Assembly (NCBI RefSeq): GCF_004210375.1
Contig: NC_134831.1
Span: 1,302,001-1,366,000, forward strand
DNA: 64,000 nucleotides
Source: Tachypleus tridentatus
Taxonomy: Eukaryota; Arthropoda; Merostomata; Xiphosura; Limulidae
Direction of reading: 5' to 3'
Shown here: positions 1 through 64,000 of the stretch, piece by piece
How positions within the stretch are numbered: position 1 is the first letter of the stretch
How the letters are laid out: the number at the start of each line of letters is the position of its first letter
Notes under the pieces: generated by a model
What the model saw: only the letters and a program-made list of their open reading frames with translations
Told to the model about the DNA's origin: nothing
The model's database searches: none
Translations under genes and position numbers: made by a program

Positions 1-60
1 TCTCTGAATTTCAAATTGACTAACAAAAAGTACCAAATCGGCGTGTATTTTCTGAGTTCA

Positions 61-305
61 CTAGATCGGGCGTGGTATGGTTGTTGAGAGTGCTTGACTG
101 TGGATCTGAAGATTCATGGTTCGAATCATATTGCCGCGAATATACGTATCGCCCCTCACTATTTTGTTGTCGGTGAATTATAAGAATAACAGTCAAGTCT
201 CGCTATTCGATTAGAGTACTTCGAGAACTGAACGGTTCGTAATGTTGACTAGCTGGCTTCCCTTTATTCTGTTGGTTCAAAATTAGAGACTGTTAGCGTA
301 TAGCT
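61..305 (+). mobile_element. SINE-A, old diverged copy
   Basis: Head with GGTTCGAATC and body traces (GTTGACTAGCTGGCTTCCCT, AAATTAGAGACTGTTAGCG). Heavily mutated. Confidence 0.6.
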
Positions 306-784
306 TATGAGAATGGCTTGTTTTAATTGATTGTATATAATATAATCTGGCTGATCGAACTCTTCTTTTATGAAATTTGTGTTATTATCCAGTAAAAGAT
401 TAATATCTAGCTATAATATTGTAAAACAACTTTCGTAAATTCTGGTCATGTTTTTCTCTGTTTGTATCTTTCTTGGAAATCTTGGCGATTCATTGTCTTT
501 GAATTTGACATCCGTTATTACTTTTCACAAGAACAACACAGACGTTTCTTAATAATGAAAATTGTTTCACTTTTCGTAAGTTCTTGCTCCTCAGCTGAAG
601 ATATTTTTTTGTGGAACTGAGATTATCTACATGTTAAAACATCAAATATTAACCAGTACACTCTGAATCCTAGCACATATGTTCATTCATGAACTTTATT
701 GAGAAACCAATCCCAAAATTCCAATATTACAACACAGCTGTATTTTAATACTCTGTCTAGCATCTGTTCTCTTGGTAGATTTTG

Positions 785-902
785 TTGAACTATACATATG
801 ACATATGCTGAACGATTAGCGTTTAGAATGTCTATAAACAAACAACTGTTCCACTATATATGTGGCATATGCTAAACGGTTAGCATTAGAATGTCTGTGA
901 AA
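785..902. repeat. Imperfect direct duplication
   Basis: CATATGCTGAACGATTAGCG and CATATGCTAAACGGTTAGCA, each followed by AGAATGTCT, lie about 70 bases apart. Confidence 0.55.
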
Positions 903-917
903 CACGCAGTGTCGCTC

Positions 918-1025
918 ACTTGGCCTGCAGTAAGTTAACGGACTAACAACGCTAAAATCCAGGGTTCGATTTCCCCTACTCATAGAACAGATGGGCTGTT
1001 GTATGGCTTTGTGCTAAAACAAATA
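918..1025 (+). mobile_element. SINE-B (tRNA-derived), diverged
   Basis: TTGGCCTGCAGTAAGTTAAC, AAAATCCAGGGTTCGATTTC, CAGATGGGCTGTTGTATGGC. Short second SINE family. Confidence 0.65.
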
Positions 1026-1032
1026 GTTCTAA

Positions 1033-1191
1033 ATGAATGACTGATCCTAGAATGTGACATAAATTATTTTAAAGAATGACTGATCCTAGAATATGACATA
1101 CCTCATTTTAAACAAATAACTTATCCCATAATACGACGTAACTTATTTTAAAGAATGACTGACCACAGAATACGACATGAAGTATATTAAA
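1033..1191. repeat. Minisatellite, about 40-bp unit, 4 copies
   Basis: Units share GAATGACTGATCCTAGAATG, TGACATA and ATTTTAAA with drift between copies. Confidence 0.65.
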
Positions 1192-1316
1192 AGTATAACA
1201 AATCTTCAGATGGTTTGTTACATAAATCATCTTAACAGTAGGACTTTGTTAGCTGGTACCGCAGACTGTTTCTTTCTGCTGGTGTTTTATTATTTTTCTA
1301 CACTTTTGAGTAGAAT

Positions 1317-1338
1317 AATATATATATATATATATATT
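1317..1338. repeat. (TA)n microsatellite
   Basis: Uninterrupted TA dinucleotides. Confidence 0.9.
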
Positions 1339-1742
1339 ATTGCTTTCCATTAAGTAAACTATGTTAGAATCATTATAATCCCAGGTTGTTTGAAGCTTTA
1401 GAATGATTTTATCAATTTAGAACTTTATACGCTGGGACTAACACCTTAAACAATGTATTTTAGTAAACAGCTTTTCTGTGTTTCTTGTCTGTGTCTTAGC
1501 CACTAGTGTGACTCGTACGATATACCGTTCTTCAAGTTTTGATACCAGTATCCGTATTCTGACGGCAATATCTTGAATATTATAGGTATACAACATCGAA
1601 CGCCTCGAGTATCATTCTAGCAAATGCGTATATTTGTTATAAAGTATATATTATTGTTATGATTTTGTCTTTGGTTTATAATAATCACTAAAATGTCCGA
1701 ACTACGGTCTTATTCATGTAGACAAGTTGTGTATGGCGCCAG

Positions 1743-1757
1743 GAATATAAAAAGGTA
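1743..1757 (+). promoter_or_regulatory. Possible TATA-type core promoter
   Basis: GGAATATAAAAAGG follows a GGCGCC. It resembles a TATA box, but no first exon could be tied to it, so the gene it would serve is unknown. It could be chance in AT-rich DNA. Confidence 0.15.
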
Positions 1758-3053
1758 ATCTGGACAAGGAAGCATGGTAGCCGCGAGCATTTTTATTGAA
1801 GCACGTGGTGCCACAAGAACGTGAGCAGACTTCGTGAGCACCTTGATGCTAACTCTAATCTCCTCTGTTGTTCGATTTTAACTTGACAGTAGTAAACTTT
1901 GAATTTAATTTGATCAGTGATAGACATGGTATTGTATTTTGACATCAGAAAGAAAAGGCAATAACTTCGGAATCACGGTTGATTAGTGTTTAACGAATAC
2001 GTAAATTTATAAATCACGTTTTCAAATAACCTAGGATTCAGATAGTAATTTGTTGTACCTTGAGAAAGGTCTTAGGTGAAGAACACAATGTTGACCCAGC
2101 AGCAATAAATATTTACGAAATTGTGTTAGAAGTTTAAACATTTCAAGTGCAGTAGTACTTAATAGTAGAGACTAATAAGTATTTAAAGTAATTCACGCAG
2201 CGAAAAAGAAACACCTTATCAAATTCCTAAGCGAAAAACGGCCCATTCGAAATATTGATTACGGTATATTATGCGCATATATACTAACAATACGCTAAAA
2301 ATGTCGCTAAACTTTTAGATATAACAATTAAAAAATTTCTAAAACGGCATCTACTTGATCAAGTCAGCGGGGCAAACGCCTAGACGGCTCGAGCTATCGA
2401 TACAAGATTTCTCCAGCTTACTTGATTAGTCTGTGGTTATTCGCTTTTAATATTCCAATAAGAATCCACATATATACAGGTATAATATAAATGTTAAACA
2501 CATCATACGCGTACTTGAATATCTTTTCAACCTAACGGATGGCGCTACATATGGATGGATAAACAAGCAACCATGTATAAAGGTAAAGTATATATTTGAT
2601 AAAGATATAACATAAAGTAGATAAACGTGAGTATTAAGAAAATATGAATTTTAAAATAAAGTAGGGGTCCTGATACATGAGGTGACGAAACAAGGAATTA
2701 AAACCACCGGCACAAATTTATAAAATGTAATTCCTATTTAGTAGCTTTATACACATATCTGTAGACTAAAGTAAAGATTTGAATTCTTGTAAAATTTGTG
2801 GCTATCAGGGATATAGCCACACTGAAAGTTTAGAGATGTTGTGTGCATTCCACGGACGTTTCAAAACTGAACAAATAAATAAGGAAGAAAATTAAAATTT
2901 TAATAAAAAGTAGGTGTCGTTGATTATTCGTAAAATTCCTATAAGAAGTATCTGAAACAAAATTAAATGCTGCAACAAAATGTACACAAACAAGTAAAGT
3001 TGGATATATTTTAAAACGACTTTGAATCCCTACTTCGCTTGGCAAATTTAGGC

Positions 3054-3297
3054 AGGCCCGGCATGGCCAAGTGGTTAGGGCGCTCGATTCGTAATCTGAG
3101 GGTCGTGAATTCGAATCCTGGTCGCACCAAACATGCTCGCCCTTTCAACCGTGGGGGCGTTATAATGTACGGTCAATTCCTCTATTTGTTGGTAAAAGAG
3201 TATCTCAAGAGTTGGCGGTGGGTAGTGTTGACTAGCTGCCTTCTCTCTAGTCTTACACTGCTAAATTAGGGACGGTTAACGCAATTAACCCTCGTGT
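3054..3297 (+). mobile_element. SINE-A (tRNA-derived)
   Basis: tRNA-like head GCATGGCCAAGTGGTTAGGG with B-box-like region, then the body AACATGCTCGCCCTTTCA ... GACTAGCTGCCTTC ... CTAAATTAGGGACGG. Full-length structure. Confidence 0.88.
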
Positions 3298-4841
3298 CAT
3301 ACGGATCACAATGCCAAACAAAGTCACCTAAATAAACTATTATAGTCCAAACTTAAACTATACTTTACCGGAAAAAAAAATGTCTTTCTTAGTAAGAACT
3401 TTACTAGTCATGTGAATCCTGCTTAAATCATAGAGCGTATAGGGATGGGAAGACTTATATTAGCAAGAGAAAGAGTTAATATTAAGATTTTAAACGCCAA
3501 AAGCTTTTGAAGTAATGAAATTAGTAGGCCTAATATTAATAATAAACATCACACCAGACCGAGTATATTTTACGTCACATTCTTTTTAATTAGCACGTGA
3601 TGGATCTGAACATTTCAATTTGACATTTTAAATACAATATTTGACTGCCATGTTTCAGTGCCCAGGAGGCTTTTGGACCATACCAAAACTAGATCCCTTC
3701 CAGTTGGACATACTGAAAGGGAGAGTCTAAAGTGTAGGTTGCACAATTTCCATGTTTTATACATTTGTTTGTTTTTTCATTCGAGAAAATACGTTTAGAG
3801 TCTACTGCTTTTTCTCAAATCATTCACTTCAGAACAAAGGTGCGATCGTTAGCGCGAAACATCAAGATGGATATATATAATTTATCTATTGTGTAACCTA
3901 CATTTAATTTCGATATAATTGTCTCCTTTGCAGTTAGTTATGTTTATTTGTTATTAAGCAAACGTTAAGTGTGAGTTTTATAACTTTCATTAGGTCTAAG
4001 TGAATCACATAGTTGATCATTTGATGTTCGGTTTTTCACAATATTTACTTCAAAACTCGAAAATCCACACATCAAATATTTCTATATCTATCATATCTCT
4101 AAGTTTTGAGTCTGTCTATATAAATATATTTAATCTTTATATAGCTAATTTTAATCGAAGCATAAAAATACTTCATTGTCTGTATTTCCAGGATTTTTTG
4201 ATAAGTGTATATTTTTGTTAATTGGATATCGGGATTCTCCGCAGTTCCGTGGGAAAACCTCTCTTTACTTTCGAATGACATGTTGTTTTATTATTTAATA
4301 ACTTTGTTTATAAAACAAATTGTGTATCTTTTACTTTGATTGAGAAAAATACCAATATAGATGACAGTTACTACTTGTTCTTTCAAGTGCAGTGAATAAG
4401 CATAAGAACAAGGATTAAAAAAACCACGATAACACGATCAATAATTCATTTCTTAAACGTCTTGTTTCTCTGTTTGATATTGTGATGTGTTGGATTTTCC
4501 AGGGCGTGTTCTTGCCCTGCAGCAGCACATGTGTAGCTTATGTAAACAACATTCCAAATGTTGTTCACCTGCAAGTGTAGTTCTTATTATAACGATCACA
4601 ACCACGGGTGAGGTCATAGCACTCAGTACTTTTGTAGACTGGCAAACTATTTCAAAACACCATAGTTTCATTTAGTTTCAAGGAATTTACAGTTTTAGAG
4701 ACAGTTGGTGTTTCTGCTTAAAAACATATAACTATAATTCTACTGTTTCTGTTTAAAAACAGGTAAGAAAAATTCCACTGTTTCTACTGATCTTCAATGC
4801 TACAGACATTGCACTAAGCAAAAGTTTTCACCTTACATTTA

Positions 4842-5104
4842 GCATGACCAGGTGGATTAAGGCGTTCGACTCATAATCCGAGGGTCGCGGATTCGAATCC
4901 CCATCGCACCAAACATGCTCGCCCTTTCAGCCGTGGGGGCGTTAAAACGTGACGGTCAATTCTACTATTCGTTGGTAGTAAAAGAGTAGTAAAAGAGGTG
5001 GGTGGTGATGACTAACTGCCTTCCCTTAAGTCTTACACTGCTAAATTAGGGACGGCTAGTGGAGATAGTCCTCGAGTAGCTTTGCGCGAAATTTAAAAAA
5101 CAAA
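4842..5104 (+). mobile_element. SINE-A
   Basis: GACCAGGTGGATTAAGGCGT head and full body to an A-rich end. It forms an inverted pair with the copy at 5213-5462. Confidence 0.88.
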
Positions 5105-5212
5105 CTTCTAGCATAATGTTTATATAGCTTATTAAAACTTGTATCTCACATTACCTGCTATTTTTCTGTGTTATAATGTTGATAACGAAAAGTATAAATA
5201 AATTTGTTTGTT

Positions 5213-5462
5213 TGTTTTGGAATTTCGCACAAAGCTACTCGAGGGCTATCTGTGCTAGCCGTCCCTAATTTTGTAGTGTAAGACTAGAGGGAAGGCTAGT
5301 CATCACCACCCACCGCCAACTCTTGGGCTACTCTTTTACCAACGAAAAGTGGGATTGACCGTAACATTATAACGCCCCCACGGCTGGGAGGGCGAGCATG
5401 TTTAGCGCGACGCGGGCGCGAACCTGCGACCCTCGGATTACGAGTCGCGCGCCTTACGCGGT
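5213..5462 (-). mobile_element. SINE-A, GC-rich head subtype
   Basis: Reverse-complement body, with a GC-rich head of the CGCGC...CGCGTCGCG type shared with copies at 13772 and 21605. Confidence 0.85.
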
Positions 5463-6459
5463 ATAAATAAATAAAATTTTGTAACCATCCACGTATTTAC
5501 TTCTTTCTAAGCTTTATTCCAACGTTTTTGACGTATTGTAAAATATTAAACAATTTACTATTGTTATACCGTTACTAAGTCCCTTAACATACTGCTGATC
5601 TACCAGGGGGCCAATCATTACTGAGTAAACCTTCTTATCAGAATATTGGAAATGCCGTCTTTTGTTGACGACGTGGAAGCATCATTTTTAGTATTTGTAT
5701 CCAAATCGTATTCGATTCATGGCGAATCTCGGGAAAATAATAGGATTCGGTTAGAAAAGAATACCACCCAGGATAATAAAATTCTGAAAATATTAGGAAG
5801 AAATTAATATTAAAAACTTCCAAGGAAGTACAAAAGGCTGTCAGGAGGATATATTAATAGAATATATACATAACTTTGTATATTAATGTATTCTCAATTG
5901 TATATAGAAAACAGGCAGTTTCAAAGCTGGGCGCCACTCAATCTGCAATTACATCTTAATTCTAGCTAGAGGGAAAACAGGGCTACTTTCCCCTGTGTCA
6001 TTGTATACTGCCATATCCGTATTTAACTGGATATGATTTTTTTGTGTTTTCTCCTTCCTGCATAGGGTCGGAAACCTCACCTTGACCTCTTTATTTCTTT
6101 ACTGTGCACTTCCTCAAAATCTGTTACGTTGACCTCACTTTAAAGTCCATCCTCCGGTGATTTGAAGATAAGTTTGAGAGCTCATAGCTCTAAAATTTGG
6201 GGTACGATCCTCACGGCGAATACAGAGCGAATATCTCATTGTTTATTTTTGTACTTTACAATAAACAAATACTTAACAATGATTAAGAAGTTTAAATAAG
6301 CGGTTACTAATGGTTGAATTGTTTTTCAGAACTGAAGGGTACTACCTCTTGTTTATGGATGTTTTCCTGTTTAATAACAGTCCTTGTATTTACACATTAT
6401 TTAAAACCTTACAATAGTGACTCTATTTCTCTGAGATACAGATGGTTTGTGTTTTTGTT

Positions 6460-6520
6460 TGTTTTTTCGAATTTCGTACATATCCACTCGAGGGATATCA
6501 GCACTAGCAGTCCCTAATTT
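6460..6520 (-). mobile_element. SINE-A 3' fragment
   Basis: Only the tail end is left: GAATTTCGTACA, CACTCGAGGG, AGTCCCTAATTTTG. Confidence 0.6.
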
Positions 6521-7002
6521 TGAAGCGATAAAGATGAAAGTCAATACCAGCTGTTGTCGACTCTGTTTTTAAGGGACTATCGAATATCTTAAACTTAAAG
6601 AAAAAAAAAGATTACTTATACTTTTCATTGCTTCTTCTTTAACAAAGATTAATCATCTTATCTTGTAGGTTTTTCTAATTTTCCTCTGATTTTAATAGCT
6701 TGTTTAAATGAGATTCAAAATACCAAAATATAATTTTTTTCGCCTGTCAACACGATTTCAGATAGGTTGACACATTAGCCTGACATGATTTTGTAATATC
6801 AGTTTTACAGTACGTAGACTAGTATTTTACAAACTATATAAACTGTTTCTGTGAATCTTCTGTTCACTAAGATTACAGTACTATCTGTTTTAGCTCCATT
6901 CCCAAACTTATTTTACCACAAATAATTTTTAATGGCAGACTTTTTATTTTCATAAACGTAATTAAAGATATAGTCATCATAATAAATACGATGACTTTAT
7001 CT

Positions 7003-7270
7003 ATTGGGCCAGGTGGTTAAACCATTCGACTCGTAAGCTGATGGTCGTAGGTTCGAATCCCCGTCACATCAAACATGCTTGCCCTTTCAGCCGTGGGAGT
7101 GTTACCCTATAACTGTTAATCCCACTATTCATTGGTAAAAGAGTAACTCAAGAGTTGGCGGTGGGTGGTGATGACTAGCTGCTTTCCCTCTAGTTTTACA
7201 CTGCAAATTTAGGTACGGCTAGCGCATATAGCCCTCGTGTAGCTTTGCGCGAAATTCAAAAACAAACACA
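7003..7270 (+). mobile_element. SINE-A
   Basis: Head GGGCCAGGTGGTTAAACCAT with GTTCGAATCCCCG, complete body, A-rich end. Confidence 0.87.
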
Positions 7271-7440
7271 AAAAATTTTCTATTTGATTACCAACATATG
7301 AAGCACATGTATAAAACCCGACGTATTTTATGTGGTCCTTCTAGTGATTATTTTAAGCAATGTATCTGTATGTAAAAATCACCAACTTAATGGTTGATTT
7401 TAATAAGTACGAGATGTCGCTCTAACTGTGCCTGTAGTTG

Positions 7441-7560
7441 TTTGTTTGAAGTTTAGCAAATATATATAGTATGGGTTATCTGTATTTTGTCCGCCAGGGG
7501 TACTTAAACCTGGGTTATAGCGTTGTGAGTCCGCAGAGTTACCCCTGTGTCACTGATGGT
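7441..7560 (-). mobile_element. SINE-B
   Basis: GGTTATCTGTATTTTGTCCG, TATAGCGTTGTGAGTCCGCA, GAGTTACCCCTGTGTCACTG. Confidence 0.7.
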
Positions 7561-8022
7561 CGTAACAAAATGTGATTTACGTCAAAACTCGTGGGTACGT
7601 AACGCGTACTCGTGTTCGTAAATAGATGATTAACTTTTTAATTTATAAATGTTTATAAAATTAGCACAAAAAAATGTTTAGCGTAACAAAATTTAATACC
7701 ACAATTTTCATCCAGCGTATTCCAATTTAAATGAGACTATTTCTCCAATGATGTTATATAACTGTATTTGTTCAGTTTAAAGATCGGAATCCATTTTCGT
7801 TTTTATCACAGTCATGCCTTTCATGCCTATCTCTAAGTTACCTGTCATTAAACCGACGTTAATCCCGCCTCTTCGAGCCTTAATTATTGTTACTTTATCG
7901 GTCAAGCCACTGAGAAAAAAAAAAGGGCAGCTGGCAAAAGTTCACGTGTTTTACTTTGGTAAACCAAAATGAAATAGTATCCTTTTGTAAAACTAACATT
8001 TCGTCCCACAGTCAGCGGTTCT

Positions 8023-8288
8023 GTGTAGTTAGGTGGTTAATGCATTCAACTCGCAATCGAGAGTCGAGGGTTCGAATTCCCGTCACACCAAATATGCTCG
8101 CTCTTTCAGCCATGAGAGCGTTATACTGTGACGATCAATCCCTCTGTTCCTTGGTAAAAGAGTAGCCCAAGAGTTGGCGATGGGTGGTGATGACTAACTG
8201 CCTTCCCTTTAGTCTTACACTGCTAAATTACGGGCGGCTGCGCAGATAGCTCTTGTGTAGTTTTGCGCGAAATTCAAAACAAACAAAC
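8023..8288 (+). mobile_element. SINE-A
   Basis: TAGGTGGTTAATGCATTCAA head and full body. It faces the minus copy at 8341 across about 50 bases. Confidence 0.85.
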
Positions 8289-8340
8289 GCTTCACAGTCG
8301 ACAGTATTCTAACAATAGAATAATTTAGTTTGATTGCTGC

Positions 8341-8560
8341 ATAACAAAGCTATACGAGGGCTATCTTCGCTAGCCGTTCCTAATTTAACTGTGTAAGACT
8401 AGAGAGAAGGCAGCTAGTTCACTTCTCCCACCACCAGTTCTTGAGTTACTCTTTTCCCGACGAATAGTGGTATCAACCGTCACATTATAACGCCCCAACA
8501 GCGACGAGAATTGGAGCCCGTGACCCGCAGATTACGAGTTTGGCGCCCTAAAACAAAAAG
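8341..8560 (-). mobile_element. SINE-A
   Basis: Reverse-complement body (AGCTATACGAGGGCTATCTT ... GCCGTTCCTAATTTA) with a partly lost head. Confidence 0.8.
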
Positions 8561-8739
8561 GGAAGCCTCACAAATCACAGTGTAAGAACAAGAAGTCGCT
8601 TTGTTGATAAAGGTAAGTTGCTAAAAACGTGATAAAACTTATGCTATACAAAGCAGTAATCAAATAGCATAATGATTTTTAATTTATTCGTAAAATGAGA
8701 CTTTTCAGAACTTGTTATGTGAGTGCATTTGACTTAATT

Positions 8740-8845
8740 CCAACCGTGGACTATCTGTGCTGTGCTCACCACTGGTATCGAACATCGGTTTCTAGCGTTA
8801 TAACTCCGATGTTACAGCTATGTCACTGGTTCAAGGGGGAGTGGT
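8740..8845 (-). mobile_element. SINE-B
   Basis: GGACTATCTGTGCTGTGCTC, ACCACTGGTATCGAACATCG, TTTCTAGCGTTATAACTCCG. The open frame across it is a by-product. Confidence 0.7.
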
Positions 8846-9035
8846 GGAAAGTCGTTTGTTTTAAGAATTCTCTGCAGTAGTTCCGGATAACGAACGTGTA
8901 TAAAACACAAATTGCTGTTTACATTACTTTGTTCTATATTGACTCGGACATAATAGAAGTCGTTCGTTTTTAGCCGTTAGATTAACCAATTGTCACAGCT
9001 GAAGATCAATACTAATTAGTTAGTTTTTTTTATTT

Positions 9036-9300
9036 TATGAATTTCCCTCAAAGCTACAAGAGGGCTATCTGTGCTAGCCGTCACTACTTTACTAGTATAA
9101 GACTTGATGGGAAGGCAGCTAGTCATCAACACTCACTGTCGACTCTTAGACTGCTTTTTTACAAACGAATAGTAGGAGTGACTGAAACACTATAACGCCC
9201 TCACGGCTGAAAGAGCGAGAATGTTTGGTGTTATGAGGATTCGAACGCGTGACTCTCATATTACGAGTCGAGCGCCCTAACCATCTGGTCATACTGGGCC
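9036..9300 (-). mobile_element. SINE-A
   Basis: Reverse-complement full copy; head end reads CCCTAACCATCTGGTCATAC. Confidence 0.87.
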
Positions 9301-9815
9301 AATTAAATATGTGGATTACATTATACGACACAGTAAAAAGATAACAACAAAAGCTTGTAGTGAAACGACCACTGTCAGAGAAGGAAGGACAATTATGTGA
9401 AAAACAAGAATGGATCATTATTCCTTCGAGGGGTGTTAAGTATTGGCGTAAAAAATTAGAAGAAAAAACATTTTGAAATGAGTTGTTTATTGTTGTAAAT
9501 AGCAACTATACCTGAAATAGCGTTTTAATAGTAGATGTTTGTGTTTTTCTTGTTCTATTTTCTTATAACTGTCTATACCGGTATTGTTTTATGTATGTAT
9601 TGCGACTTACTAGTTTTTACGCCACTTACATTCCACTTGGAGTGTATTAAATATCCTCTATGGATGTTTACAGTAACTGGTAGGTATGATAAAAGTATTT
9701 AAATGTTGTGTTTCATAGGAACTTGGAAAAACTCTGAGTTAAAAGTACATAAGACTTTCTTATCTAATGGAAATATATATAAAATAATATATTGGTGCAG
9801 GAGGTTAAGAAACAG

Positions 9816-10063
9816 CAATACCTGCTGGTCAGAAAATCATTCCAATACTGATGGAACTACTGGAAAAACCAACTTCTCCAGTGTTCTTGAAAGTTCAGAT
9901 TTTAAAGTCGCTCTCGGAGTTTTGTATTGGCTGTAATGAAAACAAGGAACTGGTGAAGACATATGGAAGACTGCAAGCTCTTGTGAATGCTATAGACGAC
10001 GTTGGACATCCTAATAACTGGGCATGCTACTCTCTGAGTGTGATTATCGCCGGAAATTTGCAG
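9816..10063 (+). CDS. ARM-like gene, penultimate exon
   Basis: Reads in the frame of the ATG at 9851 and ends at CAG|gtgatt with phase 0. It encodes about 82 residues with two helical-hairpin-like units. The 5' border could be 9810 or 9816; no pyrimidine tract precedes either acceptor. Confidence 0.5.
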
Positions 10064-10664
10064 GTGATTTTTCTAATATTTTATTTGATAGCTAATATGT
10101 GAACACTTAGAATACTGATGAACGTTTCCTTTCCAAGTCCATTATTTTAAATTATCAAAACATGACACGTAAGTGCTCTTCTACATATAATTTTCTTTCT
10201 CGATATAAGGTTAAGTGGTCCTTTCTGAAAACGGTTTTATTCAGTGTATCAACGGGATCCGCTTTTGTAAAGTTGATCACTAAAACTGTGTCACTAATAA
10301 ATATAACTTTTGAACTGAAAGGACTGATAATAGATATAACATAAATCAATATCTGACGTGCTAAAATGTCCTTTTTGGTTTTACAATAGTCACGTTTGAT
10401 TGTTTCTGATTACTTTTGCATGTGTCTGTGCAGATGATGAGTAGTGTCTTGCAGATAGAAGGCGTTAAAAAAGTTTTGATTAGGGCCGCCGAGGATGATG
10501 ACAGGTGGAAACATTGGCCAGAAAATCAGGCTATTTTAATTCTGAAGGTATTGTGGAGTGAGGACTGGAGTTTAAATGCGCCGCACTTAAATCAGATTCG
10601 TCGGTCTTCTTTAGTAACAAAAGCTGTCACGGCTTTCAAGCTAAAAACGGTGACTAAAGTTTAG
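9816..10664 (+). CDS. Armadillo/HEAT-like helical repeat protein, C-terminal part (two exons)
   Basis: Two plus-strand exons, 9816-10063 and 10434-10664, join in phase 0 across a GT-AG intron (CAG|gtgatt ... gtgcag|ATG). The product has amphipathic helices typical of ARM/HEAT repeats, for example KIIPILMELLEK, FLKVQILKSLSEFCIGC, LQALVNAIDDVGHPNNW and GVKKVLIRAAEDDDRWKHW. It ends at a TAA at 10662-10664, and an AATAAA at 11021 is a possible polyadenylation signal. Upstream exons were not found with confidence, so the N-terminus is missing. The first splice acceptor is doubtful: an in-frame TAA at 9806-9808 forces a start after 9808, yet the better-looking acceptor (gtgcag, ending 9800) leads into a different frame that stops at 9849. 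The gene may therefore be frameshifted or use a weak acceptor. ARM/HEAT assignment rests on the pattern only; I cannot name a family. Confidence 0.5.
10434..10664 (+). CDS. ARM-like gene, last exon
   Basis: Follows acceptor gtctgtgcag and continues in phase 0 from the previous exon: 76 codons and a TAA. A possible internal donor (CTGAAG|gtattg near 10548) would drop the last 38 residues, but the open frame continues with plausible protein sequence, so the terminal-exon reading is preferred. Confidence 0.5.
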   Translation: MMSSVLQIEGVKKVLIRAAEDDDRWKHWPENQAILILKVLWSEDWSLNAPHLNQIRRSSLVTKAVTAFKLKTVTKV

Positions 10665-11020
10665 AATACATAAGAAATGATTTTTTTTTCCATTCGTTAT
10701 TGAAGATCTAACCCTTCTTTTGTTTCAAGGTATTTCCACTAAAATCTTTCTTATGACGCTTATAACAATTAGACTATATATACACTTCGTAAAGATTGAA
10801 CAATGCGATGATATATTAAATGTAATGTACCATGTAATGATATTTTGTATACGTCACTACTTGTAAGATTGATACAATGTACGTGAAACATTTTCGTGAG
10901 CAGTCTATTTCAAAAATGAGGTTACATTTTCACAAAAACAGTGCAAACGGTGCTTGATTTTTTTTAGAATTGGAATTTACGATGAACCGAAATTATTGTT
11001 TGATAATTATTAATACATGC

Positions 11021-11026
11021 AATAAA
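11021..11026 (+). terminator. Possible polyadenylation signal of the ARM-like gene
   Basis: AATAAA 357 bases after the TAA at 10664. Other AATAAA copies lie near 11044 and 11214, so the used site is uncertain. Confidence 0.3.
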
Positions 11027-11375
11027 TTTATTGACATTGTAAAATAAATTAAAAATAAAAAGGCTACGAAATTTGATTTTCGACAAATATTCCAAGTTCT
11101 CAGTTTATGTACGAACAACAAATGCAAAAATTAATTTTTAGAATTTTGTTACTGTTGTATGCTGTTACCGCTATATGTTAACTGCAAGAAATATATTTTT
11201 TGTATATATCGTTTAATAAACTAACGTTTTTAAGCTAAGTTTTCTTAAGCTTTCTGTTTATTTCTGTAGAAAAATAAAGGATTGTAGTTTAACCCAAGGA
11301 TCTGTTTGTCTTCACTCTTTGTAACTTTGTGCCCGCGATATGTCTTAGAACAGCAACAATGGCTGTTTCTTTATT

Positions 11376-11655
11376 GGGCTCTGGCACGGCGCAATGATTA
11401 TGGCGCTCGACTCACAATCTGATAGTTGTGGGTTTGAATCACTGCCACCAAATATGCTTGGCCTATCAGCAGTTCGGACGTTATAAAGTTAAGAGCAATC
11501 CCAGTATTCGTTGGTGAAAGAACAGTTTGACAGTTGCAGTAGATAGTGTTGATTCGCTGCCTTTCCCTAGAGTCTAATCTAATACTGCTACGTTAGGGAC
11601 GGCTAGCGCAAATGGACTTTTTGAAGTTTTGTAAGGAATTTAAAACAAACCAAAC
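11376..11655 (+). mobile_element. SINE-A, diverged
   Basis: Head GGCACGGCGCAATGATTATG and body with scattered changes, to GGACGGCTAGCGCAAATG. Confidence 0.75.
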
Positions 11656-11865
11656 TCTGTAAGAAACCTCGTTCGTTTCTGGCTATCATAGTTGTCTAAT
11701 CACTTGTGAAGTATCATAAACATTTTAATGTTCTTATATGGTATATATACTTTCAAATAGAAACAGCATAATTCATTTAATTGTTTTCGAAGAACTAGAA
11801 TATCCTGCGAAATATAATTCATTCTTATATTAACGTCAAATCGTTTACATGTTTTGTTTTTTTAT

Positions 11866-12130
11866 TTTTTCAATTTCGCGCAAAGCTACTCGAGGGCTAT
11901 CTGCGCCAGCCGTCCCTAATTTAGCAGTGTAAGACTAGAGGGAAGGCAGCTAGTCATCACCACCCACCGCCAACTCTTGGGCTACTCTTTTACCAGCGAA
12001 TAGTGGCCGTCACATTATAACGCCCCCCCTCACTGCTGAAAGTGCGAGCATGTTTGGTGCGACCGGGATTCGAACCCGTGACCTTCAGATTACAAGTCGA
12101 ACGCCTTAATCCACCTGGCCATGCCAGGCC
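11866..12130 (-). mobile_element. SINE-A
   Basis: Well-preserved reverse copy; head end reads CTTAATCCACCTGGCCATGC. Confidence 0.9.
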
Positions 12131-12427
12131 GTTACACTTAACGTACTACCCTCGAGTTTGTTGATCTAATTGTTGAAAATATATTTACAAATATTAAAGA
12201 AAAATTATCAAATTCTAGGTTTCTGTATGAAACACCGGCATCTACAATATTATATAAATTAATTTAAATTGCAGCACTATTAGCAACCTTTTTTAAATCA
12301 ACGATAATTGATCATTTTTCATTTAATTTGTTTTTCTAAACTATGGTTTGGTTTGGTTTTTCTCAATAAGTACAAAAGTCACACCATGGTCTATCTATGT
12401 TCAATAAAGGTATTTTTATGTTGTTTT

Positions 12428-12650
12428 TTTTTTAATTTCGCTTAAAGCTACACGAGGGCTATCAGCGCTAGTCGTCCCTAATTTTGGTGTAAAACTAGAG
12501 GGAAGGCAGCTAGTCATCATCACCCACCGCCAACCCTTGGGCTACTCTTTTACCAACGAATAATGGGATTGACTGTCACATTATAATGCCACCACGGCTG
12601 AAAGGGCGAGTATGTTTGGTATGACGGGTCTAAACTGTGTGTTGTCACTT
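12428..12650 (-). mobile_element. SINE-A, head truncated
   Basis: Body complete to GAGTATGTTTGGTATGACGG, then the sequence departs from the consensus before the tRNA-like head. Confidence 0.85.
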
Positions 12651-13771
12651 CAACATAACTGCAAAAGCTCTTATTATCCTCAGACCACTTAAAAAAAGAT
12701 TAAATAATGAGACATTTTATTTCGACCTGTTATTGAGTAGACTAAATTTAACAACTGGCGAAAATATGCACCTTGGTTATCTTTTAAAAAACTCGTTAAG
12801 TATAAAACGATGTTAAAGTAATTAATACTAAAAAAGTCAAGATATATTAAAGTTCTGTATTAACAAAAATGTATTTTTTGAGAACAATTTATTCGGAATT
12901 TTAAAATACAATAATCGACAGCTATATCGTGTGAAAAAGCTCATGCTTTTTATAATTATTACAATTACTCCTTTTACAATTATTAACACGTTTCAAGTCG
13001 AAACTAAAGCCCCCTAATAAGGAGATTCTCATTGTTCCTATCTGCTGTCTAGCTAAGGGAAGCGGTTTGGAGAAATCGGTTAGATATATTCAGGAAGGTT
13101 AGTTAAAAATAAAACAAAACCTTTTGCTATACCATTTTCCAAAAATATATTAAATAAATAAATATAAATATACTATTTAATTAATTATTTCTTAAAACTA
13201 TAAAATGGTTGAAATATGAGAAAAAGCAAAGATAAACGTTCCTTAATTTGCAAAGCCTGTCATCTAGTAGTAGTTTATGTAACTAAAATATTTTCATAGT
13301 TGCAGGTTATTTTACTGGTTCTAAGTTCATGTTATTTATCACTAATTCTCTAACGAGTAGTCTCATTCTCAGTGATCTAAATTTATTATTTTTCAGAGGG
13401 TTTTACTTATCCAAAAAGAACTTTCATTGAAATGAAACATGATTTCAAATCCACGATTCGTTTTACTTTCTACAGTCCTCATGAGCTTTTCTCCTGATAA
13501 ATAACCAAATTGTTCCTGTAGTATTCTATCACTACTGATAACATAAACTCGGATCTATCGTACGGGGAAAAAAAGAAAACTTTTTGTGATGGTCAACATT
13601 AACATGTGTAATATTTTTTTGATATGATTTTTTTTCTAATATTAATAAAAGAAAAATATTTTAAGGACTTCCAACCATTTTTTATTGTTATATTTTTCTT
13701 TTGTTTATTTATTTTTTAAACTTTAGTGACATCTGGTTTGGTAATCCTTCTAAGTGATAAGTCCCCTGCTG

Positions 13772-14058
13772 GTGAGGCCTGGCATGGCCTCGCGCGTTAA
13801 GGCGTGCGCTTCGTAATCCGAGGGTCGCGGGTTCGCGCCCGCGTCGCGCTAAACATACTCGCCCTCCCAGCCGTGGGGTGTATAATGTTGCGGTCAATCC
13901 CACTATTCGTTGGTAAAAGAGTAGCCCAAGAGTTGGCGGTGGGTGGTGATGACTAGCTGCCTTCCCTCTAGTCTTACACTGCTAAATTAGGGACGGCTAG
14001 CACAGATAGCCCTCGAGTAGCTTTGTGCGAAATTCCAAAAAAACAAAACAAAACAAAC
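13772..14058 (+). mobile_element. SINE-A, GC-rich head subtype
   Basis: Head GGCATGGCCTCGCGCGTTAA with GGGTTCGCGCCCGCGTCGCG, well-preserved body and AAACAAAACAAAACAAA tail. Directly followed by a SINE-B. Confidence 0.9.
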
Positions 14059-14175
14059 CCTGCTGGTACAGCGGTAAGTCTACGGATTTACGACGTTAAA
14101 ATTAGGGGTTCCATTCCTCTCCTTGGACTTAGCAGATAGACCGATGTGGCTTAGCTATAAGAAAAACACACACAC
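14059..14175 (+). mobile_element. SINE-B, joined to the preceding SINE-A
   Basis: CCTGCTGGTACAGCGGTAAG, TCTACGGATTTACGACGTTA, GGGGTTCCATTCC, then an A/C-rich end. No gap separates it from the SINE-A tail. Confidence 0.75.
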
Positions 14176-15403
14176 ACTCTAAGTGAAACACTGGGGGTAC
14201 AGTTCTCGTTACCCGTATAAATATTATACGTCTTCGTTTGTGGCTATGATGTATTAAATAAACTCCCAAGCTCAAGTAATCAGTGCAGCATACACTATTT
14301 CACATAAATAGAAAGAAAGTATATATATAGATCAAATTTGCTCACTTTTATGAATCTGTTTGTGTGAGACTTTGTAAAAAAAAAATAAAATTTTACATTG
14401 CGGAAAAGTACATAAACTACCCCAGACTTTTTTATTATTCAGTTAAGTAAAATGATGTAATCTTATGCATTTCCTCTTAAGTTTGACCATAATATATCTT
14501 GTTAACCAACCGCTATAAGTTATAGGAAGTTATTAATTTAACCAAAACATGAGTTTTATATATGAGTATGAGCTTCAGAATTTGTTTAAATGCATGAAAT
14601 CACGCCAATTGGGTGAGTGTTGGTAACTCTGATATATGTTTTTATAACTGTATTTATATATATATGTATAAAGCATTTACTTTTTATCTTACTTCACTTA
14701 ATGCAAAATGAGGTATCTGAGTTTCCAAACTAATGCTAGTTTCTTAATTGTTTCACCTATGCTGTTTGAAGTTTTAATTATACAATCATAACTCATCATC
14801 TTATGTCATAAATTTAGTCACTTATCCTTTTAAACAATTTGCTAGAATGCGTTTTTACATGTTTGTGTGTGTGTATAGAAAAAATATTCATATTTAAGCA
14901 ACTCAGTATTTCATGATTATCTACCAAAGATTTCTTTTTTGCTTCAGAATTTCAACCCGTGATCAACTTAAGATGCTTAAAAACCAATTTATTTCATTAC
15001 CACATTTTGTATAATTTTAAGGATATTTTATAAGTTAAGATAACATCTTTTTTCTCATGAAGAATAAAAAATAATATGAAACACTCGCCAAATTAAAATA
15101 ACTTTTTAACGAGAAGCATAAATTTTCGTAACGTATAGGTGTATACAAGGCTTAACTGTTTTTGTGTTTATGCGCGTTTGAGCGGAACATAAGCTTATAA
15201 GCACGTGTATTAAAGATAATTTACGTTACAGATACATGGCCGACAAGAATTGGTAACTGTTATAACACGTTTCTTATATTATCAATATTATTGACTTGTA
15301 TGAAGTGCATATTTGTTTCTCAAAATTTCAGCGCACCACCCGAATACTATAATAATATAAAGTATGTTGAAATTGAGATATAAACATACACACACACTAT
15401 AGG

Positions 15404-15446
15404 ATGCCAGAATTAAATCAAGTATGTAAACGACAGGCCAATGATG
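15404..15446 (+). CDS. Paralog 1, exon 1 (43-nt micro-exon with start codon)
   Basis: ATG CCA GAA ... GAT G ends at a near-consensus donor (GATG|gtaagt) with one base carried over. It encodes MPELNQVCKRQAND plus the first base of a Gly codon. It fits the phase of the exon at 16572 exactly. Confidence 0.6.
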
Positions 15447-18400
15447 GTAAGTTTGCATTAATTTCAGTGTCAGTAGGTAGCCTGAAAAGTGTATAGTGTT
15501 AGGCTTAGACCTATAATATAAAGAACGTTTATGTTTAGGATCTCACCCATGATCAAAACGTCTATCTTAGCTATTATAAAGTTGTTACTTGTAATATAAT
15601 ACTATTAATCAGTAAGTAAATACAAAACAAAATTATTAAAATTAAACAGTTCATATTCAAATTGTAAACAGTTGTAAATTGTGTGTAATATTCGAACAAA
15701 ACACGCTGTAAACATTGTGATTTCGATATTACGTATTTATTCAAATTAATTACACTTATATTAATTAAGGCCCATTTGGGGCCCCTAGCTTTAGGGGGCA
15801 ATTTGACGCTGCTTAACTGGCCTGCCCAGAAGTTTCGATATCGATTGTAAGTTTGAAAAAAATGCCTCCTCGGCAATGACATCGTACAGATAAAATAAGC
15901 TTGGGACATTGTTTATGTATGTTTTAACTGGTAAATTATGAGACTTCTACGAACATCGTGCAGTAAACTTGAACAAAAGTATGCTGTACCAGTTCATTCA
16001 CATATGGTTTAATACATATAGGTTCAAGTCGGAAGTCTGAGTAATTTGTTTTCTGCAGTCGATAAGAGTTGGAAGTGGGTAGTTTTGACTAGCTGTTTTC
16101 CCTTCTGTCTACTACTTCGAAATTAGAGATGGTTAGAGCAGATAGTACTCGACTAGTTTGGCACAAAATTAAAATGTGTGTTCATACTTAGCCTATTTAT
16201 AAAGCAGCAGCTTCTGTTGTTAGGAATATGTTTGTCTTATGTACGACAACAAATTTCCAACTTCCAGTCCTTTGTTTACCATGAAACTTTGAAATATGGC
16301 CCTTGAAACGTTACTTAATTCACTTTATAATTTTTACGAGTTTGACTTCCGTTTCACACATTTCAAATTTTAAACAATGAGAGTCAAAATTTAAATTAAA
16401 AAAATATTTCAAATAAACATTTGCAAGGCAACAAAATTTCCGATAAGTATGGTGTTTCATTACATCCGAGTTCATTCAAATAAATATATTGTTGTTTCGT
16501 ATAGTTTTGGACTGTGAGTAACTGATTTAATGAACAAGAAATGCTCATCTTTACTATGTTCACTTCCAAAGGAATTAATGAGCATATTCAGATGAACCAG
16601 GCAGAGTTATTTCAGCAGTTAGAAGTTCGACTTACGATGCAGATGGAGTCTGTGGAGAGGACAATAAAACACTTGGACTGTAGGTTCGAAAAGGTTCGTC
16701 TTATAAGAAATATGTTTTAGTTATTCTTTCCGAAATATGAATATAGCATAAAAATACTCCACTAGTAGATTTAAAAAATATATGTATCAAATTGAACTAC
16801 GCCTTGAAAAATATATCATATTATAATAGTTTAACTTGAGGATTAACGTAACGCCCAAATAATGTTACTGGAACTTTCTAATATTTGATTGTGTTTTTGT
16901 ACTAAAAAGAAAGAAATTTTTACTATTCTGTATGTTTACATCTCTTCGCTGCTGTAGATGGAGTGGTAGATAATAAGAAATGAGTTAAGGATTTCACGTT
17001 GATGTGTTTTCTTTAAAGTAACAGTTTACTCGCAGAGACGCGAAAAACATTTACGGTCGAATTACTTTCTTTATTTGCAATATTACTTCTGTAAATACGG
17101 GATTTCTAGAATAATGCAAAGGAATTGTAATCGCAGACATCGAAAACTATACGTTTTTCTGTCTTGGGCCTAACGTAAGTTAAGTCTGTCTTAACATAAT
17201 TGAGTACCATCTGTATTCGATAAAGATAATATTGTAACGTATGTTTTTGTGCTTTAGTTAGAACTAAACTTTGCCGTAACTAATACTATTAGTAAATAAA
17301 TGTATAACGTTATTCTACGACATAATATTAGATTTTTAAAAACTTTATAGGCTTTCAAGTTTTGTTGTACAAAATGTCTGCTTAAGTATATTTACATCCA
17401 CCTATTGTTTACGTTCGTGAGATTAAGCGCTAACTCATGCGTATTAAGATTGTAAAGCGTCAGAGTATTATTTGAAGGACGGACAAAAACTGAACGTTAT
17501 TATACTAGATTTACAAGTTATGAAGATGAGTTCGTGTTATTAGATACTTTAAACAGGTATATTGGGAAAATACATATATTAAAAGGTATATCGCGCGTTA
17601 ATAATGTAATGACAAACGTCAAGATACCCAAGTAAATGCGTTTTTAGCATTTTAAATACCGTGCTATTGTGAACCTACATAAAATTTCTCTTTTGAAATC
17701 CTCTATATAGGTATTCTTGAAGAAACAGCACCAAGTGTTTATTTGAAAGATTTCAACCCTTGTTTTTCTAAAATTATAAGTACAAAATAGTCTTATTAAC
17801 TTTAACACGTGTATGATAACGTTTAAACTATAGTCAAAATGGCTTTGGATTTGTTTTTATGGGATGTTATTGTGCTAGCTGGTGCCACTAACTTTTATAC
17901 CGAATGCTTTGTTGCCGTTTTTTATTCCTGTATTTGTATTTTGTCTAAAATGTTCAGAAATGCTACCTCACTCACTTTGTATGGCTAACGAAAAATATTG
18001 TTCAAGTAAAGTTTAATTGGTGTGATACTGTGTTGTAAAACGACCCCCCCCCCAGCTATTTATTCGTAAATGCGGTGTTTTAATTTCTGAATGTTATTAC
18101 TTTTATTCATAGTTATTTGTACAATGGGTTTGAAACATGTCTATATTGTCTTGTTTGTTAGCATGGATTCGTTCTTTCCATTACGTACGATAAAGACTAC
18201 GAAAGGAAACAGATTCGTTTGTTATTGTTTTTTTTTAATGTTCTGGAAATACATTATATTTAATTATTTGTTTTAAAAACGTTCATGAACTTAAAGCTCA
18301 TTTCATTAATTGGTCGTTTTCCACCATAACGGCATCAACTACGCTTATAATTAAAACCCTGGCCTGATGGTTAGGGCGCTCGACTTGCACTCTTCGCGAT

Positions 18401-21400
18401 CGTAACCTGTCGTCAAACATGCTCGGTCTTTCAGCCATGGGACTTTATGATATGACGATTATTTCAACTACTCATTGGCAAAGATTAACTCAAAAGTTGG
18501 GAGTGGTTGATGCAAAATGCCTACCTTCCCTTTAGTCTATCACTTCAGTAGTAACAAAATTAAGGCTCCAGTGAGCTACACTGTATGTGTGTATGGATAC
18601 CCGAAAATACTTGCAAATAATGTAGGACAGATGAAACATACTTACACTTGGATTCGAGAAACAATACAAGTTGCTCTCAGATGAATACACTATAAGTAGA
18701 AAATGGTAAAACTGGTTTAAAAATAGCATTTACGAATGTGTAAAAAAATATTATTTAGTAGCTGGAGTATTCGTTCCCTGAAAGGAAGTTATGCAAATTC
18801 ATGATTAATGAAAAATTATCTTAGGACAAGAAGAGTTGCTTCCCTTGCTTATAAATGGGGAACAAAGCGTCCATAAAAACTGCAAAACACAATATATGTG
18901 TAATCACAATTTTGTACGTGTTTCCCCAAGGACCCAATGAAACTCAATACCAAATTTGATGAAGTTCCATCCACAAAAGGTGAGGTAGTGGTAAAAATCA
19001 CATAAAAATTGCAAAACTAAAAATTCGTAGTTCCCCATGGATCCAATGAACATCCATACTAAATTTGATGAAGATCCATCCACACCTTGCGAAATAGTTG
19101 CATGGACAGACATCAGAAATTACTATTACATTTATATAGATATATGAATAGATAAATTTACTTATCTCCACGGTCTCAGAAGTATATACTTCTCTTGATG
19201 GCAAAATCAAATTGTTTTCCACGCTGATATGATCTTTTATCATTTGAATTTTTCTAGTGAAATAAAACTATCCTGTTATGTGATTTATAAATTACTGTGA
19301 AATCAGATCTCTCGTTGAGAATTTATTCATCAGAGCTTTCGTAGACAATTCTATAAACAATGCACAGTAGTCATGAGAACAACCTTGAATTTTGTAGACT
19401 ATCTAAAACAGTATTTGAAGATAACCATAAATTCTGTAGACAATTTTCAGGAGATTTTGAGGACAGCCTTGATTCTGTGGATGTACTACAGTAACCTCTG
19501 AAAACAGCCTTTAAATTTGTAGACGATCTACAGTAACCACTGAAGACAACCTTTAAAATAAGGAGCCCAAACGACATCTATGCTAAAATCATTCCATCAC
19601 TGGATGCTCTGAAAATCGATTTGGGTGATTTTTTTAGGCTACGCAGTTTTAATTTTCAGTTCTAAACTGGGTTTCTCATTTTATTTTTCATTTTTTATTA
19701 TTTAAATTTATTCTCTATTTTTTGGTCAATCTTTCAATCTTTATATTCGTGCAACGTTTCGTTGTTGCTTTTAAATAAACTTATATATACATATATATAT
19801 TTTTTTTTCCAGTTAATATGTTCTTCTTTCTTCTCACTGTCAGTAATCACAACACTTACCTTTGTTAAAAACGTGTGTTGATTTTTTCTGTTGTAACGGG
19901 AAATCACAGCACAGTAAACTTATTATTTTATTTACAGGCTAAAACAGTCATATTAATGCAACGAAAGTTTTGGAACATATTCATCTCCTTCAACTGGTTG
20001 ATATTTCCTACCTTGGTGTCTGTTGTGTTGGGAACTTGTTTTGGTCATACGTCAGTTATTTCTGAAATTCAGGTGTGCTTTTATGACGACATAAGCTATT
20101 TTTCCTAATGTTTATTTGTTACAGATTCTGCAAATGAACAGTCTTCTAGCTATACAGTCAACGTTTTAATTATATTTAGGAAGATTTACAGTATACACTT
20201 TTGTATATATATATATTAATGTATTTCGATTCTGAAATGTATAGTAATTGAAATATTTATAAAAACCATAAGTGATGCACAGACACACAGAGGAATCATA
20301 AACAAGAAGTAATTACGGGTATACGGTTAATTTTATGAATGGAACAAAATAATGTCATGGAAAAACAAAACAAAAAAACGTATAAGATGTGTATTGCACC
20401 AGTGTCTTTTTATGTGAACCTTTTACCTTACCCAAACATACGCCTCCCAGTGGCTCAGCGGTATGTCTGCGGACTTACAACACTAAAAACCAGGTTTCGA
20501 TACCCGTGGCGGGAAGAGCACAGATAGCCCATTGTGTAGCTTTGTGCTTAATTCAAAAACAACAACAACACAAACATTATACTTTCTCTGCATGCTGCCA
20601 TACAGTTTATCAACGTACGATTATGAAATATTTTTCCAAATATTCTGTATTGGCCCTAAGTTATTTGGTTGCTTTTCGATATTCTAGATTTTTATATAAT
20701 CAATAAAGTTTCGAAAATATATGTATGGGGACTTTGTGTGGGCTAAACCATAGTTGCGATTGTTCCATTGACGTGTTTATCGTTAATATATCGTTTCTCC
20801 ACATTTGCTATATGCTTAAAATCACTGGCGTGGTAGAATATGTGTATACTGATCCAGCGGGAAATTTGTAGAACTAGCTTAAAAAATAACGTTTCTCTAG
20901 TGGCTATATTATTCTGTTCTGCCTTCATGTAAGAAATGCTGTCATACACTTTGAAGAAGGGACAAATGAATATAATTATGTGAGGCACAGACTGAGCATC
21001 GCGATGAACCTCAGTACTTAATTTATAATATACAATTTAGATTAAAAATTAACTGAAAACACTTTTGTTTTATTAGAAGTGTTATAGAAAATGGTGATGG
21101 ATCTTTGTCCAATGGTTTACGTTATTTGTTTGTAAATCAGAAAAAAAAATCCTTATTTATACATGTCTAAAATATTGTTCAGTTGTTTTAGTTATATTAG
21201 AATGACCAGTCCTGTAGAGCGCTAGTCGCTCGGGGTAAATCCGACATAGTAGAAAGTATCTGCCCAATGTCTTAATGAACTCAGTAATTTTGTCGGTGAT
21301 ATGAATGGAGGTTGTTTAATTTTGTATAATATATTATGTCCAGTCTGTTTATTTCTTTTCTCTGAGTAAGTTAGTTTAGTTGAATTAGAAACCCTATGAA

Positions 21401-22400
21401 TTATTCTTTTATTTTTTCTAGAAATTAATGTGATTTTACACTTAATCAGACAGATATTTAATGTGTTTATTGCATATGTACATGAGAGATATATTTTTTA
21501 AATCGTAGCTAGGGAGCGACAAGATTTTGAAAATGTTAGAATTGTGATTAAAACCTCAGTATGTCCAAGATGACCAACTAAATAATTTTCACAGAAAAGG
21601 TTAGGGCTGGCATGGCCTAGCGCGTTAAGGCGTGCGCTTCGTAATTTGAGGGTCGCGGGTTCGCGCCCGAATCGCTCCAAACATGCTCGCCCTCCCAGCC
21701 GTGAGAGCGTTATAATGTGACGGTCAGTCCCCCTATTCGTTGGTACAAAGAGTAGCCCAAGAGTTGGCGGTGGGTGGTGATGACTAGCTGCCTTCCCTCT
21801 AGTCTTACACTGCTAAATTATGGACGGCTAGCACAGATAACCCTCGAGTAGCTTTGTGTGAAATTCCAAAACCAACCAACTAACCAGAAAAGGTTTTCCG
21901 AAGTAGTTGAAGCTACATTTGTTGAAACACGCATAAATTGAAAATTATTATTTCAGTAATTTTTCACGTTTATCCATAAGCTAGCTCTCTTTTTATTTAC
22001 TCTAACAAATAATACTTATGTATGACCCGGGTCACAGTAATACACTTCATTATGTAATTCCATATAAATACTTCGTAGTTTAATATCATTCTTGTATTCA
22101 GTTCTGATTATACTGAGTTTGAGAGAGAGAGAAAAAACTGTTATTTTCCTGATATTTATTTGTAACGTGAACCAATATATACTGCAGGTTATGGTGGCTG
22201 CTCTTCTGATGCTGTCTGTAGTGGTTGGAGTCCCTTCTTATATTGTTGCTCTCAGAGAAATAAAAACCTACACTAAAGAGATCAAAGAAAGATCAACGTC
22301 AAGAATACGTAATGCTTCTTATACACATCAGCGCAGTGTTAATGACATTAAAAACACCGAGTCAGGTAATGGATCTGCTACATCTGAAAGTGACAACTAG
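15404..22400 (+). CDS. Unrecognised two-membrane-pass protein, paralog 1 (four exons)
   Basis: Model: 15404-15446, 16572-16693, 19938-20072 and 22188-22400, giving 170 residues and a TAG. Intron phases are 1, 0, 0 and all borders are GT-AG. The start ATG has an A at -3. Residues 1-15 come from a micro-exon; residues 16-55 are charged and helical (MNQAELFQQLEVRL) and may form a coiled coil; residues about 70-90 are a membrane segment containing FNWLIFPTLVSVVLG; residues about 101-122 are a second membrane segment with VVVGVPSYIVAL; the tail is basic, then Ser/Asn-rich. No signal peptide is visible, so a membrane hairpin with both ends on the same side is inferred. AATAAA at 22704 could end the transcript. 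I do not recognise the family. The tandem gene at 25750-33867 has the same exon plan, which strongly supports the model. Confidence 0.68.
16055..16175 (+). mobile_element. SINE-A body fragment
   Basis: GATAAGAGTTGGAAGTGGGT, GACTAGCTGTTTTCCC and AAATTAGAGATGGTTAG are left; no head. In paralog 1 intron 1. Confidence 0.65.
16572..16693 (+). CDS. Paralog 1, exon 2 (helical, charged)
   Basis: Acceptor cttccaaag; two bases complete a Gly codon, then 40 codons end at GAAAAG|gttcgt in phase 0. The segment is Glu/Gln/Met/Leu-rich with hydrophobic spacing suggestive of a coiled coil. Confidence 0.62.
18358..18550 (+). mobile_element. SINE-A, diverged and truncated
   Basis: CCTGGCCTGATGGTTAGGGC head, AACATGCTCGGTCTTTCAGC, ends before the GGACGG segment. 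In paralog 1 intron 2. Confidence 0.7.
18905..19115. repeat. Imperfect direct repeat, about 100-bp unit
   Basis: Two units share CCCAATGAA / TCCAATGAA, then CAAATTTGATGAAG / TAAATTTGATGAAG and CCATCCACA. It resembles part of a dispersed repeat; no protein signal. Confidence 0.5.
19378..19560. repeat. Degenerate tandem repeat, about 42-bp unit
   Basis: Four to five units of the form ACAACCTT.AATT.TGTAGAC followed by a CAGTA-rich half. It lies in paralog 1 intron 2. Confidence 0.5.
19938..20072 (+). CDS. Paralog 1, exon 3 (first membrane segment)
   Basis: Acceptor tatttacag, 45 codons, donor ATTCAG|gtgtgc; phase 0 at both ends. Carries FWNIFISFNWLIFPTL, which aligns with LWNAFTNFNWVLSPTL in the exon at 30379. 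Confidence 0.7.
20084..20394. repeat. Intron segment duplicated at 32247-32548
   Basis: Begins 12 bases after the exon 3 donor of paralog 1 and matches 32247-32548 in the same orientation with about 17 differences over roughly 290 aligned bases by eye. Shared marks include TTGTTACAGATTCTGCAAAT and ATTACGGGTATACGGTTAAT. Confidence 0.85.
20441..20577 (+). mobile_element. SINE-B, well preserved
   Basis: CCTCCCAGTGGCTCAGCGGT, ATGTCTGCGGACTTACAACA, AGGTTTCGATACCCGTGGCG, AGCACAGATAGCCCATTGTG, then CAACAACAACAC. In paralog 1 intron 3. Confidence 0.85.
21605..21895 (+). mobile_element. SINE-A, GC-rich head subtype
   Basis: Head GGCATGGCCTAGCGCGTTAA, well-preserved body, A-rich end. In paralog 1 intron 3. 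Confidence 0.9.
22188..22400 (+). CDS. Paralog 1, exon 4 (second membrane segment and basic tail)
   Basis: Acceptor actgcag; opens with VMVAALLMLSVVVGVPSYIV, then a basic and Ser/Asn-rich tail to TAG. The VPSY motif matches IPSY in the exon at 33592. Confidence 0.7.
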   Translation, partial: VMVAALLMLSVVVGVPSYIVALREIKTYTKEIKERSTSRIRNASYTHQRSVNDIKNTESGNGSATSESDN

Positions 22401-22703
22401 GTATTTCCGGTAGAAATTTAAAGTCAACCAAATCGGAAAGATAGGAGAGGATAAATACGCATTTGTGGATACAGATTAGGGTTTTAGTTTTACAAAATAT
22501 GAAGAAATTAACATTTTACGGTGGTTAATATTTCTGGAAGGTGTAGAAAAATCTAGGATTGGATTAGAATTACTAAATGTGGAGACTCGGTTATTCTACA
22601 AGAAGTATTTATCAAACATAATGTCATTATTTTTAATGCTTTCCTTTGTTTTACTTAAATGTGTATAACAGGTTTTTGTAAAAAAAAATTTTAGAAATCA
22701 TTA

Positions 22704-22709
22704 AATAAA
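22704..22709 (+). terminator. Possible polyadenylation signal of paralog 1
   Basis: AATAAA about 300 bases after the TAG at 22400. Position is reasonable; usage is inferred. Confidence 0.35.
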
Positions 22710-22851
22710 ACAAGTAAATACAAATCGTTCTTTTGTAAAATGTATTAACTGATTTATATTGTAATTTGGTAGAAAACAACACACCTATAATATTTAGAAA
22801 CATTTAATTACGAATATATTATTTTGTCACAATTATCTCACTTCTATCCAA

Positions 22852-22892
22852 CGACATGGCCTCGTGGTTAGGGTGTTTGACTGACATTCTAA
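22852..22892 (+). mobile_element. SINE-A head fragment
   Basis: ACATGGCCTCGTGGTTAGGG followed by unrelated DNA. Confidence 0.4.
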
Positions 22893-23077
22893 ACTAAGGT
22901 TAACGAAGTATACCAGTTTAAAATAACAAGAAATTGAAACTGTCCAAGTTAATAGTATCGCATACTTTTGTAAGGATTAAGCCTGATGACAAACTTCGAT
23001 AATAAACATACATACGATTTTTATGTAGAGTACAAAAAGCACATTTTCGTGAAAGAAAACATGTAAATTAGCTTTGG

Positions 23078-23175
23078 TTGTTGCTGAGAGCAAAACTACA
23101 CAAGAAGCTGTCTGTACACTGTCTATCACTGGTTTCGAAACGCAATCTTTCACATCGTAATCCTGTAGTTACCAC
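23078..23175 (-). mobile_element. SINE-B, diverged
   Basis: AGCAAAACTACACAAGAAGC, ATCACTGGTTTCGAAACGCA, ACATCGTAATCCTGTAG. Confidence 0.5.
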
Positions 23176-25749
23176 CGAAAAGCATAAACTAAGCTAAATT
23201 TAAGCAAATCAGAATTGAATAAAAGCAGATTTAAAAGTGGTAAGCATAAACCAAATTATAATGTAATACAATTTAACGAATTAAATATTTAAGATATATT
23301 AAAATATATCACAAAACAGACAACTTAAAAAATCAAGCTCTGATTAATAAATTATAAGGTTCAGCACAATTTATATTAATAAAACCTTCAATGCGAAACA
23401 ATACAATGTCCTACCAAAATACTGACAAGGTAAACTAAACTGCATATAATTACACACCAGGAATTCTCACATACTATCTTCTCCTATTTCCAAAGATCTG
23501 GAATAATGTTCTCTTTTAGTGAGTTTGGAAGGACGAGACAATAATTTGGATTTTGGATAACTGGCATGGTTTTTCACCTCTTTGTAATGATTCTCGGTAA
23601 TTACTTGTTTATTATTTCATCCTATTTATTATTTCTAACAGCGTGTTGGATTGGATTTCTAGGTACTAGTCACGAGGTTTTAATAAGGTGATGCCAAGCA
23701 GATTGTAATAGTTTCTGTTTCAAACATATTTCTGGTGGTGGCCTGGATGAGCAAGAGTTATATGTACATTATACAATTTTACTAGAACTGAGGGCAAGTA
23801 CCCTGAAAGATCAAGAAGGTTGAATAATATCATTCCAGCCTGAAAGATGGTCCCTGATTTAGAACAGAAGAACTTTTAAGCCTGTAAAAATACCTAGGTT
23901 TCAGAATTAAATTGAATATATACTAGTGAACCAAAGAGAAAAGGTTACAGTAAATAAAGTTGTGACCACAAGAGGAGAGACTTCTTATTTTTTCAACGAT
24001 TTCAAATATGTTACAAGTATCGAGTGGGTATATACATGCCTGATAAATGCTGGATCACTCACTAGATTCTAAAATGATCCAGCAAGCAAGAACCATAGTA
24101 AGAGGAGACCGTGTTTTTCAAAAAAAAGTAACTATATTTAATTAATTTTAAGAATGGGTTAGATTGTCATATTAAAAACATGTACAATGTACCATCACTG
24201 ACCCCATTTCGCAGCTTATTCCTATTTGGCAAACGAAGATTATGAGGACACTCTTGTTAGTATATTCATTAAGGGTTTGGTAAACGACACTAACATACTA
24301 CATAGTAGAACAAAGTCAAATGTCCCGACTTTAGGCTGTTATGAAATAATCTTGAAGTACGTTCACGAAAAACACAATTTCAATGATGGTGTCTAATGTG
24401 GGAGCGCCAGAGGAATCATCTGAAACTAAATATTGATTAAAGTGCCACAATAATGTCCTCTCTGATGCAGATACCAGGAATAAAGGCAGAGAGTAATGAC
24501 TGTTGTAGAGGTAATAATGGGCAAAGATTAAGAGTTTACGCTTGTAGCTGCTTTAAGGAGTGCATCTTAAGATTATCAAAAGAGATAGACTAAAGAACGA
24601 TAGTTAATAAACCTGTCTTTTTTCTTGCGAATTGTTTCTCTGATACATTAAGTTATTGCACCTGCAAAGAAAACTCAGTATTGTTTGCAAGTTTGTAAAA
24701 CTTTTGCTTATAAATCAGTATTTGTAATAACTATTTATAATAACTGTTATTATATTATTATATTAAATTATATTGGTGTTAATAAAAAAATTGTGTGTAT
24801 CAAACTTGTTGGCATATATAATAAATTTGATACATATCGACATTTAATTAACTTTTAAATTAAAATAAGAATTTCCGGCTGTTTGAAATCGTAATACGTA
24901 ACATAATATATCAGAGACACGTCCGAAATAAATTATAATACCAAACAGAATATTCTTTTTTGTTTCTTTAAAGGTATGGTAGCGATATGTGGCGCTGTTG
25001 AATTAATTATTAAATCTTAAAGTACATTACACCGTATTGTGTTGCTGTCTCGTAGGCCTGAATTTCTACAGCGATATAAGAAATTTACAAAAAGTGAATT
25101 ATTGACCTTAAAAAACGGGACAGTGAAAGTAAGTAAATAAAAACAACTTTTAAGTTTTGCAATTTTCAAAATAAATGTTAAATGTAGTGCTTGAATATCA
25201 ATACATGTTACAAGTTTCACAAGTGTAAGCCTTCTGTTATTATACTTATTGTTAATAATGAATAGTTAATACTAACACTAATATTACATGATAGTGACAT
25301 GCTAGTATTTACATTATGTGATACTGGTATTCGCTTGGAATTTTGTTGTTTTTAGAAACTGTGAAATGTAGGTTCCTCAAAGACGGTAGGTGTACGCCCA
25401 AGTTTATTAATAGGCCTACAACAGAGGTAGGCTAAATTAAATAGTAACGCACACAATTAGCAATCCTTTACGAATTTAAAAGTCTTCCTACAGTTATGTT
25501 CTAATAGGTATAAATACAAAAATGGTATCAGTTTGTACAGAATCAGTGTCCAACTATATTTTTTTCGTACGAACTCGTCTCTTAAAATATATTATTGCTC
25601 AACAATCTTTTAAAATTGGTTTCCTAGGCACGAAATCTTAAATAATTAAATTAGTTACGGCAGGACGTACACTTATCGAAATGTTCCAGATTTTTTGTGT
25701 GCATACTTAACCTTTCATTAAAACAAAATTCACAAAAACATTTCATATA

Positions 25750-25774
25750 ATGAATGAAGTAACCGAAGCCAAAG
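25750..25774 (+). CDS. Paralog 2, exon 1 (25-nt micro-exon with start codon)
   Basis: ATG AAT GAA GTA ACC GAA GCC AAA G, then donor gtaaat. One base is carried over, which matches the two bases starting the exon at 27963 and copies the phase-1 first intron of paralog 1. Confidence 0.48.
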
Positions 25775-28700
25775 GTAAATCATATTCAAATTTCTAATTA
25801 TAATTTTTAAGAAATCAAGACAAGCCAAAGTATTAATAGTGAAACGTTTGATATTGAATTAACAGTCATTTAGCTTTTCAGGTACATTTCTTGGATTCTG
25901 CGTGTGTAACGTAAAGAATAAATTATTGTATTGAAGGCATTATTTCTAGGATAGTGGTAACAGAAAAAAACAAGAGGGAGTATTTTTAACTCACTGAATT
26001 CAAATATTTGATGAACTAACTGATTACAAGGAATATAAAATAACAGTTATTAATTTAAGTGAATATTTATCACAAAACGATATCATACGTTATACCTTAA
26101 TAAAAACAAAGTTTTACTAAAACATGCATTTTATAAATTGTACTTGCGTATCTACGTGTCATATATAATAAGCATTAAGAAATTTTGCAAAATCCATTGT
26201 TAACCGCAATTGTCACCTTAAATTCATAACGAACATTGTCTGTGGTAATAATTCCCAAATATGTTAGGGATATCCCATTTACCAGACAAATTCCAAAGGT
26301 TGATTTTAAACTAGTTGCTTACACCCTCAACTTCTCAAATTCTACTGTTATTCACCGTGTTCGGCCAGTTGTGGGAAGGCAGTTACATTTCGAAGTTCCT
26401 ACTTTTTCCAAAGTAGAAATGAAATGAAACCACCTTAATATGTATTTCTATTATGTGCCACTCCCAGCCTCCACCCTTACAAAATAATAAAATATCTTAA
26501 ATAAAACGACCTTAAGTAGAACTAGAAGCCCTTAATTTAATAAACCTAATGTTGCTTGTGTTGTTATTTTAGAATTAAGCATAAAGCTACACAACAGGAT
26601 ATCTGTACTCTGCCCACCACGGGTATCGAAACCTGGTTTTTAGCGTCGTAAGTCCGCAGAGTTATTCCTTTACCACTGGGGGGCTGTGTAGGTTAGGAGT
26701 AGAAATAAATATTTTAACACTTACCACTTAACAAGCAAAGTAAACACTGGTGAGTTTAAGCAGATAGAGGTTGAGTCCAGAAGTAAAATATTCTGTGTCT
26801 GTCTGTGTAGGCGCAGATAGCCTAGCTGCTTTGCGCCATAAAACACCAAACCAACCAACCGTCTGTGTGTACACGGAAAGTTCAAAGTGGATTTTTACAG
26901 GTGTTAATTTTGTCCGAATTTAACTGACATGAGGTACGCGTGCTGCAATTTGAGTATCCTCCATATGACCTACCATTAAAACTGTTTCTTTTAAATGTAA
27001 ATCGTAACGTAACCACGTTATTATCCACTCCATTGATAAAACAATAAATTATCACAAAACTTCCTTAGTTAATGAAGATAATTTCCAAACACAAAGTTTT
27101 AAAACAGAGTAATGTAATGTGACTGTTGTACAACAAAGGGTTAAAACTACAATATACAACGCAGTGTTAAGATTCTTTATTGTAATAGTACGTACTTAAA
27201 AATACGTCGAATATTTACCAGAAGAAACGTGGAATTTGTATTTTGAAAAGTTCAGCAAAATCTATTGAAATTAATTCATTTATATTCTTATCACAATGTT
27301 AAATTGTGCTTTTTAATTAAACCCTATTTTAAAAGTGTTACGTAGAATAACACTAGAAAAACTTACATTCGGGCTATTGTTTGGAGCTATAATAATTAGA
27401 AGACACAAGACCTTGAAATGAAAGTGTGATAATTAAATCTTATTTACAGAATATTTGATTAACTTCTTTTTTGTAAGATGTCCTGGTTAAATTACAGGCT
27501 TATAGCGCTAAAATCCAGAATTCGCTTACCCACTGTATACATGACACGCAAAAACAAGGCTTTTGAATAGCGCGACTGGATAAAGATAGATTCGATTTTA
27601 TTCTTTCTTCAACATTATAGTTTATTCCTACAGGCTTAGAGCGTCATTTTATTTTAATTAAAGTTTTAATACACATACCAGCTATCTTTAGAATACAGCT
27701 ACTGATATGAATTTGCTTTGTTTATGAGCTTAAAGAATGTTATAAAGTAGAGACAGGGAGGGGCTGGTGAGGATGTTTGCCCTTGAACCCCTGCTGGCTT
27801 TGGACACTCCTTAGCCAGGTAGCCAAATTGATCTCACATTATTACGTTTAATTAACGAGTAATGTTATAAAATAACACAATGTCTTTCAAGAAATTTCAC
27901 AAAATGGCATTTTATATATGGATAACCGTTATAAATGTATGTAATTAATCTCTGTGAATTAGATGCCATTTCTGTAGAAGATATTGAAGTTATCACAGGA
28001 GTTTTAGAAGACGCCAAAAGCATACTGAACACGATAGAAAGATGTTCAGGAATGGTCAGTGTGAAAATAAATATTTAACTTTTACGTTAGTAGTTTTACT
28101 GAGTCAATTTGCATCTCAAACTGGTTGTTGGCTATAAGTTTCGCTCCAATGCACGCTAAACAAATAATTTGTTTGTCTCAAACGAAATAACATATATGTC
28201 TTCCGTGACATCTTTCAGATGTAGTAATGCTATCCTGCAGAATTACAGAGCTGAGAGAAAATTCGATATACAATTATAACAGCTAGGAAAGTGAAACGAA
28301 AAAAGAATGAGAGAGAAACAGAAGAATTTTGTAATTTCAAAGCAGCTTACAAATTGCAAAGATCGTGCATATTAATTTGGCTTCAAGACATAAATGGCGC
28401 TGGCTGTCTAGCCAATTGGAACCATCGTTACATTGGGACAGAATACTTATTTGTGCTGCAAAGCGAAATTACAGCAGCAAGTATTTAAATAGACATAAGC
28501 ATCCGTAAGTGACCCCACACAGGCGCCGATATGTATACTTTTAATTTAGTGTTACAGTCTGAAAATGTATTTAATATGTAAAGGAAGAGATATCGTTCAA
28601 TTCTGTATTATTGGTACCTAACAGATTTAATTAATTAGATAGAATTACATAAGTTTATACATTTCAGTATTGTCATCATAATCGTATGTTCTACGTATAA

Positions 28701-31700
28701 TTCGTGCTAATTCAGCTATTTTATTTGTTGAAAACTAAATATAACGACTGTTCTCTTAACATTATGTAATGGGTTTACTATTATATATCTATTTTACTAT
28801 CCATGTTTGTTTCAGTTAAATATATATTTAGAAATCAATAGATCTGAAGTGCTATTTTTTTGTACGCGCCTCCGATTTCGAGGCACAGTAACGCATTATT
28901 TATCATTACACTAATAGTATCCCTTAATGGCACAACGATATGTCTACGGACTTACAACACTAGGAACCGGGTTTCGATGCCTGTGGTTGATAAAGCACAG
29001 ATAGCCCATTGTATAGCTTTGTACTTAACTACAACTTACAAAATTATAACAATTACAATGCATTTATAATATTTGTTTTTCTAACAGTTTTTTAGAGTTA
29101 CAAAGACAAATCGATTTTAAAGAAAGGAAGGCAAATCTTACTCAGTAAATAATGTACATGAAGATAGAAACACGATTAAGTTACTGTTACTTCCTGTTAT
29201 TAACTTACGTTATGAATTTAACAGAATGTTCGATAAAGAAATCTAACAGTCTTATCTAGCAAAATCTTAGCTTTATGATTAGTTTTAGGGAAATAAGTCA
29301 TCGAGAAATCCACTTGCTTGTTGTCGAAACCAATGTTTTATTTTAGAATTTCCCAAGTTTAACGAGTTAAGGGAAATGATAGTGCTAAAAGTTTTGTTCC
29401 TTGAGTAATAACAATAAAAAACACTTATTTCTTCGTAAAGCAGAAGACATGTAACAGAAGTTTCAAGTAGTCCTAACTAGGTTGTAATCGTTTTAATTCA
29501 CGCATCATATATCTTTAAAAATACCCTTAAATGTTGGATGATTAGGTAACAGAGTTAATGCAGCAGAAAACGAATTACTCTACATTTAAGAATGTAACAG
29601 AAGAGTTAATAAGGAAGAGAGGGACTCTCAGAGAACTTTTGATCTATATACTCTTAGACTCTTGTTTTCCTATTGTCAGTCCATATTCTAGTGGGATTGT
29701 AGGAGTAGGGTTAGTCGACAGAGCAGGGCTTTCAGGGTAATATCGTTCTCTTTGAGGAGTTTGATCCATGCTGTGGACATTCTATTACACTGCACAACAA
29801 TTTTTTTTAAAAGTTTTGCTTCCTGAAAAGTTTTTGCTGATTGTGACAGGTACCTGGTGGGTATGCACAAATATAGTTTCGGTTTTGCTTCATCACGTAG
29901 GAACTCTGAGAAATAGACAGTTAACTGTTTACTGGCGATAACGTATTTAATTGCGTTTTTGTTTCTAATACGCTATTAAGTTTAACATAATTAAAAGTGT
30001 TTTGCTCCTGATTTTCGTTTGTATTCATGTCCGGTGCATCATGTTGCAGTGTCCAACAGTAGTCAGCAAGCATTGACGGATTCCAGTTGCCCTGATATCG
30101 TTTTTTCATTGTAGCAATGTCCTGGTGAAAACTGAAGATTTCGATGAAACGGTACGTGATGGGCAAATTTGGATGTGATTTTCATGATCAGCAGCCAAAA
30201 ATCTATAAGAAACACCCAACAGTGTTCAAGAAGCAAAATCTTTTTTGTGCAGTGTTATAGTTTTGCGTTAAGTAGGATTAGCACTTAGTAGTAGCATAAA
30301 TTGTATAACTTACTTTGAAAGCTTCATCTTAAACGAATACAAATCGTTACTAGTTTTGTTTTTTATTTTCTTACACAGTTGGAAACCATTTCGACACTTC
30401 AGGAGAGATTATGGAACGCTTTCACGAATTTTAACTGGGTTTTGAGTCCAACCCTCTTAGCACTCCTGTTACTAAACATCATAGGAAGTCTATACGATGG
30501 ACACAAGATACCGTTGTTTATTGCGGTATGTGAAGATGTTTATAAATTAAAACAACACAGCACACCAAACATGCTCACCCTATCAGCCGTGGGGACGTTA
30601 TAACGTCACGGTCAGTCACACTATTCGTTGGTAAAAGAGTAGCCCAAGAGTTGGTTGTGGGTGGTGATGACTAACTGCCTTCCCTCTAGTCTAACACTGC
30701 TAAATTAGGGACGGTTAGCGCAAATAGCCCTCGTGTAGCTTGGCGCGAAATTCGAAACAAACAAAACAACACAGTGATTCCTTTTGCCCTGAAATGGGCT
30801 ACTCTAGCCCCGTGAGCCATATATAAATACACTTGACAATTCTAAAACCAAAATTTCAAGGAAGAGGTTAACGAAACCTGACCCTCCTGGGTAGATAAAC
30901 ACCAATACCCAAATACCTATACAAGAGAGAGAGTGATTCCTTAAGAAAAAAAAAAAACATAAATAAAAAAGGGCAACTTAAGATAATACATAGACATTAC
31001 CCTGAAAAGGGCCGGAGTATTGTGGGTTACTCTGGCCCAAAAGTACTACAACAACAACTTATTAGTAGCCGAGATGAAAGTTAGGTATGGAGAAAGAGGT
31101 CTTGTGCACCTGACCCTCCTGGGTATCTAAAAATTCAACATATCCAAATATCTACAAAGAAGAAGCGAAAGTGATTCCTTCTGATTGGAGACACCCTAGG
31201 TTTCAGAATATCAAAAAGAGTTAAATTACATATTACCATACAATATTAAGCATAAAGCCAACAACAAATTAGAAATTGACAGATACAATCAAATTGTCAC
31301 GGAGTGCCCCCTAAAAGCAGCAAAGGACACTGTACCAAAACAACAACAGAAAACTAAATAACACATGGATTGTTGTAGTTGTTGTTTTGAATTAAGTACA
31401 AAGCTACACAATGGGCTATCTGTGCTCTGCCCACCACGGGTATCGAAGCCCGGATTTTAGCGTTGTAAGTCCGCAGACAATAACACATGAAAACCAAACA
31501 AACAACTAATAATACTGATAAAACAACGAAGACAATAAAGAATACTGCTCATAGCAACAAGAGATATAGAAATAAAAATACAAATTAATAGTATTAGAAA
31601 TAAAATCAGAGCAGAAATTAAATTGCTAAAACAGGAAAAATAAGATAACTTCTACTCCCAACTGAATGAAAAATCAGACCCAAGAAACTTTTGGTCACAT

Positions 31701-33867
31701 CTAAAAGATTTACCAATGAAGTAGCAACAAAAAAGTACCCAACACCAGAAAATAACACCTCAGCGCATACCAACAAAGAAAAAGCTGAAGCCTTCAGACA
31801 ACTACAGAACACTTTTAAAACACGTAATGGCCCAGGCACGAACAACTACTTTTACAATACAGTAAACAATCGTGTAACAAATAACACAGAATTATACAAA
31901 CCATATTTCCCAGTCAATATCAACGACAATAACATAAACGATTGTAATATACTGCTAACCGAAAACATCACAATAACAGAACTCAAACAAGCAGTAAAGA
32001 ACTAAAAAAACAAATCACCAGGAAATGACGGCATACAAGCAGTTCTCATCAAAATAAGGCTAGCCGTCCCTAATTTAGCAATGTAAGACTAGATGGAAGG
32101 CAGCTAGTCATCATCACCCACCGCCAACTCTTGGGCTACTCTTTTACCAACGACGAGTGAGACTGATCATCACATTATAACACCCCCACAGCTGAAAGTG
32201 CGAGCATGTTTGATATGACGGGGATTCGAACACACGACCTTCAGATTGACGACACAAGTTATTTTTCTTAATGTTTATTTGTTACAGATTCTGCAAATAA
32301 ACAGTCTTCTGACTATATAGTCAACGTTTTAATTATGTTTTGAAAGATTTACAGCATACACTTTTGTATATATATTTTAATGTATTTCGATTTTGAAATG
32401 TATAGTAATTGAAATATTTATGAAAAACATAAGTGATGCACAAACACACAGAGGAATCAAAAACAAGAAGTAATTACGGGTATACGGTTAATTTTATGAA
32501 TGGAACAAAATAATGTCATGGAAAATACAAAGAAAAACGTATAAGTTGTGACGGGGATTCGAATTCGCGACCCTTGGGCTACTCTTTTACTAACGAATAG
32601 TGGGATTGACCGTCACATTATAACGCCCTCACGGCTGAAAGGGCGAGCATGTTTGGTGTGACGGAGATTTGAATCCGCGACCATCAGATTGTGAGTCGAA
32701 TGCTCTAACCAGCTGGTCATGCCAGGCCTTAGGTTAGATGTATTTACAGTAAATGGGTTGAGGATGTACTTTGGTGCCGAAGTTGCCAGTAGATATGTGT
32801 AATGTTAGATATCAACAGTTAGGTAAATTGTATATTAAATATATCGACAGTAGTTGGTTGAAGATGCATTTACGTAACACCATTGTCAGCTTATAGGTGT
32901 TCTGTTAAATATAAACACAGGGCCAAAGTGATTAAAAACAAAAAAAAAAACCTTGCTAGTATTCCTAATGGCCATCTTTAACGGACAGATGCTTAGTTTT
33001 GATTGCTGTTTTTCTGTAGCATTTTATTAATAGTTAAAGAAGTCATATTTTTGAATTAATTGTGAAAATAATTCACAATTTATCGTTGGTGAGTGTGATT
33101 TCTTATAGCAAAGCCCCATTGGGCAATCTACTGAGTCTACCGAGGGGTAAAGGTCTCGTCGACACTGGATACAGCAGATATAGTATGATTAACAGATTTT
33201 TGTTACATTCTCCAAGTCGTTCATCAACTTTAAAGGAAATCTTCATTCTCACATACAACGCAGAACGAGGTATATACAACAGCACTGTCTGAATTGCTAT
33301 AACCATGCGTTTATTTCAATCACACATGAATGCATTAAAAATTATTGGGTAACTTTGACCCGATTATCTCTGTTTTAAAACAGAATAATAGTGCCAGTAT
33401 TTAGCCATTAAAATTTTTATTAACATCTAATTTTATCCAAGAAAAATAAGTATTTAAAAATACTTTTAACAAGTTTTTATTTTCCAACTACCAGGCAAAA
33501 AAATATCAAATACGTTATTCTTGAGATTTATAACTCAATTTACAATACTTCAAAATCAGACACTAATCTCCATGTTGTTTTAACACTACAGATTTTTTTC
33601 CGTGTGATTGTTGCCCTACTATTCTCAGTATCGATCGTCAATATACCGAGTTATTATATGGCTATCCTTGCTGTGCTTTGCATTAGCGATGAATACCTCG
33701 AAATTTACGAAAATCTGGTACATTGTGAGTTGGATGGTGACGAGAGCACGATTAGCGACGAGTGTCCGGGTAATTACGATTGGATCCAAGGTCTCGACAC
33801 TAGTGACGACGAAGCCCGGGAGACTAGGGGTATCACGGACCTAGACGAAGCTCGGAAGAAGGTGTAA
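25750..33867 (+). CDS. Unrecognised two-membrane-pass protein, paralog 2 (four exons)
   Basis: Model: 25750-25774, 27963-28054, 30379-30525 and 33592-33867, giving 179 residues and a TAA. Intron phases are 1, 0, 0, identical to the neighbouring gene at 15404-22400. The start ATG has an A at -3. Domains: an 8-residue micro-exon; an acidic helical segment (residues about 9-39); a first membrane segment (about 57-77) after the LWNAFTNFNW motif; a second membrane segment (about 89-116) with NIPSYYMAI; and a long acidic tail rich in Asp/Glu (for example DTSDDEARE). AATAAA at 33920 lies 53 bases after the stop. Introns hold SINEs, retrotransposon debris and a copy of paralog 1 intron sequence. Family unknown. 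A tandem duplication with much divergence is inferred. The micro-exon is the least certain part. Confidence 0.65.
26565..26690 (-). mobile_element. SINE-B
   Basis: AGCATAAAGCTACACAACAG, CCCACCACGGGTATCGAAAC, GCGTCGTAAGTCCGCAGAGT. In paralog 2 intron 1. Confidence 0.82.
26795..26860 (+). mobile_element. SINE-C-like fragment
   Basis: TAGGCGCAGATAGCCTAGCT, GCTTTGCGCCATAAAACACC, then an A/C-rich tail. The reverse complement recurs at 59225-59295. Confidence 0.5.
27478..27545 (+). mobile_element. SINE-B fragment
   Basis: GATGTCCTGGTTAAATTACA, GCGCTAAAATCCAGAATTCG. Degenerate. Confidence 0.35.
27963..28054 (+). CDS. Paralog 2, exon 2 (helical, acidic)
   Basis: Acceptor gtgaattag; two bases complete an Asp codon, then 30 codons to GGAATG|gtcagt, phase 0. 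Encodes sequence such as DIEVITGVLEDAKSILNTIE with regular hydrophobic spacing. Confidence 0.6.
28917..29040 (+). mobile_element. SINE-B
   Basis: TGGCACAACGATATGTCTAC, GGACTTACAACACTAGGAAC, CGGGTTTCGATGCCTGTGG, GCACAGATAGCCCATTGTAT. In paralog 2 intron 2. Confidence 0.8.
29975..30170 (-). pseudogene. Fragment of a dispersed repetitive ORF (HQDIATM...YQGNWNPSMLADYCW)
   Basis: The minus strand encodes IEIFSFHQDIATMKKRYQGN and WNPSMLADYCWTLQHDAP, which I recall as the C-terminal signature of a high-copy uncharacterised protein in arthropod and cnidarian genomes, probably of transposon origin. Only the end is present. The family link is from memory. Confidence 0.45.
30379..30525 (+). CDS. Paralog 2, exon 3 (first membrane segment)
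   Basis: Acceptor tttcttacacag, 49 codons, donor ATTGCG|gtatgt; phase 0 at both ends. Contains LWNAFTNFNWVLSPTLLALL. The shared W-N-x-F-x-x-F-N-W-x-x-x-P-T-L pattern ties it to the exon at 19938. Confidence 0.7.
30558..30770 (+). mobile_element. SINE-A lacking its head
   Basis: Starts at CACACCAAACATGCTCACCC and runs through the complete body to AACAAACAAAACAAC. In paralog 2 intron 3, shortly after the exon 3 donor. Confidence 0.85.
30775..31215 (+). repeat. Two imperfect direct repeats, about 220 bp each
   Basis: Shared pieces in the same order: CCCTGAAA.GGGC, then GGGCTACTCTAGCCC / GGGTTACTCTGGCCC, then CTGACCCTCCTGGGTA, then AGTGATTCCTT. They precede the LINE fragment at 31540 and could be a repeated 5' untranslated part of it, but that link is inferred. 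Confidence 0.4.
31372..31482 (-). mobile_element. SINE-B
   Basis: GTTGTTGTTTTGAATTAAGT, ACAAAGCTACACAATGGGCT, CACGGGTATCGAAGCCCGGA, GTTGTAAGTCCGCAGAC. Truncated at its head end. Confidence 0.83.
31540..32055 (+). mobile_element. Non-LTR retrotransposon fragment (linker to start of RT)
   Basis: Plus-strand pieces in two frames read SDPRNFWSHLK, then TNEVATKKYPTPENN, ITITELKQAVKN, a stop, and KSPGNDGIQAVLIK. The K-S-P-G-x-D-G-I motif marks the start of a Jockey/CR1-type reverse transcriptase. The fragment is frameshifted and is cut off by a minus-strand SINE-A at 32056. It lies in paralog 2 intron 3. Confidence 0.65.
32056..32247 (-). mobile_element. SINE-A, truncated at both ends
   Basis: Starts at GGCTAGCCGTCCCTAATTTA directly after LINE sequence and ends in the head at ACCTTCAGATT, where the duplicated intron segment begins. 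Confidence 0.83.
32247..32548. repeat. Second copy of the paralog 1 intron-3 segment
   Basis: Lies in intron 3 of paralog 2, flanked on both sides by minus-strand SINE-A pieces (32056-32247 and 32549-32735). About 94% identical by eye to 20084-20394. The adjacent coding exons are far more diverged, so this copy is younger than the gene duplication. Confidence 0.85.
32549..32735 (-). mobile_element. SINE-A, rearranged
   Basis: Begins with a short head piece GACGGGGATTCGAATTCGCG, jumps to TTGGGCTACTCTTTTAC, then the rest of the body and a second head. The double head suggests recombination between SINE copies at the edge of the duplicated segment. Confidence 0.75.
33098..33165 (-). mobile_element. 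SINE-B variant fragment
   Basis: TTTCTTATAGCAAAGCCCCA, TTGGGCAATCTACTGAGTCT, ACCGAGGGG. Same variant as at 56675. Confidence 0.55.
33592..33867 (+). CDS. Paralog 2, exon 4 (second membrane segment and acidic tail)
   Basis: Acceptor taacactacag; 91 codons and TAA. Starts with a hydrophobic stretch (VIVALLFSVSIVNIPSYYMA) and continues into a tail with many Asp and Glu. Base composition is GC-richer than the surroundings, as expected for coding DNA. Confidence 0.7.
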   Translation: MFFRVIVALLFSVSIVNIPSYYMAILAVLCISDEYLEIYENLVHCELDGDESTISDECPGNYDWIQGLDTSDDEARETRGITDLDEARKKV

Positions 33868-33919
33868 ATAAGAAACAGCTGTAGACTTTAAAAACAAATG
33901 GCTCTCAGTTAACAAATGC

Positions 33920-33925
33920 AATAAA
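33920..33925 (+). terminator. Possible polyadenylation signal of paralog 2
   Basis: AATAAA 53 bases after the stop. Another AATAAA lies near 33981. Confidence 0.35.
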
Positions 33926-34384
33926 ATCATCATAAGTAAAATAGCTTCAAGCTTGATTCTCAGCAAAATCTTCTACAGAGAATAAACTTTGTGGAGAAAA
34001 CCTTGAAGCGCTATGGTTTCTCCTTACCCCGTAATCTACTGTGCGCCATTTCAGATTTCTTTCTACGCATATCTAAGATAAAAACTGTTATAAAATTATT
34101 GTCTCTAATATTTCTTCATGTATGAAGATTTTTTTAAATATATAAATTTCATTTGGATAAGAATCCTTTAATTTTGCTAGTACCTTCAGAAGCGTATTAA
34201 TGTTATCAGGCGTTTTAACGCCATAATAGCATTTCGAACGTCTGACTCATCGAGAAAATTATCCATCAACACGAAAACAACAATAAATTGAACAGTTACG
34301 AAATTTATGGAAATTTATTATAAGAAAAAATTAAAAACATAATTTATTTTTATTGTTTTGTTTTCCTAAAGGTGCTCCCCTCAA

Positions 34385-34880
34385 ATGTATTTTGATGCAA
34401 AATATACTACATCTACTACACTTGAAGGGTCCCAACAATTTAAGGATCTTGATGTAAAATGTATTACATCTTCACCAGAAGGGTTCCAACAGTTTAAGAA
34501 TCTTGATGTAAGATGTATTACATCTTCACCTGAAGGGTTCCAACAGTTTAAGAATTTTGAAGCAAGATGTACTTTACTTCTACACCTGAAGGGTCCCAAT
34601 AGTTTAAGGATCTTGATCTAAGATGTATTACATCTTCACCTGAAGGGTTCCAACAGTTTAAGAATCTTGATGTAAGATGTATTATATCTTCATCTGAAGA
34701 GTTCCAACAGTTTAAGGATTTTGAAGGAAGAGGTATTACATCTACACTTGAAAGGTCCCAACAGTTTAAGGATCTTGATGTAAAATGTACTACATCTTCA
34801 CCTGAAGGATCCCAAAAGTTTAAGGATCTTGATATAAGATGTATTACATTTACACCTCAAGGGTCCCAACAGTTTAAAGA
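34385..34880. repeat. Minisatellite, about 54-bp unit, about 9 copies
   Basis: The unit contains CTTGATGTAAGATGTATTAC, then ATCTTCACCTGAAGGGTTCC and AACAGTTTAAGAAT. Copies differ by a few substitutions. The period is a multiple of three, so it leaves open frames on both strands that are not evidence of a gene. Confidence 0.9.
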
Positions 34881-35106
34881 TTTTAAGAAAGAATTTTGGT
34901 TCTCATATGTACAACTGTACTTAACTCTTTTAAATCTATCTACAGACTGTAGGGCTTAACTCGCTTTGCACTCTTTATATATGAAGAAAAATACTGGGTC
35001 TGATGAAAATGTATGTAAATTTATTTTCCTCTATGTTTTCCAAAAATACAGCAATTTTGCTCTTGCCTTTCAAATTTAATATGGATATAATGTGTTTTTT
35101 TTTTTC

Positions 35107-35107
35107 A

Positions 35108-35139
<32 letters not shown>

Positions 35140-35141
35140 AT
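35107..35141. repeat. (CT)n(GT)n microsatellite
   Basis: A CT run followed by a short TG run, just before the 33-bp CCAAT array. Confidence 0.9.
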
Positions 35142-35261
35142 ATTTCATTGTAAGTAAGGCAATTTAGTTCACATCATGTTAATATCACACAGAAGTGTCC
35201 ACTAATGTAAAGTTTTGTGTTGGTCTTAACTTTAAGTTGTGACCAAGCAGAAGTAGTGTTA

Positions 35262-35640
35262 GCTTGACGTTATGATTGGTCACATGTAATATTCGTTTTA
35301 GGTTATGATTGGTCACACGTAATATTCGTTTTAGGTTGTGATTGGTCACATGTAATATTCGTTTTAGGTTGTGATTGGTCACACGTAATATTCGTTTTAG
35401 GTTGTGATTGGTCACACGTAATATTCGTTTTAGGTTGTGATTGGTCACACGTAATATTCGTTTTAGGTTGTGATTGGTCACATGTAATATTCGTTTTAGG
35501 TTGTGATTGGTCACACGTAATATTCGTTTTAGGTTGTGATTGGTCACACATAATATTCGTTTTAGGTTATGATTGGTCACTTGTAATATTAGTTTTAGGT
35601 TATGATTGGTCATATGTAATATTAGTTTGAGATTGTGGCT
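35262..35640. repeat. Minisatellite, 33-bp unit, 11 copies, each with a CCAAT box
   Basis: TGATTGG recurs at 35273, 35306, 35339, 35372, 35405, 35438, 35471, 35504, 35537, 35570 and 35603, exactly 33 bases apart. Most units contain the inverted repeat GTGATTGGTCAC; on the minus strand this reads GTGACCAATCAC, a good match to the NF-Y (CCAAT) consensus. Open frames here are by-products of the period. Confidence 0.92.
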
Positions 35641-37290
35641 GGGCACATACCTGTAACAACAGGTCATCAGCCTGAATTTTCTGTATACATAAAAATCACA
35701 TAGATTAATAAAGTAAGGACAAAAATATTTTTAATATTTATATATTATATACAACATTGACATAAAAAGTTCACATCAGACATAGATAACAACTGATTAG
35801 AAACTCTTGCAATATCACTTCCATAATAAAAAGTACACTGATTATGTATGATGAATCAAATCACTTTAGAAGGCACTACTGTCATAATGAAGTTCTGTTT
35901 GCCATTAACATATATGAACAATGTTTACCTTTATGTATGATCACCTAACAGGTCAAATCTATAAAACGTTTATAACCACTAAGGCTGGCATGGACAAAAT
36001 CGTATACAATCTACAAACGTTGAACAATTTGTTTACTTACATTTCAAAAAATTAGACAATTTCAGTTTATTCTACTTTTATGCATTTCCAAAATCAGATT
36101 GTCAAATAAACATAGAAACTTCAATTTTTATTTAAAAAAATTTAGTGTTGACCAATAACATTTATAAATTCCTAGTTATGAGATTTTAATCATGTGCAAA
36201 CATGCTTAAAACAATTTCACTGAAAATACTGTTTGGGAAAACAGCAACTACTTAAAGTAACAAGTAAAACTTTCTGACCTGCTAGTCTTGTTTGAGATCA
36301 ATAACAGCCATTAACTTATTAATTAATTTATTCATCTAATTTTATTATCATAAATATATTCTTCCAGTTCAAATCTTTTTGTGGCACAAATTTTTAAGTT
36401 TTAGATTTTTTAATACCAAATTCCTACTGCATCACAAACCATACTTAAGGAACGAGTTGTATTTCTCTACTGTAAACAATGAATATTATCTCATTAATTA
36501 CTTTATTTTTTATCACAAATACATATCTTTATAACTAAACATCAGTTCTTAACACTTGATTTTATTCTGTCATTAAGTAAATCATCTTCAATCTTGAGCA
36601 CACAATAACACACTGATAATTAAGCAGTAATAAACTGTTTATCTTGTAAGTTTTTCTGCTAATCCAACATCATGAGTACTTTTCTAATATATGGACTACT
36701 TGAATAAAACATCGTGTATACTCCACACAATGTTACTCTGACAGTTAAACATCCACTGAGGAGTTCTACAATGAAAAACACTTTTCTTTCCATCTTTCTT
36801 TTTTTCTTATCTAAAAAAATCAACTATTTCTCCCTCTCTATGAAACAAACACCAAACACAATCTTTCAAGTTTTTTTTAAGCAAAAACATATAGAAATTA
36901 ACAACTTTTACTTGGCAAATATTTCCTGTTTCTTACAATAACAAACACAGAATTAGAGATTAAATATATTAACAGACTTTTTTTTACAATTGTTCGACTT
37001 TAAGATTTATTTGGTATGAGCTTTCGATGCTAGTTATTATATGAATAAACCATAAAGTTAAATAATGTCTAGAAAATGTCTGTCAATGTATTTTATTTAT
37101 CATATATAACCCTTCATATGTTTTGTTAAACAGAAACTCTTTAATTTCCCATTGCTTACAATACATTATCTTACATAATGTGCAACTTACAATATTCAAT
37201 TTTTGATAATGGACTTCAATTTGTTTTTTGCCATATTCATACAAAGCTGCTCAAAGTCTATATGGACTAGCTATCCATAAGAGAAAGGTT

Positions 37291-37560
37291 TGTTTGTTTG
37301 TTATGGATATCTCACAAAGCTATGTGAGGACTAGCTGTCCCTTATTTAGCAGTAAAAGACTAGAGAGAGAAGGTAACTAGTCATCACCACCCACTACCAG
37401 CTCTTGGGCTACTATTTTTGCCAATGAATAGTGGAATCGACTGTCACACTATTATGCACCTACGACTGAAAGGGGAACATGTTCGGTGTGATGGGGATGC
37501 AAACCCATGACCCAAATATTGTGAATCAGCCACCCCAATCACCTATCCATGCTGGGCCCA
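37291..37560 (-). mobile_element. SINE-A, CpG-decayed copy
   Basis: Reverse copy with most CG sites changed to TG or CA, ending CACCTATCCATGCTGGGCCC. Confidence 0.8.
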
Positions 37561-40500
37561 AGAGTGAAGGAAGTCTGTGACCTAACCATCATTCTTACAA
37601 CAATGCATTAACAGCTCCAAAATGTAGTGTGATTGTTGTATTTAATTTTGGCAATAGTGGGTGTCAGCCAACCATGGGACCACATATCTTCTTTCATAAT
37701 GTATATAAATACTTCTTAAACCTTGATATATAAACCACCATTACTTCTTTTTTACTTCAATATTAACTTTTAGTTATAAATGTTGGAGCAATACAAGTGA
37801 TATTAATTCAACTTAACTATAGGACAAGATAAGCTAAATTACTGCAGCAAGTGAATTAAACATATATAATCATACATTAACTACTATTTTATCACATTAT
37901 AAAATATCATAATAATGACTATAATTATAAAAATAATTATTTAGAAAGACTAAATACCTTAGAGAATAAACAAATAACATACAGATGTAAAAAATACATA
38001 AAGGTCCTCTTTAAAGCTAATTTATGCTAAGGTACCACACTAATACCTTCTTACATCAAATTATAGGCTCAACAAAGACTAGTTGTTTATAGATGTACTA
38101 ATATAAAAAGAACCAACTTTTCAGAATATTGCAAGATACAAAATGTCTGCAACTTAGTTGATCCACAGTATGTGGGTGTTTTATCTATTTTATTGCAAAG
38201 TACACCTCTTTTGTATAAAAACTTCCTATATTTCTTTCTTCAATAAAGAATAGAGCTATTTTACAGTATATTACTAATTAAACTGTTTTTGTGAATTCCA
38301 GAACATTATAAACCTGCAAATCACTATTGAATACCTTAACTAATTAAAGATGACAGTTAAACCAGGATAGAAATATACACATATAGGAAAGTTTTCATCC
38401 ATTCGGTGGCATTATTATCCTGTCAGTATCATTATATTTACATGCAACTTTAGTTCCATACTATAAGCATGCATGGACCATATAGCAATCTGTCATGTAC
38501 CAAGCATAAAAAATAACAGGCCACTCACAAATTGGTCAGTTGATAATAGTTTCAACATGAAGGACCCAGACCTTCAATTTAAATTAAATCATATCCAAAT
38601 GTAAGGTGCTGACAGTAGAACAAAAAAGCCTCCCAAAAAATGTCCTTCAGTTTTTAAAGAGGAAGTTATGGAAACTGAAATTGGTATGTACATACCTAAA
38701 AGTAGAACTCAGGGGAGCTTATAATGCACCCAGAACAAAGAAAACTTTTTTTAGATGAACAATTATACATTAGGCACAGTTTCAAAGTGAGATAAACTGA
38801 CATGTACCTGTCACAAAATATTATAACACAAATGAACTGGTCTTCTCTTATTCAAGTTGCTATTTAATATAGCCCCCTCTCTTTCTCCCTCCTCCCCTCA
38901 GAAGAAGAACAATTAAACTTACAACAATTTAGTTTTAAATCATTACATATTCATAACATTTTCTAAAGGAGGATCTCTCAATGTTAAAATTTTCTGTATA
39001 GAATCATTTATTTAGGAAAACATGAAAATTGTCTCTCCTCTAGAGACAAAATCAGACAGTTGTAGAGGAAAAATCAAATAAAAACTAAAAGTGTATTAAA
39101 AACTTTGCATTTGAATTTATTCTCTGTGTATCTTTGTAATTCATAAAACTATTTATTTCATTTTTAGTTACAATTTTTTTTTAAATTTAATGTTATATTT
39201 TCCAACTTATGATTTAAGGGATTTAAGTAGCATCAAAGCCAGTATTGGTAGAATGCAAACAGCTTCAGTAGGTAGTTTGGAAAGTGGACAGTGTTTCACA
39301 ACTGATAAACAAGCAACTCAGGTAACCCAAAAAGTCATTCTGCTTTCAAACCGAGCACGTTATCCGTTTGGTTCTTCAGCATTCTTTTGATCTGTACTAG
39401 TCAAATATGTCTCTCATGAGTATCCAGAATTAATTCTTAATAGTTAGTAATAATTATGTGATTAAATCATCTGTTTGAATTACAAATCATCAGAAAGATT
39501 TTGATGTCCAACTAAAAATATATGCGTATTCAATTCATACTAAGTACGTAGTCTTAAGTTACCTTCAGTGACACTAAATTCCAAAAGCATTTTCAAAAGA
39601 TGGAATTTTTAGAAGAGTAACCCTAAAATAAAGTGTTGCTAAAGTATGGTATGGATGACCAACATTCACTGCTTACCAATGAAAAACTCTCCCTGAATAT
39701 TATAAGAAATCTTAATAGAATAAGGAAACCACATTCATTTCTTTGTTTTTCATTTAAAAAATTGAAATTTCATGCTGATCATAAGGAAACTTTTTTAATA
39801 CCAAAATGTTAAAGAACAATAAAATTCACTTTTGTGAAATTAAAGTATTTTGAAATCTTCCAAAAACTGTATTTCAAACTTCCAAAGTAATTAATGATAA
39901 ATGTCACCAAGCTATATCTTGAAGTGCAAAACACTCATTGTGACAAATAAGGTTGGTGGTCACTTAGTAAGATATGCTCAAAACAGGTCTTTAACATGAC
40001 TGAAGTTTAAGCTACTGTAATATATGTACACTTTCCTCAACAATTCCTAATATCTATTATCACGTGATATTCTTAACAAATTAAGTATCCACAGTATAAA
40101 AAATACATGACAAAGAAAATAAATCTTTAATCTATTTCATGGTTAAGGGATAAGCTTGAGGTTTGCTTTTCTTTTTTCATTAAAATATTTCATACTGTGA
40201 TCAATATATACATTCCCAAATATACACATAAAAATTATCACACCAAACTGTTAGATGATATTTTTAAATATCCACATAACAGTATGAATTTGGATATACT
40301 TCCTACCTGTCAGAACTAGTTCATCACCTCTGTACTATAGTTAGAAAATTAGCTTGTACAGTAAAAACTAAAATCAACAGAACTTCAGGAGAAAAACAGC
40401 CATTCAAGATTTCCTTACAAAAATGAATGCTAACTCTATCAAAAATTAATCACACTGAGAAATTTATTTATAAGCAGCTCCCAGAAACATATCACAACTA

Positions 40501-40607
40501 ATAAAGATAAAAATACCTCAACATTGAATAAGGAAAACAAAAAAAAACAATCATCCAAAGCAAAATTATAAAAGTCAAAGCTGGCAAATAAATTTTTATT
40601 TCTAAAG

Positions 40608-40628
40608 ATATATATATATATATATATA
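40608..40628. repeat. (TA)n microsatellite
   Basis: Uninterrupted TA dinucleotides. Confidence 0.9.
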
Positions 40629-41013
40629 CTGTTCTGTGCAGAAACTAATAAAGTTTCATAAAAAAATGAATGTTTTCAGAACATGGTGAGAGTGGGGTAT
40701 AATACTAATTACCAACCAAGCTGGAATAATGGACAGTTTATGAGCTCTAAATCATCAAATCACTAATCACAAGCTAAAGCTGTGTAAGCATAGTCCGTTT
40801 ACATGATACTTATTTCTAAACCACCAAACTTGCATTAGGCATTTTTATTTACAGATACTGTTGAAGTACGCTTGATTAATTACCTGTAAAAGGAGTAAAT
40901 AAAGGTTGTCTTATTATCAGTGATTCATTTCTAAACTATCACACCTACATTAATAGTGTTGATGTTTAGAATATGATGTGAATAATGTTAGTTATAAGTA
41001 AGAATTTAAGATA

Positions 41014-41068
41014 GGTGATTACTATATGTCTCTAAAGATAGGTGATTACTATATGTCTCTAAAGTAAC
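41014..41068. repeat. 27-bp direct duplication
   Basis: GATAGGTGATTACTATATGT followed by CTCTAAA occurs twice in a row. Confidence 0.8.
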
Positions 41069-42331
41069 AAGTTTTGGATTCTCAATTTAAAAGGTGCTAT
41101 TGAGCACCAGCAAGTCTCAAGACCTTATGGTTTTTTTCAAAACATTTGTTTTAACAATGTACATAATTCAACTTTGTGTTCAAAGCATTAATAAACACTA
41201 TTAATCACAAGCAAAAGCTATGCAAACACAGTTTATTCATAAACTAGTTAACTTGTGATTCAGATTCCCATACAGCTTAATTTTGCTAATTTGTATATTA
41301 AAGATGAATCAATATAAATGTATTTCAATTATTAAAAAAGATCTTACCTTTGTTTTAATTCAAAGTATTGGAATATACAATGTGTGATTATAAGTAAGAG
41401 GTGAAGAAATGTACCTCATAACGAACAAGCAATCAGAAAAAAGAATGAAAATACATAACCTTAATTAGACAAAATAGTAGATTGCTTCTAATTAGCAACC
41501 AGCAATTAACTATTTAAAGTTTGTCATTTACTAGAAATGTTGTTTCACATTCATAACCAGAACACTAAATACAGAACTACATATATGCAACTAATCTTTT
41601 CCTGTGAATTCTTGCTGCATCTTTCCATATGGGAAGAATTCACAAATGTGTGTCACATGTTTACTTTCAAAATACAAAATTACAGAAACTATAAGACAAA
41701 CTTCTATACAAAATACTGCTACTTTGTAGGAACAATGCCAATGAAAAAAATCAACTACTGGAAATAATTTCTCAATGCAGAAACATCTAAAACTGCTGAT
41801 ACTAAACCTGGGTAAATTCTTACCAGTTTACTTTTTCAAAGTACACCAAATTTGTAATTTAATGGTGAATAACCTTACCACAAAAAAATAGATAATTATT
41901 ATAATTTTACATTTTCATAGTTATGACAAAAATTTGTGATAAATGCAAGTATGTGTTTTACAAAAATATCTGTCTTATCCCTCTACGTTTCAAGTTTTGT
42001 GCAAGGTCAGAGTAGAGCATAATTATAAAAACTGTGAACTGTTTTAAAATTACAACAACTGAAAATAATATTAATCTATGTTAAAAACAAAACAAAAAGT
42101 GTTGCTCTATTTCCACAATTTCTCCAATAACATATTATTCACTTATTCCAACTTTTATTAAATGCTGTGTTACAGGCAAAGTTATTCTGAAAAAAATCTA
42201 TTATTAGTTTTATTCATACTTAAGGTTTTCATATCTTGCCATCCTCTAGGTAACATAACTTCAATTATAATAGTTTTGTCAGTCATTTTACTGGCATATT
42301 CTAGCCAGGTTTTTCTTTTTTTTTTCCTTTA

Positions 42332-42447
42332 TTACGACTTCTCATCCTTATTGTCCGTCATCTCTAGAAACTGGGTGTAAACATCTCGAGTGCACTCACC
42401 CTTGTAGCTGAAGACAAACTTATAGTAACTGCCATCTGCACATATTG
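42332..42447 (-). CDS. WDR45B: WDR45B last coding exon
   Basis: Acceptor tttactgtag; encodes [37 protein letters not shown] and TAA at 42332-42334. The tail DNKDEKS is a little longer than the vertebrate end. An AATAAA on the minus strand at 42154-42159 is a possible polyadenylation signal. Confidence 0.93.
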
Positions 42448-45400
42448 CTACAGTAAATCCAAGAATAGACATCATTGAAACTTTATCATAATTAATTTTT
42501 CACAGAGAGAAAAAAAATGAAACCAACAAATACACTGGACTATAGCTGAATAAAATAAAAAAAAAACAAGTCACATTTTTGCAAAGCCTTTTAAAAGAAA
42601 GTAGAAAACATATTCTACCAATCTGTTTTATTAAATTATATATTTTCCTGAAATGTCTTCAAAAATTAGCAATGCAAAACAGTGCAAGAAAATAAACGTT
42701 TTCCATCACTACAATGATTTCAACTTGTAGAAGTGACCTAACTAAGTCTGAACACTAAACTTTGATAACAGAATTAGAAACGGGTGTAACACTATTTTCA
42801 CCTTAAGACACTTCTCATCAGATTCAAATCAGTGACGACTCATAAGCAGCTTCAAATGGTGTATAAAAATAACATATGCTGTAGGAGCTATTATATACTT
42901 TTTTTAGATTTGTTACAATTACAAATGCAAAAGAATGAACATTTAAGAGTGTAATATTAAGAAAAACAAGCAGACTTGATAAGTCTAGATTTCTCACCTA
43001 TTTCTTTAAAACTAAAATTTCAGCTAAAGATCTGAACAATGTTAATAAAAACCGTTAGTAAAGTACCTTAAAAACTTTAAAAATCATTGTAACAACAGAC
43101 CAATCAGGAGCTACATATACAGGTTTCATTAAACACACACACACACACATAGTAACATACTGTTTATTATACACACACACAAACACAATCATATCTTTCA
43201 CACAATGACTACTTTTAAATAACAATTAAGACAGAGAAGCACATTTAATAAAGGAATTTCTTAATTTACTAATTAACAGATCCATCTTTTAGTTTACTAT
43301 TATATGAAATGGTCTAAGCTTATAGCATGGAATTATTAAAGAAGGCAATAAATGATTGTTGCATAGCATTTTATTATCCATATTTTAAATAAAAACACTT
43401 TTTACCAAGATAAAAAACTACAGTGTTCTTCTACTGACTGTACCTAAAGCTGCAAAAAAACAATAGCACTGAAATGATCATAGACAGAAATATAGTTGTT
43501 TAGCTCATTGTCATATCATTGTGCTACTGAAACCTGACTAGCTTAGATACAATGCTCGTTTCACTTGATTTTATCCAAATGGAACTCGCTGCAAAATAAT
43601 GATACTGGACAACTGCTTCTGAACATTCTGTCTTCTTTATATCATTCATGTTTTAAAACAATTACAAGTTTAGCTTTATTTACTCAAAAAGCAATGCATG
43701 TTTACTTGTACTATGGTGGACCACTTTCTCAAGAGCAGTATTGATAAGAATTATCTGATGCTCTGGATAAACTTATGTCCATCTTGTTTCTCACATTTGA
43801 ATAAAAATAACTGATCCAAATGTCAGCAAGTAGATAAGCACATTGCTAGTACATACAACTTTAGTGCTGTTTTTGTAAGTTATTAGAGAAAAACCTTTTG
43901 TACACGAGTTGAATGTAAAAATATGTTAATAAATTTACTCATAATTTGACATTAGCATTAAAAGTCATTCATTTTCATTTAGATTACACATGATATAACA
44001 GGCCTAACACTCGTGCTAGTGCCCTGGTAGTAGAATAGTTAACACATGATATAACAGGCCTAACACTCCTCCTAGTGCCCTGGTAGTAAAATACTTAATA
44101 CATGATATAACAGGCCTAACACTTGTGCTAGTACTCTGGTAGTAGAATAGTGTAACACGATATAACAGGCCTAACACTCGTGCTGGTGCCCTGGTAGTAG
44201 AAAAGTTAACACTTGATATAACAGGCCTAACACTCGTGCTGGTGTCCTAGTAGTAGAATACTTGTAGGTTTCTCTAAATTTGTTTTGACCAACCAATCTT
44301 CCAGAAAAGGTTGTCCTGAAAAGTCTTCAAGAAGTTGGAAGTTCTGAATTATCACATGAAAAAAACATTTTTAATCACTACAATAGTTTCAGCTTCTAGG
44401 ACTAATGTAACTCACAGTACAATAAATATGAATGCTAATTTTTAAAGTAAAAAGAGTTGTAACACTAGTTTAACCTAAAACAAGACACTCAAAAGGCATT
44501 ACAACAGTGTAATTGTTTTATGATAATGGTCTTAAGCTGATATCCTGTTTGTACTGAAAACCACTCTAAGATCTTTACATGGGTGAACTCTCATGATATT
44601 AGTTGTCCTCTTTGTTAGATGGATATCAAGTACACTGTTCTGCATTCATAGACTAACATGTTGGCTCCTAAGCCTATTTTTTCAATACTTTCCAGGGTCC
44701 CACTAGCCATTTTACAATTAGTTTTTTTCAGGAAGAGTATATATGTAGCTATTGCATCCCTGCCAAAATTGGCCCTTTAAAAAGAAAATAAAGCACAACT
44801 CACCAGCAGGACTTACTGGAATATTATCATGACCCACTGTGGGTCGTATGGGAGTCAATGAGTTAAAGAAACCTTAAATACTTATTTGTTTTCTGTTTGA
44901 TAAAAATATTTGGCACACAGAAACGAGACCTACCAATTACAGAATTAGGATCAGCACCAAAGGCACAGATGCAGTGTGCACCACTGGGTACTTGGAAACG
45001 GGAAAAACTCCAGTTGGATGAAAAGTATTTGGGAAGAAAAGTTGCAGATGCTAAACTATGAAATAAATAACACATTAAGCCATATGTCCTATTAAAAAAC
45101 AGTACAATAACACATTAAACAGTATGACTCAAAAAGAGGATATAAAATGACATTAATCCATAAAACTCTAACCAAGCCGGTAAAATGTCAAAGAAACATT
45201 TTTAAAATTTACTGATGTTGATATGAAAAATTATTTACAAAAGTTTTGTTAGAAGTATTACTGATTTCCAAATTGGTATTTAAAACATGATGTGAAATAC
45301 TATAAAGTTATTTAATAATAATAATACAGCAAGGACGCATTCTGCAAGCAGAGGACCTTGAAATTGAGGATTCAGCTTTGACAAAATAATTGCTATTAGT

Positions 45401-48400
45401 CAATGAACAAAACTGCTGAAACATGTTGTTTGTTAATTAAATTTAAAAATACTAAAAATGATCAGAAGTCATCAGTTATTTATTACTTACAATACATACA
45501 GTATCAATCCAACTTTAAATTTACCATAACTATATATTATATAATTAGATGTTTCATTTACAACAGACTAAACTAAAAACATTTATAATAATTATTTTAT
45601 AAATAAAATTTATTATACTAAAAAAAAACCTAAAAATGTAAGTTAAACTTAGCATAATACTAGAACTCTAGTTTAGCATCACTAACAATTCAATTTGAAT
45701 GCCAATGGCCAAGAAAACACAGAAGAGCCAGTACTGAAAAATGGCCAACAGATATAAGAACATTAAGGGAGAGAAATTAAATAATATTTTATTTTCTCAG
45801 TGTTGGTTCAATGCTGCTATGCTTTCTTCAATAGCTTTATATCATCTAGATTCACAATTTTTCAGTTAAATAACAGATATATTGAAGAAGTAGGTTGCAG
45901 TGTAGAAGAAGAATTTATACCCTTCTAAACACAATTGTTTTAAATTCTTCATTAGGTTAAGGGCAGATGAATGTTATGTTCTTGACTTTTCTAAATAACA
46001 CATGATTAACAGCTATAGGCTACAGTGAGGAACTATAAACTACCTAGACTGTTTATTCTTTTTGGAATCTTCTACAGCAAATATGTGCACTGTTCCATGA
46101 TCACTAGATACACAGAGAAGGGATGAGACATGGTTGAAGCTGATACTGTTAAAAAGAAAAACATATGACAAGTCTGGTACACTGTTAATAATAAATCTAG
46201 TAATGGTTTTTTATTGTATAAAAATAAAAATTCAAACATTATTAAAAAGGTATTAAAATTTTCAAAAATTTGGAAATGTGATAACAGTTTCTATGATTGA
46301 CTTAAATTACAAAAGAAAAAAGTATTTTCTGTAATGAAAGCAAAGATACTTACTACACAACTTTATTCTAATGTAAGTTATTGGAAATCAAATTAACAAT
46401 AGAAACATCACCAATAGTTCCACTGTTTCCAAAAATCAACACTCACCTACACTACATTGTTGATGTTTCAAATTAAAAAGTAAGAGAAGTACCATAAAAC
46501 AGTTTTGTAGGCTTATATTCCAAGGTAAAAAACAGGAGTTACTATTACACATAACATTTTATATCTTACTATTAATAAAGACATTGGGTTGTCTCCACAC
46601 TAACCATATCTTTATCTAAGAACAATGTAGAACCTTGTACAGTAGAGGTTATGTAAGATGAGTCCATGACTTAATTGAGATGTTACCACATTAACCATAT
46701 CTTTATCTAAGAACAATGTAGAACTTTGTACAGTGGAGGTTATGTAAGATGAGTCCATGACTTCATTATATGTGTTACCACACTAACGATATCTTTATCT
46801 GAAAACAATGTAGAACCTTATACAGTAGAGGTTATGCAAGATGAATCCATGACTTCATTGGAGATGATACCACACTAACTATATCTTTATTTAAGAACAA
46901 TGTAGAACTTTGTACAGTGGAGGTTATGTAAGATGAGTCCATGACTTCATTATATGTGTTACCACACTAACCATATCTTTATCTGAAAACAATGTAGAAC
47001 CTTATACAGTAGAGGTTATGCAAGATGAATCCATGACTTCATTGGAGATGCTACCACACTAACTATATCTTTATTTAAGAACAATGTAGAACTTTGTACA
47101 CTAGAGGTTATGTAAGATGAGTTCATGACTTCATTGGAAATGCCAACACACTAACTATATCTAAAAACAATGTAGAACCTTATACAGTAGAGGTTATGCA
47201 AGATGAATCCATGACTTCATTGGAGATGCTCCACACTAACTATATCTTTATCTAAGAACAATGTAGAACTTTGTACAGTAGAGGTTATGTAAGATGAGTT
47301 CATGACTTCATTGAGATGTCACCACACTAACCATATCTTTATCTAAAAACAATGTTCACAGACCATTATTAAAAGTTTATGCACAGTTGAATCTCTCTTA
47401 GCTGAATCATTCTTTGATACTTTCCTTCTATTTCCATTTAATATTTCTTTCTTGTGTCCACCGTTTCTTTTATTATATGAAATTTTCACATCTGATAACT
47501 ATGTGATATAGAATTGGAACACAGTAACTTTGATTCACTGCTCAGCTTGACCATTCTCTCAATCCAGCCACCACAATAACACCTTATGTAATGTGTAATA
47601 CATTTAACATTTTTCTCATTATAATCACTCATATAATTTACAGTCTGTATTTAGACATCCTTGGTGGTTTTATTTCTCTAACATACAAATACCTGCTTTG
47701 TATATAAATGAAGTGAGGACTAGTCTATTCTATAGGTAGATTATTCTAATATTTTATCCAGTGACTGACATACAATATACACAATTCTTCATATGAAAAA
47801 ACAAAAAGAAACTGCTATGGTTCTTATCCTAATTTCCACCAGGAATATTTTCATTATTGAGGAAAACGTGTGTAATGTGTGTGAAACCTGATTAAAAGTA
47901 AATGGTCCAATAGAATATTTAACATCTTCCTATGTATGTAATCACAATATTCAAATCTCTTCTAACGACATCTGCTTAAGAAGAAAAATGGGTCTTACAG
48001 TATTTTCCATGACTTTTATATTCCATAGTCTTTATTTCAATTGGTTCTCTTCTTACTCCACTGTATTCAGAATTAATACAATTGGAAAGGAAGTAAGTAT
48101 GGGCTTTGAAGGATTTCTTTGTGTGTATCAACTGCATATCTAAAAGTTTGTTTTTAAAACATATCCTAATTCTTTTATGTGCACAAATTCACTGAATATA
48201 TTATGGAAAACTTTACAAATAGAGGGAAGTTTTAGTTTGATTTGTTTTGGATTTTGTGCAAAGCTACATGAGGGCTATCTATGCTAGCCATACTTAATTT
48301 AGCAGTGTAAGACCAGAGAGAAAGCAACTAGTCATCACGGCCCATGGCCAACTTTTGGGCTACTCTTTTACCAACAAATAGAGGGACTGACCATCACATT

Positions 48401-51400
48401 ACAGTGCCCACAGCTGAAAAAGAGAGCATGTTTAGTGTGACAGGGATTTGAACCCATGACCCTCAGATTACAAGTCGAGTGCCTTATCCACCTAGCCATG
48501 CCGGGCCCCAAAGGGAAGTAACCTTCATGAATGGGTATTGAAATTTTTAAAAATCATTTAAAATCAATACACTTACTTATATAATTATGAGGTGTAAAAA
48601 GTGCATAACAGAGTTAACTAGATTTTTATTATTTTTTTATAACTCATAAATAAAAAAAAAATTAAATTCTCAGTTGTCATATTGTGAGAGTGTCTTTTTA
48701 ACTAGAAGATCATTTCTTATTTTGGTTTTGTCTACCTACCAATATATATTGGCATTGTTTGCTCCTCTTCTTAGTTCGTTAAGAAGATTTCCTGTGATTG
48801 TGTCAAACACTCGAATGAGTGTACCCTAGGTTTCAAGAGAAAAAAACAGAAGTGTTATTACAAAATGCCACCAGATTTTAAGAAACAATGGGAAGACTAA
48901 ACTACAAGGAATAATTTTGTACAGCAATAAAAACATGTTTATTCCCAAAACAAAATAGAAGAAATATCATAAAAGTCATTTTCAGCTGTAAAATGTCCTA
49001 CCAATCAGCAGAGCTGCAGATATTACAAAAGACTAAACAAAACTGTTTTCTTCTATTAGCATTCTTTGGATTTATGACATATTCCCTGTACTTATTGCAA
49101 TGTATCTGACTGCTTCTTATAAACTTTTCTATCTCTTCTTTAGCTCCAGAACTTAAAACCTGGTTAATATAGCAATTGTTACTATGCCAATAGGTAAATT
49201 TAATAGATCGAAGCACAACATAGGATCATGCTTTGGACAAGTAAACAAACAATATTTAGATATCCTTTGGAAACATATATATTAAGCCTGAAAAACAACT
49301 GATACATAAAACATTTCATGTAATATTCTTTATTTTTCAATTCTAATTTACAAAAGCTCTTTCTCAGCATCAACACAAATGCATCATTTTAAAATTTCCT
49401 TTTAAATTTCACTACAAGCCACATTTCAAAAACACATCAAGTTAAACTATATTCACTGTTTCCAGGTTTAATACACACAGGAGTGTTTCTTAGTATTTGT
49501 ATTACTTTTCAAAGTTTTATTCACTTCCAAAATGGTCAATTCTAAAACATAAGCAAGACTTCTTTATTTCAAGGATTACAACACTTCTTATTGGTCAGTC
49601 TTGACTTCTGCATTCCATAAGAAAGGTAAATGAATACAATGAAAACAGACAAATTCATTGATAATATATACAGTTAATATCTTAATTTTTATACGAATTA
49701 TTTCATTAAACAAACATTTGCTGAAGTTACTTTATCAGTCATTGTTTTTTTTTTTAATATGAAAAGCAAGTGCCAGAAATACTAACTATAAGTCTATGAC
49801 TCCTAAGCCTCATTCTCTTTACCAGCTCCTGAAACAATCATGGAGGTAGGGGGGTGGGAGGCAATATTTGAAGTAGAAACCTCTAATGGTTAAAGGTGAA
49901 AAAAAAATCAACCTAAGCAAAAAAATACGTGGAATTCACTGATGCCAACCAGAAAAACAAACTGAACTTTGATAGATTGTTTAGATCAGGGGTTCCCAAC
50001 CGGTGGGTCGCGAAGCCTTGGCAGGGGAGTCGCGTAGCCTTGTTAGAAGTAGCTTGGGATAACATTAATTTTATTTCATCAATTACATTTTCATGTCCCG
50101 AGTGCCAAAAGGTTGGGAACCCCTGGTTTAGACAGTGCATTTGTAATGAGATAGCTGGAATAGGCAGCAACTGCCTGTTGTAGAGAAAAATACAAGTGTA
50201 GAGGACAACATTTCAAAAGTATTTCATCTTCAGTGTGCTTATCATTAATACAACATTTTGTAGCAAAAAAACAACAAGTTCTTAAAGAAATTATTTTCAG
50301 GAAATAACTGTACAATTAAATGAAACTTACTTTTTCTGATGCTGTAGCTAATTTTGAGCCTGAAAGATTAAGGGCTATGCAGCTTAGAGCTGCTTCATGA
50401 GCCGAGATGTCGAGAGGTGACTTTTCTGTATTTGCTAAGTCAACAATCTGTATGTGTCCAGTCTTTCTTCCAGGGAATGCAAGAATAGAATTGTTGCTAT
50501 TGGGACATAATACACAGAGACCTAACAAGGAAATCAAAATTACTTTCTGTTGTTAGTCATGAAGTGCATTCTAACTATAATAGTACTTGTAAGACATATA
50601 GGATATGATATTTAAAGTCATACTAAAAAGTGCAGACAGAATCAATTTTAGACACTTTGTATCATGATAAAAACAACCTTAGTAAAAAAAATATTGCAAA
50701 AGTAAACCATCAAGCTACTGAAAAATTTATAAATATTTATAATTTACATCAATTTAAACATGAAAATCTCATCGCACTTTGGAACTGTTGCAAAACCTGC
50801 TGAAGTTGGTGTCTATCCTGAATTTCCAAACTATACAATCAAACACTACACTGATGTCTTAACAACCTTACAAAATTCAAAGGCAACTACTAATAAAAGT
50901 AGTTTTATAATGTTGTGGACAAAGAGTTTTTTTCCAGTCAACATATCATTATAAAATAAGCACTTTATGACCAAAATAATGTTTTTTCTGTAGATGAGAC
51001 ATTTATTGCATTTCCTACCCCTTCAGTGATAACTGTTATCATAAATTATATGTTCATATAATTCACATAATTTGATAATATAGATTCAAATAAGCCATAT
51101 CACGTCACTAGCAGTTTCAGAGTTTGAGAGGAGGGGAGGTATAACCTGGGGGTGAAGGGTCTCATTTTAAATAACAAGAGATTCAAGCACAGGTCCATAC
51201 AAACCCTTCATCTTTGTTTTGGCAAAGGTGGGTCATACTATGCTGAACCACCTGATGCATGCATTATGGTTTTCAGACTTAATCCTTTAATATTTCTTTC
51301 AACAGTTTTTTCATACTCTATTCCCGTAAGTTTTATGAAAAAGATAATAATTTATAAAGTATTTTCTAACACTGTATTGTAGAAAGTATTGGGGAAGTAC

Positions 51401-54400
51401 AACCACACTTGAAATCAGGCCACCCATATTTCCCCCACACTACTAAGCAGAATATACTTCATAAAGGTGTGCAGCAGATGTATAATCTCCACTTTAATAA
51501 AATCCACAAAGTCAAGAGCTGAATGACTTGCTATACAGAACAGTTATTGGGTGCCTGATGAAAGTATTGGTGTTTGTACATTTTCCATCACACTGGGCCT
51601 TCACAAGTTAACTTAGGAAATTATTGGAAAGAAAACAATAAAATGTGTTACTAAGAATATCCACACATTAAATCCATTGCCAAAGAAGTCAGCAAATGCA
51701 TTGATATTAAGATAATCCAACAAGAACTGCATAATCAAGGTTTATATGGATGAACTGCTGCTTACAAGTTTGAATTCAAAGTGATGACTGAAATAGTTTC
51801 TGAAAAGTGGAGATGGTATACTAAGAAGATGAAATTCATCAGGTATAATGCTTGTTGTCAGCACCTCATGGATAAGCCTTGGTCGACAAGCCAAATGCTA
51901 CACACAACAGAGAAAATCTACAATTTCTTGAAGATTAACGAGTTATTTAAATTTTTTCTTTTCTCAAGAGTAGGTGTGCATGAAAAGGAAATGATCACTT
52001 GTTGTTCACAGTTTATTTATATTACAGTAAATCAGAACTTATGGAAAAGTTTAAGTTGGTATAACCAGAGCTAAATTATAATAAATTATCAGTGAGTGAC
52101 ATGCACAGTGCAACATGTTCATTTCCCTTTTTCTGCAAAGCTACACATAAAATTATTTTCTTTAATTCTAAATATTCTATGTGCAAGTTCATGAAATCTG
52201 GCAGGCTTTTGGTAAACACTATATATTTCTTGTATTTAAAAATAATTTTTAACATACCAAAAAAATAGGATTTTTGACAAAGTAATATTACTAAAGATTT
52301 GTCTGTGACTTCAAGAAACCTTTACTGAATGTGCTCATAACAAGAATAAAAGATATAATGTTCCCTTTATGGTTTTGAAATTTCATTTTCATAGCTTATA
52401 GAACCTACTAAATAAATATAAATTTTTCAAAATAAAATCTTATATTTCATTTTTTTACCCTAACACTAACTTTAGCAAAATCATCAATATACAAAGAAAA
52501 AAAATGAAAATAAAATAAATAATACCCTTTCTTCTTTTTTTTCTAGAATGACTACAGAAGGTAACAGACAATGATAATAGTTACTTAACATAATCTCAAC
52601 AACCTAATCTTTTCACTATGACCAGGTTTATGTTTTTTCACACTGTGAAAACAAATTGTGCCACCCACCCCATTCTGCCTTTCCATCAGGAATCCTACAC
52701 AGTTACTCTTCCAAGAACTTTGTCCTGTACAAATGCACATACAATAACCCTGGTCACAACAGCCCTACTTTTAACTTTATTGCTTTACAATGCTTTATAG
52801 CCCTATCTAAGCACATGCAGGAGAATATAACATAAACAATCCATTGAGTTACAATAATGAGACACAACTAACTCAAACCAGTGTTATGAAGTTTTTTTTA
52901 TTTATTGTTTTTTTTGTAAACTGCAGGTTCCTAATTTTCACATTTTAGTTACTTTTGATAAAAAGTATACAAAACAAATGTAAATACAAAACATTTTTGG
53001 AATTACACTAGGGTTGAAGAATATTTCAGTAAGTTTTTCTTGAAAACATACTTCTTCAACACTAGCTTTCCCTTTCAAGTATGTACTTTTGAACATAAAA
53101 AAAGTATCAGACACTAGAATAAAAGGTCTCAAAGCTACTACAACTTAACTGGCTTTCTAACTAAGCAATAAATATATTAAAACAATCCATTAATGCAGGG
53201 GTTCCCAACCTTTTGGCACTGGCGACCCCTTACCTAAAAGTTTGAAATGTGACCCCCTATTTAGGGCTTACTATCAGCAGCTTAATTTTTCTTTTATTTT
53301 CTGTGAAGGAGAGGGAAAGAAACATCTAAAAAATATTTAAAATTCTGTAATTATTTATTAGCAAATTAAATCACATTGGTCCAACCTGAATTCACAACAA
53401 GAACATATATTCAACATATATATCCAATCAGCAACGGACATGTGACTCACGTGTCGACAGCGAGCACACACACACTTAATCACAGCTAAACAGACACACA
53501 AGCATACGTACATGCGCGTGCACTCACATACTCGCTACTCACTAGTACATACATACATACAGTTGCAGACACATACACATTCACACAGGCACATTCACTC
53601 ACAGGCACGCATACATACACCCATAATATCACCTAATGACATTGAACTAACGTAGCACACGTTTTGCTTTGCAACAAAACAAAAAAAAATGTAAGAGCAT
53701 GAAAATGTAATTGATGAAATAAAATTAATGTTATCCCAAGCTACTTCTAACAAGGCCTTGCGACCCCCTGCATTAATGGCTCAGGGAATAAAACATAACT
53801 GTAAACAATGAAACAGAGGATAAATATCTATATTCTAGCATCAAAACAACATGCTACGCAACAGTATGTGGAATCTTGTGACAATGTTCTTTCAACTGAT
53901 AGTGGATGAGCTAATAGCAATATCTGAGAAAGAGAATCATTGAGATTTTTTGAAAGTTAGAAAGACAGAGGAGGAATGTGTCATGTGAACCTGACATTAA
54001 TTTCTGTATATCAGTAAAGCAGGAAGACTGAAAGTTCTATATTTATATCCTAGTCTTTCAGTATATATAGTACTTATTTATATTTAGTTGGATATTCCAA
54101 AAATTATATAAAGGGTAGAAAAAGCTTAAAATGAGCAATTTAGAGCACAGACATATCACACAACACAGAGAAGTGAAAAACTGAGAATTGTTTTAACATT
54201 TTTTTTCAATTTAAGGTATTAAAACACATATAATATTAAATTTAAATTATAAACTATGTTTTCCATGATTTTTGAGTAAAGCCACTATGAGCTACCTGCT
54301 GTGTCCACCGTGTGGAACTGTACCTTGCATTTCAGCATTGTAAGTCCATAAACTTGCCACTGTCTCACTGAGTGATTTGTGTTTTGTTTCCAAGTTTATT

Positions 54401-57400
54401 GACATACATTGATAATAAAGTTGTTTAATTACGTTTCAAATGCAACTCTATGAAAAACTGTGATATAAAAAATTTAACCATAGAGCATGCACAATAAATA
54501 AGCTAAAGGCTGAATACTGTTATTGTATTTAAGCAGCTGAAAGTTTAATAATTCCCTTATACTTAAGCAGCCACATGTTAAAATTATTCTCTGATTATTT
54601 ACACAATCATAGATTAAACTTGCAATCTGGCTATTAAAGGAACCAAAGATTAAAAAAATTATGGGTATTTAGGTAGACAAAAAAAACATGTTTAATACTT
54701 TCTAAATTAATTTTCAAACATTTCTTCTGTAGAATATCTGCTATCTTTCTTCACTCATAAATAGTTTTTGACAATAAAATTTGTTAAAAGTTAATATTTC
54801 ATTAAATACACAATTAACAAAAATGTTTAATTTTTCATACAAATTTCAAAGTACCTTTTGGGTTTACACATGTTTCAAACACATGTACTTGCTGAGGGTT
54901 CTGGGTGAAAGTATACACTTTGATGACTGTTTCCAAAACTGCTACAATTCTAGTAACAGAGCAACAATAATTTTTTTTTTTCACAAAAATATTCAGTATG
55001 ATGTTCAACAATAAAAAGAACATTGACTTCTTTCACTCTTTTATTTTAATTTAAAAAACAACAATTGGTTTTTCAACAGTGTATACATGGTATGCATGAA
55101 GGTGTTTTTACTTATCACAAATTCTTCAACTGATATACGAAAAACAACCTCTGTAGAATATGTGTTGAGAAAATCTAATCACTAACTCTACAGTATTGGC
55201 CTACATATTAAGGGGAAGGAACAACAGGGAAAAACAAAACATACAACAGCATAAAACACTTGCTGAACTGTTACATGCAACAATGTGATACAATCAAAAA
55301 TAAACATGCAAAAAAAGACCTAGATCAGAACTTTGAAAAACAAAAGAAAGAGGTGGCTGCTCTGCCCGAGACTTGATGGCCAAGAATGGAGAGGAAGGAA
55401 TAGAAATGCTGGAAAGATAACCCAAGTACTCCCTGAGAGTATCAGTGATGCTCCATCCATCACCAATTTCTTGGCTGTCAGAGAGCGAGATAGAAAAAGG
55501 ATGGGAAGTATACCAGCCATTCTGAATCTTGTTCAATGTGACTTTGAAACTGGTGGTAGAAAAACACTGGTTACGAATTTAATCCAAGATTCCTTTTGGC
55601 TTTGATATCAGACTTTCCAAGTACAAGCCTGGTGGATAGCATTGTAGTTGGAAAGAGTGGGATACCTATGAAATGTATCCCAGGCCCATTTCTGAGCCTT
55701 ACATGCCTGCTGGCAGGCTGAACACAATTATGGATGAGAATACCATGGGAAATATGTCAAGGTTTTAGGAATAGAACAAACAGCTCCTTGAACAATATAA
55801 TCAGTTACCACTTCCACACAGTCATTACTAGATGGTAGACTAACAACAGCAGAATCAAGTTCCGAGAGAGAGGTGAAAGAAAGCCAGTCAGTCCAACTTT
55901 TACCATGGGACTCATATCAGGTGGAACTGATCATGGTCAATCTCTCTCAAAATGATAGGAAAATGATCACTGCCCCATGTGTCACCATCAGTCCTCCAAG
56001 AAAAGTAAGAAAAATGTGAAGGGGAACAGTTAGTTAGATCAATAGCAGTAACAAATTGACTAAATACATGAAAATAACTAAAAGAACCATTCTTGAAGAC
56101 AGACAGATTGATCTAAGAGCATATGTTCCACACAATTAGCCTTCTCATTAATATCAGCAACACTAAAAGGGGGAAACCACACACAATGAAAAAAGGAGAC
56201 AACAACTGTCATATAAGAACATCAAGGTGTGGCCAATAGTAACTCTCTCCAGTAATGGTATGACCCAAGGAGATACAGATGATTACAACCTCTAAGGGTG
56301 TATCAAATGGCACAGATAAGGTGGGTACATGCTGGTCAACCAGCAGTGCCACCCCTCCATGAACTCACTGATTACACAACCTGTCATTCCAGTCTAAATA
56401 AAACAGTCAAAAGGTGACAAGAGGTTTCAGGAATGTTTGCTGTAAAGAGACACACACAAGATGATAGGAATCAATTAAGGTCTTAACATCAACTTAATTA
56501 GAATGAAGAACCTTGACAGTTTCACTATGTCAAAGTGACGATTTTTTATTTAAGTGAAGGAGAACCCTTCTTCTAACCATAATTTTTCTTTAGTGTAAGG
56601 AGGTCTAACAACCTCCATGGAACTTGCCATAGGTCGATTGGGCAGATCTCTGTCAGTAGAAGTAAATTCTAGTGTTTTCTTATAGCAAAGCCACATTAGG
56701 TAATCTGCTGTGTCCACCAATGGAAATCAAACTCCTGATTTTAGCATCATAAATCCAAAGACTTACAGCTATCCCAGCAAGGGACAAGATTCCAGTGACT
56801 GAGAGAGTGAACAAATAACCACTCTGCCTTTTGAGGCAAATGAAAATGAATTCAAGGTATTACCAGAAACTGATGCCAAAGGAAATGGTCCCAAAAACAT
56901 ACTAGATGCAGCAGTGGGGATAGAGATAGGACTAGATGTTAACATGTCTACTCTTTTATCCATAGAATGCAAAAGACTGTTCATATGGGGCAAGAAAGAT
57001 TCTATGGATGTTATGGAAAAACTCTATCTACACTCTCACTGTAATAACAGCTGAATGTAGTGCAGCAACACACATTCAAGATGGAGTGGGGGTACATCAA
57101 CTTTCAAGCCACTGTGTAAAAAATGTTGCTTACAATACAAGATAAAAATAAGTGGGATGGGAACCATCACTAATGATCCAGTGAGAGTCCAGTTGACACT
57201 TGTAGACATCATAGTCTTTGCCCTCACAACAAGATGCCTCTGAATGTCCAAACTGTTAACACTGAAAACTTATTTAATAATAGTTTCTGTTTTAGCTTTG
57301 AACATTTGACATCAACTTTAGTTTCTACTCCATTTTGAATTTGAGATCAAAATCAATTGTTTATCGAGTAATTCTTTTAAGTGTATAATTGTTAGAAATT

Positions 57401-60400
57401 ACACTGAGAATTTACATCTTGTGATGTGAACAATATATAAATTAAATGAAAGGTAATAAAAACATAAATTTAATCATTTGTCCCTTTCATTAAACAAAAA
57501 CAAACTTATAAATGAGCTAGTAAAACTACATTCTAGACCATAACCACAACACTGACTACATTGACTAGTGACACCTGTCATAAATATTTAAATTTACAAT
57601 ATACAACTCACAAAACAGTTTTGAAAGAAACTTCTAGTAATTAGGCTGCATTATGATTGTGAGTATGTGACACAAAAGCTCACAGTAACACGTAGTAAAC
57701 TCAGTAATATTTACAGACTGACCCTTATTACTCTTTTAAAAACCATTTAATTTTGAGAAGAAAAAATTGTTGAAAGTTGAAACCTTTCCAAGTGAACAAA
57801 TTCTTATCTTTACTGCTGCTGTTTTGAGATTTTTAATTTTCATTCATGATTGTTTTGAGGAAACATTTAGTTTTAATTTTGTTTAAGCAACACCTTTTAA
57901 TTAAAAAAAAAGTTTTGTTAGTATTTTTCATTTTTATTTCTTTTTTGTTAAAAAAAATATTGCTGGTAGACAAGAGGAGATAAAAAATCAATTATACACA
58001 AATTTTGGCTTTAAAACAATAAATTTTGGCACAGGATATCAGAAGAACAACACCATGGGACAAAAATAAAAGAATTAAAGGTTTAGAATATTTGTCATTT
58101 GAAACAGAAATATCACAATAATAATAGATGCACTGTCAGTACCTTCCATAGCTAACCATACGACATTACAGAAATGATAACTGTTAACAGTTTCTGTGAT
58201 TCAGCAAGACATATTAAAGAAGAAATTATTGTGATTACCTTATATAACTTACAGTACAACCTTACATAAGAGGTTATTATGATTACTTCTACAACTAATC
58301 AGAAGACCACTACAGAAGACAGCATCATGAACACCTTTAGCAGTTTGGTACACCATTACAGAACACACTGTTATTGACACCTACAATGTTCCCTTTAAAC
58401 TGCATACATGTATAGTCATGCAGCAGTCAGGACATTATCAAGCATTAAAATCAACAGGCTGCTTACAAAGTACCACTTGCTAATAGTTCCATGTGAAAGA
58501 CACACGGTTACACCATATCCAAACAAAAGACAGGAGTACAGCCATCAACAGCTGCTTAAAAAAAAGTCCTGGACAGAAATATGGTGCACAAAAGAGTTGG
58601 TAATCCACCCAGGATTAAAATGAAAGTTAGAGAAAACAATGTAATAAATATCAACCTTACTTACACTTTACTACAAATATAGTATCCAAGTGTACTAAAT
58701 TTAGTTAATTTAGAAAAATTTACATTACCTACATACATACAGTGGTAATTTTTACTTATTTTGTGGCTTAAAGTGTCACTGCAGTTTAAGTATGCTATAC
58801 TAAAAAGTGGGTAATACACATTCAAATCAATACACTGATACAAATGCAGCAACAGAAGAGAATGTAAGAGCACTCTAAAAATATAAACTGTGCAAGGACA
58901 GAAGAATGTAGAGCTTAGAGAAATTTTTAGGACACCCAGTACAAAGAAAATTTAGGGGGAACACTGTTGACCAATACATAATTACAAAAGATAACTAAAT
59001 ACACCTATAACTAACCAGTAAAATTTTACAAAAAATATCACTAGGAACATCTTATATTATTGACCAGTAAGGTGTTATAGAAGCAAATACTGTGGACACT
59101 TTCAATAACTGACTATTACAGTGTTAGAGACAAAGGCACAGAAACATCAAAACTATAATAATGCATTAGGGCACTTGGTTAGAACCAATAAGTCAGCCAG
59201 ATTGCAATTGTTTAACAGTGGGTGAGATTGACTGATTGACTGATTTAGTGTTTTATGGCACAAAGCAGCTAGGCTATCTGCACCAAACGTCCGGTAAAAA
59301 GATAAAAAAATAAATAACAAAAATAGTAAAATATATAAAAGGAAATGAAGGTAAAACAAAACATCATTGAAAAACAGAAAAAGCATAAAACCAATGTTGA
59401 CATCTTATCTACAATGTTAAGAGAAAAAGCAGAGTAAGAGAAGTTGTAAAGGCTTTCTCTAGCATAATGGTAATGATCATAACCCACAAGGAAGACTAAC
59501 AGGTAAGTACAAGAACCACCGTCAGTCACCTGAAGTTGGTCTTTCCAGTCCTGGTTCTGGGTTATGTGTCATTATGGCCAGTACCAAAAGGTAAAGTAAT
59601 AAAAGTGTTAAAAGACATGCAGCAAAATTGTAATAACAACTCGCCAGGACGACTAACGGGTAGTTCAAACAGCAGCGTTAGTCACCTGAAGTTGGCCTTT
59701 CCAGTCCTGGTGTCGAGTTATTTAATGTTCTGGCCAATTTCCAATTTCAACTTGAACTAGAGAGATTGAGATTCTGAAAAGGGAACCATAATTAAAAAGG
59801 TGTAATGAATAAATATCCAACACTTAAATGAGATTAAAAAGATTAATGGCCATTAAAAAACTAAAAACTTTATCAAGGTGGACAGTGTCACCATCACCTA
59901 TAACACTGTCCAATGTTACGGACAAACCCTGGGACAGAACATGTTTTAAATAGTGCCGTCATTGAGAGTCGTAACGATTACAACAGTGGGTGAAAAAAGA
60001 TTTGTTTGAAAGAATGTGAACAGCAACAGTCTTATAAAGTAATAACAAGTATCAGAATGGAGAATGAAATTGGCTATCAATACACACATGACCATTCTCT
60101 CACATTTCTTATTTTTTAACTACTTGTTCATGTTCATGGTTATATTAACAAGTTACTAAACAATGAGGCTCTAAAAACATGAATTTCAGAAGTAACCCAA
60201 AAAAGAGGTTCCTCCATAAAAGAATAAAATATAATATTAAAATACCAGAACTTAAAACTGATACCCACCTATCTCTCCTCAGTTTCACAGCTTTCACTTC
60301 AGTAGAAAATTCTAGTTCAATCACATGTTTCTTCTTCAAATCGTCCCAAACCATAACTACATTAAAATTAATATATCTTTTAGATTTTTACAAATAATAT

Positions 60401-61384
60401 GTTATGGTAACTTTAAAATAAACATATCTGCATATCACACAAAATCTAAAACTCAGTAAATTTCCCCACACACACACAATCAAATCTACTAACTAATTTC
60501 ACATACTTCATGGGCATCTCCAGGTTGACAAAATCACAGTATTTAAACAAAAAAAGTGTTAAAAAATCCCAACATGTTAAGATTCCAAATGGAAATAAAG
60601 CTAAAATATGTAAATGTATATGCTAATTCAAATAATTATTACCTTTCAATTCTATCACTTTTGTTTATATTATTGTTTAATGAAACAAATTACAGAACAT
60701 GTTTTGTTTTGTTTTCCAACAGCATTAGTTTACAAAATTTTTCTAGAGAAGCATGTTCCTAGGTCCCTTCAGGAAATTGTGCATAAGGTGCTTAGGCCCA
60801 CAGTTCTGCTCAGACAGATAGAGTTATCTCTAGCTTCATAATATTAACCACTTACCCTTCCAGAAAATAAAAAAACCTGCACAACATAGTCTATACTCTA
60901 AAGAGTCACAAGATAACCCACAATAATTAAACAAGATATTATCAGTTAATAAGTATTTAGAGCTGATAGTTTTATCTCTTATTTTTTGGGGCAATACTTC
61001 TGCTTACACTTCTTCAGAAGAACAATAACTAGTCATACTTGTAACAAATGTCATTATGTTTTAAAATTCACTTGGTACTTTCTTCAAAAACATAACTAAA
61101 ATTCAGTAAGTCAAAATGTTTGAACTTCTGTTGGAAAATTTAAAAGAAATTTTAAAATTTGCATATCTCTCAGTGGTCAAATGTAATGGATCCTTTATCT
61201 TGCATACCTTTATTAGGGGAGTAACGTGGCTGCTTTCCACCACCTACTAGGGCTAGATAATTACATCGAAAAAGCATTTCTACATAACCTATCCCACCAT
61301 CAGAAAAATCCTGCCTTTCTTTCTCCTTCAATGGATCACAATTATATATTCGGAATCCATTCTCCGTTCCACATGCAAAACATC
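42332..61384 (-). CDS. WDR45B: WDR45B/WIPI3 PROPPIN beta-propeller, all but the first exon
   Basis: Eight minus-strand exons join with correct phases and GT-AG borders: 61208-61384, 60269-60356, 54855-54949, 50331-50521, 48740-48825, 46044-46145, 44934-45055 and 42332-42447. They encode about 325 residues in family order: [88 protein letters not shown], the LRRG phosphoinositide-binding motif, [30 protein letters not shown], and [10 protein letters not shown] at the end. The family is a seven-bladed propeller that binds PI3P and PI(3,5)P2 and acts at autophagy membranes with ATG2. The wording is that of WDR45B (WIPI3), not WDR45 (WIPI4). The vertebrate protein is about 344 residues, so about 22 N-terminal codons are missing; they probably lie beyond base 64000. 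Confidence 0.95.
43132..43150. repeat. (CA)n microsatellite
   Basis: ACACAC run in the last WDR45B intron; another short ACACACAC run follows near 43171. Confidence 0.85.
43988..44263. repeat. Minisatellite, 56-bp unit, 5 copies
   Basis: GATATAACAGGCCTAACACT recurs near 43992, 44048, 44104, 44159 and 44215, followed by CGTGCTAGTGCCCTGGTAGT. It lies in the last WDR45B intron. Confidence 0.88.
44934..45055 (-). CDS. WDR45B: WDR45B eighth coding exon
   Basis: Acceptor tatttcatag, donor AATTG|gtaggt. Encodes [20 protein letters not shown] and [20 protein letters not shown]; membrane-proximal propeller blades in the family. Confidence 0.94.
46044..46145 (-). CDS. WDR45B: WDR45B seventh coding exon
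   Basis: Acceptor ttaacag, donor TCTAG|gtagtt. Encodes [20 protein letters not shown] and [13 protein letters not shown]. The first base completes a Cys codon. Confidence 0.93.
46590..47355. repeat. Minisatellite, about 92-bp unit, 8-9 copies
   Basis: The unit includes CCATATCTTTATCTAAGAAC, AATGTAGAACCTTGTACAGT, AGAGGTTATGTAAGATGAGT and CCATGACTTCATTG. One unit near 47150 has a short deletion. Alternating unit types suggest growth by doubling of unit pairs. It lies in a WDR45B intron. Confidence 0.88.
48240..48508 (-). mobile_element. SINE-A, CpG-decayed copy
   Basis: Reverse copy, complete to CCACCTAGCCATGCCGGGCC, with many CG sites lost. In a WDR45B intron. Confidence 0.87.
48740..48825 (-). 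CDS. WDR45B: WDR45B sixth coding exon (LRRG phosphoinositide motif)
   Basis: Acceptor gaaacctag, donor TATTG|gtaggt. Encodes [20 protein letters not shown] followed by GANNANIY. The L/F-R-R-G motif is the defining phosphoinositide-binding site of PROPPINs, near residue 224 if the missing first exon has about 22 codons. Confidence 0.94.
49987..50125 (-). mobile_element. hAT-like non-autonomous element, 139 bp
   Basis: Bounded by inverted ends CAGGGGTTCCCAACC and GGTTGGGAACCCCTG, and flanked by an 8-bp target duplication, GTTTAGAT / GTTTAGAC, with one mismatch. Eight-base duplications and CAGGGG-type ends are hallmarks of the hAT superfamily. In reverse orientation its interior (about 50030-50098) matches the right part of the larger element at 53196-53770, so it looks like an internally deleted derivative. 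It sits in the WDR45B intron between the exons at 48740 and 50331. Confidence 0.8.
50331..50521 (-). CDS. WDR45B: WDR45B fifth coding exon
   Basis: Acceptor ccttgttag, donor GAAAAA|gtaagt. Its 63 codons include [44 protein letters not shown] and TASEK. This is the longest coding exon of the gene in the window. Confidence 0.95.
51560..52080 (+). pseudogene. Possible Tc1/mariner transposase remnant
   Basis: A plus-strand frame with a stop reads [29 protein letters not shown], stop, [11 protein letters not shown], then [10 protein letters not shown]. This fits the second helix-turn-helix and following G-R-A-A-like turn of Tc1 transposases in spacing. No catalytic D-D-E/D was identified. It lies in a WDR45B intron. 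Confidence 0.35.
53196..53770 (+). mobile_element. hAT-like non-autonomous element, 575 bp
   Basis: Starts CAGGGGTTCCCAACC and ends GCGACCCCCTG, with a perfect 8-bp target duplication CATTAATG at 53188-53195 and 53771-53778. No transposase reading frame is visible. The middle has a CA-rich stretch (about 53465-53625) and the right side matches the element at 49987-50125. It lies in the WDR45B intron between 50522 and 54854. Confidence 0.8.
54270..54370 (-). mobile_element. SINE-B variant, diverged
   Basis: AAGCCACTATGAGCTACCTG, CTGTGTCCACCGTGTGGAAC, AGCATTGTAAGTCCATAAAC. In a WDR45B intron. Confidence 0.6.
54855..54949 (-). CDS. WDR45B: WDR45B fourth coding exon
   Basis: Acceptor gttactag, donor AAAAG|gtactt. 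Encodes [20 protein letters not shown] and [11 protein letters not shown], a propeller blade with the family NPKG loop completed by the next exon. Confidence 0.92.
55290..57275 (-). mobile_element. Non-LTR retrotransposon remnant (zinc knuckle, endonuclease, linker; no RT)
   Basis: Read on the minus strand from about 57275: a broken zinc-knuckle-like [18 protein letters not shown], then after several stops an apurinic-endonuclease-like stretch ([20 protein letters not shown]; later [13 protein letters not shown] near 55965), then the linker before reverse transcriptase ([12 protein letters not shown] and [20 protein letters not shown] near 55580-55430). These are in the order seen in Jockey/CR1-type LINEs. 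Multiple stops and frameshifts make it dead. The RT domain is absent, so the 3' side is missing. A SINE-B at 56675-56778 is nested in it. It lies in the 5.3-kb WDR45B intron. Confidence 0.65.
56675..56778 (-). mobile_element. SINE-B variant nested in a LINE
   Basis: TTTTCTTATAGCAAAGCCAC, ATCTGCTGTGTCCACCAATG, TTTTAGCATCATAAATCC. Interrupts the LINE at 55290-57275. Confidence 0.72.
59225..59295 (-). mobile_element. SINE-C-like head
   Basis: TGATTTAGTGTTTTATGGCA, CAAAGCAGCTAGGCTATCTG, CACCAAACGTCCGG; reverse complement of the piece at 26795. Confidence 0.5.
59480..59750. repeat. Imperfect direct duplication, about 110-bp unit
   Basis: Both halves contain GACTAACAGGTA / GACTAACGGGTA, then GTCACCTGAAGTTGG and CTTTCCAGTCCTGGT, about 160 bases apart. 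They follow a SINE-C-like head at 59225 and are probably part of one dispersed repeat. Confidence 0.6.
60269..60356 (-). CDS. WDR45B: WDR45B third coding exon
   Basis: Acceptor ttaatgtag, donor GATAG|gtgggt. Encodes [16 protein letters not shown] and KAVKLRRD; the split codons give Val at the 5' side and Arg at the 3' side. Confidence 0.93.
61208..61384 (-). CDS. WDR45B: WDR45B second coding exon
   Basis: Acceptor tttctag, 58 full codons plus split codons, donor AAAG|gtatgc. Encodes the first propeller strands with [30 protein letters not shown] and PNK. The first two bases complete a Gly codon started in the unseen first exon. Confidence 0.92.
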
Positions 61385-62645
61385 CTAGAAAAGAAATAAA
61401 AATAATTATCATAACTGAAAACAAACAACTAAAAAAAGTAAACTTAAGAGCTACATTATGAGAACATTTTCATGAGAGAGAGAGTTTTCATTATTGATAA
61501 AACTAAGATTTTTTGTACTTCCATCTGCACCGTTATCTATCTCGTCAAGTTTTTTTTGTTGTTGTTATTATTTTACTTTGATGCTTTCAACTATTCTATT
61601 TTATTTCCATGATAAATAATCTTATATTGTTCACTCACTATTTCTTTTAAGAGTTTAACCCTGTGTATATCCATTTTTTTAACCTTGAGATCCCTCTTAA
61701 TAAAATGATATACATAATATATAAATTCCAATTTATACAGTATACAAATTTAGTTCTATTATAAAGTAAAATAAGTAAACAATAAATCACAAAATTAATT
61801 CAGCATCCTTAACCTTGTCAACAGATTAAAAGAAGCCACTAACAACAAAAGTTAAACCAACAGTCCTACAATTTCTGAAATTTTCTCTCAATTTTTTTTT
61901 TTTTTTAATACTGATTACAATAACAGCCTTCCAACCTCATGGAAGATTTTTTTTCTACTATTAAGCAAATTTATGACCAAACAGGAGTTCATTTACTACA
62001 AGTTAAAATATTCAGTCTCTTCCTTATAATTACCTAACACTAGCAGATGTCCTGGAGACATAAAATAATAAATATTTAAAATATGAAATGATTTGATATG
62101 AAAAACAAGTTGTAATTAAGAGGTTTTATGAAAAATAACAGGAAATAATGTAAAAATAGGAATTAAACCATAGGAGAAAATACACAAACCAGATCTATCA
62201 CCTATATGTGACAACTAAATCTATATGTGACAAGAGCTCTTTATATTTGGATAATTTTAATGAGCAGCTGTGGCCACGTGTTTGTTGGTAACACAAATTT
62301 GAGTTCCATTCCTTAAATATCAGACCATACTGTCTAAAACTACATATATGTAGTTTCTGCAAACCTGAAATAAAAAATTTCCACACAAACTCTCACATTT
62401 AAATGATCTATGCACAATTTCAGATGACAGCAATTCTGTGTTTCACAGTTTCAAGTGTCACTGGAATGGTGATTTATCAAGCCTTGTTTCAGACTTGAAA
62501 ATACATGTAAAACACCCACTCATTCAATGGAAATAATACTGCAATAAGGTAATTCACTATTCTACAGTAGAATATTATACTATTCTAATTCTGAACATAC
62601 TCAGAAGATAACATAATGCTTAAATATAACTAAATCAATTAATTT

Positions 62646-62780
62646 TATATTTAAAAACAGCTGGTATGGGTTGAGAAAATTTTTATGTAGAGGAGCCTGA
62701 TGATGACAAAAAAGGTGAAAACGTTGTTCACTCCTCTACATAAAAATTTTCTCAACCCATACCAGCTGTTTTTAAATATA
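62646..62780. repeat. Perfect 50-bp inverted repeat with 35-nt loop
   Basis: Left arm 62646-62695 and right arm 62731-62780 are exact reverse complements over all 50 bases (arms include CTGGTATGGGTTGAG and CTCAACCCATACCAG). The loop reads CCTGATGATGAC, an A-run, GGTGAAAACG. It sits upstream of the second WDR45B coding exon, in intron 1 by inference. Confidence 0.9.
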
Positions 62781-62939
62781 TACTTCTCTACAAGTGGGTT
62801 TTCTCATCATCACAGAAATCAATTAAACTGTTGTTTAACTTAGTTAATATCATAAATAAAATAAACATTACACAAGTAAATTATCCAATACAAGCATCTT
62901 ATTTTAAAGGTTTAGAAAAAATTGGGGAAATTCCTTGTT

Positions 62940-63585
62940 CCAGGAAAGTAAAATGTAATATGGTGATCATGTATACACTAATCACAGGAGAAAAAAAAGT
63001 AAAATGTAATAATGTAATAATCACAGGAGAAAAAAAGTAAAATGTAATATGGTGGTCATGTATACACTAATCACAGGGAGAAAAAAAAAAATGTAATATG
63101 GTGATCATGTATACACTAATCACAGGAGAAAAAAAGTAAAATGTAATATGGTGATCATGTATACACTAATCACAGGAGAAAAAAAAAGTAAAATGTAATA
63201 TGGTGATCATGTATACACTAATCACAGGAGAAAAAAAAGTAAAATGTAATATGGTGGTCATGTATACACTAATCACAGGAGAAAAAAAAGTAAAATGTAA
63301 TATGGTGGTCATGTATACACTAATCACAGGAGAGAAAAAAAAGTAAAAAATGGTGAATACACTAATCACAGGAGAAAAAAAAAGTAAAATGTGGTGATCA
63401 TGTATACACTAATCACAGGAGAAAAAAAAGTAAAATGTAATATGGTGATCATGTATACACTAATCACAGGAGAAAAAAAAGTAAAATGTAATATGGTGAT
63501 CATGTATACACTAATCACAGGAGAAAAAAAAGTAAAATGTAATATGGTGATCATGTATACACTAATCACAGGAGAAAAAATAAAA
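62940..63585. repeat. Minisatellite, about 51-bp unit, about 12 copies
   Basis: The unit includes GTAAAATGTAATATGGTGAT, CATGTATACACTAATCACAG and GAGAAAAAAAA. The length of the A-run varies between copies. Being 17 codons long, the unit gives repetitive open frames on both strands that are not genes. Confidence 0.9.
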
Positions 63586-64000
63586 ACTATTTGAATTCAT
63601 TAAACTTCAAATTACACAATTTTTTTATCATGTGAATAATTAAATGTGCAAAATGATATCCAAAAAGGCGAATGGATTCTAGTTGGGAGTTTATAGGAAA
63701 AGGTAAAAGTCTTCAATATTCAAAATATGGAAATAAGTATCTGGTTAACAATTATTACATTAAAAAAGTTTTTCTTAATTAAAGTTTATCTTAGAATGTC
63801 TTTTTTAAACATCATAATTTTATTGGCTACAGTGCCTAGATGCAGTCCTGGTTTTATTCAGTCTGTTGTATTTTAGTCAGGTATCAAGTTGTTTTTGTTA
63901 GTTGACTGGTTGCCTTCACTATGTAGGTGCCCTATTATTTCTGAATGTTGCTTCAATATATTTCATGTTATTCATTTTAAACATTACCACATATATATAA
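63586..64000. other. Unassigned end of window
   Basis: AT-rich, no coding signal. A first WDR45B exon (Met to the Gly before CFACGTENG) was looked for on the minus strand from 61400 to 64000 and not found. Confidence 0.5.

Follow-up and report, generated by a model that had tools for sequence, protein, structure and literature searches.

A tandem pair of predicted small two-pass membrane protein genes in Tachypleus tridentatus and its second copy on another contig

The window analysed here, a stretch of 64,000 nucleotides from the horseshoe crab Tachypleus tridentatus (C7:1302001-1366000), carries two adjoining predicted genes on the plus strand, A and B, which are best explained as real protein-coding genes that form an old tandem pair and specify small membrane proteins with two passes, with action as an adaptor or subunit most likely; we put the probability of this reading at roughly 0.6. 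Exons 2 to 4 of both genes have counterparts on chromosome C12 (genes A' and B'), and because this old duplicate keeps the main exons, A and B look like real genes. The gene content of the genome also points to a horseshoe crab: coagulin (PF02035), known from these animals, has 19 matches in it, each exceeding the family cut-off (best E 1.5e-25), and matches in 0 of 14 control genomes.

Results

Gene models of A and B

The original prediction had described two four-exon plus-strand models with GT-AG borders, intron phases 1, 0, 0 and motifs shared at matching places. We reproduced both models, with a predicted product of 170 aa for gene A and 179 aa for gene B (Table 1), and GT-AG is present at every predicted intron border, with phases 1, 0, 0 in both genes. 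The motif pairs FWNIFISFNW/LWNAFTNFNW, PTL/PTL and VPSYIVAL/IPSYYMAI are likewise present in A/B. The exon plan, which had been called identical, agrees in exon number and phase but not in exon length, exons 2/3 measuring 122/135 nt in A and 92/147 nt in B.

Table 1. Predicted features of the tandem pair, in window positions, with their counterparts on C12.
Feature	Position	Strand	Remarks
Gene A, proposed exon 1	15404..15446	+	14 codons + 1 nt, phase 1; ATG; strong donor G/GTAAGT, 99.4th percentile of + strand GT
Gene A, exon 2, predicted helical N-terminal part	16572..16693	+	phase 1 to 0; weak donor GTTCGT; counterpart from C12:5164246
Gene A, exon 3, predicted first membrane segment FWNIFISFNW..PTL	19938..20072	+	counterpart C12:5164958-5165092, 135 nt both
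Gene A, exon 4, predicted second membrane segment VPSYIVAL, tail, stop TAG	22188..22400	+	counterpart C12:5168869-5169126
AATAAA 3' of gene A	22704..22709	+	sequence; weak evidence, DNA AT-rich
Gene B, proposed exon 1, MNEVTEAK + 1 nt	25750..25774	+	phase 1; ATG; donor G/GTAAAT; unconfirmed candidate
Gene B, exon 2, predicted helical N-terminal part, SVEDIEVITGVLEDA	27963..28054	+	counterpart C12:5185768-5185859, 92 nt both; 23/30 residues identical
Gene B, exon 3, predicted first membrane segment LWNAFTNFNW..PTL	30379..30525	+	counterpart C12:5186626-5186772, 147 nt both; 24/49 residues identical
Gene B, exon 4, predicted second membrane segment IPSYYMAI, acidic tail, stop TAA	33592..33867	+	counterpart C12:5189096-5189407
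AATAAA 3' of gene B	33920..33925	+	sequence; weak evidence, DNA AT-rich

On a weighted donor score, the donor of gene B exon 1 reaches 7.48 and that of gene A exon 2 (AAG/GTTCGT) 5.03, the latter standing at the 93rd percentile of plus-strand GT and being the lowest among the six donors of the window models. A loose first-exon pattern (M.E.[STND][QEDN]), set after the exons had been viewed, gave a candidate at three of the four loci, and at A' it was present in 0 of 56 candidate first exons. The first exons proposed for A (14 codons) and B (8 codons) are a guess for which this post-hoc pattern is the sole support, and no counterpart of gene A exon 1 was found on C12. Gene A is weaker in support than gene B.

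Homology of A and B

In a BLASTP alignment, A and B are identical at 23 of 85 residues (E 1e-9, single comparison), and their Smith-Waterman score of 121 was reached by none of 2000 controls shuffled in blocks of ten, a procedure that preserves local composition. For the pairings A-B', A'-B and A'-B', respectively 1, 0 and 0 of 2000 block shuffles scored as high as the real proteins. Because the block shuffles fail to reach the score, the likeness of A and B is more than common hydrophobicity, and the local duplication that had been proposed is supported: judged from their sequences, A and B are a clear homologous pair.

Duplicate of the pair on C12

Searching the genome (2.17 Gb, 205 contigs) with B returned counterparts of its exon 3 (C12:5186623-5186793, E 3.0e-10), exon 4 (C12:5189096-5189257, E 5.7e-6) and exon 2 (C12:5185767-5185898, E 1.3e-5), and the same search with A returned counterparts of exon 4 (C12:5168848-5169072, E 2.1e-5) and exon 3 (C12:5164958-5165095, E 0.014). 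The counterpart of A exon 2 was located at C12:5164248-5164325 by tblastn of the C12 region DNA (E 1.4e-4); taken from C12:5164246, it has the acceptor phase and the spacing to MNQAE found in A. Order and strand of the C12 pair are as in the window, with exons 2-4 of both genes colinear on one strand. Between B and B', exons 2 and 3 are equal in length and phase and exon 4 measures 276 vs 312 nt, while A and A' agree in exon 3 length and in exon 2 acceptor phase. The features that define the family (start phases of 1, 0, 0 for exons 2-4, with the motifs FNW/FTW..P and P[SD]Y..A) are all found in A, B and B'; A' shares both motifs, the exon 2 acceptor and exons 3 and 4, but not the exon 2 donor. 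Reading the sequence at the end of A' exon 2 revealed no in-frame GT donor, and the exon 3 donor is weak (score 2.83, 83rd percentile); A' may therefore be broken or spliced otherwise.

The same exons were recovered by a comparison made without the gene models, in which 2559 window frames of at least 15 residues were compared with 110 kb of C12 after masking of repeats (13.1% of the window and 11.6% of C12), and the best 25 of 153 hits were inspected. The five best hits were exon 3 of B, exon 4 of B, exon 4 of A, exon 2 of B and exon 3 of A, each with its own counterpart. Exon 2 of A (24.3 bits, E 0.022) ranks under a few unrelated weak matches, so the masked comparison alone is no proof of this exon, and its counterpart leans more on position and on the tblastn match than on the masked comparison. 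No further membrane exon is conserved among the best 25 of the 153 hits, the remaining matches in this set being either weak and scattered or extra frames of the family exons. The longest unrelated match in it, 24670-24855, is interrupted by stops in the C12 sequence, is inverted and lies 40 kb from B'. With its frames of at least 15 residues, the comparison is blind to very short exons, e.g., exon 1. Two earlier comparisons spanned 40 kb of C12 without the counterparts of A exons 2 and 3; the first of them was flooded by SINE-like repeats, and in the second B exons 2 and 3 were absent from the 45 matches listed. The masked 110-kb comparison is the one relied on.

Since the whole pair recurs on C12, the tandem duplication of A and B predates the copying of the block. 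The horseshoe-crab lineage is known for several whole-genome duplications, and the C12 copy is possibly derived from one of them. Of the neighbouring genes, each searched against the genome with one exon, the upstream ARMH2-like gene (Pfam E 7.4e-05, under the curated cut-off) gave no second copy at E 0.01, and the downstream PROPPIN gene has a second copy on C9, not on C12.

Selection on the two genes

Gene B is under purifying selection. Identity between B and B' is 80 of 167 aligned residues, and pN/pS is 0.40 (bootstrap 95% 0.32-0.50), with saturation of the synonymous sites across the joined exons. Per exon, pN is 0.114 in exon 2, 0.266 in exon 3 and 0.408 in exon 4; the lowest value falls in exon 2, which marks the predicted N-terminal helix as the most constrained part of B. 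Exons 3 and 4 of A and A' share 42 of 115 residues at a pN/pS of 0.74 (0.57-0.96), which is near relaxed. Owing to its doubtful junction, exon 2 was excluded from this joined figure; taken separately, it has 16 of 39 residues identical, pS 0.873 and pN 0.389. Gene A is weakly constrained.

Predicted anatomy of the proteins

Each of A, B, A' and B' has two main hydrophobic peaks, and in A and B the stop codon follows the second. The second stretch of B begins with exon 4 and continues through IPSYYMAILAVLC, some 35 residues by eye, and could represent more than one simple pass; a third hydrophobic peak is seen in both B (1.68) and B' (1.34). With two main stretches in each protein and no added conserved membrane exon in the best 25 of 153 hits, the description of the products as small two-membrane-pass proteins stands, and by the same token a two-pass protein is more probable than a piece of a larger one. 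The tails of B and B' are strongly acidic (net charge -14 and -21), and those of A and A' carry +2 and -3.

A helical N-terminus, also part of the original prediction, fits what was tested. A heptad-like pattern of hydrophobic residues that begins in exon 2 and continues into exon 3 was reached by 75 of 5000 shuffles for B and, being weaker there, by 309 of 5000 for B', and is not significant in A (678/5000) or A' (3429/5000). In B, B' and A', exon 2 taken by itself has another best register than the joined segment. We regard the heptad pattern as suggestive, in B only.

Search for known families

The pattern had been said to match no named family, and the Pfam and PDB sequence searches, which gave nothing convincing, agree. 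No Pfam model scored above its cut-off for A, B, A' or B'; sub-threshold matches were to 7tm_7 (E 0.12) and DUF4175 (E 0.36) in B, DUF2207_C (E 0.04) in A and Nas2_N (E 0.0046) in one other member. In PDB, A matched two designed proteins (E 0.059 and 0.17) and B none. The best PDB matches of the family profile, the first hairpin of the DHHC20 palmitoyltransferase and phospholamban (E 0.56 and 0.77), are at chance level; a hydrophobic stretch is what they share with the family, whereas the models are without a DHHC domain. In those parts of the literature that were covered, PMC7815833 among them, no paper on such a membrane-hairpin family came up. Viral and prokaryote contigs yielded 66 and 38 pattern matches, respectively, with 0 confirmed relatives. 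As a further member in the genome, C10:39369240-39369497 was considered and dismissed as chance (E 0.78 and 0.69 with B and B', start splice phase mismatched by eye), and the other weak genome matches (E 0.05 to 5, internal stops) were also taken as chance.

Discussion

Because of the layout and of a weak Pfam match that fell on presumed segments 5 and 6, a gustatory-receptor lead was examined, in which A and B would derive from a gustatory-type chemoreceptor (7tm_7) as degenerate or specialised remnants that had retained these two segments. The 7tm_7 model (PF08395) matches B residues 32-117 at profile positions 207-290 of 370, the genome holds many such receptors (69 matches listed), and a helix ahead of a membrane hairpin is a likeness to them; the match is nevertheless confined to one of four family members and, at 12.1 bits, falls below the curated cut-off of 26.6. 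A receptor profile was made from 23 frames of this genome, drawn from 30 loci fetched of the 69 matches listed (seven of the 30 were dropped for having no stop-free frame of 330 residues, and some of the 23 were kept without the last segment), and it scored B' at 5.0, A' at 1.1, A at -0.1 and B at -2.1 bits. Although only 7 of 245 of its own shuffles exceeded the score of B', shuffles scored as high in 173 of 249 cases for A', 177 of 250 for A and 163 of 243 for B, so that three of the four members lie within the bulk of their shuffles. The profile-profile comparison with the receptors gave 16.0, and no fewer than 10 of 60 shuffled controls scored higher, up to 27.6. Segments 1-4 and 7 were not found in A/B, and the absence of an encoded seventh segment stands against several receptor matches in the genome that cover almost the full profile within a single open frame. 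A gustatory-receptor origin, rejected after the shuffle controls and the profile-profile comparison, is in our estimate highly implausible.

That exons 2 to 4 belong to a larger multi-pass membrane protein with overlooked exons is improbable; exon 1 is only a candidate, the introns run to kilobases and upstream there are weak frames of membrane-like character, but the best 25 of the 153 window-C12 hits, from frames of at least 15 residues, hold no other membrane exon. Chance exons or pseudogenes could account for an A' without a usable exon 2 donor and for the near-relaxed pN/pS of A/A'; such an account would have to accommodate the pN/pS of B/B' at saturated synonymous sites, the open frames, phases and exon 2/3 lengths that have been kept, and the fact that the comparison made without the models has five of the six family exons as its top five hits, and we give it scarcely any credence. 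Ninjurins combine amphipathic N-terminal helices with two membrane helices, and they assemble and open membranes. By analogy, A and B could be oligomerising hairpins that act in this way, being similar in size and layout (small, with a predicted helical N-terminus and two membrane segments). The family nevertheless shows no sequence match to ninjurins in the Pfam scans: no ninjurin model (family PF04923) gave a match up to E 10 in any of the four members, in a search whose HMMER filters drop most weak matches, and we consider a ninjurin-like action very unlikely.

In the adaptor or subunit reading that we prefer, the pair would have arisen by local duplication and the whole pair would later have been copied to another chromosome. 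Each protein would consist of a helical N-terminal segment, a membrane hairpin (with FNW..P in its first and PSY..A in its second segment) and a hydrophilic tail. The hairpin would anchor the protein in the membrane; the N-terminal helix, which is the part of B that is conserved best, would dock onto a partner protein or onto further copies of the protein itself, which would make the protein an accessory subunit or a membrane-anchored helical adaptor of a membrane complex; the fast-evolving tail would be less specific. The partners of A and B would not be the same, since the two N-terminal helices differ. An adaptor or subunit role is our best guess, read only from the conservation pattern and the layout. 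More tentatively, and with considerable doubt, the family may be a hairpin family restricted to chelicerates or to horseshoe crabs, in which A and B would be paired subunits of one complex and for this reason kept together when the block was copied.

Other annotations may well list A and B as uncharacterised proteins. It is common to find small orphan membrane proteins, so the weight of the finding depends on the function of the family and on the breadth of its occurrence. The pair represents a membrane-protein family that apparently has no name and of which one member (B/B') is well constrained, and it provides gene models usable for RNA-seq and proteome searches.

Neighboring Genes and a Weak Match Elsewhere in the Genome

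Two other coding features of the window, together with its repeats, are listed in the table. One exon of the ARMH2-like armadillo gene has a single place in the genome at a search threshold of E 0.01. The PROPPIN exon, of the WIPI/WDR45 type, has a second copy on contig C9 with 89% identity. About 0.5 kb separates the end of gene B from the first of the tandem arrays.

Features of the window (window positions; the SINE-like copies are examples, with many others present)
Feature	Position	Strand	Detail
ARMH2-like armadillo gene, exons	9809-10664	+	Pfam ARMH2 E 7.4e-05, just under cut-off
PROPPIN exon	50316-50552	-	Pfam E 2.2e-11
Predicted tRNA-Thr	12055-12130		
SINE-like copy	21599-21883		
SINE-like copy	30561-30773		
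SINE-like copy	32059-32252		
SINE-like copy	32570-32729		
Shared stretch, gene A intron 3	20084-20391		
Shared stretch, gene B intron 3	32247-32550		
Tandem array	34389-34892		units 54/164 bp
Tandem array	35269-35637		unit 33 bp
Tandem array	43986-44260		units 56/111 bp
Tandem array	46590-47355		units 92/184 bp
Tandem array	62945-63586		unit 51 bp

A frame on contig C10 of the same genome (G000:C10:39369240-39369497) weakly resembles exon 3 of gene B (E 0.78) and of B', its counterpart on C12 (E 0.69), and contains LW..FT..W; inspection by eye found no matching splice phase in this frame, and the likeness is probably due to chance.

Repeats within the Introns of Genes A and B

A SINE-like repeat of up to ~270 nt occurs in many copies across the window, including the introns of both genes. 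The predicted tRNA-Thr overlaps one of these copies, which suggests that the SINE head is tRNA-derived. A 309-nt stretch of intron 3 of gene A is also present, at 91.9% identity and flanked by two SINE-like fragments, in intron 3 of gene B, and a genome search with a 278-nt probe from this stretch recovered two sites, namely the gene A and gene B copies. The shared stretch is much younger than the divergence of the two genes, and it is thus a late local copy rather than a trace of the original duplication.
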